64,000 nt of DNA from Chrysophaeum taylorii (Eukaryota; Sar; Pelagophyceae; Pelagomonadales; Pelagomonadaceae). Position numbers and translations under genes: made by a program. Below the pieces are notes generated by a model. It saw only the letters and a program-made list of their open reading frames with translations. It was not told the origin of the DNA and did not search any database. Shown piece after piece: positions 1 through 64,000 of the stretch (position 1 is the stretch's first letter; each line of letters begins with the position of its first letter). Location of the stretch: positions 1 to 64,000 of the forward strand of contig JAQMWT010000523.1 of assembly GCA_029834535.1 (NCBI GenBank), in the 5' to 3' direction.

Positions 1-589
1 CGTGGCAGAAGACGGGCTTGGGCAAGAGGACGCCGCCTCGCGGGGCGTCTGGCCCTGGCTCTTGTTGATCGTTTGGCGTCGGCGGGCCTTACGGGATACA
101 GGTTGGAGGAGCCTCGGTGACAACGACACGATCGATCATGTATCTGGTACCGTTGCAGTGGCCGCGCGACGGGTCGAGGTTGCGAAGACTTTAAGCTCGC
201 GATCAAAGTGAGCATGCCGTTGGTTGTCAGGGAGTCGAAAACTCGACTGTAAAGAGCGAGGCGTCGGCTTCCGACCCAACCTAGTCGGCCGAAAAGAACT
301 CCGACGCCTCGTCTTCGGAAAAAAAAGGCCGCGGTCATGCGCGCGTTGTCAGCATCGACAACATCGTTTCGACGGGGCGTGAGAATGGCGCGCTGAAAGA
401 GCCGCCGCGGGTCGTGGAAATAGTCTGCGAGGTCGCCGTAGACGGCTTGGAGGATCACTGTCTGGCTCTCGCGCCTACCTGATCCTTACTCTCGCGCCTA
501 TCTGATCCTTACCCTAAATCGAGGGACAAACAGACAGACAGACAAACAAACAGACAGACAGACAAACATCTGTCGATTAGTAGTTAGGA
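1..589 (-). mobile_element. Helitron-like copy A (3' part outside window)
   Basis: Minus-strand copy of a ~1.05-kb repeat seen six times in the window. Its 5' terminus is at 589 (sense start TCCTAACTACTAATCGACAG), followed inwards by a TTTG/TCTG simple repeat. The minus strand around 1-80 encodes a piece of the Helitron/PIF1-type helicase C-terminus (KSQGQ, then a KPVFCH.QLYVAL-like motif), and around 330-450 the upstream helicase motif ILTPRRNDV. The frame between them is broken. It abuts copy B directly, head to tail (CTTG of copy B joined to TC of copy A), a known outcome of rolling-circle transposition. Non-autonomous: no Rep domain is visible. Confidence 0.7.
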
Positions 590-1620
590 CAAGTGCAGGC
601 CAGTAAGTTCACCTAGTCCCAATCTCTAACCCCAGTAAGTTCACCTGGTCCCAGTAAGTTTCGTATAAGTTCACCTGGTTAGTAAGTTCACCCAGCTCAC
701 ACCAACTCCTTTGAGCTCGTCGCTCTCGCCTCCGCCAATCTAAGCTGCTTTGATCCGCACGCGCCGCCAACCTGTGAGTTTACTCTAAAAAACCTTTACT
801 CTAAAAACCCCAGTAAGTTCACTTGGTCCATTAAGCTCACCTGGTCCCTAAGTTCACCTAGTCCCAATCTCAACTCCAGTAAGTTCACCTGGTCCCAGTA
901 AGTTCACCTACAGTGCGCGTGTAGACGCCGGGAGGGGATTATCGGTATTGCGCAGCACGTGTGGGGTAGGGTGGAGTCGTCGACTCAGAAGAGGATATCC
1001 TCGGGGTTGCCGATCGACAGAGAGCCACGTAGAGCTGGACGTGGCAGAAGACGGGCTTCGCCAAGAGGACGCCGACCTCGCGGGGCGTCTGGCCCTGGCT
1101 CTTGGTGATCGTTTGGTGTCGGCGGGCCTTACGGGATACAGGTTGGAGGAGCCTCGGTGACAACGACACGATCGATCATACATCTGGTACCGTTGCAGTG
1201 GCCGTGCGACGGGTCGAGGTTGCGAAGACTTTCAGCTCGCAATCAAAGTCAGCATGCCGTTGGTTGTCAGGGAGTTGAAAACTCTACTGTAAAGAGCGAG
1301 GCGTCGTCTTCCGACCCAGCCTAGTCAGCCGAAAAGAACTCCGACGCCTCGTCTCCGGGAAAAAAGGCCACGGTCATGTGCGCGTTGTCAGCATCGACAA
1401 CATCGTTTCGACGGGGCGTGAGAATGGCGCGCTGAAAGAGCCGCCGCGGGTCGTGGAAATAGTCTGCGAGGTCGCCGTAGACGGTTTGGAGGATCACTGT
1501 CTGGCTCTCGCGCCTACCTGATCCTTACTCTCGCGCCTAACTGATCCTTACCCTAAATCGAGGGACAAACAGACAGACAGACAAACAGACAGACAAACAT
1601 CTGTCGATTAGTAGTTAGGA
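590..1620 (-). mobile_element. Helitron-like copy B, full length
   Basis: Complete 1031-bp minus-strand copy. Sense 5' end TCCTAAC at 1620, preceded by A in the flank (A|TC); sense 3' end CACTTG at 590-595, followed by T. This fits Helitron insertion between A and T, although the 3' end is CTTG rather than the canonical CTRR. About 300 bp at the 3' end (590-910) are degenerate tandem repeats of a ~20-nt quasi-palindromic unit (CCAGTAAGTTCACCTGG). Helicase remnants lie at about 1385-1495 (ILTPRRNDV) and 980-1130 (TITKSQGQTPREVGVLLAKP). No Rep domain, no intact ORF. Confidence 0.72.
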
Positions 1621-1768
1621 TACCCTCCTCCTTACACTTCCTTGCCAACAGAACCCTTGGTGAGGTGGTATTTAGCGAGAAGGTGAGAGATCTCCGTCGT
1701 GGTGGACCACAGACGCCATCATTTTTTTCTTTCCGTGACTCGCTGCCAGGTCGTTCCTCGTCAGCATC

Positions 1769-1930
1769 ATGGTCTACGATCCGTCGCTCGCCGCTCTGGC
1801 GAAGACCTTCAACTGCGAGAAGATGGTCTGCCGCAAGTGCTACGCGCGCCTGCCGCCGCGCGCGAAGAACTGCCGAAAAAAGAAGTGCGGCCATACCAAC
1901 CAGTTACGACCCAAGAAGAAGCTCAAGTAA
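1769..1930 (+). CDS. RPL40: Ribosomal protein eL40 (ubiquitin partner not visible)
   Basis: A 53-residue reading frame that matches eL40 over its whole length: PSLAALAK near the start, a zinc-binding set of cysteines (CEKMVCRKC ... [11 protein letters not shown]) and the lysine-rich end RPKKKLK. eL40 is a 60S subunit protein, normally made as the C-terminal part of a ubiquitin fusion and released by cleavage after Gly-Gly. Here no ubiquitin codons precede the ATG, and the Helitron pair ends 148 bp upstream. A splice acceptor-like CAG lies just before the ATG (about 1764) and a donor-like GTGAGAG near 1684, so an upstream ubiquitin exon beyond the Helitrons is possible. The start codon is the first ATG in frame with the eL40 homology. 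Confidence 0.85.
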
Positions 1931-2692
1931 GCATGCGCGGTCGTCCACGCCGCTACTGCGGGCGCCTAGGTAGATAGGCTGGCTGGTTGGTTTCCTGTCG
2001 CCGACGTCGCATAATATCGGCAGCAACTTATTTTCCCCCAGCCTCACCAACATCGCGGGGTATGTCGGTCGGTCGGTCGGGGACAAGGGGTCATGTTGTG
2101 GACGAGGTGTGGCGTGTCTCGATTGTAGTCCGGAAGAGAATCAACATGTCAACGACCAGACTAACTAGTTAACTACCTAAATAACGATAGGCCAGCCCGG
2201 TGGGCGCAGGCTAATATGGGATCACGGCGCTGGGATTAGGAGAGTCACCGCGTGTGAAGACGAAGGGCGACGAAAAGGTGAGGCGGAGGGAGTGATCATC
2301 AGGCTAGTCGCCATGCGACGCGGAGAACGCGATGGTCCGACGACCAAATCGTCGCGAACTTTTCCGTCTGAGCCCTCCGGCCATGCCACGTCCCGCTGCG
2401 CGCGAACGAACGTTCCGGCTCCCAACACCGGCCCGCCCGACGACCTTGACTAACTAATTTGCTAACCCCGAGGACCTTACTAACCTTACCCCCACAAAAT
2501 AGTACTATCTCTCTCAGAGAGGGGACGTCACGGTGCGACACGGTTGAGGTCAGATCATGTATTGAATGTTAGAAGCTGCGAAGGGCATTTCTTCCCTAGG
2601 ATAAAATTCGGGACTTATGCGCCTTGAGACGCTTGGCGTCGCGGGCGCAACGTGACTGAGGATAGCCGCCGCCGCCGCCGTAGCCGCCGCCG
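1931..2692. other. Intergenic spacer containing a dispersed repeat
   Basis: No convincing gene. It holds the eL40 3' flank, short CTAACTAAC-type runs, and a ~180-bp block (about 2267-2450) that recurs at about 27285-27450. Small reading frames on either strand have no recognisable similarity. Confidence 0.5.
2267..2450 (+). repeat. Dispersed repeat, copy 1
   Basis: Degenerate copy of the block at 27285-27450, in the same orientation. Shared landmarks in order are GTGATCATCA, GTCGCCATGCGACG, CGCGATG, TTCCGTCTG.GCCC, CCGGCCAT and CGAACGTTCCGGCT. No terminal repeats or target duplication were recognised. Confidence 0.6.
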
Positions 2693-3579
2693 ATGGCGGA
2701 ATCTGTCATCGGGCTCTTTCGGTCGCAGCTCCAGATTGGCGGGAGCAGCGACTCGGAGTCTTCGGGGGGAACAAAGAAGCCAGACGAGCTTAGACGAGCC
2801 GCACGATGCGAGTTCATGAATCTCGAGGGCCGTTGCGTGCCACACGGCGAGGGCGTGTATGAGGTGCCACGCGCGATGCCGGCGGACCAGGCCGAAGTGG
2901 TGAAAATGGAGGTCGACGGGCTGTACGATAGTGGAAAATTCACTGATCGCGGCGCGAGCTTGTCGACCAAGGACGTGTTTGTGCGGGACTTGAAGTCCAA
3001 GGACGTGGTGTACCGCGCCGTGGACGCGTGCTGCCACACCATCGAGAAGCTATGCGGCAACCTCGTTACGTACAGCAAACACGAGGTATTCATCATCATC
3101 TACGACGCTTCGCGCCAAGCAGGCCTCGAAAAGCACTGCGACGGCACGAGTAAGGCACAGCGGCAAACGCTGCTCATCACTCTGAGCGACCCGGACGGCT
3201 ACGTCGCCGGTGGCACGCGCTTCTTTCCCAAGGGCCGTCAGGACGCGGGTTCGTCGTTTCTCGGCCGGAAGCAGCCCCGCCTGACCCGTTTGTGGTGCGG
3301 CCGAACCAGGGCTGCGCCGTCATCTTTCCCCCCGAGCTCGAGCACGAGGGGGTCCCCATCCTCAGAGGACGACGGCATGTCGTCGCCGTATTCACCAAAG
3401 ACGGGAGCCAGGCGAGCACGCACGAGAAGCTCAAACTGCGCAAAGAACAGTACGAGGCCGCCCTCGCCTTCGAGCTCCAGGCAATCAAGGAGAGCGTCAT
3501 GACTCGCATGTCCGTGACTCGCCGCCGCGGCGCTGGTACGTCGACTTTTTCGTCGTCGTCGTCGTCGTCTACCTCGTGA
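2693..3579 (+). CDS. 2-oxoglutarate/Fe(II) dioxygenase, prolyl-hydroxylase-like
   Basis: Prolyl 4-hydroxylase-type oxygenases use Fe(II), O2 and 2-oxoglutarate to hydroxylate protein side chains. The metal-binding HxD motif is H148-C-D150; the distal half has RPNQGCAVIFP followed by LEHEG (second metal His) and GRRH (an Arg suited to 2OG binding). The proximal and distal halves lie in different frames. Removing 3237-3274 (38 nt, GTCAGG...AAGCAG) joins them in frame as FPKG-PPPDPFVV, so a very short intron is the best explanation; a sequencing indel is the alternative. The mature protein would be about 282 residues, ending in a serine run. The substrate is unknown. No signal peptide is evident. 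Confidence 0.75.
3237..3274 (+). other. Candidate 38-nt intron in the dioxygenase gene
   Basis: Begins GTCAGG and ends GCAG. Removal restores one frame across the conserved jelly-roll core. The size is at the low end for spliceosomal introns, so an indel is not excluded. Confidence 0.5.
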
Positions 3580-3912
3580 TTTTGATGATATCTCGCTTCC
3601 CACCAAAGCGCGGGAGTGCATGATTGCCCCGCCTCCCTCCATTCCCCACCCCTCCCGCCCCCTCCCCTCCCCTCCTTTTAGAACGCCATCATCCTCTTCT
3701 TCCTCCCCGTGGGAGCACGGCCGCCGCCGCCGCCGCCGGGGGAAGCAAGCTCGTGTACAGACGCCACGTGCTCGACTGGGGCCCCCTCGAGAAGAATCGC
3801 CATCTTTTTGCCACCCCCGTACTTCTTCCTTTTCCAGGCCGAATCTGACATTTTTATTCAGGTACTTTTATCACATGTATACATTGTACTACTTACTACT
3901 ACGAAACATATT
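3580..3912. other. Short spacer, pyrimidine-rich
   Basis: C/T-rich stretch with CCGCCG and TCTTCTTCC runs between two plus-strand genes. The frame of the next gene stays open upstream of its first good methionine, but the sequence is low-complexity and is treated as 5' UTR. Confidence 0.5.
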
Positions 3913-5459
3913 ATGGCCACCACCGATTCGTCATCGTCGTCGACGTTTTCCGGCGATTCGTGGCCCGAACTGGCTGGGTGCAGCGAGGCGACGGCGACGT
4001 TGAAGTGCCAGGGAGGCAGGCGGCCTTGCCTCGACGTTCGGCTCGCGGGGCTGACGGGGCTCCGGTTCCTCGAGGTTCGGAAGGCCCAGCTCGAACGGCT
4101 CGACGAGTCGCAGTGCCTCCAACGGCTGCGTGACCTGTCGCTGGCCGACAACGCCCTCGGGCCGGTGGTAAAGCCCGAGACCGCTTTCCTCGGGTGCGGG
4201 CAGCTGCGGTCGCTCGACTTGAGCGGGAACGGACTCGAGTCGCTGCCGAAATCACTCCCCGAGTCGCTCGAGACCCTCAACGTGTCCCGGAACAGGCTCG
4301 AGGCGCTCGACGCTTCCGAGACGCAGATCCGACGGCTGATTGCCTCGGACAATCGCATCGAAAACGTCTCTGGTGGGGCACGACGGCTCCAGGAACTCTG
4401 CCTGCGTCGCAACGCGCTCTCGACGCTCGCGCGGTTCGCGTGCCCCGAGCTCCGCGACCTCGACGTCGCGGACAACAGGCTCGTCGAGGTCGATCTTCTC
4501 TTGGAACGGTGCCCCAAGATCGCCAGGATCGATCTCTCGGGTAACCCGCTCGTCGACAAGAAGCTCGCGAGAGCGGCCGCCGACGGCTCGTCTAAAAAGT
4601 TATTCGACGCGCTGCGCAAGGGAAGTCCAAGGCGCAGCTCAAACACAAAGAGCCGCCGCGCCTTTTTCGAGGCGGCGAGAGGCGCGTCGTCGTCGCGTCG
4701 AAGGAGGCGCTCGCGATTCGACCGCACGTCGTCGCGTGCGTCCTTCGCGTATCGTCGCCCTACGTCTTCGCGCCCGACGCCGACGACGACTTCGAAGCCC
4801 TCGTCGGCCTCGAGGACCTACAGATCGACCACAACGAAGACCTCGCGGCGGCAAGGAAGACCTTCGATGAATTCCTCGCTTCCCAGACGAGACTCCACGC
4901 CAAAGGCCGACGCCGCGCCGCGATCGGAACTCACGCCCTCGAAGCCATCGCGTGGCCGCTCGCGTACGTCGCTGCCGACGACGTCGACTTTCTCCCGATT
5001 GCTGGCGGCTGGATGCGCGAGAAGGGCCGGGTCTCGGCCCGCAAATTCGCGGCAGATCTCGCGGCTGGGAAAAACTCCAGCCTCAAGCATGCCGCTAAGC
5101 AACTCCTCGCCGCCCCAAAGCTTGCGCACCTCGTCGATGCCCGAGGCACCGTCTTGTCGGTCCCACCCCTCTCCAACGCCTACGACACCCGCATTACCCT
5201 CGACACAAAATCCGGCGTCTTTTTGGAAGTTTCCGCCGCCGAAGCCAAGGACGATTCTCACGTCCGCGCCGCGGCCCTCCACCTTCTGAATGACGCGATC
5301 GCTCTCTTCGAACAACAAGCACCTGGCCGCACGGTCATGGTCGAGCCCGTCGACGTCGTCTACGACTTTGACCGCACGCTCCTCCGATCCTCCTTTCCCG
5401 ACCGAGACGAGCTCCTTTCCTTGCCTCCGCTCCCCGACCTTCCTCACCCGCAGGATTAA
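3913..5459 (+). CDS. LRRC47: LRRC47-like protein (LRR + PheRS-beta B3/B4 domain)
   Basis: The first half carries about seven leucine-rich repeats (LRFLEV, LRDLSLADN, LRSLDLSGNGLESLP, LETLNVSRNRLE and so on). The second half reads as the B3/B4 domain shared with phenylalanyl-tRNA synthetase beta (IGTHALEAIAWPL ... IAGGWMREKG ... YDTRITLDTKSGVFLEVS ... VMVEPVDVVYDFD). This architecture and length (about 515 residues) match LRRC47, a conserved eukaryotic protein tied to translation. The two halves are in different frames: around 4620 a -1 shift (as if one G were missing in CGCAAGGGAAG) is needed. No reasonable intron was found there, so a sequencing or assembly indel or a real frameshift is likely. 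The start is the ATG giving MATTDSSSS. Confidence 0.78.
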
Positions 5460-6915
5460 TTAACGACGAAATTTTTTTTTTATTTATTTTATTTTATTTT
5501 ATTTCATGCACCCTTGTCTTCTTCGGTCCAAAGTGACTCAGGCAGATGCTTCTAAAATAAAAATTCGACTGCCTGGGGAGTGTGGTGGTGGGCGCAAAGG
5601 AAGTCCTGGGAAAGGGTTTTTGTGCGCAGAACTCTCCTCCCTCACCCTCTATTCGACGCGTGTAGGTGCGTGTGGCGCTCTGGGTGGACACCGAGTCCTT
5701 CATGAAGTTCTTCTTCTAATACTATTATTCTTGTTATTATAACCATTATTATGTCGGTTCATACTATACACCTCGGCGGCAATTTTTGTGCTCCTCCCAT
5801 GGAGGGTGCGGTTCCGGGCCCGTCTACCCAGGGGCGATTCCGCCAGTGGAGGACAGGCTCCATCTTCTTCTGGGTGCGGTTCCTTTCCACACGCACGCTA
5901 TCTGCTGTCAAGAGACATGTATGTGGCTCGCGCGCGCGATGACGATTTTCATTGTAGGACCACCGCGGTCGTCTGTGGTCTTTCCTTCTTTCTTTCTTTG
6001 ATCATTTACTCTGGTCGATTGAGCCTGGGATTCGCAAAACATAGTAATAATCGTGGGCGGCACGCAGTGCTACTATCCAAATGGTTTTTGTTTGTTTGCT
6101 TGTTTGTTTTGTTCCTCCTGAAGTGACGTGGGCGAGTAGTAAAGCAAACCTCGCCTGGTTTTTTTTGGACACAACATGCGATGGGCAGATCCCTTTCCCA
6201 CCTTTTTACGGGCTTGGATTGCCCCTTCTCCCTGAGTGGTAGCGGCTTCGTGGCCGCCCTGGCTCTGAAACCAAATCCCAAACTTTTTGTTTTTTCAAGC
6301 CCCAAACAGCCTGTCCCCATGCGCCTTCACCATATGTTTTTTTTCTGCTTCCGTCTCCCCCCTCCATCTCTTTCTCCCTTCCTGCTTGCTTTTTCCGCCC
6401 ACGTCGTTCTGAACCAAGCTCCTTGCGCCCTCGCAATTCGCGCTCTTTTCGCATTGCCCTTCTGCTTCGTCTTCTCCTACCTTTCTCTCTTTTTCTTGTT
6501 TGCTCTGCTTCCTTTTTTGTTGTCCTCACCCTTCTTTTCCCTCTCCTGTCTCTCGTGCTTGCTTCTACTGTCCTCTTTGCGCTTTGTTGCTTTCTTCTTC
6601 GCCGTCCTCTGCGATCGCCCCTGGTCTTTTCTTCATTCTCTTTCTCCCTCCCTCTCTCCTTCTGCAGTCTTCCATTTTGGCTCTTCAAGCCCGGGAGTTG
6701 CTTGGTATGGAATGGGTGTTCCGGCTTTCGTTGGGCGACGCCTCAGCTTGCTATGTAGCAGCATCCATCTTCGCTCGACATTTCACGCGTTGCGTCAACC
6801 TCCTGCCTTACCAGTGCCGCGGGCTTGGATTTCTCCATGCACTTTAGGTGCTTAATGCGGCGACGGCGGCCGTGGCGGCTCTGCCTCCGAATCATGTCTC
6901 AACAACTCTTCTTAA
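5460..6915. other. Gene-poor spacer left of the copia insertion
   Basis: A/T runs follow the LRRC47 stop, then mixed sequence, then a long polypyrimidine stretch (about 6290-6680). The open frames over it (for example 6181-6855) are low-complexity Phe/Leu/Ser runs without recognisable domains. Confidence 0.5.
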
Positions 6916-6920
6916 GTCAC
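6916..6920. repeat. Target-site duplication (GTCAC), left
   Basis: GTCAC directly precedes the left LTR and recurs directly after the right LTR (19398-19402). Five bases is the usual Ty1/copia duplication length. Confidence 0.85.
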
Positions 6921-7324
6921 TGGAGAGATTTGACCCTCTCCGGGTACATGGTAGAGACTGCGTGCAGTCTTAGGCGTGTACAGACCATTCCGCTTGTCAC
7001 ATGCTACTACACAAGGTAGGGATTTAAGCCCTAACTCCTTAAGGACATTAGGTCCCATAGAAGCGTTTACACTGACAACGAGGAACGAAGTCCCTGTTAA
7101 TTAAACAGAAAACCCCGTACCTGACGGTACGCACCTGGAGGCCTACTCCATGTTGGAAAAGAGCTTCAGAAAGAGTCAGTGGGTTCTTCATAGTCATGAA
7201 AATATATAATTGCGGAAGGGTAAGGAAGGAAGGAGGGAAAGCCGTATTACGGAGAGAAAACCCTCGTGTAGAGATAGGTGTGAAATGTTCCAGTGTCGCA
7301 CACATAATAGTGTAGCTCTCTGGA
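6921..7324 (-). repeat. 3' LTR of the copia element
   Basis: 404 bp, nearly identical to 19001-19397. Plus-strand ends are TGGAGAG... and ...CTCTCTGGA, that is, sense TCCAGAGAG...CTCTCCA, ending in CA but starting TC rather than TG. A short purine tract (sense GAGGGGG) abuts it at 7325, as expected for second-strand priming. Confidence 0.9.
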
Positions 7325-10300
7325 CCCCCTCAACGTGTGGAAACGGTTTATGCATTTCAGACGTTCTTGAGGCGGAACTTGTGCAATATACATGAGAACA
7401 GTGAACAATGGAACAAACAACAACAGAACAGGACAAATTAATTATGATGTCGAGCGTGTTGTGATGTTACGCAAAGAAGCTGTATCGGTATCCACAACAT
7501 CAGATGTGTGGTCCAATTCATCTTCGCTATTATCGTCCAGTTCCTTTAACTCTGGAGAAGACGAATTATGATCATCAGAGGATAGGTCGTTAGCAGTGTT
7601 GGTATTGTGCGTAGTCATTGCATCACTCAAGGTGACATGACAGACGAAAGGAAAGACATAGCAGCATCTGGTGTAAGAGCGTGTAGATCCATGCAGAATA
7701 GAAATGAAAGAACAGCGATCATGTGCATCAGACATTGAATTGTGGGACGTGATGTCGTTGTGGGTGGAGTAGGTGAGGTATTTTGGTGATGAATTTTGAG
7801 GAGGTGTTGTATGAGTGTGGTGTGTGATCAGGTTTTAGTGTACATATGTGTGGGTGTCTAACCATAGCTTATGTTGAGATCCTGTGTAGTTGGTGTTTTG
7901 TGTTGGGGTTGGTTGTGTGTGGTTGTATTGTGGATGTGTTGTTTTAGTGGTCTGTTGATGTGTGTGTGGTTGTTAGTGGTGTGGGTGTGTGTTGTTTTGT
8001 TGGTAGTAGTTTCATTTGTTTTTATTGTTTGGTGGGTGTGTTTGGAGTTGTTGTTGGTTGTTTGTGTGTTGATGGTTACGGTTATGTTAACTATCCATTG
8101 GTGAGGAATTGGGGAGTTAGGAGAGTAGGAGATCTACGGATTAGCTGTGTGGGAGAGAGTTGATGAGCTGCTGCGTCAATTGTTGAAAAACTCGATGAGC
8201 CTCATTATAAGTATCTGTTAAAGGGGGCGGCGTGGTGCTGGGGGTGGTCAAGGGTAACAGACTAGGGGCAGTTTAGGGTGGAGAGTTTGGTTGTTGGGGG
8301 GTGGGTTTGGGGAGCTGCCATAGCTGCGATAAGCGACTGAGAAATGATCGGGGGACAATACAGCCGAGGGGCGCGATTATGATTCCTGGGTGCAAATGCC
8401 CCCAAATCTGCAAAGACTTGCCAACGATTTTGTCTACCAAGACCCATGCTTGATGTTCTCGATCACTTGCGTGTTTAAATTTTCGTCCCTTCTCTTGCAT
8501 CTGTGTGAGTGCTGACTTTATTGCCAGCGCTAGTTGTTGTCTCGCCCATCAACTGTGTTCGGTAATTAAGTGGAGACTCGGATAAAGACCGAACCCTTCT
8601 TTAATTAATTTGGTATACCGATTCGCCGTATTGCGTTTGAAAGGGCTTTATCTGGCGTGGGTTCTCGAGCGGTGATTGTCGATCGCGCTGCTGCAAAGAG
8701 GTGAAGCCAGCACTGGGGTCCTTATGGGTGTGGAAGGGTGGGGGTCTGATGTCAAACTTGAGGTGGAAGGTTCGATTTAGAAGTATTGGGAGGTGTGGTG
8801 TGTGAACGACATCGGGGGGTAGGTTAGTTAAGGGGAACGGATAGGTGAGACTCTTGGGGATGTTTGGGGGGACGACTGAGTGTGAGAGAGTGGCGAGGGA
8901 AGGAGGAGTTACAACTGTCATCAATGGTTGAGTTGGGTTGTGTGTTTGGTATCTGGTGATGGGTAGCGGGTGGGCGATTAGTCGATCGGTGAGACATCTT
9001 CAGAAGACGTATGATCTGAAAAGACATCATATGTCCGAAGGGTAGCCACCTGGATTAGCACATTTTTTAAGGCAGTTTGCTGTCAAGTGATAGTTGACGA
9101 AAAAAATATTTAAGCATTGGCGGTAACGTCTCGGAAGAAGTTACGTCAAATTGGTGGGAAACATCATTAACGAAGCGTTCGACAAGCACGTTATTAGCTC
9201 ATCAGGGTTGGTCACTATACATTTTATCTTCAACAGACTGTAACAAAGACCAAGCTGCTACAGAATCTCAAGATTTACACTCGAAATAAGGGCAGCTGAA
9301 GTAAGAGCATGGCGTTATCGTCAAGGTTAACAATGACTTTAGGGGCAGATCAACTTTAAAGGGATGTTGCGTCTGCATGTTCGTCGTTTGCCTCTTTGTG
9401 AGCTGTGTTAATTATGCCAATTGACTTTCCAAGGCGGAGGATTATAGCTCTTGTGTGGGCAGCTGGATCATTGAAACAAGAGAGTTGGAAGGGATGCTGA
9501 CTGTTGCGAATTAAAGCTATCCCTGGTGTGACATTGCACATCACACAAATCAACAATAAGAAAGGCGCGGTACGTCAAAGCAGTGCGATGCATGTTGCTC
9601 AGACGCGAGATGATCCTCATATTTGGCGAATCCTGTCAGTGTTCATCTTCATACAGATGATGAGCACGCTGGTGTGCCCGGCATCTCAGTTTTTTTTATT
9701 GTGAGCACTTTGTACAGTCACATGTACTTTGACAACCCCTTTAATGGGTGGGAAAGCGAACAGATGAAGGCGTATCCCTTCATTAGGAGATATAGCGGGG
9801 CGTTCCGATGCGCTTTGCTTTGAGGCACAGCAATGAACTGGGTACTGGACGTTATCTACAAACTCTGTCTGTTGTGCTTCCATAAGCAGCTGCTGCAAAA
9901 GACTTATCCAGCACTGGGGATCCTTATGTTGCGGAATGTGAAAATGGTGGCGAAGAACCAAGAGCAGTAACGTTCCCGGCATCATCGCCAGTAACGTCAA
10001 ACTGCAGTGTTTGAGCAGGAAATGCACTCAGACTTCGCTGCGTGCGATTTAGACTGTTGTTGGACAGTTGCCTGGCTGGGCGCCTTGGGCGTCACGGGCG
10101 TAGATTGATGTCCTTGAGCCACCGACAAATAGGTGATGTGATGCTTTCCGATTAATGGGAACTAGTCGTGTAGGGTGCAACGCTAATGGAGTTAGCTAGT
10201 TAGAGCATTAAAGGTGGGGATAGTGACAGTGCACCACCGCGACCGACCACGGTTCAGGTAGAGTGGCGTCGACTCGCAGCATCTTTGTTTTTAGTGGGAT

Positions 10301-10432
10301 TCATCAAGAAAGGAATCTCCACATCACGTCTTTTTATTGCATTTCACATTTTAGCGAGCCAATATTCCTTTACATAGCAGGTTCGTTTAAATTTTAAATG
10401 TCATGTCTTTCGGACATAATGAAGGGTAATGA
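7325..10432 (-). other. Long 3' region of the copia element
   Basis: A 3.1-kb stretch between RNase H and the 3' LTR. It has a TG-rich section (7800-8100), an acidic 97-residue open frame on the minus strand (7442-7735, Asp/Ser/Glu-rich end, no known domain), and two diverged versions of one block near 8640-8760 and 9835-9990 (shared GCTGCTGCAAA, CCAGCACTGGGG.TCCTTATG, GTCAAACT). It could be captured or decayed coding DNA; no function is recognised. Confidence 0.5.
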
Positions 10433-11404
10433 TTAACCATCTTGTTGAGCTATGGGTTGTTGTAAGCCGAGTAACGTGCGAAATCTGCTGAAGAGCGGAG
10501 CTCCAAAGGGTTTCGTAAATCCATCGGCGATATTATGGGTACCGGGAACATGATGTAGACGTATGCGTTTTAACTGTGCGTAGTCGCGTATACGGAACCA
10601 GCGTGTGCTGATAGCTTTAGCCTTAGTCGCGCTGTCGGGATTATTAGATAGATGAATAGCAGAGGCCGAATCTCCAAGTATAGGACTGTTACGTATGAAC
10701 GACATGTCCGATGGGAGGGGATTGTCGTGAGCATCATAATCTAGTAGCAGGTCTTTCCTGAAGGTTGGCGAAGATAGAAGTGAGGATTTAACGAATGCCA
10801 TTTCCGTTAGCAATTTGCGTAACCAGACCACATCATCGGCGCACATATTAAGGGCGATAAGTTCACTCTCATGCGTAGAAGTAGCTGTAATAGGCTGCAG
10901 CTTAGACTTCCAAGTGATGAGAGAACCAAACAAAAAGATAGCGTAACCGGTTGTAGATTTGCGGTCTTGTTCATAAGAGGGCGCATTATCGGCATCAACG
11001 AATGCGACCAGTGGATCAAAATTACCTGAATTAACTTGTTCTTTAGTGTAGTCCAACATGGTTGCCATGTCAGTACGATTACCGATAAGAAGTCGAAGAT
11101 GGTCCATTAGAGCGGAAGAACCAGAGTGGTACAGGAGGCGAAGATTACGATTTTCGGGCTTGCGCAAGTAGCGGAGCGTTCCTGTTAGTACTTGAACATG
11201 TAGAAATGCTGGATTATGCATTCCTCGAGAGCAACGACTAAGACTTTGTGATAGATCGGGGCGACAGGCCAATTGACAAACGTGAGCTTGCCGAGTAGAG
11301 TAGAGAAGGGCATGAAGGATGAACTTGTCCATATCAGAAGATGGCTCTCCAGTTTTATACGTGGTTGATGGTGACATCGGTGTGGAAGTGGGACGTAGCT
11401 GCAT
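10433..11404 (-). CDS. RNase H domain of copia pol
   Basis: A 323-residue open frame with the copia RNase H signature: VAFVDADNAP (first Asp), TSTHESELIALN (Glu), DDVVWLRKLL, and HHVPGTHNIADGFTKP near the C-terminus. The N-terminal part (RPTSTPMSP ... LYSTRQAHVCQLACRPDLSQ ... LTGTLRYLRKPEN) is the usual RT-RNase H connection. Upstream RT sequence is in another frame and holds a stop, so this copy cannot make an intact RT-RNase H without recoding. The enzyme degrades the RNA of RNA-DNA hybrids during reverse transcription. Confidence 0.85.
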   Translation of the reverse strand: MQLRPTSTPMSPSTTYKTGEPSSDMDKFILHALLYSTRQAHVCQLACRPDLSQSLSRCSRGMHNPAFLHVQVLTGTLRYLRKPENRNLRLLYHSGSSALMDHLRLLIGNRTDMATMLDYTKEQVNSGNFDPLVAFVDADNAPSYEQDRKSTTGYAIFLFGSLITWKSKLQPITATSTHESELIALNMCADDVVWLRKLLTEMAFVKSSLLSSPTFRKDLLLDYDAHDNPLPSDMSFIRNSPILGDSASAIHLSNNPDSATKAKAISTRWFRIRDYAQLKRIRLHHVPGTHNIADGFTKPFGAPLFSRFRTLLGLQQPIAQQDG

Positions 11405-12649
11405 TAAAATGGGTACTCTTCGAACAATGCGTCAAGTTTAGCCTGACAGTCCAGTGATATAGAGCCATCAGTTGTACGCGTTATGCGCATGCCTAGGAGA
11501 GTTTTCCTTTTTCAGGGCTTGCTGGAACTCACGACGTAGAGTTTCCGAAGTACAAGTAATGACGACGTCGTCTACTGAGAGCGTGCAAATTAGAAATGTA
11601 GCGTCAGCTTGGACTTTAGCGTAAATGCATGTGTCTGTTCGAAATCGTGCGTAGCCTTATGAATCAAAGAAGCCGTTTATGGTTTGATTCCAAAGGGCAG
11701 GGCTCTGACGCAATCCATAGAGAGATTTAAGTAGCTTTGGGAGACGGCGGCCTTGGTATTTAGTATCTTCGGGATCGAGAAGGCAAATGCCTTGTGGCAG
11801 TTTGACATAGACATGAGAATCGATGGGAGCTTGAACAAAAGCGTTAGGACTTGAACAAAAGTTTAGGGAAGTCGACATGGTAGACGGAAGTCGCAGATGA
11901 GCTGCTAGCGCCAAAACACAACGGATGCCGGTAAGCTGTGCCATAGGGCTGAATGTGTTGAAGAAATCGGTGCCCAGAGAGGCTAAGAATCCTCGTAGGA
12001 CCAGGCGTGCTTTATGTTTAACGCACTGACCAGCAGCGTTGGTTTTTATACGTAGGACGAGACGGGTGTCAATAGGCTTTGAGTTGACCATTGGCAGCGC
12101 TAGTTTAAAGCAGCCAAACTTAACAATGTCAAAAATCTCTTTGGAGATGGCAGTAACATAAGCTTTGCGATCAGCGTCTGTGAGACCTTTGAGGCAGTTC
12201 AACTCATATTCATCAATTTTGATATCTTTGGCTTGAATCTTGTATTCGTCCGAACCAACCGTGCTGGGGTCATGAGTCGTCGTCAAATGAGTAATTGCGT
12301 AAGAAGCGACATTATCGGGCAGAGGAGCGTGATCGGGATCTTCGACGAGTTGAACGACTAGTAGAGGAGCATCACCAAGGTGGACCTCAACGTAATGCGA
12401 TTGCACGGTGATATAGTCTTCGATGGCGGAGAGATGAGGCTCGGAGGCACCATAAGAAGCGTCATTATGATCCAAAATGGAGTGGGGTGTGAACAAAGCA
12501 TAAACATATTGAGCGGGAGGAACTTGAAAGGCGTGAGCATGTTCAGAAATTAAATGAACGCGAGCTTGAGGAAGGTGAAAGTCTGCAGGGTTGACGTCGT
12601 CGAAGTGAACATGAGGAGTATCAGGCGATGGGTGGCTATGGCTCCTATG
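11405..12649 (-). pseudogene. Reverse transcriptase of copia pol, interrupted
   Basis: Copia RT in pieces. 11657-12649 is open in the integrase frame and contains the N-terminal RT blocks (KAYVTAISKEIFDI, KHKARLVLRGF, TFSPMAQLTGIRCVLALAAH, SLYGLRQSPALWNQ). A TAA at 11657 follows FFDS, after which the same frame continues through the catalytic block as LSVDDVVITC (VDD in place of YVDD). A frame change near 11500 leads into MRITRTTDGSISLDCQAKL, and another joins RNase H. The polymerase would be non-functional as read. It should copy element RNA into cDNA. Confidence 0.8.
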
Positions 12650-14749
12650 TCACATAACTGAAGAGGACTGTGAGATCGCTTGGTGCACATGGTGATGAAG
12701 GGATGGTGTAAATTCCCCCTCTGGAGGTATAGCCGTCCAGTGGATGCCATGAGCGAGATGAAGGGAGTGGAGGGTGGGGTCGCAGAACATTATGTACTGC
12801 TTGGAGAGGTCATACTTGAAGTCGGCAAGCGCACTACCAGCTTGTTTATAAGCGGCAACAGTAGGCGAAGCAATACGAGTAAGAACATCCTTGAGATTGG
12901 TTTTGCGACGAGGCTGAGGGTGATGAGGACCACGGGTGAGACGGAGGACATCCTGGGAATAGAGAGACCGATAAGATGGTAAAAGTGGCAGAGTGTCGGA
13001 AGACACTTCAGATGTAGGTGTGGTGGCGGAAGTAGCGGGTGCAGGAGCAGCTGGAGCACATGCGGGAGCGGGAGAGGGAGCATGGAGATGAGAAGAGAGA
13101 GTCCCCCTCTCATGGTCAGTGTCGGTAGGCATAGCATTCCCCCTCTGCGCCGCATCATTGGGGGTGCTGTGAACAGAGAAGGGAATGTCGGGTGAAGGTG
13201 CGGGAGGTGGATGCTGTTCATAATCAGGAGGAGATTTAGAAATAAGATGAGGAAAAGTCAATTTAGAGGAAACACGGACTTGACCGTTTTCAGGATTAAG
13301 GACAACATCGGCTAAATGATTAACATGGGGTGTTATTAAAGGGTTTATAACGTTAGCACCGCATAAGTAGATGTAGGGACGACATCGGGGTTCATATTTA
13401 TGAAATTCGCTAGGTTCCAAATGCAGATAACAAACAGAACCAAAAGCTTTGAGGTAGTCTTGTTGGGGAACATTACATTGGTCTAACAAAACTTGTTGGG
13501 GGCTTAGGACTTTATTGTAAATACGTTCAAGGGAAACGTAAGGGAGGAGACTATACGATTGGATAGCATGTATAACAGCCCACGGGTAGTGTGGTGCCGG
13601 ATCTGTTAGGGGGTGACCTTTATAGGATACATTAAGCATATGCCGGAGTCGTGTAGACGCGGCAGTGGCTATGTGACCAACAGCGGCTTCGACTTCATGA
13701 TTAAAGACATGTAAGTAAGGGGGGGGCGCGGACATATTAATACCATATTCCACACGGAAGGGGGTTGTGACATGCTGAGATAAATAGGGTTTAAAGGAAT
13801 CACAATAGATTTGTTTTGGTTGTACACGAACATAAGTAGAGCAAAAATTGCGGACAAACTCAAGGGCGTTACAAAATTCGCTGGAGTTAGGGCTACGACA
13901 AAAGTACACTAACAGAAATTTAGAAATGAGACACTTGAAAACAATGATATGTCGAAAGGATCCCCATTCCGAGAGCACAGATACGTAACCACCGTCACAA
14001 GCCCAGGCTTCACCAGGTTGAAAATTTTTTTTGAATGATGGTTGCTTGATAAGGTGGTGTGGATGAGGAAAGCGTTTTTTATGAATCGTACAATCCACAC
14101 AGAACTTACGGTAGGGTACGTCAGATGGGTGGTGTCCAGGACTGGCAATAACCTGAACAGCTTTTATGGCTTGAGAATCACTGGAATGGTGAATGTTGTG
14201 AAAATTGGTAGCTCGTTGTTGCGCATCTCGAAATGCGAGGGTGCCCCTGGCATGGACTTTCTTATCGAAGGGCGCATGCTTCTCATGGAGCTGTTTTGGC
14301 GTTATAAGGGGTATTTGGTTTTCTTTAGTAGGAGATGATATATCTGCGGAAGCAAACATTTTGTCGATAAATTCGAGACGATTTTCCTGAGGGTAGAAGA
14401 CAAAAGAATCGTGAAATACAGGAGAGGTATAGGAAACCTGTGCTTGTACTAGACGACGCGTGTCTTGATTTTCATTATTATTATGGTATGCTTGGCAAAG
14501 CCAAAGAAAACCGGTAACTGCTTCGAGAGAAGCAGTCTTATCGATTCCGGCATCGTGTGTTAGGAGGGTGTAGGTTTCGCCAAAAGCATTTATATGTGCC
14601 TGGTATTTAGAAGAAGAGTTAGAAACTGTTATGTCTCCGCCTGTATGTCTTCCACCGGTGATGTAAATGATGGATGAAGTAGAGGATTTATTTAAGAATA
14701 ACCTGTGAGATGGTTGGTTAGATTCGATAGTTGTAATACGAAAGGACAC
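12650..14749 (-). CDS. Integrase region of copia pol
   Basis: A 699-residue open frame. An HHCC zinc-binding region is visible (HNIHHS ... FCVDCTIHK), then the DDE core: WACDGGYVSV (first Asp), IYCDSFKPYLSQHV (second Asp) and FNHEVEAAVGHIA (Glu). It is followed by a proline/serine-rich linker and the conserved lead-in to RT. Integrase inserts the cDNA into host DNA and leaves the 5-bp duplication. The frame overlaps the end of the methyltransferase ORF by 58 nt in a -1 relation; it stops at a TGA (12650), beyond which the same frame stays open into RT. Confidence 0.88.
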   Translation of the reverse strand: MSFRITTIESNQPSHRLFLNKSSTSSIIYITGGRHTGGDITVSNSSSKYQAHINAFGETYTLLTHDAGIDKTASLEAVTGFLWLCQAYHNNNENQDTRRLVQAQVSYTSPVFHDSFVFYPQENRLEFIDKMFASADISSPTKENQIPLITPKQLHEKHAPFDKKVHARGTLAFRDAQQRATNFHNIHHSSDSQAIKAVQVIASPGHHPSDVPYRKFCVDCTIHKKRFPHPHHLIKQPSFKKNFQPGEAWACDGGYVSVLSEWGSFRHIIVFKCLISKFLLVYFCRSPNSSEFCNALEFVRNFCSTYVRVQPKQIYCDSFKPYLSQHVTTPFRVEYGINMSAPPPYLHVFNHEVEAAVGHIATAASTRLRHMLNVSYKGHPLTDPAPHYPWAVIHAIQSYSLLPYVSLERIYNKVLSPQQVLLDQCNVPQQDYLKAFGSVCYLHLEPSEFHKYEPRCRPYIYLCGANVINPLITPHVNHLADVVLNPENGQVRVSSKLTFPHLISKSPPDYEQHPPPAPSPDIPFSVHSTPNDAAQRGNAMPTDTDHERGTLSSHLHAPSPAPACAPAAPAPATSATTPTSEVSSDTLPLLPSYRSLYSQDVLRLTRGPHHPQPRRKTNLKDVLTRIASPTVAAYKQAGSALADFKYDLSKQYIMFCDPTLHSLHLAHGIHWTAIPPEGEFTPSLHHHVHQAISQSSSVM

Positions 14750-15774
14750 AGGTAATGTGATGGATTTAGGGATAATCGTCCCATAATATTATAGAGGAGC
14801 ACAAAAGCTTTGAGTTCAATAGGGGATCTCATGCAAGCAAGTGGTTTTCTTGAATTAGTCAAGAATCCCAGGCGAAAGTTAGAAATGCCCTTCATTTCAT
14901 CTTGACTGGGATGTTCGACTGTTTTATTAGAGTGTAGACGAAGGAACAGCATAGTTAAGGTTTCAAGCTCAGTCACAGTTAAGCGCACGGATCCTGTACG
15001 ACTGAAAATATTGTAGGTTTTAGGTGTGGACACGAATGGTATGTCAGGAAAGACCTGCGTCCAAGGTTCGTCGACTATTAACTTGCGACTGATGGAATTA
15101 GCGTGGTCTGCAATATCCAGAAAAGAAGTGACTCGTTTATTAGGCCATGAAAGCAGATCAAGAGGGCCGGTGTTATATTTGCGTGCGACGAGGATCCATC
15201 TTTCTCTGGCTTGATAATCTCCACATAGATAGCATGGAAATCGGTCACATATGTCCACCGTATAGTGCATCGTTGAGAAGATGAGATTAGCAACTCGTAT
15301 ATGATCTTCATACGATGCGGAGTGTGGTGGAGTCATTTCCATGAAGAGAACAAGCGGCTTTAAAAGCTCAAGTACACTTAGAGCACTCGGGAACAAGGAA
15401 TCATCCATATCGCGCTCGAAGGTGGAAATGGATCTCCCATTGATTATGTTGCGATTTGTGCATGGTGATGTCAATTCCACTATGTCAGTGTAGTATCGTG
15501 CACGTTCAACGTCCGATGCTCGATGGAGATATGTCAAAAACTTAGGTAGGGATGGGAAAACTTCGATGGAATTACCAAAACGTCTTCGTAGCATGCGCGT
15601 GATATTGTAGTCGCTCTCAACAAGAACTTTAACGTTGATGTTGATTTGCAAGTCATTAGAAGCGCAAGCCAAGAATGCAGGAGTGGACATCCCAGAGCAA
15701 AGTAAAGTTACTGTAGGTGTTCGTGGGCTAGGAGATGAAGTTACTGTATGGAGCAAACGTGTTGTAACCTTGCG
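14692..15774 (-). CDS. Cytosine-C5 DNA methyltransferase domain inside the copia element
   Basis: An open frame between protease and integrase that reads as a complete C5 methyltransferase. Numbering from the first possible start (15756): motif I TLLCSGMSTPAFLA (17-30, SAM site), acidic E47 after the second strand (motif II), motif IV SPC with catalytic Cys99, motif VI-like FMEM with E140, motif VIII QARER (182-186), target-domain region about 195-250, motif IX RLTVTELETL (258-267) and motif X-like RLGFLTNSRKPLA (295-307). These enzymes transfer methyl from SAM to carbon 5 of cytosine. It is in frame with gag-protease but separated by a TGA (15775), has no ATG near its start, and overlaps integrase in another frame. 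It is not a usual copia domain; acquisition by the element is inferred. Divergences are PCT for PCQ and MEM for ENV. Confidence 0.8.
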   Translation of the reverse strand, partial: RKVTTRLLHTVTSSPSPRTPTVTLLCSGMSTPAFLACASNDLQININVKVLVESDYNITRMLRRRFGNSIEVFPSLPKFLTYLHRASDVERARYYTDIVELTSPCTNRNIINGRSISTFERDMDDSLFPSALSVLELLKPLVLFMEMTPPHSASYEDHIRVANLIFSTMHYTVDICDRFPCYLCGDYQARERWILVARKYNTGPLDLLSWPNKRVTSFLDIADHANSISRKLIVDEPWTQVFPDIPFVSTPKTYNIFSRTGSVRLTVTELETLTMLFLRLHSNKTVEHPSQDEMKGISNFRLGFLTNSRKPLACMRSPIELKAFVLLYNIMGRLSLNPSHYLCPFVLQLSNLTNHLTGYS

Positions 15775-18234
15775 TCATACAGGAGGTGGGAAATATTTGC
15801 GTATGTAAGGCAGCTGCGAATGCATTGACTCCAGGATGGTTTTAAGCCATGGGACGTAAATTACTCGTTCCATGAGGGTGGAATATAGTTTGAGCATTTC
15901 GCGTTGTTCATTAAAAGCACATAGCCTGAACTGTAGTGAGCGAAGTTCCATTTTATGCGCTTTTGCTTGTTGTAGCGAGCAAATTGGTAGAGTTGGCAAC
16001 AGGTTACTGAGTCTAAACAAAGTAATCTTGACATTATCATCAATTTTACTCTGGATAGATGATTGTCCTTTAAATTCAACTCCAGAAAGATGTATACCAA
16101 GTTTATCTTCTCCCCATTGAGTCATACTGATGATGTGCAGATCGGGATCGTTATGGTCGTTTTGCTTGGGTAGAAAAAGCGCAACGTCTAGCCTTACATA
16201 TCCCACATTTGGATGCTTTGGGAGAGCGGGAATGACGGTCCTTATAATCATAGCATGTGTGATTCTCTGCGTATCCGTAGCAGTCTGGATAACAGGTGAT
16301 AAGGACTCGAGTAGCTTTACGATGTGGATAGGATCAGCATAACGTTTAAAGTTAATTACATGTTGAGAAGCACATGTGTCAGCATATCCTGGCGTAGTCA
16401 TTAGCGGCAAATTGCACTCGTTGTACAGTTTAAGCATTGTTGCATAACAGGCATGTGTTGAGCTTTGACCAAACACGTACTGTGTCATGAAACTTTGCGT
16501 TTGTTCGGAAGGCACAACGACGAGTGTAAAACCAGTATTTAATGTTGGTAGCAACATAGGGGGATCTGTACCATCTTCATTATCTTCATTGGGTAGATTA
16601 CTGGGGAGCTCAGAGTGCGAGGAAGTTTCCCGAGCTTGACGACGAACGATAGCATTCTGAGCTTTAGCATTTATGTGCTGCAATAGCGGCCGAGGGATGT
16701 TATCGATTTCATCATCTTTAATGGACAGAAAAGTGTGGAACATTTTCTCTGTATCAGCAGTCCCCCTCTGCTCCGCATCACTGGGGGACGCTTCAGGGGC
16801 AGATGTTTCAGTTTGATACTTTTCTTCTGAAACAAGAGATTCCTTATCGGCTTCTAAGAGGTTCACAATGGTATTGGACATAGTATCAACTCGAGATAAG
16901 TAGAGATGAACTTGGGTGGCTTCGTCAGGATCTAAGGACTGTGTCGAAGCTTGAGAAGCGGTTGTCCAGAGGGTACTCAATAAGCTTTTCATTTCCTCCT
17001 GTACCATTTTAGAGTCGGTAGAAGGGTTGGGATTCGCTTCCTGTAATTTACCAAACAGGTGGCGAAGACGATCAACTGGATAAGTAGCCCGGTCCATAAG
17101 AGACATATTAGAGCGTGCATTACGGTTAGAGGAAGATGAGTAGACAGGACGATCGAAGCTGGTACCTTTGACGTTATAATTTGAGGGTGGACGATAGTAC
17201 GACGTGTCACGGGGTAAAATTGTCGATGCTTTGTCTTTTGCATTACGAAGCTTACGAGCGTTGAAGCCAGACTGTCCAGCTACAGTGGCTAACAACGAGT
17301 AAGCGTTGTTTAGAGAGTCGTGGGATTGATGAATAGTATCCATCAATAATACCTTAGGTGGCTTGGTAGCGGTAGTACCAGGGATGTAAGGGATCCAGGA
17401 AGCGGGTTTATCCAAGCGTCGGTTAGAGGAAAACTTTGCTTCATTGTATATCTTTAACAAGAATTCCAATAGTGGAAGAACGTCGTTAGGATCAACTAGC
17501 TTTAACAATTCGGGATCGTGACTCGAGTTGTTACCAGAGCGTGTCTCGTAGAGTTTACACCATTCCAGTAAAGATGGAGAATAGCGCTCACGATCCGAGG
17601 GATTAGCATATAGACGGTAGATCTCCTCGTGAGCTTTAAGAGTGATTATGGAGTTATTAAATTGGATTGGTGCTTCATCATTATTTAATTGCTTTGCCAG
17701 AGACTGAAAGGCAAGGAGTTGTTCGACAAAAACATGGGCATACCAATTAACATTTAGAGACATTCGATTAAACTGAGATTTAAGCTCAGTTGCATCTGTA
17801 CAAGACACTGTCTCATAGCAATGGTAAGCTAAAAGCATTACAGCACGTAATTTATTGGGATGTGCAGTAATTGCACAAATTTTCTTTAGTTGAGGCCACA
17901 TAGCGAGAGCGGGCTTTTCCTGGGACTCCAAGTTAAAGAATGTGTACAAGAAACCAGCATAAGTTTCGTAGTGTTTGATCCAGTCGGCATTAGAGAGGCC
18001 TGTAAAGGATATGTTAGTTAAAGATGAATCATACACAATTGATTTAGGGAATCGGGTGTCTAATAAAGTGAGGACACGTTTGACATCCTTATTTAATTCA
18101 GGACGAACGAGATTATACGACTCTTGGTAGGAGAGTCGTTCAAGATTATTACGGACATCAACTGTTAGTTGATGGGAAGAGTTGACGTGCCAAGTCTTTA
18201 AATGTTCGGGCAGGGCATCTTCATCAGGTAAGTT
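15775..18234 (-). CDS. Gag-protease of the copia element
   Basis: Open frame of about 820 codons. The N-terminal half is Gag-like, helix-rich and alignable with the second element at 61794 (ADW...YA.FL.T.FN, KPALA.WP, CYETVS, NWYAHV, CKLYETRS). No CCHC zinc knuckle was seen. The C-terminal third contains an aspartic-protease block, GYADTCASQHV, followed by SPVIQTATDTQRITH and NVGYVRLDVALFL. The protease should process the polyprotein; the usual D-S/T-G is D-T-C here. The frame starts right after a TAA with no ATG until well inside the conserved region, so it either depends on read-through from the small upstream ORF or is inactivated. Confidence 0.8.
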   Translation of the reverse strand, partial: NLPDEDALPEHLKTWHVNSSHQLTVDVRNNLERLSYQESYNLVRPELNKDVKRVLTLLDTRFPKSIVYDSSLTNISFTGLSNADWIKHYETYAGFLYTFFNLESQEKPALAMWPQLKKICAITAHPNKLRAVMLLAYHCYETVSCTDATELKSQFNRMSLNVNWYAHVFVEQLLAFQSLAKQLNNDEAPIQFNNSIITLKAHEEIYRLYANPSDRERYSPSLLEWCKLYETRSGNNSSHDPELLKLVDPNDVLPLLEFLLKIYNEAKFSSNRRLDKPASWIPYIPGTTATKPPKVLLMDTIHQSHDSLNNAYSLLATVAGQSGFNARKLRNAKDKASTILPRDTSYYRPPSNYNVKGTSFDRPVYSSSSNRNARSNMSLMDRATYPVDRLRHLFGKLQEANPNPSTDSKMVQEEMKSLLSTLWTTASQASTQSLDPDEATQVHLYLSRVDTMSNTIVNLLEADKESLVSEEKYQTETSAPEASPSDAEQRGTADTEKMFHTFLSIKDDEIDNIPRPLLQHINAKAQNAIVRRQARETSSHSELPSNLPNEDNEDGTDPPMLLPTLNTGFTLVVVPSEQTQSFMTQYVFGQSSTHACYATMLKLYNECNLPLMTTPGYADTCASQHVINFKRYADPIHIVKLLESLSPVIQTATDTQRITHAMIIRTVIPALPKHPNVGYVRLDVALFLPKQNDHNDPDLHIISMTQWGEDKLGIHLSGVEFKGQSSIQSKIDDNVKITLFRLSNLLPTLPICSLQQAKAHKMELRSLQFRLCAFNEQREMLKLYSTLMERVIYVPWLKTILESMHSQLPYIRKYFPPPV

Positions 18235-18516
18235 TTAATCGTTTACTTGTTCAGCTTTCCATTGAGCGAAGATGATATCAACTTCTTGTTCAAGAAGCTG
18301 ATTATATTCCGGAGCATTCCGGGTGTAAGCTTCATATGAATCGAAGCAGAATAACGCGTCCACATATGGACTTGTCATATGCCTGCGAAGCACCTCAATT
18401 TGCAAGCTCACCTTGGTTGAGTTGTCTTGGAAACGCAATCCTGCGTTAATCTTATCAACGAGGATTTGTTCTTGTTTGTAGATATCCGTGGTGGATATTG
18501 GTTTTTGTTTTGACAT
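18235..18516 (-). CDS. Small 5' gag ORF of the copia element
   Basis: A 93-residue frame starting at ATG (MSKQKPIS) and ending at TAA, in the same frame as the following gag-protease. Its segment ALFCFDSYEAYTRNAPEY matches ALFECDSYEAYTRSCADY in the second element at about 61590-61640, so it is genuine element coding sequence. Probably the N-terminus of Gag. Confidence 0.7.
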   Translation of the reverse strand: MSKQKPISTTDIYKQEQILVDKINAGLRFQDNSTKVSLQIEVLRRHMTSPYVDALFCFDSYEAYTRNAPEYNQLLEQEVDIIFAQWKAEQVND

Positions 18517-19000
18517 GATTGTGACCTATTAAGAGATAGGTTATAGGATTGATAGACATATTCAACACATAAGAATGAGGGGTTTCTCTAGTGCGGGTTC
18601 TATGTACAGTACGCTATTTTAAACGTGGGCTTATTGACAAGACCAAACAAATCAACATGCTATTTAAAACAGGGTGACTTGAGACTGTAGAATGGATTAG
18701 TTCTCGAGCAGTCAGTCCTTTGTTGGGGAATGGAGGGATAAACCCGTACAAGTTTCCGCGGCTTGTATAGGAAAAAATTTAATTTTATTGGTTATGCGAG
18801 TGCATGTGACCAGTGACCGACCCAACTCGGTCACAAACCAAATTAACTGGTGGGCACATACCGTCACACAACAAATATGTACAGTAAACCACCGCCAAAC
18901 ACATTGTCGCATTGTACTCGTGATCAGGCGTAAATTGATCACTCCATTTAAACGTACAACACAGTTGGGCTGACACACCTACGCATCTGGGCCCGTAACC
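18517..19000 (-). other. 5' leader of the copia element
   Basis: About 480 bp between the 5' LTR and the first ATG. The sense sequence directly inside the LTR is GGTTACGGGCCCAGATGCG, the expected primer-binding position; I could not assign it to a particular tRNA (3' end or internal half-tRNA). Confidence 0.5.
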
Positions 19001-19397
19001 TGGAGAGATTTGACCCTCTCCGGGTACATGGTAGAGACTGCGTGCAGTCTTAGGCGTGTACAGACCATTCCGCTTGTCACATGCTACTACACAAGGTAGG
19101 GATTTTGGCCCTAACTCCTTAAGGACATTAGCTCCCATAGAAGCGTTTACACTGACAACGAGGAACGAAGTCTCTGTTAATTAAACAGAAAACCCCGTAC
19201 CTGACGGTACGCACCTGGAGGCCTACTCCATGTTGGAAAAGAGCTTCAGATTGGGTTCTTCATAATCTGAGATAAAAGGGCGGAAGGGTAAGGAAGGAAA
19301 GGAGAGAGGGAAAGCCGTATTACGGAGAGAAAACCCTCGTGTAGAGATAGGTGTGAAATGTTCCAGTGTCGCACACATAGTAGTGTAGCTCTCTGGA
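19001..19397 (-). repeat. 5' LTR of the copia element
   Basis: 397 bp, the partner of 6921-7324. Differences are few substitutions (for example TTTTGG for TTTAAG) and small indels near 19250-19310. It should hold the element's promoter and polyadenylation signal. Confidence 0.9.
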
Positions 19398-19402
19398 GTC
19401 AC
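19398..19402. repeat. Target-site duplication (GTCAC), right
   Basis: Matches 6916-6920. Confidence 0.85.
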
Positions 19403-20043
19403 TATACGGGCGGGGTCACGGTTTGAACAAGGTTCTCGGCAAATCCCACTCGCTCACGAAAGTCGAGCTACTTCCTCGCCCAAGACCGTGGCAAATGGCG
19501 ACAGACAACGAACTCCCCCTCCATTTCCCTTTTACACACCACTGGGCCTGTGTCTAGTCTCTAGTCCCTTCACGCCAACAGCCAAGGCTTCGGCTTATTG
19601 GCTGCTCGAAAATCCCCAAAGAAATACCCGATGGGTGGCAGCGGTAGCGTTGACGGTCATGGCGGCACTACGTTCGAACCAAGTCTCAGCACCCTCTTTT
19701 GTTGCCTGCGTTCCTATTTTTTTTTCGTCGTCTCAACCAACTGCCAATTTTCATTTTCTTCCCTTTCTTCAAGTCAACGGTCATGGCTTCTCAAAAAAGA
19801 AGTTTGTCTACTTTTTTTTACACTCCTTTTCTTCTTTCCCTCATTCTTTCATTCTTTATTGTGTTATATCAGCGTTAGCACTTTGTTCGGAGATCTGGAA
19901 TGATTTTCAGTGCAGCTTCATTGTTTTGCGTTTAAAATGTAGCCGCATCACATTGTAGTACAGATATATGTGTTTATCTTTTATCTTTTTGATAAAGGTG
20001 CGTATCCGCGCTTATCGGTCTGGGCTGCCACGACACCCAAGTT
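19403..20043. other. Spacer upstream of the channel gene
   Basis: Sequence right of the copia insertion, pyrimidine- and T-rich from 19690 to 19980. No supported gene; probably includes promoter and 5' UTR of the potassium-channel gene. Confidence 0.4.
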
Positions 20044-22887
20044 ATGAGCAGGCGCAAGTCGGCGTTCATTTTTCAGCTCCCGACGACCTCCATAATATCG
20101 GCAACCACGTCGCCACTCGTGGTTATGTCGCAGCCGGCACACGAGTCCATCTACGCCATAGCGCTCATGGTGACGTGCATGTTGGCCATCTTCTCGCTTG
20201 GGCCTCGGCTGGCGTTTGGCCGGGGCAATAGTTTGCGGGATCCGATGCTCGAGGTGTTGTTCTGGCTCCAGCAAGCGTCGAGCGTCGTCTTCATGATCAT
20301 CTACTTGCCAGGGGCATACGTGTTGCATCAGACGAGGCGCCAGGAACAACGAGTACACGCGGAGGTCCAGAAGCGACTTAAGTCGTCGGACTCGCCTCTG
20401 ACGGCTCGCAAGGCGTCGAGGATCTTTCAACGCGTGCTGGAGACAGGCGTGCCGAGATCGCTCGAACTGCATCATCCGATGCACTTATGGGTTCAGGTCG
20501 GGGCCGCGTGCATTCTCCCGATTGCGTGCGATATGTTGTCGCTCGTGCGCAAGTGGCGCCGAATCAAGTGGGTGGGATGTCTCCGGCTCTTGCATTTGTG
20601 CGGATTTCGGCGCCTCTTTTCTGTCCTCGAGGCCAATCTGGTCATTCCGCACTACGTGCCGCCGATGCTGCGGAACGTTCTCTTACTCACTTTCGTCACT
20701 CACCACGCGGCGTGCGGGTTGTGGCTGACGGCGCGGGCGAGGGACTTCTCCGCCACGTCGTGGGTCGGTTATCACAGACCAGACATCATTGACTCGTCGG
20801 CGAACACGCAGTACGTGACTTCGTGCTACTTCGCCGTGGCCACGTTGAGCACGGTGGGCTACGGAGACATCTATCCCGTCAACATAAGCGAGTGCACGTT
20901 TGTGATGACCTACGTGTTCATCAATATTTTTCTGCTCGCCAACATCGTGGGCGACATCAGCGCACTCGCAGCGATGAAGGACACCGATCTCGCCGCGAAA
21001 CGCAATCGAATTTCGCGATTCGAGCGCATGCTCGATCGCGAACGGATCAGCGCCGACGTCGCGTCTGCCACCCTCGAGTACCTTAGACTGGGGCTGAGCA
21101 TGCCGGACGTCGAGATTGACATGAACTCGCTCCCGGCGTCCGTACGCGTGCGAATCCGGGAGGAGCGGTTCGGAGTGATTCTCCGGTCGCTGCCATTGTT
21201 TCGCGGCCTGTCCGCGCGGTTTATCGGTCGATGCGTCGCGCGCGTCGTCGAAGACGCCTACGTCAAAGACCAGGACCTCGTCCGACGTGGCGACATGGCC
21301 TCACGATTGTGCGTCATCGTCGATGGCATCGCGAGTATCGAAATGGTCCCCGACCAGGGTGCCGACGAAGGCACGGGGCGCGGCACGCTGTCGACCACCG
21401 ACGACTCCCTGTCGTGGCGCGCCGACGACGACTCGCGCTCGTGCTCGGTTGCGCTGTTGCAGCCGGGGGCTGTCTTCGGTGCCGAGAGCTTTGTGTGTAA
21501 AATGCACGAGCCGTGGACTGTCGTCGGCCGCACGCTGCTTCGCGTCATCTCGCTCGACGAAAACGATAGCCGCGATTTCGAGCAGTCTTTCCCGACGGAT
21601 TGGTTCCGCCTCCGGAGAAATCTGCACGAATCGATCGTTCAAATGCGCGACGCGACCCAGCAGCTTGCCGACAGCCTGAACCTCAGCAATGCCGAGACTG
21701 CGCCCACAAACCACGTCAAGCTCAGCAAGCTCAACATGAGCCTCGAGCTGCCGTCGACGCTGAAATATCCGTCGTGCATGGGCACCTTCTCGCAGATTGC
21801 AGCGGAGGTCGCATCGAACATCGTGCGCGTCACGGACAAAGCTTCCCACTCGCTCGCGTCAACGTTTTGTCATTACGCGAGCGCCGGCGACGACTTCGAG
21901 CTCAGGCACCTCCTCGCAACGGTCTCGATCAAGGACGTCGGGGCTGACTACGACGGCCGCACGCCCCTCCACCTGAGCGCGGCCTGCGGTCATGTCGACT
22001 GCACTCGCACGCTCATCGAAGCTGGCGCTCCCACCAGCCCCTGCGACCGGTTCGGTCGCACGCCGCTGGTCGAGGCTGTTCGCGCGGGCCATGCAGAGGT
22101 CATCGCGTTTCTTAGAGCCCACGGCGGCAAGCTGTCGCTCCCCGAACACGAACTCGGCCAAATCCTCTGCCACGCCGCGCACGAGGGCGACATCGTCCTC
22201 ATCCGAAACTTTTTGTGAGTTGTCCGAATGTCGTCGTCAGCACCAGCACTACATATTATGTTCACCCACCACTGCAGGGATGCGGGCGCGAATCCAAACG
22301 CCGTCGACTACGATAACCGCAGCGCGCTCATGCTGGCGGCCTCGGCGGGCAACGTCGCCATATGTCGCTACCTCCTCGAGCGAGGCGCGGATCCTCTCGC
22401 CAAGGACCGCTGGGGCCACGTCGCCGCGGACGAGGCCGTATCCAACGGCCACACGGGCGCGCTCTACGACTTGCTTGTCGACAAAGCGAACTGGCGCGTC
22501 GAAAACGGATGCGACGACGAGAATAGTTATGCATCGTCGTGGCGCGTGCGCAGCACTATAAATTCTGATTCCTCGAGTGCCGAGCGATCGTCGTCCTCCT
22601 CGTCGTTTCGGCAGCTGTCGACTGCCAGAGGACACACAACCTACACGGCGTTGGACAGAAGAATCGTCGTGCCGCTCTCAGAAAATTCACAAGAAGAGGC
22701 ATGCGGTCGTAGCAGTGGCGGCGGCGGCGGCGGCGGTGACAGGCCGCCGTCTGCGAGCAGCGTGCGCCCACCCTCAAAAACAACGGAGGAAGAAGAGAGG
22801 AGCATTTGTTGTCGAGCTAGCGAGCGAACACAGAAGAGGAAGAATGTGAGCCCCCCCCCTTCCGACGTGTACACGATGCGCACCTAA
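20044..22887 (+). CDS. Voltage-gated K+ channel with CNBD and ankyrin repeats
   Basis: Plant Shaker/AKT-like layout. Six hydrophobic segments (first near residue 40), an Arg/Lys-rich S4 (RKWRRIKWVGCLRLLHLCGFRR), pore with selectivity filter TVGYGD (about residue 273), S6, a C-linker, a cyclic-nucleotide-binding-like domain (about 385-500, FRGLS...RRGD...LQPGAVFG) and ankyrin repeats from about 610 (DYDGRTPLHLSAACGHVDC, DRFGRTPLVEAVRAGH, DNRSALMLAASAGNVAI). It should conduct K+ at a membrane, with gating influenced by voltage and perhaps ligand. A 63-nt intron (22215-22277, GTGAGT...CACTGCAG) splits an ankyrin repeat; joining gives ...RNFL|DAGANPNA in frame. The C-terminus is Ser/Gly-rich. About 926 residues. 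Confidence 0.88.
22215..22277 (+). other. 63-nt intron in the K+ channel gene
   Basis: Donor GTGAGT, acceptor CACTGCAG, phase 2. Without removal the frame ends at TGA (22216); with removal the ankyrin array continues without a gap. Confidence 0.88.
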
Positions 22888-22943
22888 AACCAAGATCAAA
22901 TCTATTATCATCATCCTGCCTGCCTGCCTGCCTGTATAGACTT

Positions 22944-24452
22944 TTAATAATGGTCGTCGTCGGCGTTCGTGAAGGAGAGGCGCTTGCGGTGTGGGGCGGA
23001 GTGGTGGTGGCGGTCGATTTCAGCAGCAGCGAGGTCGCCGCCGCGGTGGTGGTGTTGCCCGTCGTCGTCGTCGTCGTCGTCGTCGTTGGCCGCGAGGAGG
23101 AGAGGGGCACTTCTCACGTCACCGGGGCGCTCTTGGTGTTGCGGCACCAAGTCGTCATCGTCAGGTTTGTGGTGGTGTGTCGCGCAGAGGAGGAGGACGT
23201 CTGGCGCGCGTCGTTGTTTGAGGAGAAGCGCGAGGTCGTTAGCGGCGGCTCGGAGCCAGGCGAGCTCCGTGTCGTCGAGGTCGGTTCTCGTCCTGAGTTG
23301 CGCCGTCGCGGCCGCGTGTCTCGCGTCGAGGTCGAGGGCCGCCGCTTCGAGGCGGTCGCGTTCCTTCTGAAGATGGGCGATGTCGTCGCGGAGCGCCGCG
23401 ATACCCTCGATATCGAGCCGGGACCTCCGCGCGGACTCGGTTTTGACGCGGGTCGCGCGGTCGTCGGTTGCGCGTGCTTTCGCGTGGACGACGTCCGCGT
23501 CGCGCGCCATGTCCTCGATTTCGAGCTGGAGGTCGGCGGCCGTCGCGCGCGCAGCTTTGAGGTCCTTTATGGCAGCCTTGTGCTCGTTTATGCGCTGTTC
23601 TATGTCCTCCACGGCGCGCCGCGCGTCGACGACGTCGTCGACGGCAAGCGCGCCATCGTAACGCGCCTCCTCGAGGGCCCGTTCCAGCCGCGAGACCTCG
23701 CCGCGCTCGCACCGCAGCCTTTCGCGCAAGCCCTCGACGTCGTCCGCGAGCCGGAGCGCCGCGTCGTTCGGCGAGTCGATCCGGTCCGGTTTTCTGACGT
23801 TCCGGTCGACAACCGCGGCCGCCTCGGCCTCGCGGGCCACCGCCTCCAAATCAACAGCCCGGCGATCCAGGTTCCCCAGCTCGGCCTCCAAGTCCGCGAT
23901 CTCGGCGTCGAGGCAGCCGCAGTCGACGGACGCGTTCCGAGCTTCGTCGCGCTCGTCCGACGTCTGGAACTCGACAGACCTCGTCTCGGCCGCCGCGCGC
24001 TCCGCCGCCTCCTTCGCCGCCGCCGTCGCGGCGAGCTTTTCGTCCCGCGCCTCGCACAGCCCCGCGTACGCCGCCAGTTCCTCTTCGCGAAATTTCGCGA
24101 AGTTTATGATCGCGCTCAAGTTACGTCTCGTTCGCCGCGCGTTCGGCCACAGCCAGTCCCGCAGCCCGTAGTCGCTCACGCCGCACGCCCGCATCATGCT
24201 CGCCGCGTTCCGAAACACCCCCACTTCCACGAGGGCATCCTCGTAGATTTCGGGGTACTCGAGACCCTCCGCCACCGACGTCCCCCGACACCGGCCCACG
24301 CCCATGCACAGCTCCACCAGCCGTTCCGTGGCGCCCCGGATACCCTCGCGGTGCTTCTCGCACTCCACCAGCTCCTCCTCGGAGATCGAGATCTCCAGCT
24401 CGCGCAGACATTGGAGGATCTCCCCGGTCTTGAGCATGGGGAACGAAAACAT
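22944..24452 (-). CDS. NUF2: Kinetochore protein NUF2
   Basis: A 502-residue frame. The N-terminus is the NUF2 calponin-homology-like domain (FSFPMLKTGEILQCLRELEISISEEEL, with NLSAIINFAKFREEE near 115-130), followed by a long alanine/glutamate/arginine-rich coiled coil to about residue 420 and a low-complexity Asp/His-rich tail. NUF2 pairs with NDC80 in the NDC80 complex, which links kinetochores to spindle microtubules. Length is close to the usual 440-490 residues. The tail contains a (GAC)n-type run. No intron. The long opposite-strand frame over this gene is a GC-codon artefact. Confidence 0.87.
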   Translation of the reverse strand: MFSFPMLKTGEILQCLRELEISISEEELVECEKHREGIRGATERLVELCMGVGRCRGTSVAEGLEYPEIYEDALVEVGVFRNAASMMRACGVSDYGLRDWLWPNARRTRRNLSAIINFAKFREEELAAYAGLCEARDEKLAATAAAKEAAERAAAETRSVEFQTSDERDEARNASVDCGCLDAEIADLEAELGNLDRRAVDLEAVAREAEAAAVVDRNVRKPDRIDSPNDAALRLADDVEGLRERLRCERGEVSRLERALEEARYDGALAVDDVVDARRAVEDIEQRINEHKAAIKDLKAARATAADLQLEIEDMARDADVVHAKARATDDRATRVKTESARRSRLDIEGIAALRDDIAHLQKERDRLEAAALDLDARHAAATAQLRTRTDLDDTELAWLRAAANDLALLLKQRRAPDVLLLCATHHHKPDDDDLVPQHQERPGDVRSAPLLLAANDDDDDDDDGQHHHRGGDLAAAEIDRHHHSAPHRKRLSFTNADDDHY

Positions 24453-25654
24453 CGTTGTCGTTTGAATTTATTATTAGGGTTTAGGACTGGTAATAAATAA
24501 ATAAACAAACAAATAAATAAACTAACTCAAAAAAGGTTTATTTTTTACGAGTGCAGAGCGGGTGCGGCAAAAAGGAGGGCAGCAGCAGATCTTAGAGATC
24601 GCTAGGGCGGGGCGAAAGAGCGAGGGAGCACAAACGGGTATCGCCAGCCGCTCATCAGCACCCGCTGATATATATATCCCGTCGTCGTCCACTGCCGCGA
24701 AGGCCAAAATGCGCGTTGTTCTCAAATGCTAATCATCGAGCCGCGCCGATAGCCCATCGCGCTCGCGTACAGCACTATATATTGAGTTTCATTTGATCCC
24801 CTTGATCGCTGCTTCGCATCAAATGCCGATGAGACACAGGACACCGACCGGGTTTCGTGCGGCCAAAGACGCCAAAGCGAACTAATAATAAGTTCGAAGT
24901 TTAGGAGGAGCCCGGCGTTATTCTGGGCAGAACCCGCCTCGGAATTTTTTTGTGGTTTTTAGCAACTGATATTTGGACGCAAAGACCGCGACCTTCCTCG
25001 GTTTCTGCGGCGCTCGTTGCATGCGAAAGGCGGGCGCGAAAAACGTGGTGTGTCGGCACACGAGGTTTGGTCGCCGTAGTAATCATTCAACACCATCTGA
25101 TCGTTATTGCGCGCGACTAAAAGCACCGTGCCGTGCGGCTTCCTGATTTGGGTCGTGCTGGTCGGAAGAATGATAAAGCTAAACCATCTTGTCGAATTTT
25201 GGTTCCTCATAACGCCACTCGCACACTACAGCATATTTGTCCTAGGTTGCGGAAAGATGGAGGTCTCGAAAGCTGCGTCGACCGGGAAAACTCTCCTGTA
25301 GCTCCGGCAGCTCACGACTTTTGCACGTGGGGGTCGTTGTCGAGAGAGCCGTGGTCGCCATTTCCACCACAAATCCGCGGGAGCACAGACGATGTTCGAT
25401 GAGCGGCGGGCCCTGAGTTTGCGCGATGGGGACCGAGGGGTTACCATGCGGAGAGGCCGCATCCACGCTGCGCATGAGTACAAAGTTCTCCAAGGCGCGC
25501 CGACCTCTCGAAGACGAGCCAACAACGAAACGGGCATCGAGAGGATGTCCGTTTATGATTTTAGCCCAAGGCCCTCGAGCGCGCGCACTCCCCTTTTCCA
25601 CGCGAAGGTTTTCTGCCTATTCCGGAGGATGATTAGGATACGCTTCGGCTTCTA
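24453..25654. other. Spacer between two minus-strand genes
   Basis: A/T-rich start (AAATAAATAAAC), then mixed sequence. Small frames on both strands show no domain. Possibly regulatory or decayed sequence. Confidence 0.45.
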
Positions 25655-26923
25655 CTATCTATCCGCAAGGTGAATACGGGCGAACCGCTTCGTCACGACG
25701 ACGTCAGTCCCGCCAGCAAAAACGTGGCAGAGGAGAGCGTCGACCTCGCTGGTGAGCGTCACCGTGCATGGCATGAGCTGGGCCTGGCTCGGGGGCAGTT
25801 TGACGTCGACAACCACGGTGTGCCGGCGGTTGTGGTCCTCCTCCTGGAGCCGCTTGGCCCGGAGTTGGCCGCTCCCGTCCGGCGTCGTCGTGACCTTGCC
25901 GAACTGCAAATTCACGCCCGTGGCGCCCACCGATGCACCACCTCGAAACTCGATGCCGCCCTCAACTCTGGCTATCGTCAGCGGGCACTCGTCGTTCAAG
26001 CCGAGGACCTCGTTGATGAGATTAGCCGCCTCTTTCGGCAGGCCAGGGGAGGCGCCGACGTCGTCGTGGAGCCCGTAATGGGTCTCCGGGCTGTGGTATG
26101 CGCCGACCAATGCGGCGACGACCTCGTCGTCGCAGTCGTGTTGCAACCCGGCGCCCTCGCCAACGCGCAGATCGCCGGCGACTACGGCGAGGACGGCCTC
26201 GCGAAGGTCGTCGGCACTCTGGCAGATGCGGCGGAATCTGAGGTGCAGCGCTTCGCAGCGAGGCCCAGATAAAACCATGCCCGCGGGCCCGATGGCCTCG
26301 ACCCACACCGTTCTCGCGTCGGTGCCCGTCAGCGATCGCGCGATTGTCGAAACTTCCTCGCGCATATCCGGACCGTTCAAGATCTCGCGGATGTCGCCGC
26401 ACGCCTGGCTCAGGCCCGCATCGACGGGCTCGACCCACCACGACGGCATGGCCGGCTTCTCGTAGTGAGTCACATATTTCGCGCTCGCCGGCGCTGCTTC
26501 CGCGGGCTTTGCGATCGCATCGTTGACGACGGTCGCGTCCAGCAAGTGGATGTTATCCAACACACACTGCTCAAAGCCGTCGTCGTCGGTGAAGCACCGC
26601 GTAGGGAACGGCACGGGTAGGAGCAGCGACACGCAGCTCGATTCGTCGCACGACAGTACTTGCAGCTCGAGACCCGTCTCGCGCACCTCGAGCACCGCAA
26701 CCTCCTTAATCGACTCGATCTGGGCGTGGCCGAACGCCGCTGCGAGCCGTCCAAGCGAGTCGAGGTACTCTTTCTGCAGCCGCTCCGACACGCCGAGTCG
26801 AGACATCCCGTCCACAGCCGACATGGCCGACATGCGCGTCGTAGAACGCATCATCATCGCGCCTGGCCGGTAGCCCATCGTGCGCGCAAACATCAGAGCA
26901 AACGCGATTGTCTTGGAGGCCAT
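25655..26923 (-). CDS. Uncharacterised protein with DUF2470-like segments
   Basis: A 422-residue frame with GC-rich codon use like its neighbours. I do not recognise a specific family with certainty. Two segments resemble the C-terminal half of DUF2470 (split-barrel/haem-utilisation-associated): VLEVRETGLELQVL...VSLLLPVPFPTRCF (about 75-110) and WVEAIGPAGMVLSG...LHLRFRRICQSADDLREAVLAV (about 205-240), so an internal duplication is possible. The N-terminus (MASKTIAFALMFARTMGYRPGA) is hydrophobic then basic and could be a targeting peptide; plastid location would fit the family but is inferred. Start chosen at the first ATG after the upstream stop. Confidence 0.6.
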   Translation of the reverse strand: MASKTIAFALMFARTMGYRPGAMMMRSTTRMSAMSAVDGMSRLGVSERLQKEYLDSLGRLAAAFGHAQIESIKEVAVLEVRETGLELQVLSCDESSCVSLLLPVPFPTRCFTDDDGFEQCVLDNIHLLDATVVNDAIAKPAEAAPASAKYVTHYEKPAMPSWWVEPVDAGLSQACGDIREILNGPDMREEVSTIARSLTGTDARTVWVEAIGPAGMVLSGPRCEALHLRFRRICQSADDLREAVLAVVAGDLRVGEGAGLQHDCDDEVVAALVGAYHSPETHYGLHDDVGASPGLPKEAANLINEVLGLNDECPLTIARVEGGIEFRGGASVGATGVNLQFGKVTTTPDGSGQLRAKRLQEEDHNRRHTVVVDVKLPPSQAQLMPCTVTLTSEVDALLCHVFAGGTDVVVTKRFARIHLADR

Positions 26924-28370
26924 TTCCTTCTTGATGTGTTCTCAGTCTCTCTTTTTTATGCGGTCGGTCAAGTTCGGTTTTGTTTCTCAACCGCTCCTTG
27001 ACAACTTTTTCGGATGATCTCGCCGCGGGGTGTCACGTCAAAGTGGGACGTCAGCAGCTTGGGTCCCAGCATTCTTTGTTGAAGAGATACGTCAGAAACT
27101 TTTTTGCTTAAGACCACCATATACTCACATTGTCACAACTGTTGTTGACGTATAGTGAATTTCTGACTTCTCTTGCCGGTGCTATCCCAACTAACTAACT
27201 AACTTCAGACCTCTCCCGAGCATGGGAGCCAGGCCGGACCGACAGGAGCCAGTCCGGAATCACGGGCCTGTAGACGAGGGGCGCCGAAAGGTGGGTCGGC
27301 GGAGAGTGATCATCAAGCTTGTCGCCATGCGACGAGGAGACCGCGATGTGACTGACAACCAACTCGTCGATAACCTTCCGTCTGCGCCCCCCGGCCATAC
27401 CCCGTCCCACTGCGAACGTTCCGGCTGCCAACCGGCCCGCCCGAGAGGCGAATAGGTGCCAACCTACGCCGGGAGGGCGGATGCCCTCGCAAGGCTCAGG
27501 ATTCATGAAGCACCGTCCTCCATCGCAACCACGCGGTCGGCGATCAGGGTAAGTGCTATGCCAACAGCGCTAATAATGCATACGAAACAAGGGGAGGGTC
27601 GACGACGTGTCCTGAAGTGCGCGCAAGACTACTTAGTTCGATTTGACCTTGTACAATGGCCCGGGCCTTATGCACATACCGCGGATTTCGTCTACAGGTC
27701 GTGCCCGGGGCCCAAAAAGTGTGAACTTAATGCCCGCCCGCCCGCGCCGGGTCGGGGGACGACACCACCCGCGGAGTGGGGTGGTGTAAAGGAGGAGGGG
27801 AGTGGTCCGCCGCAGGAGAGGTCATTGTCCCAATATGAAGTACTCCGCGCGAGGGCGAAAAAGGTCGGGTATTCGAGCTATGTGGCCCAACGAAAGAAGA
27901 CTCCTAGTTTCTTGCTCCCCCCCCCCCGCTCGTTCGAGGACGCGCGCGGGAATGTCACCTCCACCTACGTCACCTGGCCGCCGCGGTGCCGCGGCACTCT
28001 GGCGGCTGCTAGGCTCGTGCTTTTTTGCCGTCCTCTGCGAACGAACGACCCATGTACGGCTAGTGCATATTGCGCGCGGCTTGGGGGCAAAGTGCATTAC
28101 GTCGCTTTGCGCGCGGAGGAGGCCAGCGCGAGCAAAGCGTGGTGGGAAGTGTAACTGTTGACGCGAGCGTGGCATGCCTGCCAATACGAACAGCAGCACG
28201 CACGTAAGAGTGGCCGCTGGTGCCCTGCCCGCCCAACGCAGGTCGTCGTGGTCCTTGGCCAGGCCATAATAGAAAAAGCAGGGTAATAAGGTGGACCTTA
28301 TTAGTAAGGTGGTTTCGTGGGGAGGCGGTCTCTTAAAATAAGCCAACGAGATTCGACGACGCGCACGCCG
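26924..28370. other. Spacer with second dispersed-repeat copy
   Basis: No supported gene. It contains the repeat block at 27285-27450 and then GC-rich sequence covered by overlapping frames on both strands (27456-28154 plus, 27822-28346 minus) without recognisable domains. A C-run lies at 27919-27928. Confidence 0.4.
27285..27450 (+). repeat. Dispersed repeat, copy 2
   Basis: Diverged partner of 2267-2450, same orientation. Shared landmarks GTGATCATCA, GTCGCCATGCGACG, CGCGATG, CCTTCCGTCTG, GAACGTTCCGGCT. Confidence 0.6.
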
Positions 28371-29702
28371 CTAAAAGGCGGTCTGAAGTGGCGCCAGGAC
28401 AGGGTCGAGAGCAGCGAGAAAGGCCGTCTCGAAAGCTGCGTCGGAGAAGCGGTGTTGCACGAAAGCTCTCGCGTTGTCGGCCATGCGATTGCGCATACTG
28501 TGGTCGTCAACTAGTGCGGCGATGGCCTTCGCGTATTCCTGGGCAGTCTCAGCCACAAAGCCGCGGTCCTGGTCGGCGCCGACGATGTCGAGGAGCGGTC
28601 CACCCGAAGCGTGGGCGACGGGGACCGCCCGCGCGGCCATCATCTCGACAACGGAGATGCCAAAGTGCTCGAGACGCATCGTGTGGAGGCCCACCGCAGC
28701 TTTGCGCATGTGCGCGACGATTTCGGGTCGCGGCGCGCCGACGAGAAAGCGTACGTTGAGGTCGCGGCGCTTGGATTCGGCCCTGAGGTCCTCGAGGAGC
28801 GCCTCGTCGGCCTCGTGGCGGACGGCGCCGGCGATTACGAGAGTGACTTTTGTTCGGACGTCGTCGGGCAGCGAGGCCCACGCGTCGAGTTGGAGGCGGT
28901 GGTTCTTCTCGGGTCTGAACTGCGCGAGGGAGAAGACGAGGAGATCTTTGTCGCGAGCCGGGAGCGAGCAGAGGTGCTCGGCGTCGCAGGGGGGGTAAAC
29001 GACGCGACAGGGGCGGCGCCATAGGCTTTGGAGGTGCTCTCGCGTCCAAGACGAGTTGGCCGCGACGACGGAAGCGGTGCGGCCAGCCAGGCCGTAGGCC
29101 GTCGCAAAGGCGCGGTAATAAACCAGCTTGAGGGGGGTCAGCCAGAGGCGGCGGTTATTGAAGGCCGTCGCGCGGCTCGAAACGGCGGCGATCATGTCGT
29201 CGGAGATTGTCGGATAGTGCACGTACGCGGCCGTCGCGCAGCCGCACGCGAGGCACGCCACCGGGTACGCGAAGGCGAAGCCGGTGGTATCGACGAGGAG
29301 GTCGGGGGGTACACGGAACACGCACTCGAGCGCAAGAATCATAGATCCGACCGATTGACAAACGAGCGTCGCCACCGGGTACAGCGCCGGCTCGACGAGC
29401 GCCCGGCTCTTTACGTAACAGAGATCGAGGGTAGATGGGATATCGACGCCAAACCGGCTCCGCGCCTTGTCGCGCATCGCCGACGAGGACACGCCGGCGT
29501 CGCCAGTGTAGACGAGGAGCTGTGTTTTGGGGAAGGCCTTCGCGAGCGCAGCGACGCCGACCCACAGCACGCGCTCGCCGCCGCCGCCCGAGGCGCAGTA
29601 CGGGTGCAGAAACGCGATCACCGGCCGCCTTCGCCGTCGTCGTCGCCACCGCAGCACACAGGCGCACGCGCCGACCACGGCCAGGAGCCACCACCACATC
29701 AC
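28371..29702 (-). CDS. ALG11: ALG11 alpha-1,2-mannosyltransferase
   Basis: ALG11 adds the fourth and fifth mannoses to Man3GlcNAc2-PP-dolichol on the cytosolic face of the ER in N-glycan assembly. The 443-residue frame has an N-terminal membrane anchor (MMWWWLLAVVGACACVL), the family hallmark HPYCASGGGGERVLW (about 33-47), VHYPTISDDM, and the GT4 C-terminal donor-binding block GLHTMRLEHFGISVVEMMAA (about 350). Length fits the family (about 420-490). The start codon is 15 bp from the 5' end of Helitron copy C, so the native promoter is probably displaced or supplied by that element. Confidence 0.93.
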   Translation of the reverse strand: MMWWWLLAVVGACACVLRWRRRRRRRPVIAFLHPYCASGGGGERVLWVGVAALAKAFPKTQLLVYTGDAGVSSSAMRDKARSRFGVDIPSTLDLCYVKSRALVEPALYPVATLVCQSVGSMILALECVFRVPPDLLVDTTGFAFAYPVACLACGCATAAYVHYPTISDDMIAAVSSRATAFNNRRLWLTPLKLVYYRAFATAYGLAGRTASVVAANSSWTREHLQSLWRRPCRVVYPPCDAEHLCSLPARDKDLLVFSLAQFRPEKNHRLQLDAWASLPDDVRTKVTLVIAGAVRHEADEALLEDLRAESKRRDLNVRFLVGAPRPEIVAHMRKAAVGLHTMRLEHFGISVVEMMAARAVPVAHASGGPLLDIVGADQDRGFVAETAQEYAKAIAALVDDHSMRNRMADNARAFVQHRFSDAAFETAFLAALDPVLAPLQTAF

Positions 29703-29717
29703 GAGCAGCAGGGGTTA

Positions 29718-30784
29718 TCCTAACTACTAATCGACAGATGTTTGTCTGTCTGTTTGTTTGTCTGTTTGTTTGTCTGTCCCTCGATTTAGGGTAAGGATCA
29801 GGTAGGCACGAGAGTAAGGATCAGGTAGGCGCGAGAGCCAGACAGTGATCCTCCAAGCCGTCTACGGCGACCTCGCAGACTATTTCCACGACCCGCGGCG
29901 GCTCTTTCAGCGCTCCATTCTCACGCCCCGTCGAAACGATGTTGTCGATGCTGACAACGCGCGCATGACCGCGGCCTTTTTTTCCCGAAGACGAGGCGTC
30001 GGAGTTCTTTTTTTCGGCCGACTAGGTTGGGTCGGAAGCCGACGCCTCGCTCTTTACAGTCGAGTTTTCGGGAACTCCCTGACAACCAACGGCATGCTGA
30101 CTTTGATCGCGAGCTTAATGTCTTCGCAACCTCGACCCGTCGCACGGCCACTGCAACGGTACCAGATACATCATCGATCGCGTCGTGTCACCGAGGCTCC
30201 TCCAACCTGTATCCCGTAAGGCCCGCCGACGCCAAACGATCACCAAGAGCCAGGGCCAGACGCCCCGCGAGGTCGGCGTCCTCTTGGCGAAGCCCGTCTT
30301 CTGCCACGTCCAGCTCTACGTGGCTCTCTGTCGATCGGCAACCCCGAGGATATCCTCTTCTGAGTCGACGACTCCACCCTACCCCACACGTGCTGCGCAA
30401 TACCGATAAGCCCCCTCCCGGCGTCTACACGCGCACTGTAGGTGAACTTACTGGGACCAGGTGAACTTGCTGGGGTTTGAGATTGGGACTAGGTGAACTT
30501 AGTGACCAGGTGAACTTACTGGGACCAAGTGAACTTACTGGGGTTTTTAGAGTGAACGCAAAGGCTAGCGGCGTGTACGGATCAAAGCAGCTTAGATTGG
30601 CGGAGGTGAGAGCGACGAGCTCGAAGGAGAGTGGGGTGAGTGGATGTGAGCACGAGTGGGCTTACGCCGAACTTACTGGGGTTAGAGATTGGGACTAGGT
30701 GAACTTACTGGGACCAGGTGAACTTACTGGGGTTAGAGATTGGGACTAGGTGAACTTACTGGCGAACTTACTGGCCTGCACTTG
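29718..30784 (+). mobile_element. Helitron-like copy C, full length
   Basis: A 1067-bp plus-strand copy. 5' flank ..TTA|TCCTAAC; the 3' end CTTG (30781-30784) is joined directly to copy D. It contains the TTTG/TCTG run, the helicase segment at 29845-29970 (VYGDLADYF, ILTPRRNDVVDADN), the second segment at 30185-30370 (TITKSQGQTPREVGVLLAKP, VFCHVQLYVALCRSATPR), then the GAACTTACTGGG repeat tract. The order matches the C-terminus of Helitron helicases, with frame breaks between blocks. Confidence 0.75.
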
Positions 30785-31823
30785 TCCTAACTACTAATCG
30801 ACAGATGTTTGTCTGTTTGTTTGTTTGTCTGTCTGTTTGTCCCTCGATTTAGGGTAAGGATCAGTTAGGCCCGCGAGCCAGACACTGATCCTCCAAGCCG
30901 TCTGCGGCGACCTCGCAGACTGTTTCCACGACCCGCGGCGGCTCTTTCAGCGCGCCATTCTCACGCCCCGTCGAAACGATGTTGTCGATGCTGACAACGC
31001 GCGCGTGACCGCGGCCTTTTTTTCCCGGAGACGAGGCGTCGGAGTTCTTTTCGGCCGACTAGGCTGGGTCGGAAGACGACGCCGCGCTCTTTACAGTCGA
31101 GTTGTCGACTCCCTGACAACCAACGGTATGCTGACTTTGATCGCGAGCTTAAAGTCTTCGCAACCTCGACCCGTCGCACGGCCACTGCAACGGTACCAGA
31201 TACATGATCGATCGTGTCGTGTCACCGAGGCTCCTCCAACCTGTATCCCTTAAGGCCCGCCTACGCCAAACGATCAACAAGAGCCAGGGCCAGACGCCCC
31301 GCGAGGTCGGCGTCCTCTTGCCCAAGCCCGTCTTCTGTCACGTCCAGCTCTACGTGGCTCTCTGTCGATCGGCAACCCCGAGGATTTGCTCTTCTAGGTC
31401 GACGACTCCACCCTACCCCACACGTGCTGCGCAATACCGATAAGCCCCCTCCCGGCGTCTACACGCGCACTGTAGGTGAACTTACTGGGACCAGGTGTAC
31501 TTACTGGGGTTGGAGATTGGGACTAGGTGAGCTGAGTGACCAGGTGAGCTTACTGGGACCAGATGAACTTACTGGGGTTTTTAGAGTACACTCAAGGGTT
31601 GGCGGCGCGTGCGGATCCAAGCAGCTTGGATTGGCGGGGGTGAGAGCGACGAGCTCAAAGGAGAGTGGGGTGAGTGGGTGTGAGCACGAGTGGGTTCACG
31701 CCGAACTTACTGGGGTTAGAGATTGGGACTAGGTGAACTTACTGACCAGGTGAACGTAACGGGACCAGGTGAACTTACTGGGGTTAGAGATTGGGACTAG
31801 GTGAACTTACTGGCCTGCACTTG
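30785..31823 (+). mobile_element. Helitron-like copy D, full length
   Basis: A 1039-bp copy in tandem behind copy C. Best-preserved helicase tail at 31204-31443 (SLKARLRQTINKSQGQTPRE, then GVLLPKPVFCHVQLYVALCR). Just before it, PLRPAYA in a neighbouring frame matches the residues that precede TINKSQGQ in intact helicases, so a one-base frame break separates them. The 3' end CTTG at 31820-31823 is followed by T. Confidence 0.75.
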
Positions 31824-31831
31824 TTATAATA

Positions 31832-31846
31832 ATAAGGGAATAAGTT
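31832..31846. repeat. 15-bp target-site duplication, left
   Basis: ATAAGGGAATAAGTT, repeated exactly at 32275-32289 on the other side of a 5'-truncated non-LTR insertion. Confidence 0.82.
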
Positions 31847-32274
31847 TTTATAAAGGTCTCGACTTCTAAGAGGGGGGTGTGTGGGGGGGGCATGAAGGAT
31901 GTTGGGGGTGGTTTTGTGGGGTAGGAGGGATGTGCCTGACGGGCGGAGATGATTATGCGGGACCTAGTCGGGGTCATCGCCGAGCCGTGGGGCAGGCGAA
32001 GAGAGGACGGGCCCCGCCCGGAGGTCGTACGCATGCTGCCGCCGGACGTATGTGCGACGAAGGGTGACGTCCTGCTGGGAGCGGGCGGCCTGGGTGGGGC
32101 TCCTCCCCGAGGCGGCGACATGGGTGAGGGCGGTGAGGGCGCAGCGAGCCCGGCCGAATGATGCGTTGGCGACCCCCCACTCACGGTAGATGCGGCGAGT
32201 TTGGGCCGCCTTTGCCTCTGTGAAGTTGGCGCAGCCGCTTGCCACCCAGGTGCCCGCAGCGATGCGCTCTGCGC
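31847..32274 (-). mobile_element. 5'-truncated non-LTR retrotransposon copy
   Basis: A 428-bp minus-strand insertion bracketed by a 15-bp duplication. It encodes only the last ~100 residues of the protein seen in full at 35664-37318 (CANFTEAKAAQTRRIYREWG ... RTYVRRQHAYDLRAGP ... APRLGDDPD, stop at 31964), followed by the G/T-rich 3' UTR. Truncation at the 5' end plus a target duplication is the usual outcome of target-primed reverse transcription. Confidence 0.82.
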
Positions 32275-32289
32275 ATAAGGGAATAAGTT
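32275..32289. repeat. 15-bp target-site duplication, right
   Basis: Exact repeat of 31832-31846. Confidence 0.82.
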
Positions 32290-32318
32290 CCCCAAAGAAC
32301 AAGGGGGGTTATTTATTA

Positions 32319-33068
32319 TTAGGTCTCGGCGTCGACCGCCACGGCCTCGACCGTTGCCAGATCGGCGGCGAGAAGGTCGGGCTTGATGCCGCGGCAGAGG
32401 ACGGTCGCCTCGCGGAAAGTGTCGTCAAAGGCAAGGGCCGCGATGGAGGCGGTCGGGACGTCGATGTCGGGGATGGAGGTGCCGGGGAGCGCGGTGGCGA
32501 GGAGGGCCCGCGTGACGTAGAGGTGAGAGACGAGGACGGCCACGCGGCCCGGTTCGAGGGCAGGGAGGATCTCGTCGCGGAGGGCACCGAGCGCGCGTCT
32601 TTGGACGTCGTCGATCGACTCGGCGCCGCCCGGGGGGCGGTAGGCCGTGTCTCGCAAAAAGGCTTCCATGCCGCCAGGCGTTAGGCCCTCGATCTCGTCG
32701 GGGGTGCGACGGAGCCAGGTGCCACGCCTGATCTCGCGGAAGGCTTCGAGCTGCGCGACGTCGGACACGCCTGCCGCGTCGGCGATACACCTAGCCCCGT
32801 AGACCGCGCGCTGCAAGGGCGAGGCCCAGACGCTCGAGACCTGCCATCGGTCCGCGACGTAGGCCGCCGCGGCGCGCGCCTCGGCCTCGCCTCGCAGCGA
32901 GAGCGGGACGTCGATGTCACCGCCATAGAGCGCGTTGGGCGGGACACCGCCTGCGACTCTGTTGACGGCGCCGTGGCGGACTAGCACGACGGTGCGCGGC
33001 GAGATGTGCGCGCGCACCCCCCGCATCACCGCGATGATGACGAGGGCGACCGCGCGTGACGTCGTCAT
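32319..33068 (-). CDS. Histidine phosphatase (phosphoglycerate-mutase-like)
   Basis: A 249-residue frame of the histidine phosphatase superfamily. The nucleophile motif is VVLVRHGAVNRV (about residue 30), with PLSLRGEAEARAAAAYV, WASPLQRAVYGARCI, an acidic region GLTPGGMEAFL, and the second histidine in VLVSHLYVTRALLATAL. Such enzymes remove phosphate from small molecules or proteins; the substrate cannot be told. The N-terminus (MTTSRAVALVIIAVMRGVRAH) looks like a signal peptide or membrane anchor. It shares a 41-bp divergent spacer with EAF6. Confidence 0.85.
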   Translation of the reverse strand: MTTSRAVALVIIAVMRGVRAHISPRTVVLVRHGAVNRVAGGVPPNALYGGDIDVPLSLRGEAEARAAAAYVADRWQVSSVWASPLQRAVYGARCIADAAGVSDVAQLEAFREIRRGTWLRRTPDEIEGLTPGGMEAFLRDTAYRPPGGAESIDDVQRRALGALRDEILPALEPGRVAVLVSHLYVTRALLATALPGTSIPDIDVPTASIAALAFDDTFREATVLCRGIKPDLLAADLATVEAVAVDAET

Positions 33069-33109
33069 TAATTAGGGTAAGTCATCATCAGTAAGTAGAC
33101 GCTACCGAG
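33069..33109. promoter_or_regulatory. 41-bp divergent promoter region
   Basis: Only 41 bp separate the start codons of the histidine phosphatase (minus) and EAF6 (plus), so both genes' core promoters must lie here or inside the neighbouring coding sequence. No TATA box is seen. Confidence 0.45.
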
Positions 33110-33493
33110 ATGGTGCGGGAGGAGCAGCAGGCGGCCGAGTTCGAGGCCGAGTGCAGCGAGGCGCTCGCCGCCATCGAGCAGCACATTTACCAGAAGGAAG
33201 GGGACTACCTCGAGAAGACCCCGCACGGAAACGTCGCGCGAGGATGGGAGGGTTTCCTCGACACGAGGGCCGGCTCGATACAAAAAAGACGCTTCGACGA
33301 CAAGGACCGCCTCTTTTCCTACTCGTCGTGGACCTTTTGCACGACAAATCCCCAGCTCTTCGTGAACACGCGCGACGACGACCCCGACAATTGGTGCCTC
33401 GCGAGCCGAAAGCGGGCCCAACTCTACGCCGCCGCCGGGCAGCACTCCTTCGGGACCCGAAAAAAGCGCAAGACCCTGCCGGCGGGCTTCTAA
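33110..33493 (+). CDS. EAF6: EAF6 subunit of NuA4/MOZ-type histone acetyltransferase
   Basis: A 127-residue frame. The core is the EAF6 signature: EQHIYQKEGDYLEKTPHGNV then ARGWEGFLD (about 24-52), followed by RRFDDKDRLFSYSSWTF. EAF6 is a small accessory subunit of NuA4 and related MYST acetyltransferase complexes in the nucleus. The N-terminus is predicted helical. The length is slightly short of fungal homologues and near MEAF6. The stop codon overlaps the stop of UTP6 on the opposite strand by four bases. Confidence 0.86.
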   Translation: MVREEQQAAEFEAECSEALAAIEQHIYQKEGDYLEKTPHGNVARGWEGFLDTRAGSIQKRRFDDKDRLFSYSSWTFCTTNPQLFVNTRDDDPDNWCLASRKRAQLYAAAGQHSFGTRKKRKTLPAGF

Positions 33494-34380
33494 CTACAAT
33501 TTCGTCCGAAGACGCCGACCGTCCAAGCCCGCGCTGCCGGGTGCGACGAGGAACGCACAGTCGCAACGGCGTTCTCGTTGTTGTTTTCTTGGGGTTCTTC
33601 CGCCGCTTCGGGGAGCAAGGCGGCGAGGGCAGCGGAGGCCGCGGTGTGGACGACGAGCGCGGCGATAGGGTCGTTCTTTTGGGCCGACATCGTATGATGG
33701 TGATGATGTCGAGACGGCGGTAAGAGGAGGTTCGCCTCGTCGGTCGCCTTCAGGTGGCCGAGGAGGAGGGCAGCTTGGGGCGACGCAGGGAGCAGCATCA
33801 ACATGCGCCTCGCGAGGGCACCGTCTGGGACCGCGGCCTCGAGGGTAACCGGGCCTCCTCGGTCGTCGTCGCGGCCGAGGACGGCGAGCTCAAACTTGAG
33901 GGTAGCCATCCAAATATCTTTGTTTTCCGGAAGGAGCTGGAGCGCGTGCTTGAGCGTGCGGCGCACGGCGCGCTCGTTGGCGCTCCGCGACCACTGCCAC
34001 TCGGCGGCGTCGATCCAGAGGGGCGGGTAGGTCGGGTGCAGCTGGAGAGCTCTCGCGTACAGCTTAGAGGCGAGCTTGCGGTGGCCGCGCTTTTTTACCA
34101 GAGCGAGGTAGTCGATCCAGGTTCGCGGGTCGCTGCCATGGACTCTGACGAGGCGCTCGTAGAGCGACAGGACGAACTTGCGGCCGCCGCCGCCGTTGAC
34201 CTTGGTCTTCCGCGAACGGAGCCGGCAGAGGCGGTCGACGCGGAGTTCGTGGAGAATGTACCGGAGGAGCGAGGCCCGGTCCTCGGGGCGCGCCCTTTCG
34301 AACCGGTCGCGCATCGCGACGACCTCGCGAGCCTCGGCGGCCGAGAGGAGGCCCTTGAGCTCGAGGTCTCGGATGTCCAT
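33490..34380 (-). CDS. UTP6: UTP6-like U3 snoRNP protein, short form
   Basis: The N-terminus matches the UTP6 entry domain (MDIRDLELKGLLSAAEAREVV, MRDRFERARPEDRASLLRYI), followed by HAT repeats (FVLSLYERLVRVHGSDPRTW, KLASKLYARALQLHPTYPPLW, VRRTLKHALQLLPENKDIWM). UTP6 is a component of the SSU processome for 18S rRNA maturation. At 296 residues it is about half the usual length; after the third or fourth HAT repeat the sequence becomes low-complexity (a His run, then Ala/Asn-rich). The C-terminal HAT array is missing, or encoded elsewhere. It ends tail-to-tail with EAF6. Confidence 0.8.
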   Translation of the reverse strand: MDIRDLELKGLLSAAEAREVVAMRDRFERARPEDRASLLRYILHELRVDRLCRLRSRKTKVNGGGGRKFVLSLYERLVRVHGSDPRTWIDYLALVKKRGHRKLASKLYARALQLHPTYPPLWIDAAEWQWSRSANERAVRRTLKHALQLLPENKDIWMATLKFELAVLGRDDDRGGPVTLEAAVPDGALARRMLMLLPASPQAALLLGHLKATDEANLLLPPSRHHHHHTMSAQKNDPIAALVVHTAASAALAALLPEAAEEPQENNNENAVATVRSSSHPAARAWTVGVFGRNCS

Positions 34381-34395
34381 TAAGAAGGGTGTCTG

Positions 34396-34502
34396 TCTGT
34401 CTGTCTTTAAATGTCGACTGCTAAGAGGGGGGGGTGTGTGTGGGGAGCATGAAGGATGTGGGTGGGTTTGCGGGTATGAGGGATGTGCCTGACGGGTCTG
34501 TC
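34396..34502 (-). mobile_element. 3'-terminal fragment of the non-LTR element
   Basis: About 105 bp that repeat the sequence directly after Helitron copy E (35547 onwards): CTGTCTTTAAATGTCGACTG, CTAAGAGGGGG, GAGCATGAAGGATGTG, GATGTGCCTGACGGG. It carries only the 3' UTR and the TCTG simple-repeat tail of the minus-strand element. Confidence 0.7.
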
Positions 34503-35546
34503 TGTCCTAACTACTAATCGACAGATGTTTGTCTGTCTGTCTGTTTGTCTGTTTGTCCCTCGATTTAGGGTAAGGATCAGGTAGGCGCGAGAGTAAGGAT
34601 CAGGTAGGCGCGAGAGCCAGACAGTGATCCACCAAGCCGTCTACGGCGACCTCGCAGACTATTTCCACGAGCCGCGGCGGCTCTTTCAGCGCGCCATTCT
34701 CACGCCCCGTCGAAACGATGTTGTCGATGCTGACAACGCGCGCATGACCGCGGCCTTTTTTTCCCGGAGACGAGGCGTCGGAGTTCTTTTCGGCTGACTA
34801 GGCTGGGTCGGAAGACGACGCCTCGCTCTTTACAGTAGAGTTTTCAACTCCCTGACAACCAACGGCATGCTGACTTTGATCGCGAGCTTAATGTCTTCGC
34901 AACCTCGACCCGTCGCACGGCCACTGCAACGGTACCAGATACATGATCGATCGTGTCGTTGTCACCGAGGCTCCTCAAACCTGTATCGCTTAAGGCCCGC
35001 CTACGCCAAACGATCAACAAGAGCCAGGTCCAGACGCCCCGCGAGGTCGGCGTCCTCTTTCCCAAGCCCGTCTTCTGCCACGTCCAGCTCTACGTGGCTC
35101 TCTGTCGATCGGCATCCCCAAGGATATACTCATCTGGGTCGACGACTCCACCCTACCCCACACGTGCTGCGCAATACCGATAAGCCCCCTCCCGGCGTCT
35201 ACACGCGCACTGTAGGTGAACTTACTGGGACCACGTGTACTTACTGGGGTTGGAGATTGGGACTAGGTGAACTTAGTGACCAGGTGAACTTACTGGGACC
35301 AAGTGAACTTACTAGGGTTTTTAGAGTGAACGCAAAGGCTAGCGGCGTGTACGGATCAAAGCAGCTTAGATTGGCGGAGGTGAATGGGACGGGCTCGAAG
35401 GAGAGTGGGGTGAGTGGATGTGAGCACGAGTGGGCTTACGCCGAACTTACTAGGGTTAGAGATTGGGACTAGGTGAACTTACTGGGACCAGGTGAACTTA
35501 CTGGGGTTAGAGATTGGGACTAGGTGAACTTACTGGCCTGCACTTG
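34503..35546 (+). mobile_element. Helitron-like copy E, full length
   Basis: A 1044-bp plus-strand copy inserted in the TCTG tail between two non-LTR 3' ends. 5' TCCTAAC at 34503 (preceded by G rather than A), 3' CACTTG at 35541-35546 followed by T. Helicase blocks at 34626-34745 (VYGDLADYF, ILTPRRNDV) and 34953-35183 (RLRQTINKSQVQTPRE, VLFPKPVFCHVQLYVAL; note KSQVQ for KSQGQ). The 3' repeat tract begins at about 35213. Confidence 0.75.
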
Positions 35547-37318
35547 TCTGTCTTTAAATGTCGACTGCTAAGAGGGGGTGTGTGTGGGGGGAGCATGAAG
35601 GATGTGGGTGGGTTTGTGGGGTATGAGGGATGTGCCTGACGGGCGGAGATAAGTACGCGGGACCTAGTCGGGGTCATCGCCGAGGCGTGGGGCAGGCGAA
35701 GAGAGGACGGGCCCCGCCCGTAGGTCGTACGCATGCTGCCGCCGGACGTATGTGCGACGAAGGGTGACGTCCTGCTGGGATCGGGCGGCCTGGGTGGGGT
35801 TCCCCGAGGCGGCGACATGGGTGAGGGCGGTGAGGGCACAGCGAGCCCGGCCTAATGCGTTGGCGATCCCCCACTCACGGTAGATGCGGCGAGTTTGGGC
35901 CGCCTTTGCCTCTGTGAAGTTGGCGCAGCCGCTTGTCACCCAGGTCCGCGCAGCGATGCGCTCTGCGCATGTTTGGGCGAGAGCGTGGCACGCCGCGCTG
36001 GCCTCACCGAAGGCACCAAAGACGAGGCCGGCGACGGTGCCGTAGCTACGTAGCCGCTGTTCGACAGGGCCCAAGAAGCCAGGCGGTGGTGCTGTACCCG
36101 GCTGGGGGATGATGGCGTCGATGCCGCGGGCGTGAGCGAGGTATTCGGAGTGGACTTGCGCTGCGCGCCGATCGACAGGCGACGGGTGGGAGGGATGGAG
36201 GGCGTGGGCGGTGTACAACGAACCCCAAGCGAGGGTTTTGATGTCGTAGAGTTGCTCCTTGTTGTCGAGCGTGGTGAGGATGTCTGGGACGACTTGACGT
36301 CGGGCGAGATTGCCTCGGTACCGGCCGTAGAGGCGCGTGCGAATGGTAGGGGCGACGACGTCAGCAAAGATGCCGAAAACCTCGGACAGGGCTGGGATGC
36401 CGGCCTCTTTGACGCTGCCGTGGACGCAGTCGAGCTGGCCGTCATGCCAGGTGGTCCGCGCTCCTCCGCGGTTGACAAGGTTGGCCTGCGTGAGAAGCAC
36501 CTTGCCGTGAGCGTCGAGAGCGACGTCAGTGCCCAGAATGCGAGTGCCCACGAGGCCCAAACAAGCTGGAGAGGGGTAGCCAAAGTACTGGGCACACATC
36601 TCAGCCCAGCAGCGGTTGGGGATTTGAAGGCCAGAGCTGGGCCACGAGCTGATGAACGTGGTCGAGAAGCGATCCCATGAGGACGCCGCTACTCGAAGTG
36701 CTTCGGTGATGGGAAGGGTGGCCGCAAGGCGCTGGAGTGCAGTGGCCCGAGCTGTCTCGCGCTGGGAGGTTAGAGCACGCTGGAGTTGGGGTATGAGCAC
36801 GGGTGTCGAGATGGTGGGGTCGACGAGGACGCCCATGGAGACGAACTCGTGGGAGAGAGGACCGTCGACGAGATGAACGTTGGCGGGGTCGCCGGAACCA
36901 GCGCCGCCGTGGTAAGCCAGCGTGGTACGGAGATCAGCCCGAAGTCCGTCCCACGCAGTCTCGAGTGCTCGCCCCAGGCGGCAACCGGATGCGAGGAGGT
37001 GGTGCCAACGGTGCAACTCGTTACCTGTGCGAAAAGAAGTGGCACCCAGGACCGAGGCGAGGCGGGGGAGGTAGCCAGGGACCTCCAAGGCACCCGTAGG
37101 ATCGCGAAGGTCGACGAGGTGTGGGAGGGCCTGGGCCGCCGTGCCAACAAAGGCGGCGGGGCTGAGGTCGGCGCAGGAGCGAATGCCGCCACCCCCACTT
37201 CGAGCAGGAAGACGGAGGCGTTGGAGGACGATGCCGGTGGAGTCAAAAACCTGACGCGGATCTGCGCCAAGTGCTCTGGCGACGAAGCTGAGGGCGGCAA
37301 CGTCGAAGCGGCGGAGCA
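35547..37318 (-). mobile_element. Non-LTR retrotransposon, 5'-truncated
   Basis: Minus-strand copy: 3' UTR with TCTG tail at 35547-35663 and one long open frame to about 37318, where homology ends against a further 3'-tail-like sequence. Related shorter copies lie at 31847-32274 and 34396-34502, and a tail-only relative on the plus strand at 50219-50290. Confidence 0.75.
35664..37318 (-). CDS. RT C-terminus with restriction-like PD-D-K nuclease (partial)
   Basis: Open frame of about 550 codons; it continues to 37430, but the first ~37 codons come from unrelated tail sequence. It lacks the RT palm, so the 5' part is missing. Visible are the post-RT block RLPARSGGGGIRSCADLSPA (about 76-95 of the frame), a nuclease-type motif VPDI...EQLYDIKTL (PD followed by D-I-K), and LVFGAFGEASAACHALAQTC near the C-terminus. 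PD-(D/E)xK nucleases nick the target site in non-LTR elements of the R2/CRE type. From memory, similar GLVFGA.GEAS proteins are common in pelagophyte and dinoflagellate genomes; this has not been checked. Confidence 0.72.
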
Positions 37319-37400
37319 GTGTCTGTCTGTCTGCAAAGTCTTTGAAGGTCGACTGCTGACAGGGGGGGATGTGCAAGGTCGAGCAGGGGCGCAACGGTGA
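37319..37400 (-). mobile_element. Second 3'-tail-like fragment of the non-LTR family
   Basis: TCTGTCTGTCTG then GGTCGACTGCTGACAGGGGG resembles the 3' ends at 34396 and 35547. This suggests the 35547-37318 copy lies next to, or inserted into, the tail of an older copy. Confidence 0.5.
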
Positions 37401-37648
37401 TGGAATGGTTGTTCTCACTACCCGTGGCACTTTTCACCCCGAACGAAGGATACCATCACCATCTGAGCCTTCTTGTCGCCCAGGCCAGGCACTCGCCGCG
37501 CCTTCTGATAGACCACCTGTTCACAAGCTTCTACTACCATTGGAACTTTGGGATGGCCGTGGACAATGGTGATCTGCCGGCAGTGTATCGTGGCTGGTAC
37601 GACAGCTGGTTCGTTGAGGAGGCTGAGGAGATGACAGCGTTCTGGTAG
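37397..37648 (+). CDS. Hypothetical 83-residue ORF
   Basis: Open frame with a balanced, aromatic-rich composition (LFTPNEGYHHH, LIDHLFTSFYYHWNFGMAVD, VYRGWYDSWFVEEAEEMTAFW). No family recognised. It lies in mobile-element debris and its codon use is less GC-biased than the host genes, so it may be a fragment of a transposon protein. Confidence 0.25.
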   Translation: MMEWLFSLPVALFTPNEGYHHHLSLLVAQARHSPRLLIDHLFTSFYYHWNFGMAVDNGDLPAVYRGWYDSWFVEEAEEMTAFW

Positions 37649-38712
37649 ACGACTCGGCTCATTCCTTCGTTTGTCTCGCCGAGGGACGTCTACATTCCAA
37701 ATCCTCCGCGCCGCCGGCATGTCGCCTGACGAATTTTAAGACGATAGTGATAGCAATGACGTTGGTCCATCATAGGACGGCGAGCTGTGGCGCGCGATTC
37801 TGCCTCGCGCTCTCCGATGGCTCGCTGGTGTCTAGGGGGTTCAGTGATTCCGACAACGCGCGTGCCTCCCAAAGATGAATGCAACCTCGTTAGCGAGAAC
37901 TGCCGCCGCTTGTTTTATGACCTCGAACAGCGCGAACGCCCTTGACTCGCTTGACTTCCCTGCTTTCGCCGAGTGGTAGAAGGCCCACGTCGCAGGCCTC
38001 GAGCCTTCGAAGACTTCTCTTTCCGAATCTTCAGAATGACGCCTAGTTTCCAACAGCAACATCACGAGGAGCACCTGCGTATGTTCACTATCACCGAAAC
38101 ATCGCGGAGTAGTCAGCGCCGGACGCGACGTCGACGATCCGTGATGAAAGCGTACTCCTCCGCGCTCATCTCCGCGAGCCGTGGTGCGATGACGCGACGC
38201 CCTTCCTCCGTGAACCGACCGGACAATTAATTGTCTCTCATTTGGAAACAGGTCGCCCTTGTGACAAAGTCCAACGCACCCGCTTTCAGTCTCGACGACC
38301 CAGTTCAAGCAAGCGCCTTCGACCCCAACTGCTGCGGGCACCAGGCTCCTCCGCAGACGGCACAAGTCCTCATTCAAGACCCTCGAGTCATCAACGCATC
38401 ACTTATCGACGGCACAACCCTCTCGAGGCTACACTAACCCGATGCTGACCACAAAGTTCAGAGTTCTCCTTTTCTGCTCGACGGTCGTCGGACTCCCGCC
38501 AATCTAAGCTGCTTTTATTCAGCGCACGCTCCGCCCCTTATATCCTTTGAGTGTGCGCCTAAACTCGATCCTATCCCCCGCCAGCCAGCCCGATGGGCGG
38601 TCTTTTTTAAACACGCACGATGACCTTAAAGATGCCACCGTTTGAAAATGAGCGACAGCAGGGATGAGATGCGGTCCGTTGGTTCGAAAACAAACTGAAT
38701 AATAATCCTCAA
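37649..38712. other. Gene-poor stretch
   Basis: No supported gene. Overlapping short frames on both strands (for example 37841-38377 minus, 37973-38230 plus) have no recognisable domain. Around 38487-38515 a piece (GCCAATCTAAGCTGCTTT) matches the Helitron 3' region, so old Helitron debris is present. Confidence 0.4.
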
Positions 38713-39770
38713 CAAGTGCAGGCCAGTAAGTTCACCTAGTCCCTATCTCTAACCCTAGTAAGTTCAGGTCTGGTCCCAGTAAGTTCACCTGGTCAGTTAG
38801 TTCACTTAGTCCCAATCTCTATCCCGGCGTAAACCCACTCGTGCTCACGCCCACTCACCCCACTCTCCTTTGAGCTCGTCGCTCTCACCTCCGCTAATCT
38901 AAGCAGCTTTGATCCGCACGCGCCGCCAACCTTTGAGTTTGAGTTGTCAAAAAACTCCAGTAAGCTCACCTGGTCCCAGTAAGTTCACCTGGTCACTCAC
39001 TTCACCTAGTCCCAATGTCTAGACCCAGTAAGTTCACCTGGTCCCAGCAAGTTCACCTACAGTGCGCGTGTAGACGCCGGGAGGGGGCTTATCGGTATTG
39101 CGCAGCACGTGTGGGGTAGGGTGGAGTCGTCGACTCAGAAGAGCATACCCTCGGGGTTGCCGATCGACAGAGAGCCACGTAGAGCTGGACGTGACAGAAG
39201 ACGGGCTTGGGCGAGAGGACGCCGACCTCGCGGGGCGTCTAGCCCTGGCTCTTGTTGATCGTTTGGCGTCGGCGGGCCTTAAGGGATACAGGTTGGAGGA
39301 GCCTCGGTGACACAACACGATCGATCATGTATCTGGTACCGTTGCAGTGGCCGTGAGACGGGTCGAGGTTGCGAAGACTTTAAGCTCGCGATCAAAGTCA
39401 GCATGCCGTTGGCTGTCAGGGAGTTGAAAACTCGACTGTAAAGAGCGAGGCGTCGTCGTCCGACCCAACCTAGTCGGCCGAAAAGAACTCCGACGCCTCG
39501 TCTCCGGGAAAAAAAGGCCGCGGTCATGCGCGCGTTGTCAGCATCGACAACATCGTTTCGACGGGGCGTGAGAATGGAGCGCTGAAAGAGCCGCCGCGGG
39601 TCGTGGAAATAGTCTGCGAGGTCGCCGTAGACGGCTTGGAGGATCACTGTCTGGCTCTCGCACCTACCTGATCCTTACTCTCGCGCCTACCTGATCCTTA
39701 CCCTAAATCGAGGGACAAACAAACAAACAAACAAACAAACAGACAAACATCTGTCGATTAGTAGTTAGGA
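38713..39770 (-). mobile_element. Helitron-like copy F, full length
   Basis: A 1058-bp minus-strand copy: sense 3' end CTTG at 38713-38716 followed by T, sense 5' end TCCTAAC at 39770 preceded by A. Helicase segments at about 39530-39647 (ILTPRRNDVVDADN) and 39180-39310 (TINKSQG, then an in-frame TAG, then TPREVGVL). The 3' repeat tract is 38717-39060. The 5' end lies 38 bp from the ATG of the coiled-coil gene. Confidence 0.75.
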
Positions 39771-39808
39771 TTAACCCAATTAATCAGAGTCGTTTCGAGC
39801 ATGATGTT

Positions 39809-41818
39809 ATGGAGGAGGTGAGGGCTCAGGTCGAGTCTGGCGGCGACATGTCGGAAGTCGCCGAGGCCGCCAAGTCGGCGCCGGCGTGGGCGCGGAAGTT
39901 CGTCGCCTTGGCGCAGCGGCGGGTGTCCGAGGTGGAAAGCGAGCTGTCGAGGACCAGGGAGGACGTCCGGAAGCTCCGGGGTCGGGCCGAGGCCATCATT
40001 GCCGAGAACGACGAGCTCCGCGTGCGGCTCGCCGAGCAGGTGTCGCCAGCCCCCCGCGAGGAGGGCGCCGTGAAGGATTTGAGGTCGCGGGTGGAGATAC
40101 TGACGTCGGAGAACGCTTTGGTGGCGGAGGAAAGCGCGGCGCTGCGAAAGGAGGTGGAGCGCGCGACGGTCGAGCTCGAGGGCCGCGAGGCCGAGGCGCG
40201 GGCTTTCGCGGCGAGTCTTCGGGAGGCGCAGGATAAGTGTCGCGAGCTGGAGGCCGAGGCCGGCGCGCGGCGCGAAGCGTGCGAAGCGCTCGAAAAGCGT
40301 CACGTGAGTCGCGGCGGCGAGCTCGCGACCGCGCGCGGTCAGATCGGCGAGTTGAAAGAGGGCCTCTCGAGCCTGCACCAGCAGAACGAGGCATTGCGGG
40401 AGGATGTGGAGGAGAAGACGCGAACGATCGCCGAGCTCGCTCGGCGGGTCGAGACGGACGGCGACGAGCTCTGGGGCAAGGTCCAGGAAGCGTCGAGCCG
40501 AGCGCGAGAGCTGCAGGAGGCGCTCGCGGCGCGGACGCGCGAGGGCGACGCGGCGACCGAAAAGGCGCGCCGGGACCTGCGGGAGCTCGAGACGGCGCGC
40601 GCCGACAACGCGGGCATGCTCCGCGTGATGTCGGGCATGGAGAAGCAGTTGGCGGCGTACGCGGCGCGCGAGGCGACGGTCGCGCAGGCCGCGAGAGACG
40701 CCAAGGAGAAGTCGGAGAACGCGCTGTTGGCGCGCGACAAAGCGGCCGCGCGCGAGGCCCAGGTCAAGCGCGAGCTCGAGGCGGAAAGGGCGGCGCGCAG
40801 GGCCGACGCCCAGCGTTTTCTGGACGAGAAGGAGCGCGACGTCAAGGCGCTCGCCGAAAAGTTTGCGGCGAGACTAAGGGACCGCGACGTCGACCTCAAG
40901 AAATCCGTCGAGCGCGCGGCGACGGCGACGGCCCGCGCCGACCGCGCGAAGCGCGAGGCCGACCAAGCACACCGGGCGCGCGCGGCGGTCCGGGCCGAGC
41001 TCGACGGCCTCGAGGCGCGGGTCGCCGAGCTCGTCGCGCCGCAGGAGAAGAAGCGTCTCGACGCCGAGATCCAGGTCGCGAAGCTGCTGCGCGACCGCAA
41101 GAAGAAGCCAGACGCGTCCGCGTCGTCGTCGTCCTCCTCCTCAACCCGGCGGCACCAGCAGCTCGAATCATCGGAGCTCGAGGAGGATCTCCGCGCGGCG
41201 ACGGCCGACGCGGCCGCCGCCCAGGCCAAGGTCGGCGACTTGGCCGAGACGCTCGCTTCGCGCGAAAAGGACGTCGCGAGGCTCCATAAAACGTTGGATG
41301 ACGAACGCGCGGAGGCCGCGAAGCGCCTCGCAGACACCCAGCGCGACGCGGACGCCGAGCGGCGACGACTTTCGGAGGCGCTGGGCGCGGCGCGCAAGGC
41401 GAACGACGAGGCCCGCTCGGCGCATTCTCGGCAAGCCGAGCGGCATCGCGCCAACCTCGCGAAATTGGCCAACGAGAGGCAGCTCGCAGACCAGCAGGCG
41501 GCGGCGCGGCTCGAGGAGGAGGAGGGTATTGTCGCCAAGCTTTCGGCCTACGACCGGGACCTCGAGATCCGCCTCGCTTCCGCGTCTGCCGATCTCGAGG
41601 CTCAGCTCGCGACCAACGCTAAATTGCGCGAAAAGGCGACCATCGCGGAGCGACGCGCGGCCGACCTCTCGGCCCAGCTGGCCCGCAGCCTCCGCGAGCA
41701 AGACCTCCTCTTGAAAAGGGCCTCGGCGGCGCGACCCCCCCCGGCCCCGAACAACCGCTGGACGCAGCCGGCGATCGAACCGACGACAACAACCGCGACG
41801 GAGGGCGAAGTTTATTAA
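39809..41818 (+). CDS. Long coiled-coil protein
   Basis: A 669-residue frame, almost entirely Glu/Ala/Arg/Leu-rich heptad sequence (for example LRSRVEILTSENALVAEES, LKEGLSSLHQQNEALREDVE), with a Ser-rich break near residue 440 and a basic/proline-rich tail. It resembles structural coiled-coil proteins in general; no specific family is recognisable. The short N-terminal part (AKSAPAWARKFVALAQRRV) is the least repetitive and might define it. Codon use and GC content match the host genes. Confidence 0.75.
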   Translation: MEEVRAQVESGGDMSEVAEAAKSAPAWARKFVALAQRRVSEVESELSRTREDVRKLRGRAEAIIAENDELRVRLAEQVSPAPREEGAVKDLRSRVEILTSENALVAEESAALRKEVERATVELEGREAEARAFAASLREAQDKCRELEAEAGARREACEALEKRHVSRGGELATARGQIGELKEGLSSLHQQNEALREDVEEKTRTIAELARRVETDGDELWGKVQEASSRARELQEALAARTREGDAATEKARRDLRELETARADNAGMLRVMSGMEKQLAAYAAREATVAQAARDAKEKSENALLARDKAAAREAQVKRELEAERAARRADAQRFLDEKERDVKALAEKFAARLRDRDVDLKKSVERAATATARADRAKREADQAHRARAAVRAELDGLEARVAELVAPQEKKRLDAEIQVAKLLRDRKKKPDASASSSSSSSTRRHQQLESSELEEDLRAATADAAAAQAKVGDLAETLASREKDVARLHKTLDDERAEAAKRLADTQRDADAERRRLSEALGAARKANDEARSAHSRQAERHRANLAKLANERQLADQQAAARLEEEEGIVAKLSAYDRDLEIRLASASADLEAQLATNAKLREKATIAERRAADLSAQLARSLREQDLLLKRASAARPPPAPNNRWTQPAIEPTTTTATEGEVY

Positions 41819-41922
41819 ACAAATGCCGCCGCCCGATGCCGCCGTTTTTTGCTTTCAGTGATGATTCTTGGTAATGATGATGATGATGATGCCGTTTTAA
41901 TTCCCTTTACACAATCCCCGCG

Positions 41923-43155
41923 TCACACGGTCACGCGGAGGCGGCGGCGGCCGGGGCGGCGGCGGCGGTGCTCGGCGTGCTTGAGCGAGGATATGCCCGA
42001 GCGGGTTAGGTTGTTGTGGCGGACGTCGAGGTGGGCGAGGGTGTGGTTGAGGATCATGGCATGGGCGAGGCGCGCGGCGCCCTTGTCTTGTATCGAGTTG
42101 AAGGCGAGGGCGAGCGAGGCGAGGGAGCTGTTGGTCTCGAGGAAATCGGCGAGCCTCGCGGCGCCCTGGCACTCGATGAAGTTGTAGGAAAGGTCGAGGT
42201 GCTTGATGCGGGAGCCCAGCGCCTTGGCGACGGCGAAGGTGCCCGCGTTGCGCAGGTCGCAGCGGCGGAGGCTCAGAGTCTCGAAACGCGAGGCGCGGCG
42301 CGAGAGATGTTCGATAATACGACCGTCGACGTCGCGGTTATTTCCGATGCGCAGGCGGCAAATGTTCGGAAAGGATTCCAGAATTTTGATCGCCGAGGCG
42401 GAAGTGAGCTCGTTCCTCGTCGCATCGAGGCACGTGAGGGTCTTGGGCGAGACCGCGAGGGCCGCCGCGAGCGACGCGTCGGTGGCGCCCGAGTTGCTGA
42501 CGTCGAGGCTCGAGAGCCCCCCGAGTCGTTGGAGGAGAAGCTCGAGGCCTTTGCAGCTGTCGGTCTTGAGGGTGTGGACCGCGTTCCAGTTGGTCGCTTC
42601 CAAGGCGAGGAGGGGCCTTAGGGTGGGTAATTTCAGCGAACGCGGGAGCTCGCGCGGGCCGAGGAACCGGATCATTTCCACGAACCAGGGATCTCCCAGA
42701 ATATCCGTGACGGGCCCCTCGAACCGCCGGGCTGCGAGCCACGCCTGGAGTTCGGGGAGCGCGAAGAGTTGGTCGGTCGTGAGGATCCCCGACTCCACGA
42801 GGGACGCGATCATCGTCGGCGCCCTGGACGCCTCGTCTTCTTCTTCCTCGTCACGTTCGGCGGCGGCCTCGTTGCCGCAGGTCGCGCAGGCGAGCCACAT
42901 CGCCTCGTCCCCGCCCTGGATGAGACGCTCCATCGCCACCTCGGCGATCTCCCGGGTCACCTCCCTCGTGAGTCGCATGTAAGATTCCAAGGCGACCAGG
43001 CTCACGAACTCGGTCGCCTCGTTCGCACCGCTGAAGCCCTCGGCGTCGACGAGCAACGACCGCAACCCTTCGATCACTGTTTCCTCCTGGAGTATCGACG
43101 CCTCCACGCCGCGGGCGGGTTCTTCGAGCGCGCGCTTGAACGTCTCGAGGGCCAT
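41923..43155 (-). CDS. Leucine-rich-repeat (ribonuclease-inhibitor type) protein
   Basis: A 410-residue frame. The first ~170 residues are helical without a known domain (an acidic DEEEEDE stretch near 105). From about 190, LRRs of the RI/RanGAP type follow: LSSLDVSNSGATDASLAAAL, LTCLDATRNELTSASAIKIL, FETLSLRRCDLRNAGTFAVA, IKHLDLSYNFIECQGAARLA, LASLALAFNSIQDKGAARLA, LAHLDVRHNNLTRSGISSL. Such repeats bind proteins; the partner is unknown. It ends in an Arg-rich tail and converges on the coiled-coil gene with a 104-bp gap. Confidence 0.8.
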   Translation of the reverse strand: MALETFKRALEEPARGVEASILQEETVIEGLRSLLVDAEGFSGANEATEFVSLVALESYMRLTREVTREIAEVAMERLIQGGDEAMWLACATCGNEAAAERDEEEEDEASRAPTMIASLVESGILTTDQLFALPELQAWLAARRFEGPVTDILGDPWFVEMIRFLGPRELPRSLKLPTLRPLLALEATNWNAVHTLKTDSCKGLELLLQRLGGLSSLDVSNSGATDASLAAALAVSPKTLTCLDATRNELTSASAIKILESFPNICRLRIGNNRDVDGRIIEHLSRRASRFETLSLRRCDLRNAGTFAVAKALGSRIKHLDLSYNFIECQGAARLADFLETNSSLASLALAFNSIQDKGAARLAHAMILNHTLAHLDVRHNNLTRSGISSLKHAEHRRRRPGRRRLRVTV

Positions 43156-43604
43156 TTATCCTTTTTTCGAATAAATAACTAACCCTCTTTCTAGAGCTTA
43201 ATCCTCCGTGGTCTTCTTCCGTATTTTCTTTATAGAAGAAGTCACTAGGAAATAGAAATTACCTATAGGAGGACGCAAGACTTGTTGTTGGGACGTCTTC
43301 CGGTTTTTCTCGTGATAAACCAACCGCGTCGTGGCGAGCGACGGCGGACCGTCACGCGGCTCGGGATAGCGAGCGAGACAAAAACCTGTCCGGCGCCCAT
43401 CATGAGGCGGCGGGAGACCAGCCGGCGACCGAGTTCCGAACAAAAAAAAACCCGCGCCTTGCCGTCGCGCTTGCGCTCCCCCGAACATTCCATTCTCCTC
43501 GCGGAGACAACTCTGATCTTGAACCCTATGTTTCAACCTCCTGCCCGCCGCCGGCCACTTCTTCTTATTATTTTAACGGTCTTCCTTCCAACGGACCAAG
43601 AATA
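43156..43604. other. Divergent intergenic region
   Basis: 449 bp between two divergently transcribed genes, likely holding both promoters. No gene, no recognisable element. Confidence 0.4.
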
Positions 43605-45875
43605 ATGACACGCGGCGCGACGAAAATGAAGCTGCTTCTTTTGTTAGTTTTCGCCGCCGCCGCCGCCGCCGCATTGTACGAGGAGGATGGCCACGTCTTC
43701 TCAAAGTTCGAGAGCGCCGCCGCGTTCGACGACGCCGTGCTGCGCGACGACTCGGCCTTGTGGATGGTGTCATTGTACGCGAGCTCGGGGTGCGATGCCT
43801 GCGAGGCGATCGCCGGCGACCTGAGCGCGGCCGCGGTCGAGGTGGGCGCGAGCCTCGGCGTGAAGGCCGCGGCTCTCGACGTGAGCTCGGGGGTGGGTCA
43901 GAAAATCGGAAAACGCCTCAACGTGGCGCGGGTGCCGGCCGTGGTCGCCATCTCGGGCGCCTCGACCCTGAACCCTTATACGAACAAACCGACGCGCGAC
44001 GTTGCCGTCTGGACCGAGCTGCTCGAGTCGGGGTTCTCTGCAGCCGGATTGAAGCGCTGGATCACCAGGCAGCTCCCGGGAGACGTTGTGGTCCGCGCGA
44101 CCTCGGAGGCAGACATCCTCGGATCTAAAATCCCAAAGGCGGTCCTCTGTACCGAGCGCTCCACGACGAGTCCCCTCGCCAAGTCCCTGGGCGGGGCTCT
44201 CCGGGGGCGGCTGGTGCTCTTTGAGGTCCCCGCCGCCTCAGACCTCGCGGCACGCTTTGTCGCAGAGGGCGAGGCCTTGCCTATTCTCGTCGCTCTGGAG
44301 AAGGACGGCGCGGGCGTCGAAGAAAAGTTCTCCGGGTCGCTCAAGAACAGGTCCGAGGTCCTCGCGTGGCTCGAAAGCCACGCCTTGAAGGAAAAGGCGG
44401 CGAACCCCCCTCCCAAAGAAGATAAGAAATCCGCGTGGGGCGCTGTGTCGCCGGCGATTGCGACAACGTCTGCGGAGTTGAACGCGCTCGCGTTCAGAGA
44501 AGAGGCCGCAGTCGTGCTGTGCGCCAAGGACGTCGACCCCGGCGCGGACGTCGCTGCGAAGATCGCGAGCCTCGACGGCTCGGGAACTCTCAAGGCTGTC
44601 GTGTGCGACGGACCCCCCGAATGCGAGGGCCTCGATGCTGATAAGTGGCGCGCTTACAAATTTGGCGATAGTAGCGAATTATTGGGCGAGTTCGCGGACG
44701 CCAAAGGCGCTTACGAGGCCGCCGCAGCGAGCGTACCCGCCGACGACGTGACGTTGGTTGGCGGCGGAAACCTCGACACCTTTATGCAGCAGGCTCTGAG
44801 TCTCCCGGACGTGCCGCCGATGGGCATCATCGTGTTTTCCACCAAGGACGAGGTCTCGGTCGGAGTCAAAGCGGTCGGCAGGCTCCTTTCGAAGACGACG
44901 GGCGTGCGCGTCGCCCAGTACGTCGTCGTCCAAGGGCCGGCAGACCGGTCGGTGATGGAGCGATTCCAGATCACAAAGCCCCCGGCGATCATGGCATTCC
45001 ACGCGACGCCGGCAGAAGGCAAAGCCCCCGCGGGCGCGGTATCGATCGGCCTCGCGCACTACGATAGAGCCGCGTTCGGTCCGCCAACCTTCGCCTCGAT
45101 CACGGCCTTCGTCGAGATGCTGTTCACGCAGCTTGACCCGGACGCGGCGACTGCGCTCCGCGACGGCTACTTAGCCTCAGGCACGACCCGACGTCGGAAG
45201 ACGGCCGCCGCTACTAGTAGCAAGGGCGTAGTCGACCTCGCTTCCGAGCCCGGCGCTTTCGACGCGGTCTGCGCCCGGGATCTCTGCGCCATATTTCTCC
45301 TCGACCAGTATGGTCGTCCCTCGTTCGAAACCGAGCTCGAGGCGGCAAAGGAGGCCGCGCTCGCCGAGGCTTCCTCCCCCTATGCCTTCGGTTGGCTCGA
45401 CGGCGCGTGCCACCTCGAGACGGCCCTCGCCTTCGACGTCGACCCCTCGAAACTCCCGACCCTCGTTGCGTACGCCCCGAAAAAGCAGCGCTACGCCCCC
45501 TACGTCGGAAACTTTGCCCCCAGAGACCTCCGCTCCTTTCTGCGCGGTGTGCTCTCGGGGAAAATTGGCACGGCCCCCCTGCGTGCCCCTCTCGCGGCCC
45601 CCGACGTCGACGTCGACTGCGCCTCTCTCGCGTCCGGCACCGACGAGCCCCTCCCGGAGGACGACGAGGACGCCGACGACCTCATGGCCGAGATTCTCGC
45701 AGAGGAGGCCGCCGAGAAGCGACGCCTCCAAGAGGAGGCCGAAGCCGAGGCAGAGGCCGAGCGACAACGACTTCGAGAAGAGCAAGAGGCCGCTGCGGCG
45801 AAGAACGCCCCTAAAAAGAAGAAGAAGAAGAAGAAGACCACGACGACCAAGAAGAAGAAGCAGCCCGACCTCTAG
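43605..45875 (+). CDS. Secreted/ER multi-thioredoxin-fold protein
   Basis: A 756-residue frame. A signal peptide (MKLLLLLVFAAAAAAA) starts at Met8; the ATG at 43626 may be the true start. The first thioredoxin-like domain has LWMVSLYASSGCDACEAIAG, a CxxC (CDAC) at the active-site position, and the cis-Pro region VARVPAVVAI. Further thioredoxin-fold-like stretches without CxxC follow (RGRLVLFEVPAASDLAARFV ... ALPILVALEKDG; FQITKPPAIMAFH; CAIFLLDQYG ... DPSKLPTLVAYAP). The C-terminus is a Glu-rich coiled coil then a Lys-rich tail; no KDEL. It probably acts in disulfide handling or as a chaperone in the secretory pathway (inference). Confidence 0.78.
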   Translation: MTRGATKMKLLLLLVFAAAAAAALYEEDGHVFSKFESAAAFDDAVLRDDSALWMVSLYASSGCDACEAIAGDLSAAAVEVGASLGVKAAALDVSSGVGQKIGKRLNVARVPAVVAISGASTLNPYTNKPTRDVAVWTELLESGFSAAGLKRWITRQLPGDVVVRATSEADILGSKIPKAVLCTERSTTSPLAKSLGGALRGRLVLFEVPAASDLAARFVAEGEALPILVALEKDGAGVEEKFSGSLKNRSEVLAWLESHALKEKAANPPPKEDKKSAWGAVSPAIATTSAELNALAFREEAAVVLCAKDVDPGADVAAKIASLDGSGTLKAVVCDGPPECEGLDADKWRAYKFGDSSELLGEFADAKGAYEAAAASVPADDVTLVGGGNLDTFMQQALSLPDVPPMGIIVFSTKDEVSVGVKAVGRLLSKTTGVRVAQYVVVQGPADRSVMERFQITKPPAIMAFHATPAEGKAPAGAVSIGLAHYDRAAFGPPTFASITAFVEMLFTQLDPDAATALRDGYLASGTTRRRKTAAATSSKGVVDLASEPGAFDAVCARDLCAIFLLDQYGRPSFETELEAAKEAALAEASSPYAFGWLDGACHLETALAFDVDPSKLPTLVAYAPKKQRYAPYVGNFAPRDLRSFLRGVLSGKIGTAPLRAPLAAPDVDVDCASLASGTDEPLPEDDEDADDLMAEILAEEAAEKRRLQEEAEAEAEAERQRLREEQEAAAAKNAPKKKKKKKKTTTTKKKKQPDL

Positions 45876-46336
45876 GGCCCACTGGCCTTTTTTTATGATA
45901 CCACAATCAACTTCGCGTTCTTTCCTTCCTTTCTTATTTATAAAATAAAAACACTACAATAACACCCTCTGCGCCTTTGGTGGGTGGATGGCGGCACTCG
46001 TCCTTTTCTTCAAAAGCAGTTTCTGAGAGGGGGTCATGATGCTCTCATTAAACAGCTACGCGCCTCTTCTTCGTTTCGTCGTCGTGGAATAAAAATTATA
46101 GGCCGCCACCCCACCCCCCCCTTTAGCGCTCTGACAAGAGATGCGTACAGTCAATCGTTCTACCGTTAGCCCGTAGGAAAAAGCCCCGCGCAGCAAAACT
46201 TACTCCGTCCGCAAAGAAGGCAGTGATCCCCTGGATGGAGGCTCTTCAGCGGGACCGCACAGGCAGACAGACAGACAGACCGACAGACACCCTAGGGCTC
46301 CACGAAACGAAAGACGTGTATTCAGTTACTCCCAGA
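45876..46336. other. Convergent spacer with GACA microsatellite
   Basis: 460 bp between converging genes; A/T-rich 3' flank, and a CAGACAGACAGAC run at 46261-46288. No gene. Confidence 0.5.
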
Positions 46337-47527
46337 TCAGAGGTCTTCATCCATGGGCTCGGGGGGCAGCATGCTCTGATCGTCGTCGTCGTCGTCGTCG
46401 TCGTCGAATGGAGATGATTGTTGTGCGGCGCGCGTGTGGCGATACTCGTAATAGTCTCGGAAGTCGGGCTTTGCGTAGTACATGGAGGACCATCCCTCTT
46501 CGGTCTCTTGGCGCCAGTAGTGGATTACGCGGCTAGACATGGAGGCGAGATGTCTGTCGCGATCCGGAATTTCGCGGAGAAAAAGACCCGCGTCGCGGAG
46601 GATGGCCTGGATCTGCGTGTCGTTAGGCGCGAGGCCGTTTTGGAGGCGCTGGAGGAGATGGAAGAACCTGAGGTGGGGCTTGGCGCGCACGAAGCGGTCA
46701 ACATGCGAGGCGTTCGCGTCCAAAAAGTCGATAAACTTGTTGTCGTGGCCGAGCGAGAGCTGCTCGAGGAGGGGGCAGATCGAGGCTAAAGCCAGAAGAG
46801 CCTCGCCGTCGAGGGCGCCGGGGGAGCCGCCGAGGTCCAAGACTTTGAGCTCGCGCATATCGCGGAGCACGGGACAGAGGTTGGAAATTCTCACGACGTA
46901 GGGCAAGCGGAGAGCGACGAGGCGCTTGGCGTCGCGGAACTTTCGCGCATCGAAGAGTTTGTGGCCGGGCGTGAGGTCGTACTCGAGGTCGTCGGGACCG
47001 GCACGGACGGCGTCCTGGGGCGGCACGGGCGCGACGCCGCCCTTGATGACGTAGTCGCCCTCGAGCGCGTGCATCGCGAGCTCCGCGTCTAGGGGTGAAT
47101 AGCCCTCGCCAAGGAGCGTCCCCCGGAGGTCGCGCGCCGAGTCGACGTCGATGGGGGCGTAGGTGTTGACGATCGAGAAGGCCAGAAACCGGAACAAGTT
47201 GGACCGGGTGTTCGTGGTCGTCAGCAGGCTGTTCGCGAGCACTCCTCTCCGTTCCTCTTCGTCGGACGTGCCTTTTTCAAGCTTGGTCGACAACACGGAC
47301 CAATCGGGGTGGGGCCGGAGATTTGCGGCACGGATCCGCTTCCGGACCTCCTTCTGCTTTTGCGTGTCGAGCCGCACGGCGACACCCCAGCGATCGTCGG
47401 TCGTAGGTGCCGCCACGACGCGGCCGCGGCAACCGTTGAGCTCCGTCGCCTTGACCAGACCCTCGACGAGGACTTTGGCGTTGAGGGCGAGCGAAACAGC
47501 TTCTTCTTCTTCTTCTTCTTCTTCCAT
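46337..47527 (-). CDS. SH3-like/LRR hypothetical protein
   Basis: A 396-residue frame. It starts with a glutamate run (nine-residue EEEEEEEEA), then an SH3-like segment common in algal multi-domain proteins (VLVEGLVKATELNGCRGRVV...RWGVAVRLD, about 18-55). A helical middle follows, then a short LRR-like stretch (ELKVLDLGGSPGALDGEALL, CPLLEQLSLGHDNKF) and an Asp-rich C-terminal run. No enzyme motif. The start codon lies 10 bp after the stop of the upstream minus-strand gene. Confidence 0.65.
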   Translation of the reverse strand: MEEEEEEEEAVSLALNAKVLVEGLVKATELNGCRGRVVAAPTTDDRWGVAVRLDTQKQKEVRKRIRAANLRPHPDWSVLSTKLEKGTSDEEERRGVLANSLLTTTNTRSNLFRFLAFSIVNTYAPIDVDSARDLRGTLLGEGYSPLDAELAMHALEGDYVIKGGVAPVPPQDAVRAGPDDLEYDLTPGHKLFDARKFRDAKRLVALRLPYVVRISNLCPVLRDMRELKVLDLGGSPGALDGEALLALASICPLLEQLSLGHDNKFIDFLDANASHVDRFVRAKPHLRFFHLLQRLQNGLAPNDTQIQAILRDAGLFLREIPDRDRHLASMSSRVIHYWRQETEEGWSSMYYAKPDFRDYYEYRHTRAAQQSSPFDDDDDDDDDQSMLPPEPMDEDL

Positions 47528-47537
47528 TTTAGTAGTT

Positions 47538-49113
47538 TTAGATGTAGCGTTCGTCGCAGTCGTCGAGGTCGTGTTCCGGGTCAGCGTCGAGGGGTTCGTG
47601 GGCGAGGGTTTGGGAGGCGGCGCGCCAGTAGTGGTATGGAGTGTAGCTTGCGAAGTTCGTGACGCGCGCCGTGTAGACGTCGGCGTATTTTTCGATCTGG
47701 CGCTGGAGGTGGGACTTGTCGTAGCCGGCGCGCGAGAGAAAACCCCAGTACTTGTTGAAAGTGGCGCCGTCCTGCTTGATGCGCGGCGCGATATCGTCGT
47801 CGAGCTCGACCATTAACGCGAGCAAGGCGGCCATCGCCTTGCGGCACGCGGTGGCCGCATGATGGTCGCGGACGACGGGACCCGGCTCCCCCGTGCTGTC
47901 CCAGCGCCGGAGGTGGCACCGGAGGTGGTTGAGTCGTTGGCTGAGTTCGTCCTTTCGCGTGAGGAGCGCGTCGAGCTCGAGTCTGTCTCCGAGTTCGAGC
48001 TGGTAGGCCGCGATCTCCGCCTCGAGCTCCTGGACGACGAGGGCCGTGCGCCACCGCATCGACGCCTTGACCGAGTTTACGTCCACGAAGACGTGGTCGC
48101 CAACGTACAAAAAATCGTCGGCAGTTACCCCGAACAACTTTTCGACCAGGTACGCCGATCCGCCGCAGTAGACGCCGCCGAATTTCGGTTCGAAGGTTTC
48201 GCGGAGGAGAGGCGCCGTCGCCTCCTCGTCCACGACGAGCTCGTAGCACGGTAGCCGGTCGGGCGTGAAGAAGGACGGTTTGCGCGCCGACACGAACACC
48301 ACGTCGAAGAAGTGCCGCCATTCCGGGTCGTCGCCCATCACGTACCTCATCATCGTGTCTGTGTACCACCAGTCCGAATTCGTGATGAGGGCGAGATATT
48401 TTCCCGCGGCGCGCTGGTCCTCGAGCATCGACCGCAGCTTCTCGGGCTCGCGCTGCGTGTACACCGACGGATCCTGCGCGACGCGCGCCTTTAAAGACGA
48501 CGCGCCGTGCGTGTGCGCGCGCGACAGCGCCTTGCTCACGGCGCGATACAGGGTCGCGTAGGTCTCGACTTTCGACGGGTCGAACGGAGCTACGGCGTCG
48601 CGCACCAGCGCCCCCGTGTCCAATTTACGCACGAGCTGCGCGTACAGCACGCCCTCGCTCACCGAAAAAAGCGTGTTGAGGAACGAAAAACGCGTATGCC
48701 TCAGGTCGACGATCATTCGTCCGTACTTGTCGTCGATTTCTGCCTCGCTCAGCCTTTCGTACCCGTGCATCGCTCGTCTCACAAACCCGTGCCGATCCAA
48801 CTTGAGCAAATTACCGTTCTCCTTGTCGACGACGAGCCCCCGGCACACCAAATCGGGATCGTCGAACGTCAGGTCCCGCACCGGAAACCCGTACCCGGCG
48901 AGCACCGCCTTGGTGCACTCGTACGCCAGTTCTTCCCACTTGCGCCACTTGTAGTGGACGACCGTGTAGTCCATGTCGTACCCGATAGCCTTGATCGCCC
49001 GCATGTTGAGCGTCCTCGTGCAATACACTCGAGCCTCGGCTGCTGGAGACGTGTGGAACGACGGCCCTTCCCTTTGCAGCCACCGGAACATCTCGTCGCT
49101 CCAGTCCGTCCCC

Positions 49114-49204
<91 letters not shown>

Positions 49205-49412
49205 GGGACACCAGCACCAGATCGCACCACGTCGACTGACCCAAGTAGTCCACGGTCTGGTTCTCGTCGGACACGAGGGCGTAGTACTCGGAGGACGACG
49301 AGGAGTGCCCGAAGGGGTGCGCGGCGAGCCGCGTCTTCGAGACGCAAGTAGTACTGCTACGAAACCCCACCGCGACAGGCAGCAGGCACCACCACATCCT
49401 CATCTTCGGCAC
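47538..49412 (-). CDS. HAD-family 5'-nucleotidase with polyglutamine tract
   Basis: A 624-residue frame of the IMP/GMP-specific (cN-II/NT5DC) HAD family, which dephosphorylates nucleoside 5'-monophosphates. Motif I is IKAIGYDMDYTVVHY (nucleophile Asp and +2 Asp), followed by LVVDKENGNLLKLDRHGFV, motif II-like LALITNSDWWYTDTMMRYVMG, and motif IV FLYVGDHVFVDV. The C-terminal part is helical. The N-terminus has a hydrophobic leader (MWWCLLPVAVGF) and a Ser-rich stretch that could be a targeting sequence, then a 31-glutamine run (49113-49205) before the catalytic domain. Confidence 0.85.
49113..49205 (-). repeat. CAA trinucleotide repeat coding for 31 glutamines
   Basis: 31 uninterrupted codons on the minus strand: 30 CAA plus one CAG at the 3' end of the tract in coding orientation. 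Near-pure codon identity suggests recent slippage. Confidence 0.9.
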
Positions 49413-49657
49413 GCCGCATTCCTAGGGATCATCAGTATCATCACCATCATGACAGAAGGTATGAATCTAGGGTTGGTTTTAAATGAAAATTTTCTTCTTT
49501 GGAAAAGAGAAGTCTCGTCTCTTTTCTTTTTCCTTCTTCTTTCACGGGGCGGCGCGAAGCAACAACAAAGTCATCGTCATCGGGCGCGGCACCTAGGCAG
49601 AAAGGGAGGCGCGCGCCGTCATCGCGGGTAGATTGGCTGGGCCGCCCGATAAGAGAA

Positions 49658-50212
49658 CTAGATGCGGAAGAGGGAGGCGCGGTGGCGGACAGCGCCGTGG
49701 GCCCGGCGCTGCATCTTGGCGATGAGGTCGAGTAGGTTGCGGGGGCCGTTGTCGGGGTCGAATTTGGGGTCGATGTGGAGGAGGTGGCCGCGGCGCGAGA
49801 TGACGAAGGTCATGCGCGCCGCGCTCGAGCAGTCGGTTCGCTTGCAGGCGCCAAAGGCCTCGACGACGCGGGCGTTTGGATCGCTGATGAGCGGAAAGGA
49901 GAAACTGTGGTCGGTAGCGAATTTTAGGTTAAAGTCGACGTCGTCCGTCGAGCAGCCGGCGATACCGTAGCCGAGGTCCGAGAAGTTCCGAGCGAGGGAC
50001 TCGAAGTTCTCGCCCTCCCTCGTTCAGCCCGAGGTGCCCGCTCTTGGGTAAAACCAAAGGACGAGACCCCGGCCGCGGAACGAGGCGTCGGTGACGGTGC
50101 GGCCGAGGTGCGTGGTGGCCCGGAAGGCGGGGACCTGGTCGCCGACGCGCACGGCGGCCGCGAGGGGTGCGAGGAGAGCGTACCACATAGTTAGTGTCCA
50201 CCAACGGACCAC
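49658..50212 (-). CDS. Selenocysteine peroxiredoxin (PrxQ/BCP-like), TGA at residue 63
   Basis: Read from the ATG at 50212 the frame runs MVRWWTLTMWYALLAPLAAA (signal-like), then RVGDQVPAFRATTHLGRTVT, then LVLWFYPRAGTSG, and meets TGA (50024-50026) exactly where the peroxidatic Cys of PrxQ/BCP lies (family pattern YP...TPGCT). After TGA the same frame continues without interruption to TAG at 49658 with peroxiredoxin sequence: TREGENFESLARNFSDLGYG, GCSTDDVDFNLKFATDHSFS, FPLISDPNARVVEAFG, ARMTFVISRRGHLLHID. Total 184 residues. The enzyme should reduce peroxides using Sec63. The PrxQ-type resolving Cys at +5 is absent; other cysteines (GCS, GACKRTDC) could serve. A SECIS element is expected in the 245-bp 3' flank but I could not identify one by eye. 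Confidence 0.85.
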
Positions 50213-50332
50213 CTCAGTCAGTCGACGGACCCAGCCACATCCTTCACGCTCCCCCCCCCCCTTAGCAGTCAGTCAGTCAGTCGACGGACCGACTCGAAGA
50301 GGGACTTGAGATATTTATTTATTTATTTATTG
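50213..50332. promoter_or_regulatory. 120-bp divergent spacer with a mobile-element tail
   Basis: Separates the start codons of the selenoprotein and the CK1-like kinase. About half is a non-LTR-like 3' tail (50219-50290), so the shared promoter region seems to be partly transposon-derived. Confidence 0.45.
50219..50290 (+). mobile_element. Non-LTR 3'-tail relative, opposite orientation
   Basis: CACATCCTTCACGCTCCCCC then CCTTAGCAGTCAGTCAGTC is the reverse complement of the 3' end seen at 34396 and 35547 (GACTGCTAAGAGGGGG..GAGCATGAAGGATGTG), with an AGTC-type tail instead of TCTG. Only the tail is present. Confidence 0.55.
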
Positions 50333-52003
50333 ATGCGGGGCAGCTGCGAGGCTCTGGAACGGAAGATAGGTGAGGGGCTCGTGCTGTGCGAAGGTCGGTT
50401 CCGCGTCGGGGCGCTCCTCGCCCGGGGAGCGACGGGCGTGATCCACCGCGGGGAGTGGGTGTTGGAGGGGGTATCCAAGGCGGCCGTCCTCAAGTTCGAG
50501 TCGTGCGGCGCGAAGAAGCGGCAGATGCAGAACGAGGTGGCGGTGTACCGGTCCCTGCCAAGGCCGTCCTTGGGATTTCCGGCGCACGAGTTCGAGGTCT
50601 TTAGCATAAACTCGGAGAGCGTTAACGTGCTGGCGATGGAGGACGTGGGCATCGACGTGGTCGCTCACGTCGAGCGCGCGGGGCCGGCCCCCGCGCTGGC
50701 GGCGCGGGCCCTCGCGGCGCGGTTGGTGGGGCTCGTGAAGACGCTGCACGAGGCGGGGTTCGCGCACCGCGATCTCAAGCCGCAGAACGTGTGTCTGAAG
50801 AGCGCGAACGCTTCGCTTATCGACTTTGGTCTCGCCTCTCCTTGGACGGCGACAGAAAGAGTCGCGCCCCGGAAACACATCGGGAGCTTTAAATTTTGGA
50901 GCGTGCACGCGCACGAGGCGCCCGCCGAGCTGGCGACGCGACGGTGCGACCTCGAGGCGGCGGCCTACGTCGCTTTATTCGCGCTCCGAGGCGCGCTCCC
51001 TTGGGACGCGTGCGACGACGAACGATCGGTCTATCGCGCCAAGTTGCGGGTTCCGCCGGACGAATTGTTTGGCGACAAGGTGTTGGGGGCCTTTTTGGCG
51101 CGGTGCCGCAAGCTGGGCCCCTCGTCGCACCCGGATTACGACGCTCTCGAAGCGATGCTCCTTCCGGGCACTTTAGACGCCTGGCACGAGTGGGCCTTGA
51201 TCGACGTCGAGGAGCGCCTCCGCGCCGCGGAACGTCGCCTGACCGACTCGCTCAAGGCCTTGCCGCCCCGCAAGCGCCTCCGCTTCAGCGACGACGTCTG
51301 GGTCATCGAGGGCGCGGCCTCCTCTTCTTCTTCTTCAGAAGAAGAAGAAGCGGAGGGGATCGCGGGCTCGACGCTCGCGCGCCTCAAGCCGCACCTGAGA
51401 AACGAGAAACGCTTCGACGGGGCCGCCGCGCTGTTCGCCAAGCTCCTGGCGACCACCGATATCGGCACGCAGGACGCGCGGGCGGTGAGGGACGCGCTCG
51501 CCTATGCCCTCGCTGGCGGAAAAATCCATCAGCGTCGCGACGCCTTCCGCGCGCTCTTCGACGCCGCGCTCGAGAAACCGCTCGCCGACGCCCGCCTCAT
51601 GGGCGATGTCGGCCTCTGGGCGTGCTCGGCCTCGGCCTTCAACCTTCTCCTCGACGCGTCGCCTTCGCCAGCCAACCTAAGACTGGACGAGCGAACCGCG
51701 CCGCGAGTAGCGACGACGCTCCGGAACGCGCTCCGCTTCGTCCAAGCCGCCGCGCGACTCGGACACTTTCCCCACAAAACTCGCGACGACGACCCCGCCC
51801 CCGCCCTCTTCGCCGCCCGGGCCTTCGACTGCCTCGTCGCCCTCGCCGACGTCTACAAGCGCGACTGGGCACCCAAGCCCGCGATCCTCGCCTGCCTCGA
51901 CGCCGCCAGGACTACCTGCGCCCCCGTCTTCAACAAGAACCAACTCCATCGACGCAAAATCGACCTCCTCGCCTCCACGCTCCGAGCAACCTCCCCCTCA
52001 TAA
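50333..52003 (+). CDS. CK1-like protein kinase
   Basis: A frame of about 556 residues from the ATG giving MRGSCEALERKIGEGL; the frame is open 27 bp further upstream but without ATG. Kinase features: glycine-rich loop ALLARGATGVIHRGEW, Lys in AVLKFES, catalytic loop HRDLKPQN, metal motif IDFGLAS, then RKHIGSFKFWSVHAHEA and WDACDDE typical of casein-kinase-1/VRK-type kinases. The kinase domain is followed by KALPPRKRLRFSDDVWVI, a Ser/Glu run and a ~200-residue helical C-terminal region of unknown fold. It phosphorylates Ser/Thr; targets are unknown. Confidence 0.82.
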   Translation: MRGSCEALERKIGEGLVLCEGRFRVGALLARGATGVIHRGEWVLEGVSKAAVLKFESCGAKKRQMQNEVAVYRSLPRPSLGFPAHEFEVFSINSESVNVLAMEDVGIDVVAHVERAGPAPALAARALAARLVGLVKTLHEAGFAHRDLKPQNVCLKSANASLIDFGLASPWTATERVAPRKHIGSFKFWSVHAHEAPAELATRRCDLEAAAYVALFALRGALPWDACDDERSVYRAKLRVPPDELFGDKVLGAFLARCRKLGPSSHPDYDALEAMLLPGTLDAWHEWALIDVEERLRAAERRLTDSLKALPPRKRLRFSDDVWVIEGAASSSSSSEEEEAEGIAGSTLARLKPHLRNEKRFDGAAALFAKLLATTDIGTQDARAVRDALAYALAGGKIHQRRDAFRALFDAALEKPLADARLMGDVGLWACSASAFNLLLDASPSPANLRLDERTAPRVATTLRNALRFVQAAARLGHFPHKTRDDDPAPALFAARAFDCLVALADVYKRDWAPKPAILACLDAARTTCAPVFNKNQLHRRKIDLLASTLRATSPS

Positions 52004-53270
52004 TTATGGTGTGCTGCCCGTCCCCCGTCTGCCTTTCTCTTCTTCTCGCGCCGGCGGCAAAGGGCGGCGGCGGCAAAGGGCGGCGGCGGCGCTTGTACGT
52101 ATATATCCAGGCGACGGCGGCGGCTTTTTCTTATTATCATGCTCCCTATTACTATCATCATTAGCCCTCTCTCTGGGGGCGCTATATAAATCACATATAT
52201 CCTTTCCACGGAGGCACTCTCATCACGCGAGACAACCTCGATCCGTAAAATCGGCGCTTGCTCACCACTACTACTTGGGCTCTATATTATGCGGCGGCGG
52301 CGGCGGCGGCGGCTCGTATCCCAGCATCCTGGTCCGTGATTGATCACCTGCTCACGCACCCTCCTGAGAGGAGGAAGCGTGCGACGAGGCACCCGGTTAT
52401 CCACAAGGTGCTGCTGTGTTCTGGGGATTGATTTGAGGCATCGACCAACTCGAGGTCTTCAACAACAAGTGAGGAGCTCGCATTGGCAGGTACCCGTGTA
52501 GACCGGATTGGCGTTGTGCCGTCCTCAAAACCGATGCGCTCATATCCTGGTGCGCACCTGATGGTGGCCGCCTCGTGGCCTTCCTCCAGTGAACGCGGGA
52601 GAGTCCGTTGTGCGAACGAAGAGCCAGATCGACGTTCGGGGGCGTCCATGGGCGAGCGTGTGAAATTTAGGATCGTCCCTATTTTTTTTCGCAGTTCGTA
52701 GTAGTAGTTATCGACGGCGAGCCGTAGTGCTTCTTCCCGGCCCAGTTGCGCTGTAGATCTTCCAGGGGAAGGCGGTTTCTGCAGATCGTCAGCAACTTTG
52801 GTGGTGCACCATCGGTTGCATGCATACAGTACTCGTGAGATGGCTTTTTTTTTGTGATTTGTGTTCTATCCATGGGCAAGCTTTTTCTGGTCGCTAAACA
52901 CGAGTTTTCTTTCCGGAGGGAACCATCAAGGGCGCCATGACAACGAGCGGGAAAAACAATGCAAGCCTCTCTCTGGACGTGTGGCGTCAGGTTTCCTTTT
53001 GCCGAAGGAACGGCGTTCGCCGCACATCGAGACTTCCCATCTTTTTCAACGGATTTATTTTTTGATCAGACGGGCCGTAAAACCATTTCTTCTAAGCTCC
53101 AGAGTCCAGAGAGTCCTCGCGCCTCGAGGAGGAGTAGTTCGCACGCATCGGAAGATGGGCCTCGAATATGGCACGACGCGGGGGGGGTGTCTTCCAGCTC
53201 GAGCAGCAGGGTACCCGCGCGGCGGTTGTTCGTGATCACCCGGCAGTTTTAGGAGATGTATCCCATAGCT

Positions 53271-53365
53271 GAGGGAGGGAGGGAGGGAGGGAGGGAGGGA
53301 GGGAGGGAGAGAGAGAGGGAGGGAGGGAGGGAGGGAGGGAGGGAGGGAGGGAGGGAGGGAGGGAG
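53271..53365 (+). repeat. (GGGA)n microsatellite
   Basis: About 95 bp of GGGA units with one GAGAGAGA interruption near 53309-53317. Confidence 0.9.
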
Positions 53366-53420
53366 AACGCAGGGAGAACGCAGGGAGAACGCAGGGAGAA
53401 CGCAGGGAGAACGCAAGGAG
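53366..53420 (+). repeat. 11-bp minisatellite, five units
   Basis: Five tandem copies of AACGCAGGGAG (the last is AACGCAAGGAG), starting directly at the end of the GGGA array and sharing its GGGAG core. Confidence 0.9.
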
Positions 53421-53502
53421 AAGAAAGATGCGACTTTATGGAGTTTATGTGCTTCACAACGGGTGGGGCCGGCCCCCGTCGCGCGATCGCGATCGAGGCG
53501 TG

Positions 53503-54816
53503 CTAGGAAGAGAAAGGAAGGCGGCGCGCGAGACCGTCTCCGATCATAAAGGCGGCGAGGGCGAGCTGCAGGAGGAGCGTCGCGCGGCCGCCGGGGGCTT
53601 TGATGACAGGGTTGTGGCTCGGGGAGGCTCGGAGCTTCCAGACGGCGAGGGCCGGGAAGAGGCCGAAGAGCGTGGTGATGCCAAAGGTGCCCGCGAGGTC
53701 GAGGGCGACCATGAAGGCGTTGGGCTCGACGATGGCGAAGAAGAGCGGTGGGGCGAGGACACCGAGGGTAACGCAGAGATGTTGCCGAGGGGTCTGTTGG
53801 TCGGCGGGGCCGACGTCGCAGATGTCGGATATAAAGGACTGGAGTCCGAAGAAGAGTCCGATCGCCGACGTGATGATTGCGAACTGCGAGAAGATCTGAA
53901 CGGCCGCGCCGAGGGCCGGCGAGTTTGTGGTCGCGCGGAGGGCGGCGAGGGGGTTGGCGATAGAGGTAGCGTCGGCAGCGACGGCTCCGATGACGACGGC
54001 GTTCCAGACGAGGAACATGGCGAGGGGGACCGCGGATCCCCCTAAAAGCGCGGTGGCGACGAGTCTCGGGTCGCCATCGAGCTTGTCGACGACGTAGGGG
54101 ACGACGGTGTGGTAGACGAGGGAAAGGACGCAGATCGGAAGCGCTCGGGGCGCCGCGCTCCAGTTAGCCCGCGAGAAGCGCGCCGGGACGATCGTGGGAG
54201 CCCCTACCGCGATGATCGCCGCGAAGGCGGCAACCACGAGGGCCACGAAGACGTTGTTGCTCGCGTCGATAAGCGCGGGCGAGCCAAACTCGAGGAGCGC
54301 GCCGAGCGCGGTCGCGAAGAGCGCGGGCGGAGGTACGCCAAAGGTCCGCGGCGGCGCGCACAACGCCCCGCCCTCGGCGACGTAGGCGACCATGAGCGAA
54401 TAGCAGACAAAGCCAAACGCGGCCGTCGCGATTAGCTTTGGCACGGGGCCGAGGACCTCTCCCATCGTCGCGACGAAACCGAGGGGGCGTGCTGGCGAGA
54501 CCGCTTGCGTTGCCTCGGCGATCAGGAGTCCTGCCATCGACGCGAAGGCCCAGGCGACCCCGAGCGTCACCGAGGACGGCACGAGGCCGCTCGCGTGGGT
54601 CACCGACGGCAGGGCGAGGATGCCCGCACCGATCGTCGTGCCGGCGACCAGCAGCGCTGCGCTGAGGGCGCCCTTTTTCTTCGTGCGGGGGGGCGGCGTT
54701 AGAATCGGAGGTGCCCTCCCGCCGCGGGTTCCGATCGCCGCGCCGCGACCGCGACGCGGCGTCGCCTCGCCCAACTTGCAGGCGATCGCGGCGACCACCA
54801 GTCCTCGCCACGTCAT
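53503..54816 (-). CDS. HAAAP-type (tyrosine/tryptophan permease-like) transporter
   Basis: A 438-residue frame from the ATG at 54816 (MTWRGLVVAAIACKLGEATP, which may be a targeting peptide). The open frame reaches further upstream to 55659, but that part lies antisense to the myosin gene. After a proline-rich linker comes ALLVAGTTIGAGILALPSVT, the substrate/sodium-site signature of the hydroxy/aromatic amino acid permease family (TyrP, Mtr), and about eleven hydrophobic helices (for example FGFVCYSLMVAYVAEGGAL, LPICVLSLVYHTVVPYVVD, IITSAIGLFFGLQSFISDI). It probably moves aromatic amino acids across a membrane, perhaps the plastid envelope given the N-terminal extension (inference). Confidence 0.85.
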   Translation of the reverse strand: MTWRGLVVAAIACKLGEATPRRGRGAAIGTRGGRAPPILTPPPRTKKKGALSAALLVAGTTIGAGILALPSVTHASGLVPSSVTLGVAWAFASMAGLLIAEATQAVSPARPLGFVATMGEVLGPVPKLIATAAFGFVCYSLMVAYVAEGGALCAPPRTFGVPPPALFATALGALLEFGSPALIDASNNVFVALVVAAFAAIIAVGAPTIVPARFSRANWSAAPRALPICVLSLVYHTVVPYVVDKLDGDPRLVATALLGGSAVPLAMFLVWNAVVIGAVAADATSIANPLAALRATTNSPALGAAVQIFSQFAIITSAIGLFFGLQSFISDICDVGPADQQTPRQHLCVTLGVLAPPLFFAIVEPNAFMVALDLAGTFGITTLFGLFPALAVWKLRASPSHNPVIKAPGGRATLLLQLALAAFMIGDGLARRLPFSS

Positions 54817-54974
54817 GTTTGTATCTTCGTGACGTCGGTGGGCGCAATCCACATATTGTAATATATCTTGATGACGGATCGGGCGCTCGAATATCCATCC
54901 AGTCGGCAGCAGGCAGGCACTCGCATGATGATGATGATGACGACGACGAGTATGGTGGTAGTACAACGAGAGAA

Positions 54975-57900
54975 TCAGGCGAGAAACCTGGAGAAGCGAC
55001 GCGTGGTCGTCCTCGAGGAGTCGCGCTTTCCCGATGAGGATTCCCGGGTGATGGCCTCGAAGAGGAAGCGCTTGGTGACGGGATCCTGGAGGGGCGCCCA
55101 GCCGCGGGCGTCGCTGAGCTTGAAGAAGGTGGCGTTTTGGTCGGGGGGGTGAGAGGCGTTGGGGGCGTGCGTGAACTGCGCGATCATCTCGAACTGCTCG
55201 CCGCAGATGGCGGCCTCGTCGCAGCGCTGGGCCCGGTGCGAGGGACCGCGGAGAAGCGGGACGGGGAGGGCTCCGCGGAAGAGGCGGTACTTGGTGGGCT
55301 TGTTGTCGTCGGGGAGCTTCCACTCGCCGGGCGCGGGCCCGAAGTTGGGCGCGCCCGAGGTCTCGTCGTGCCAGGGCGTCCAGCCCCAGTCGGCGAGTCG
55401 GACGAAGGCCTTGCCGTCGACTTGAAGGCGGCGCGAGGCTTCGCAGACGTCGCCGGGTTTGAGGCGCTGGCCCGTGAGCGGGGCGTCGGGGGCCGCGTGC
55501 GTGCGGACCTCGAGGGGCGCGTCCGCGTGATCGAGGACGCGCACGAAGTCGTGGTCGTCGCGCGCGGTCGTCGCGGCGGAGTCGTCGTCTCGGTCGATCG
55601 ACGCCGCGCGGTCGTCCGCGCGGAGGGAAATGATGTGGGCGTTGATGGCGGCGATCCACTCGGCCATGTCGCGCTCGTCGGGCGCGACGAGGAACCAGGA
55701 GAGCTGGTTGGTCGTGACGCAGAAACAGTTCTCGGTGTCCGTGAAGGAGGTGATGCTCGCGGCCTCGAGCGTCATGACCTTCTCTTTACCCTTTTTTCCC
55801 TTGTCGCCGCCGCGCGCGTGGGCGTGCGCCTTCTTCTCGTAGTACTCGAGGTACGAGTCCTCCAACACGAACCACCGCGGCTTCCAGCGGCTCGTCCACT
55901 TGCCCTGCTTCATGAGATAGCCTTCTCTCTTTTGGGACGCGAGCGCCGCGAGCGCCGATATGCTGTAGGCGGCGCCGCGCCCGGGCGGCGCGGGCGGCGC
56001 GTCGGGCAGAGCCGCGTCGGGCAGAGCTACGTCGGCCCCCGACAGCGACCGCCGCTTGATCGACGTGCGCCGCGACAGGTCGTCCGCCGGCGGGACGGAC
56101 GGAGTCGGAGTAGTCCCGAACCGCGTCGACGACCGCGCGGGCATCGTCGGCGGTTCCCACTGGGTCTCGCCCGTCACGGTGTTAAAGTAGTAGTAGAGCC
56201 CGTAGTTGTCGTCCCAATGCGCCTCCCACCCCGGCGGCGTGATCTGGTTGTTGTTGTCGTCGGAGTCCTGCTCTTCGTCGATCGGTGAGAGACTCGGAGG
56301 TCGCTCGTCTTCGAGCGACGCGGCGACCGTCGAGGGGTCGAGCCGCATCGACCGGGACGAGGCGCGCGATGCCTCGGCCGGCGGTCCCGCCGCCGCCGGG
56401 AGCCCCCCCTCTTTTTTCTTCGGCGGCGGCGGCGGCGGACGCCGATCTTGCACTACGTCCTCCGCGGACTTGACGGCTGCCGCGTCCAGGACCCGGAGCG
56501 CGTCGAAGATCTTGCTCGCTTCGTCGCAGGCGGCCGTCGCCCTGGTTTCGGCGTCGCCGAGGGAACGCGTCGCGTCGACGAGCTGGGCCTCGCTCGCGCG
56601 CGCCGCCTCGAGGAGCTCGTCCACGCTCCGGGCCTCGCGACGCGCTTCGTCCGAAAGCGACGCGGCCAACGCGAGGGCGTGCTTCGCGTCCGAGAGCCGG
56701 AGTCGCGCCGCCGCGTTGCACGCCGCGTCGGCGGCCGCGTTTGCTCTGGCCAGGATGCTCTGCTTGTTGGCGCCGTCCCCGAGGTGCGAGGTCTTGTCCC
56801 AGGCCTCCACCCGCGCGGCGTCTCCTTCCTTCGCGACGGGTTCGATGCGCGCGAGGGTCGCGGACGCATCGTCGGCGGCTCTCGTGGCCGCCTCGCACGC
56901 GGCCGCCAGGCGCGCCCGGAGCTCCTCGGCCTCCTCGCCCCCAGACGACGACGCAGCAGCAGCAGCAGCAGCAGAAGAAGAAGCTTGGCGGCGGTAGCGC
57001 GCCGCGTCGTCGGCGCACCTCTTGGCGACGTCGGCCGCGCGCCGCGAGCCCGAAGCCGAGCCGAGGCGCTTGAAGAGGTCGTCGTCCGCGTCGCGGCGGG
57101 CCTGAAAGTCGCGGAGCGCGTCGTCGGCTTCCGAGGCCGCGCGGCTCGCTTCGGCCGCGCACTCGCGCGCCTCCGCGGCGCACCGGCGGGCTTCGCCGGC
57201 CGACTCCTTGGCTTCCTCGAGACGACGCTCGATCTCGGCGGCCTTCTCGGGGTCGGCGGCGGGGTCGAAGGCGAGGACGGCGTGCACGACCCCGAGGGCC
57301 GAGGCCGGGAAGAAGACGCGCGTCTTGCCGAGGCGGTACGAGTCGGCGGGAACGTCGAAGGCCGCGAGCGCGCAGGCGACGACTGTCTCGTTGGACTCGC
57401 CGGCGAGAATGTCGCGCGCGCTCGCGGGAAGTTTGTCGAATATGTCGTCGTAGGATACGCGCGTCGGGAGCCCGACCTTGAGGACCTCGCAGGCGGCGAG
57501 GAGCCCGAGGGCGCGCAGCTGGGAGCAGAAGGTGCCCGCGTCGATCACGCCCGGAACCATCTTCGGGGTCGGCTTGACGCATCGAACGAACGCCGAGTCC
57601 GTCGTCTTGAGGGTCTCGCGGAGCTTGCTCATCGACGCGCAAAACCCCCCCGCGACACTCTGAAGCTGCTGCTGCTTCTTCGTCGTTGTGTTCACCCCCG
57701 CCGCGACGACGCGGCGCACTAGGTCCGATTCCGTGTGAGAAGCGACGAGGTCCGAAACGCCGTCGGGCACCGAATCGACGTTCGCCTCCGTCCACGACGA
57801 GGACGACGCGACCGTATACCCCACGATTTGGGCGTAGTGGTGCACGTGGAAGATCGACTTCTTGTCCTTTGGGTGCGTCCTCGCGAGCGACGCGTGCCTG

Positions 57901-59567
57901 GCGTGCGACGAGTGGATTTTTGCCAGAAACGCCGCGTCGCTGTCGGCCGACGACTTGCCGCCCGCCCGGCACTGGGCGTCCAAAATACGCAGGATCCCGG
58001 GAGGCTGCTTGCGGCCGGCGATCAGCTCGATGGTTGCCGAGGAGTCGGGGGGCGTCGAGATTTCGGGGGCCTCGATCCCTTCGTCTTCGAACAACCGCAG
58101 CTCCGCCTCGAACACCGCCTCGCAAAAGTGCTGCTGGAGGGACTCGTTGGCGAAGTTTATCAACAGCGTCTCGAAGCTGTTGATCTCAAAGCTCTCGAAC
58201 CCAAACACGTCCAGGATTCCCACGAACTTTTTGCGCTTATCCGAAACAACACTAAGATCACCGTCTCCTCCCAGCGCGGCGTTGCAGGCGCTGACCAACG
58301 CGTCGAAACTCTTCGCGTACAGCCACCGGGCGAGGGCGTCCCGCGCCAAAGCGGCCCCGCGCGGATCTCGGGGGGACTCGTACACTTCGCCGCGGGTCGC
58401 GACGCGCTTGTGGGTGATGATCTTGCAGAGTGCCTCGCGCGGCCCGTTGTCGTTCACACGAAAGCTCAGGCACGTCGCCGCCCGCAGCACGGCCGGCGAG
58501 CCCGAGTCGACCTTGGACGCGTCGTCGTCCTCGCCGCAGCCGCCGCCGCCGCAAATCTTGACGTCACCGATGGCCAACACCGCCCCCAAAACACGCCAGA
58601 CGTCGTCGCCGCCGCATGCTCCAAAAATCGCATCGAGGGCCGCGGTGACGTCGGGATACTTTGGGGCGTCGCGATGCGACAACGCGTCCGAGCTCGAGGC
58701 CAGGTACCGACACTCGGCCGACCCCAACGAGAGCGCGTCCGCCCTTTCGAGCCGTGCCATGTGGAGGGCGTGGAAGTTCGATTCGCCGGGAGCCTGGTGC
58801 GCAACACGCGACTTCTCCAGCAAATAGGTCTCGAGCTCGCCGCCGGAGAGCAAGGCGCCGCCTCGTTTTATTTCGAAGACCAGCTTGAGAAACCGCCCGA
58901 AACGAGACGAATTGGGATTCCTGTTAGTCGCCGCGTTTCCGAACGCCTCCAACACCGGAGACACCGCCTTGACGTTCTCGGCGAGGGACGACTGGGACCC
59001 CCCGCGCCACGCGAGGTACCGCGTCACGATTTTTGACGACTCGGTTTTTCCCGCGCCCGACTCGCCGCTCACGACGACCGACTGGTTCGGCGCGAACGGC
59101 GACGGATCGCAGAGCCGCGCGTACGCGAGCTCCGCGACGGCATAGGGGTGCGGGGGCTGCGACCCGTACCCCGTTCCGGCGTACGCCTCGACCTCGGGGG
59201 ACGCAATTTTTCGCAACGGGTTCACCGCCACCAGAACCGTCCCCATGTAAGTGTACGGCTCGCCCGCCAACGACCGTGCCCCCAGGTTTGCGAGCATCGC
59301 GGGCTCGTGGAGGTGCTGCATCCCTGTCATGTCGGCGAAAGTCGACCCCGCCTCGTTGGCGAAGTACAGCTCGTGAAATCCGAGGTCTAACTTCACCTCG
59401 GCCCCAGCGCCGTCCACGCACACGAGATGCGTGTTGTCCTGCGACACCACCGCCGCCTCCACCCATACCCGCGGGTCCTTCACCTCCACGAACACCTTGG
59501 TCCCCACCGCCACCTCGGGTGCCCTCATCAACCGCTGCGAGACAGATCGATGCAACCCGCGGCCCAT
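54975..59567 (-). CDS. Myosin with WW and PH domains, no IQ motif
   Basis: A 1530-residue frame without introns. Motor domain 1-760: P-loop GESGAGKTESSK (about 169), switch I NRNPNSSRFGRF, switch II DVFGFESFEINSFETLLINF, relay/converter ending near RVFFPASALGVVH. No IQ motif follows; instead comes an alanine-rich coiled coil (about 770-1080), a WW domain (about 1110-1140, PPGWEAHWDDNYGLYYYFN), a PH domain (about 1214-1306, KREGYLMKQGKWTSRWKPRW ... WIAAINAH) and a C-terminal region with a Trp/Phe-rich segment. It should be an actin motor that links membrane phosphoinositides (PH) and proline-rich partners (WW). Tail architectures of this kind are typical of stramenopile-specific myosin classes. 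Confidence 0.92.
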   Translation of the reverse strand: MGRGLHRSVSQRLMRAPEVAVGTKVFVEVKDPRVWVEAAVVSQDNTHLVCVDGAGAEVKLDLGFHELYFANEAGSTFADMTGMQHLHEPAMLANLGARSLAGEPYTYMGTVLVAVNPLRKIASPEVEAYAGTGYGSQPPHPYAVAELAYARLCDPSPFAPNQSVVVSGESGAGKTESSKIVTRYLAWRGGSQSSLAENVKAVSPVLEAFGNAATNRNPNSSRFGRFLKLVFEIKRGGALLSGGELETYLLEKSRVAHQAPGESNFHALHMARLERADALSLGSAECRYLASSSDALSHRDAPKYPDVTAALDAIFGACGGDDVWRVLGAVLAIGDVKICGGGGCGEDDDASKVDSGSPAVLRAATCLSFRVNDNGPREALCKIITHKRVATRGEVYESPRDPRGAALARDALARWLYAKSFDALVSACNAALGGDGDLSVVSDKRKKFVGILDVFGFESFEINSFETLLINFANESLQQHFCEAVFEAELRLFEDEGIEAPEISTPPDSSATIELIAGRKQPPGILRILDAQCRAGGKSSADSDAAFLAKIHSSHARHASLARTHPKDKKSIFHVHHYAQIVGYTVASSSSWTEANVDSVPDGVSDLVASHTESDLVRRVVAAGVNTTTKKQQQLQSVAGGFCASMSKLRETLKTTDSAFVRCVKPTPKMVPGVIDAGTFCSQLRALGLLAACEVLKVGLPTRVSYDDIFDKLPASARDILAGESNETVVACALAAFDVPADSYRLGKTRVFFPASALGVVHAVLAFDPAADPEKAAEIERRLEEAKESAGEARRCAAEARECAAEASRAASEADDALRDFQARRDADDDLFKRLGSASGSRRAADVAKRCADDAARYRRQASSSAAAAAAASSSGGEEAEELRARLAAACEAATRAADDASATLARIEPVAKEGDAARVEAWDKTSHLGDGANKQSILARANAAADAACNAAARLRLSDAKHALALAASLSDEARREARSVDELLEAARASEAQLVDATRSLGDAETRATAACDEASKIFDALRVLDAAAVKSAEDVVQDRRPPPPPPKKKEGGLPAAAGPPAEASRASSRSMRLDPSTVAASLEDERPPSLSPIDEEQDSDDNNNQITPPGWEAHWDDNYGLYYYFNTVTGETQWEPPTMPARSSTRFGTTPTPSVPPADDLSRRTSIKRRSLSGADVALPDAALPDAPPAPPGRGAAYSISALAALASQKREGYLMKQGKWTSRWKPRWFVLEDSYLEYYEKKAHAHARGGDKGKKGKEKVMTLEAASITSFTDTENCFCVTTNQLSWFLVAPDERDMAEWIAAINAHIISLRADDRAASIDRDDDSAATTARDDHDFVRVLDHADAPLEVRTHAAPDAPLTGQRLKPGDVCEASRRLQVDGKAFVRLADWGWTPWHDETSGAPNFGPAPGEWKLPDDNKPTKYRLFRGALPVPLLRGPSHRAQRCDEAAICGEQFEMIAQFTHAPNASHPPDQNATFFKLSDARGWAPLQDPVTKRFLFEAITRESSSGKRDSSRTTTRRFSRFLA

Positions 59568-59693
59568 ACTGCCTGCCTGCCTGCCTCTGGGCTGCCGCAG
59601 AATGAATTAATTAATTAATCAATTATATTTTTAATTAATTAATTAATTAATTAACCGCAGCAGCACCAGCAAGCAGCCTTATGGTAATAAGAA
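59568..59693. repeat. TTAA-rich spacer
   Basis: Short gap between co-directional genes; TTAATTAATTAA runs at 59605-59655 and a CCTGCCTGCCTG run at 59570-59585. Confidence 0.7.
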
Positions 59694-60791
59694 TTAGGGG
59701 GGAATTTCCTCTATGGTCATGTCCGCGGCGCGGAGCCGCGACACGAGGGTATCTCCAAAGGCGGTGGCCGGGGTCCAGACCCCACCTCGGCCCTCGCAGG
59801 CCCCGAGGGGATCCCCCAAAACGAGGGCGAGCGCAGCCTCGCTCACCATCTTCGCCGTCTCGTCGTACCCCGGATCCCCCCCCTTGACCACGACCAGCGG
59901 CGTGTTCTCGGCGGCGTCGACGACCGTCAGCTCGAACCACGATTCCGCGCGGGTCTTGGCATCGGGGCCCTGGGACGGTTTGAAGAGCCGACCGGCGTCA
60001 ACCATACCCTGGATTTTCTCGGGGGGGGTGAGGGCGCTTTTCGCCATTTTCGCCGCGACCATCTCCGACGGCGCCACGACGTACTCCTGGTACCGGACCT
60101 CGCGGTCCAGCAAACGAGCCGACCGACGCACGACGCGCGTGTTGATCGAGGCCATACCAAAGGGCGCGAGCCAGTAGGGCCGCGCGTCCGTCGGTGCCAC
60201 CGGGGCAACCGGGTCCTCGATCCCGATCCCGCCCAAAATCGCTGGATCGTTCGCCTCTTTAGCCATGAGAATTCCAGTCGCGATCGTCCCGCCGGACATC
60301 GCTCCTTGCATCTTGAAATGACCTTGAAGATTCGAAGACCTGCGAAACCCCAAAAACGCCCCGAGATCCGACGGCACCGAGTCGAACCCGCAATTAGGCA
60401 CAATCACGGCGCCCGACCGCTTCGCCGCGTCGCCGTCCCGGTCGATCACCTCGCGTACCCACGGAATCTCGCCGTTTATGTCCACGTACGACGTCCCCGC
60501 GCTGGCGCACGCCGCCACGATCCCGTCCGAGTACTTGGAAAACGGCCCGGCCGTCGACAGCACGACGCGACCCGACCCCGCCACCACCGAGCCCTCCTCG
60601 CTCGAGGCGACCACCGCAGCCGCCGGCGGCGCCGCGGACCCCGCGAGAGCCTCGCCCAGAGCTTCGACCTTTGCCGCGTCGCGACCCCCGACCGCCCACC
60701 GAAACGACCGCGCGCTCTTGCTCAAGTACTCGCACACGAGCCGACCCGTGAACCCCGTAGCGCCGTACACCACAAGATCCACCGCAGCCAT
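59694..60791 (-). CDS. Saccharopine-dehydrogenase-like oxidoreductase (SCCPDH type)
   Basis: A 365-residue frame. The N-terminal Rossmann fold VDLVVYGATGFTGRLVCEYL has the SCCPDH-style dinucleotide site, followed by RWAVGGRDAAKVEALG, VVLSTAGPFSKYSDGIVAAC, the motif TSYVDINGEIPWVREVI and IVPNCGFDSVPSDLGAFLG, all typical of the SCCPDH/trans-acting enoyl reductase family. Substrate not determined; family members act on lipid-related or unknown compounds. Length is a little under the human protein (429). C-terminal GDPGYDETAKMVSEAALAL is also family-like. Confidence 0.88.
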   Translation of the reverse strand: MAAVDLVVYGATGFTGRLVCEYLSKSARSFRWAVGGRDAAKVEALGEALAGSAAPPAAAVVASSEEGSVVAGSGRVVLSTAGPFSKYSDGIVAACASAGTSYVDINGEIPWVREVIDRDGDAAKRSGAVIVPNCGFDSVPSDLGAFLGFRRSSNLQGHFKMQGAMSGGTIATGILMAKEANDPAILGGIGIEDPVAPVAPTDARPYWLAPFGMASINTRVVRRSARLLDREVRYQEYVVAPSEMVAAKMAKSALTPPEKIQGMVDAGRLFKPSQGPDAKTRAESWFELTVVDAAENTPLVVVKGGDPGYDETAKMVSEAALALVLGDPLGACEGRGGVWTPATAFGDTLVSRLRAADMTIEEIPP

Positions 60792-61396
60792 ACTATATAT
60801 ATTCCAAACCCTGACGAGGAAGGGTTTTCAAGTCAACGCGTGGCGATCGTGAACACATTTTTGGCACTTCTTCTCTCTTTTTTTTTTTTTTCGCTTGCAC
60901 TCGAACGTCCCCGCCGCGCCCCGTCAGTTCCGTGCCGCGCACTATTGCCCAGGTCTGGTGCTCTAAAGCTCACTCGCGTTTTGAGGCAAAGGAAGAGGCA
61001 ACGGCAGGTATGCTGTATTTCCTGCGCCGTCGGCGATCTGAAATATCTCGGTATCGAAGATGTCGTGTTCTACCTCAACAACCTCCATCTCCGAAGAGTC
61101 TTCGGGCCATCATGGTGCCCTCGGCATCCTTCTTCTTCTTCTTCTTCTTCTTCTTCTTCTTCTTCTTCTCGAGCTCAGTATAAAGCGCACTCCAGTTGAT
61201 CGAGTACCTGATCCCTTGAGTGAAGGCGCGGTCAAACTCGACATTGAAATCGGGCATCTGGATCGCAGGCGAGCGAAAGGCTCATCGCATCGCCGCAAAA
61301 GCCCGTAGAAGACTTCCGATAGACAGAGCCCCATAGAATGTCTAGAAGTAGTCAACTCTGCTCTGACAGAACCCACAGGGTCACGTCACTGTTCTC
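60792..61396. other. Spacer left of the second copia element, with CTT repeat
   Basis: No supported gene. TTC/CTT microsatellite at 61129-61170. An LTR for the downstream element might lie here but shares no recognisable sequence with the first element's LTR, and its partner would be outside the window. Confidence 0.45.
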
Positions 61397-64000
61397 ATGG
61401 CAGAACGAGCAGCAGCAGCACGAGCCGCACCCAAAGCAGTCACGGGTGCCGATATTCTTAAGCTCTCCGTCATTGAATTTCTCAATGAGGGGAATCGCTT
61501 CCAACTGTCAAAGTCGTAAGGTTTCACTCCAAGTGCGGCATATTCGGCAAACGTTGAGATTTCATCATGCCGACGCCCTCTTCGAGTGCGACTCGTACGA
61601 AGCCTACACAAGGTCCTGCGCTGACTATGAAGTCTTGCGCAATAGGATCCTTGAGCAGGTCTTCCTGGACTGGCCAAACGCCAATGTGGCGGAATTTAAC
61701 CTTTGATCAACTGAAGATCTGCCTCCTGAATACCAGATCTGGCATTTCACTGCGGAAGCGTTCCAACGTCTTCCTGATCATGAAGTAGCACAGTTGGCCA
61801 CTCTCTGCTATGATAACGAAGCTCGTGCGGTTCGCCCCGAAATTAAGGATCGCTTTAAGGAGAGTGAACGCAACCTTAACCTCGCCTATCCTCGCGAACT
61901 TGCCTTTGATGGCAGAATTAACGCGCCAATGTCCATGTTTGCTTTAACACATGCCGACTGGCATACTTACCAAAATACGTATGCAGCTTTCCTGTGTACT
62001 TACTTCAATCACGAGCGTATTAACAAACCTGCTCTCGCGGCCTGGCCAGCCATAACGAAAGTGTACAATATGCACTATCTCCCTAACAAAACGCGCGCCA
62101 TAATGCTTATAGCATTTAGCTTTTATGAAACTGTTTCGTCTAACGATGTCGCGTACTTAAAACAGCAATTTTGCGCTGTCGTTTACAATCTTGACTGGTA
62201 TGTACATGTCTCCATTGAATGTGTGCAGTCCTTCAGGCATCTTTCTTATCAACTTAATCCCGAGGAAACTAATCTTCAGTTCGACGAACCTACTCTATGT
62301 CGGAAGGTTTACGAAGAAACTTTCAAACATTTCGCCAATAGTACCAGCAATAACAGGTACAACAGGGGTTGGGCTGAATGGTGCATCGTCTATGAGACGC
62401 GCTCATCTCCAAGAGCTCAACCTGGATCAGACAAATTATGTCATCCATCCGACTCATCCCATATTCTTGAATTCGCACTGGATCGCATTGGATCTATATA
62501 ATCCAGTTTCCAATAACGCCGAACACAAAAGACGCCTTGAGGCTCCTGTCTCTTGGATACCCTACGTGGAGGGTCTGTCGACACATCAAAAGCCAAAGGT
62601 CTTATTAACTCAATTGCTGGACACTACTGACACTGAGCTTAACCATACAGCACACGTGTTCACGACTCTTACTGCCGCAGCCTCTGGACCTTCCAAACCC
62701 CAGTTTGACCCCAAGCGACTTAGAAATGCTAAAGACGCAAGTCAGCCTGTCTCTCGCAATGACCTGAGCTATTATCGCCCTGGTAACTCCTATGTCACCA
62801 AACCACGTGGCCCTGGTCAGACCAATGACCAACCCGTGTATGCGCGAACTTTCGATCGCTCTGCTCGATCAGATATGAAATTGCTAGATCGCACTAAACA
62901 TACTACGGATGCTCTCAAGGAACAATATAAAGAACTCTCTCGGCATGCTCCGCATAACGCCACTACAACGCAACTGCAGGACAATGTAAAACAAACTGTT
63001 TGAGACATTACTGCACTCCGCTGACATTATCCCTACCTGCGCTTCGTACGATAGCACAGAAGTGCTTCGCCTTAACGAACAGCTTAACAATGCCGAAGAT
63101 ATTGTGCATAGTGCACACACACATCTGCTTTCGACCGAAACGTCGTTAAACTATGGGTCAGAGCAACCTACCGCTTCTGAACCCAACTCTACTAAGTCTG
63201 CTGGCTCTGATGGTCCTACTAACGCCATTCCTACTCCCACCGAGTCTGTGAATTTCACTGAAGCGCCTATAGCAGAATTAACCCCTGATCAGCTAAACGT
63301 ACTTTCGTCTCACGTGACAGCAGCAATGTGCCGTCACAGCTCCGCTCAAGCTACGGTGCAGTCGAACAATCCTACTCCAACTCAAGCTACAAACACTGGA
63401 CTTTCGCCCTTTGACATCGAAAATGGTCTAGGGTGCTGACAATGGGGAACCAACTCCCCCGGTAGCTCCAATCAGCTTCACCCGAGTTGTTGTAACTTCC
63501 AAATTGATTAGCCAACCAAGCTTTTCTGCAGCGAGCATTTCGTCCACCAGTGTCCATAGCGAGAACGAATTTTTAACCAAGTATATGAGGGATCACAACC
63601 TCCCTCTTCATTATCAATTCCTCTATCTGGACAGTTATGCATCAATATCCTTGACGACAACATTTGATTTCGCTATCCCTAATCCTATCGTACCGATTGA
63701 TCCTTTAATCGCCCCCGTTGTCCAAACTGCTACAGGTCAACAACAGGTCTCTCATCTAATGCTGACTATGAACATTGTCACACCATTACGTGACCACCCT
63801 GGCATCGGCTATGTTAAAATTGACTATGCCTTGTTTTGCAGCCAGTGTAAGGACGTCAACTTTTTGTCCTCTCCGCTCCCGAGTGGAGCAAAACTAAGCT
63901 GACAATACGCTTAACAGCAGCGATCAACCAAGTTTGTCCCATCTCACAAGCCTTATAGACAAAGATGTCAAGATACCTATCCATTTCGGATCATGATTTG
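61397..64000 (+). mobile_element. Second, broken copia-type element (5' part, runs off the window)
   Basis: Plus-strand sequence homologous at protein level to gag-protease of the first element. 61397-61706 corresponds to the small gag ORF (SYEAYTRSCADY), 61707-62500 to Gag (ALTHADWHTYQNTYAAFLC, KPALAAWPAI, FYETVSSNDV, CIVYETRS), about 62500-63003 to the mid-region (VSWIPYVEG, RLRNAKDAS, SYYRPGN, RSDMKLLDRTKH), 63062-63900 to the linker and protease (YLDSYASISLTT, PVVQTATGQQQVSHL, GIGYVKIDYALF). Frame changes near 61510, 62495, 63005 and 63440 show it is inactive. If its order matches the first element, a methyltransferase would follow just beyond 64000. Confidence 0.82.
61707..63902 (+). pseudogene. 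Degenerate gag-protease of the second copia element
   Basis: Fragments in three frames (to 62501, about 62495-63003, 63062-63439, then 63504-63902) that together follow the first element's gag-protease order. The protease Asp is in YLDSYAS, differing from ADTCAS in the first element. Protein identity between the two elements is moderate, so they belong to different subfamilies rather than being recent copies. Confidence 0.78.

What the first reader, a model, noticed from the sequence alone, without database searches (positions are those of the whole stretch)
14692..15774. A copia retrotransposon carrying its own cytosine-C5 DNA methyltransferase
Seen: between the protease block and the integrase DDE core is a ~350-codon frame with C5-methyltransferase motifs in order and with correct spacing (I LLCSGMSTP, acidic E47, IV SPC, VI FMEM, VIII QARER, IX RLTVTELETL, X-like end). 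Known: Ty1/copia elements normally have nothing but a short linker here. From memory, retrotransposons with captured cytosine methyltransferases have been reported in dinoflagellates and a charophyte alga; I recall none in an element like this one. Inference: the element could methylate its own or host DNA, to hide from or tune silencing, or to mark its insertions.
Basis: partly seen in the sequence, partly recalled or inferred. Interest (0 to 1): 0.92.

Follow-up and report, generated by a model that had tools for sequence, protein, structure and literature searches.

The report
Copia retrotransposon lineage carrying DNA methyltransferase
Jumping genes of the copia type in this alga carry, inside their own replication polyprotein, an enzyme domain of the kind that methylates cytosine in DNA; it is conserved in many copies and in related elements from elsewhere, although the copy in this window is broken.

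Summary
The frame at 14692-15774 (minus strand) is a real C5-cytosine methyltransferase (MTase) domain inside a 12.5-kb Ty1/copia element with LTRs and a 5-bp target-site duplication. Sequence links it through MMETSP relatives to Pfam DNA_methylase; the predicted fold matches DNMT1, M.HhaI and DNMT2.
Corrections: the full domain is about 560 aa. The window copy lost them in a ~570-nt deletion and is otherwise broken.
At least 105 places in this 70.8-Mb algal genome match. The MTase core is under purifying selection (dN/dS about 0.08), no weaker than on the integrase and gag-PR segments. It is the first domain of Pol, behind an in-frame UGA in 45 of 48 copies examined (UGA-CGC, or the known leaky UGA-CUA). 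A further copia family keeps MTase-INT-RT in one 1952-aa frame; a transcript and a contig from elsewhere show the same order. A Ty3/gypsy family in this genome carries another MTase-like domain.
DNMT-bearing LINE, DIRS and Gypsy elements are published; my searches found no described copia case. Most likely role: methylating the element's own cDNA. Activity is untested.

The parts
19398..19402 (.). target-site duplication at the 5' side (GTCAC on +, GTGAC in element orientation)
   Evidence: read directly; identical to 6916-6920
19001..19397 (-). 5' LTR
   Evidence: 92.9% identical to 6921-7324 over 410 aligned columns; ends set by the TSD and primer-binding site
18987..19000 (-). primer-binding site, half-tRNA (initiator Met) type as in Drosophila copia (recalled): GGTTACGGGCCCAG
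   Evidence: the tRNA segment GCTGGGCCCATAACCC (recalled) occurs 7 times in the genome, 0 for the reversed control; one mismatch to it
18235..18516 (-). N-terminal part of gag, 93 codons from the ATG, closed by an in-frame TAA in this copy
   Evidence: the next frame starts at 18234
15775..18234 (-). gag-protease frame (819 aa), protease-like DTCAS near its C-terminal part
   Evidence: no Pfam hit, so the protease assignment rests on the DTCAS motif and position (recalled)
15775..15777 (-). in-frame UGA (followed by CGC) between gag-PR and the MTase
   Evidence: TGA in 29 of 30 loci, in frame with motif I in 28 of 30; in 16 of 17 further loci and L074
14692..15774 (-). C5-MTase domain, motifs I to VIII plus part of the target-recognition region; frame broken at its 3' end; motifs IX-X lost from this copy
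12650..14788 (-). remnant of the MTase target-recognition region followed by integrase (zinc finger, DDE core, SH3)
   Evidence: SH3_retrovirus 5.6e-5, rve 0.0012, both below cut-off; aligns with the INT of P0012, 2e-24; zinc finger read by eye
11657..12649 (-). copia-type reverse transcriptase
   Evidence: PF07727 RVT_2 5.3e-22
10433..11431 (-). RT end and RNase H of the copia type
   Evidence: frame; RNase H assigned by its STHESEL block (recalled), no RNase H Pfam hit
7325..7331 (-). polypurine tract GAGGGGG
   Evidence: read directly next to the 3' LTR
6921..7324 (-). 3' LTR
6916..6920 (.). target-site duplication at the 3' side

Best explanation
The window holds a decayed member of an old lineage of Ty1/copia retrotransposons whose Pol polyprotein starts with a full (about 560-aa) C5-cytosine methyltransferase, placed between protease and integrase. 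Shown by sequence: element anatomy, homology and fold of the MTase, conservation of its catalytic motifs and of the order MTase-INT-RT behind a protease-like motif across families and sources, purifying selection, and the conserved in-frame UGA. Inferred: ribosomes read through the UGA at low frequency, so a little Gag-PR-MTase-INT-RT is made beside much Gag-PR; the protease frees the MTase (or an MTase-INT fusion), which is carried in the particle with RT and INT and methylates cytosines in the newly made double-stranded cDNA, perhaps also target DNA at the integration site. A new copy would then enter the genome already marked. The host has a DNMT5-type gene whose product could maintain such marks, which would make the insertion look like host DNA, or quiet, and so cheaper for host and element to keep. 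My odds: anatomy and homology about 0.95, an active DNA methylase about 0.6, the self-marking role as told about 0.35.
For: Homology. Fold: the model of the window frame has the class I MTase order (pLDDT 55), and the 50 Foldseek rows listed against PDB (of 146 with E up to 0.001) are C5-MTase family proteins or their complexes, best E 7.7e-7. Copies: 105 of 105 scored places match the relative P0001 (1056 first-look candidates). Motifs in 41 open copies of 50 taken: PC of motif IV in 39, its Cys in 40, EMTPP in 41, GDYQxRERW in 41, although the two main clusters share only about 50% of residues (the filter for the 30 near copies itself asked for QARERW, but each of the 9 dropped rows also had a stop). 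Selection: dN/dS 0.082 in 27 copies, 0.05-0.07 in the eight most distant pairs (dS 0.65-0.75); with anchored segments MTase I-VIII 0.075 (27 of 30 copies), IX-X 0.121 (22), INT 0.117 (8), gag-PR 0.152 (21). Recoding: in-frame TGA in 28 of 30, 16 of 17 and L074; TGA CTA in 8 of 9 second-cluster loci (ninth not read) and L074. UGA-C and UGA CUA are described as leaky in PMC11166343 (passages). Order in one open frame: L072, 1952 aa, protease-like motif, MTase, INT, RVT_2; L074, 1691 aa, MTase-INT-RVT_2; L112, from another source, 2100 aa; P0012 MTase-INT. Host DNMT5 type: PF00145 plus SNF2 in L092.
Against: No enzymatic data. No clear mutational footprint of CpG methylation: C-to-T columns at CG 50 of 201 against 162 of 861 at other C sites, Fisher p 0.062 (p 0.25 for singletons), and about the same as transitions at A/T sites, 361 per 1471. 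No stable RNA structure at the UGA (z above 0 for the four stretches folded from it). Motif VI reads EMT rather than ENV (recalled consensus), family A mostly has SPC for the usual PPC, and family B (L072) has an altered motif VIII. Integrase Pfam matches are weak, below cut-off, throughout, and L074's MTase gives no direct PF00145 hit. Structure models are low-confidence (pLDDT 55 and 48). The DNMT sub-clade could not be settled.
Confidence: 0.6

Rival explanations
1. The MTase acts on RNA, as DNMT2-type enzymes do: it methylates the packaged genomic RNA or the tRNA primer, not the cDNA.
For: The fold search also returns DNMT2 structures. PMC5890265 suggests RNA as a target for the LINE-borne enzyme, which did not methylate DNA de novo in yeast (discussion section). 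No clear CpG footprint.
Against: The domain has a large region between motifs VIII and IX, the usual place of DNA target recognition (the role is recalled), and sits next to integrase, which handles double-stranded cDNA.
Confidence: 0.15
2. The domain is kept for DNA binding, as a targeting or tethering module for the adjacent integrase, and catalysis is secondary or absent in some families.
For: Position next to integrase in every copia arrangement read through (L072, L074, L112, P0012). Family A mostly has SPC, family B an altered motif VIII. Low-confidence structure.
Against: Catalytic Cys in 40 of 41, Glu in 41 of 41 and the Arg motif in 41 of 41 open copies despite 50% divergence between the main clusters (with the filter told above). 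A binding-only module would not need them.
Confidence: 0.12
3. A recent transduction or hitch-hiking host gene, without function for the element.
For: Retroelements do pick up sequences; inserted copies decay (dN/dS 0.47 in the 5 closest pairs).
Against: dN/dS 0.05-0.08 at larger distances; same order in the copia families and in a transcript and a contig from elsewhere.
Confidence: 0.03
4. Assembly chimera or a nested host gene inside an ordinary copia element.
For: None found. L050 showed how neighbours can mislead (a weakly matched gypsy-type integrase beside a copia MTase).
Against: At least 105 places, single open frames across MTase, INT and RT, and independent source material.
Confidence: 0.01

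Closest known systems
KnitGypsy-Dnmt3 of Klebsormidium nitens (PMC5890265)
   Same: LTR retrotransposon with a C5-MTase inside the Pol polyprotein, conserved key residues, purifying selection (Ka/Ks below 0.2)
   Different: Ty3/gypsy, not Ty1/copia, in a charophyte; MTase of the Dnmt3 clade, while the clade here is unresolved; no UGA boundary is mentioned in the passages that I read
SymbioDIRS-Dnmt3 and SymbioLINE-Dnmt of Symbiodinium (PMC5890265)
   Same: DNMT-bearing retrotransposons in high copy number in an alga; the DIRS enzyme was shown there to methylate CG de novo in yeast
   Different: tyrosine-recombinase DIRS and LINE elements; that paper states that the Symbiodinium Copia elements lack a DNMT domain
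'LTR Copia' DNMT3 mention in PMC12344493
   Same: names LTR Copia elements as DNMT3 carriers
   Different: one sentence that cites the 2018 paper, which says Gypsy; no copia element is described in the section and passages that I read, so it may be a slip or an undescribed case
Dam-type adenine methylases of DIRS elements (mentioned in PMC5890265)
   Same: methyltransferase domain in a retrotransposon
   Different: adenine methylase, structurally unrelated to C5-MTases
Copia-like CoDi elements of diatoms (PMC9998398, PMC3145265)
   Same: copia elements of photosynthetic stramenopiles
   Different: described as targets of host methylation; no MTase mentioned in the passages that I read

Membership tests
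Ty1/copia (Pseudoviridae) | copia-type RT (RVT_2) | tested here: met
   window 5.3e-22; L072 1.6e-38; L074 7.7e-42
Ty1/copia (Pseudoviridae) | integrase upstream of RT in Pol | tested here: met
   frame order in the window, single frames L072 and L074; the rve matches are below the Pfam cut-off
Ty1/copia (Pseudoviridae) | LTRs with short target-site duplication | tested here: met
   (5-bp GTGAC)
Ty1/copia (Pseudoviridae) | gag and aspartic protease | tested here: inconclusive
   gag-PR frame with DTCAS; no Pfam match
C5-cytosine methyltransferase family (PF00145) | sequence membership | tested here: met
   not directly for the window frame; through P0001-P0009 and profile-profile E 1.1e-29; family B frames L042 and L047 directly above the cut-off
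C5-cytosine methyltransferase family (PF00145) | catalytic motifs IV, VI, VIII | tested here: met
   41 open copies; 10 aligned proteins, invariant P104 C105 E146 Q188 R190 R192; family B has an altered VIII
C5-cytosine methyltransferase family (PF00145) | motifs IX and X | tested here: met
   met in the family (27 of 30 loci) and in P0006 (below NCBIfam's cut-off); not met in the window copy itself
C5-cytosine methyltransferase family (PF00145) | class I SAM-MTase fold | tested here: met
   (low-confidence model, consistent hits)
C5-cytosine methyltransferase family (PF00145) | transfers methyl to C5 of cytosine | not testable with these tools
   needs an assay
DNMT3 (clade reported in LTR and DIRS elements) | phylogenetic placement within DNMT3 | not tested
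   no DNMT3 reference sequences were used; the tree with two host DNMTs is unresolved
Stop-codon readthrough (UGA-C type) gag-pol expression | conserved in-frame leaky stop with coding sequence on both sides | tested here: met
Stop-codon readthrough (UGA-C type) gag-pol expression | downstream stimulatory RNA structure | tested here: not met
   four stretches from the stop folded, z 0.34 to 0.74, and one upstream, z 0.60; not every readthrough site has one
Stop-codon readthrough (UGA-C type) gag-pol expression | readthrough product made | not testable with these tools
   needs a reporter or proteomics

The most novel reading that the evidence does not exclude
A previously undescribed, ancient clade of copia retrotransposons, spread through marine microbial eukaryotes, in which a C5-MTase physically joined to integrase is a fixed part of the transposition machine: it methylates the cDNA or the target site during integration, is dosed by UGA readthrough, and, with several such families plus an independently equipped Ty3/gypsy family in one genome, makes mobile elements a main source of cytosine-methylating enzymes in that cell.
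Probability: 0.4. Interest if true: 0.9.

Novelty: new variant of a known kind. Interest (0 to 1): 0.78.

Why it matters
Cytosine methylation is the classic weapon of hosts against transposons; elements that carry the weapon themselves are published only from a few LINE, DIRS and Gypsy cases, as far as my searches went. Here the domain is old, fixed at the start of Pol, kept by selection no weaker than that on integrase, and present in at least 105 places (about a thousand first-look candidates) in a small genome that also has a host DNMT5-type gene. That gives a tractable system for asking what a retrotransposon gains by methylating: the enzyme can be expressed alone, native methylation can be read over many dated copies, and MTase-bearing elements can be compared with others in one cell.

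Tried and rejected
Direct Pfam and NCBIfam scans of the window frame: no hit; the link needed relatives. PDB sequence search with P0002: nothing relevant; with alignment A2: C5-MTases at E 0.057 and up, not significant.

First taken as a Gypsy family: family B (L033-L050). L050 holds a weakly matched gypsy-type integrase beside the MTase, but L072 shows that the family is copia, so that reading was dropped; my notebook entry holds the old reading, corrected.

Host species: the small-subunit rRNA search did not complete. A chlorophyll-binding protein frame (PF00504) points to a photosynthetic host; I infer a red-plastid alga of the stramenopile type from a plastid-signal-like sequence read by eye, no more.

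Virus origin of the MTase: no relative in viral contigs by one pattern-based scan. Tree of MTases with host DNMT2- and DNMT5-like proteins: long branches, unresolved for family B and gypsy C. CpG deamination footprint: marginal. RNA structure at the UGA: none. Second structure model (P0006): pLDDT 48, same class of hits.

A positional dN/dS comparison without re-alignment gave no usable INT set and was replaced. hhalign of family A against family B on frames of one lineage each found only 25 columns (E 0.48); BLASTP of longer frames later gave 3e-11.

Literature: of ten searches, nine bore on this question (two of them returned nothing) and one on readthrough. None listed a paper that I could see to describe a copia element with a DNMT, apart from the sentence in PMC12344493; most listed papers were seen as listings only, and subscription journals and preprints are not held.
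Full report
WHAT IS THERE. The window (contig C523, 1-64000, of an unnamed 70.8-Mb assembly of 697 contigs) carries a Ty1/copia element on the minus strand. Its LTRs lie at 19001-19397 and 6921-7324 (92.9% identical over 410 aligned columns), flanked by the 5-bp duplication GTGAC, with a half-tRNA type primer-binding site next to the 5' LTR and a polypurine tract next to the 3' LTR. The frames are gag-PR 15775-18234, the MTase frame 14692-15774, INT 12650-14788, RT 11657-12649 and RNase H 10433-11431. RT matches RVT_2 at 5.3e-22; INT matches SH3_retrovirus and rve below their cut-offs. Protease and RNase H are assigned by short motifs (recalled), not by Pfam.

IS THE FRAME A C5-MTASE? Pfam does not see it directly. 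A search of 5.8 billion proteins gives two relatives, P0001 (5.4e-74, 42% over 92% of the frame) and P0002 (9.5e-18), both from MMETSP. P0002 matches PF00145 at 1.2e-10 and P0001 at 4.4e-4, below its cut-off. Searching with their alignment brings P0003-P0009, all seven with a PF00145 match (six above the cut-off, P0008 below). Columns invariant in the alignment of ten proteins include Pro104-Cys105 (motif IV), Glu146 (VI) and Gln188, Arg190, Arg192 (VIII). The AlphaFold2 model (pLDDT 55) has the alternating strand-helix order of a class I MTase, and the 50 Foldseek rows listed are DNMT1, MET1, DIM2, M.HhaI, M.HaeIII, DNMT2 and other C5-MTases, alone or in complexes. Low confidence limits the model to fold recognition.

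This region is found at 94% identity or more, in a few loci over part of it, in 27 of 30 loci, at 42% with a stop in L025, and not in L001 (the window) or L029. Profile comparison with the P0006 clade covers motifs I to X (L003 22-574) over 495 columns (E 1.1e-29), and TIGR00675 matches P0006 through to motif X (69-530, 35.5 bits, below its curated cut-off). The window copy spans 1427 nt from MTase core to INT, against 1989-1999 nt in 14 of 23 copies measured. With its frame break at the end of the 360-codon frame, the TAA in gag and LTRs 7% apart, it is a dead copy.

THE FAMILY. The DNA search scored 40 copies over nearly the whole frame at 96-99% identity (307 first-look candidates). A protein search with P0001 scored 105 places, all matching (1056 first-look candidates), so the number is a lower bound. 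Of 50 MTase regions taken (30 near copies plus 20 chosen to include divergent ones), 41 are open over the part compared; 9 near copies were dropped, each with at least one stop in the frame followed. The filter for near copies also asked for QARERW. The 41 form clusters of 27, 10, 2, 1 and 1; the two main ones share about 50% of residues. Motif IV PC is kept in 39 of 41 (the Cys in 40), EMTPP in 41, GDYQxRERW in 41.

SELECTION. dN/dS is 0.082 for the 27-copy cluster and 0.147 for the 10-copy cluster; in the first it falls from 0.47 (5 pairs, dS below 0.02) to 0.07 (55 pairs, dS 0.2-0.5) and 0.05-0.07 in the eight most distant pairs, as expected when selection acts on replicating elements and inserted copies decay. 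With peptide-anchored segments in the same 30 loci: MTase I-VIII 0.075 (27 copies used), IX-X 0.121 (22), INT start 0.117 (8), gag-PR end 0.152 (21). Restricting to open copies lowers these values somewhat, for all segments alike; the INT sample is small.

IS IT THERE IN COPIES NOT CHOSEN BY THE MTASE? RT was used as bait (122 matches). From a roughly systematic sample of 20 places (two replaced by neighbours in the list because their contigs end) the stretch expected to hold the MTase was asked for and 19 were obtained. Twelve hold MTase sequence; seven hold no MTase, gag or INT sequence and are uninformative; none shows PR joined to INT without an MTase.

HOW POL IS MADE. gag-PR and MTase share one reading frame and are separated by a UGA. 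A TGA stands there in 29 of 30 near copies (L018 lacks it) and is in frame with motif I in 28 of 30 (in L004 it is out of frame), in 16 of 17 further loci (motif not found in L082) and in L074: 45 of 48 in frame. In 11 of the 30 the gag-PR frame is open to the edge of the locus right up to this stop, so it is not one stop among many. The next three bases are CGC (26 of 30) or CAC (3 of 30) in the window's cluster, CGC in 7 divergent relatives, CTA in 8 of 9 loci of the second cluster (the ninth not read) and ATG in the outlier L084, CTA in L074. UGA-C and above all UGA CUA are described as leaky in PMC11166343 (passages). Conservation of the stop across 50% divergence argues for programmed readthrough; no RNA structure was found at it. 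The MTase is thus the N-terminal domain of Pol.

OTHER FAMILIES IN THE SAME GENOME. A scan for PF00145 gave 124 matches. Those that I read (most of L033-L050) belong to a second copia family, B, whose copy L072 has one open frame of 1952 aa with a protease-like motif (LIDGGAS), MTase (PF00145 1.1e-7), INT (rve 0.006, below cut-off) and RT (RVT_2 1.6e-38). Its MTase-to-INT part aligns collinearly with family A (E 3e-11), although an earlier profile comparison missed this. L074, of the second cluster of family A, has MTase-INT-RT in one 1691-aa frame. A third kind, L051/L073, is Ty3/gypsy (RVT_1 1.2e-13, RT_RNaseH 1.6e-27, H2C2, Integrase_p58) with an MTase-like domain in the gag-PR frame ahead of RT (PF00145 23.8 bits in L051, 21.9 in the longer L073 frame, cut-off 22). 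The many matches confined to the first 50-80 profile positions may be this family; only this one was read. Host enzymes: a DNMT2-like gene (L031, PF00145; the DNMT2 label is by eye) and a DNMT5-type gene with PF00145 and SNF2 (L092).

ELSEWHERE. P0012, a 925-aa MMETSP transcript product, has MTase motifs (PF00145 2.2e-8) and an integrase core (rve 6.5e-5, below cut-off) in one frame; its integrase part aligns with the window's at 2e-24, and the whole aligns with L003 over 773 columns (E 1.7e-41). L112, a contig filed under a Muricauda MAG (NHBR02000125.1), has one 2100-aa frame with a protease-like motif, MTase motifs, INT (rve 2.8e-4) and copia RT (1.3e-5) and PF00145 (0.0011), these three all below cut-off; it aligns with L003 in two pieces at 1.6e-24 and 1.9e-23. 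A bacterium is an unlikely home and I infer a mis-binned eukaryotic contig. No relative was found in viral contigs. So the arrangement is probably older than this genome.

WHAT IT DOES. See the best explanation and rivals. The mutation spectrum does not help much: C-to-T changes are at 50 of 201 CG columns against 162 of 861 other C columns (p 0.062); CpG observed/expected is 0.89 in the element against 1.26-1.30 in two host stretches, but base composition differs too (45% against 59-63% GC).

LITERATURE. PMC5890265 (abstract, introduction, start of results, passages and discussion read) describes DNMTs in LINE and DIRS elements of Symbiodinium and in an LTR Gypsy element of Klebsormidium, de novo CG methylation by retrotransposon DNMTs in yeast, Ka/Ks below 0.2, and states that Symbiodinium Copia lacks a DNMT. 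PMC6338049 (passages) repeats Ty3/Gypsy and DIRS. PMC12344493 (section 5 and passages) names 'LTR Copia and DIRS' as previously reported. The passages that I saw of PMC9998398, PMC3145265, PMC12477816 and PMC11244446 mention no copia element with a C5-MTase. Other listed papers were seen only as search listings.

VERDICT. Real and better than reported as a family, worse as a copy. It is a new variant of a known kind: DNMT-bearing retrotransposons, now in Ty1/copia, with an old fixed position beside integrase and a conserved UGA in front.

Noticed in passing
L073 (G000:C235:17500-26400) and L051: A Ty3/gypsy family in the same genome carries an MTase-like domain (LFSGAGGSTLGLQ, SPPC) ahead of RT; probably an independent capture.
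   Followed up: partly
L072 (G000:C96:60000-69000): Second copia family with MTase-INT-RT in one open frame of 1952 aa; gag is in a separate, overlapping frame, so its gag-pol junction differs from the UGA of family A.
   Followed up: partly
window 61707-63003 (+): Gag-like frames resembling the gag of the element at 6.9-19.4 kb: another copia element may run off the right end of the window (similarity seen by eye, no Pfam hit).
   Followed up: no
window 19996-22218 (+): Host gene beside the insertion: ion channel with ankyrin repeats and a sub-cut-off cyclic-nucleotide-binding match.
   Followed up: no
L092 (G000:C621:15600-23400), 868-7125 (+): Host DNMT5-type protein in one 2086-codon frame, PF00145 plus SNF2.
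   Followed up: yes
L112 (NHBR02000125.1): A retrotransposon polyprotein in a contig filed as a Muricauda MAG, probably mis-binned eukaryotic DNA.
   Followed up: partly
window 18987-19000: Primer-binding site of the half-tRNA initiator-Met type known from Drosophila copia (recalled), with one mismatch.
   Followed up: partly
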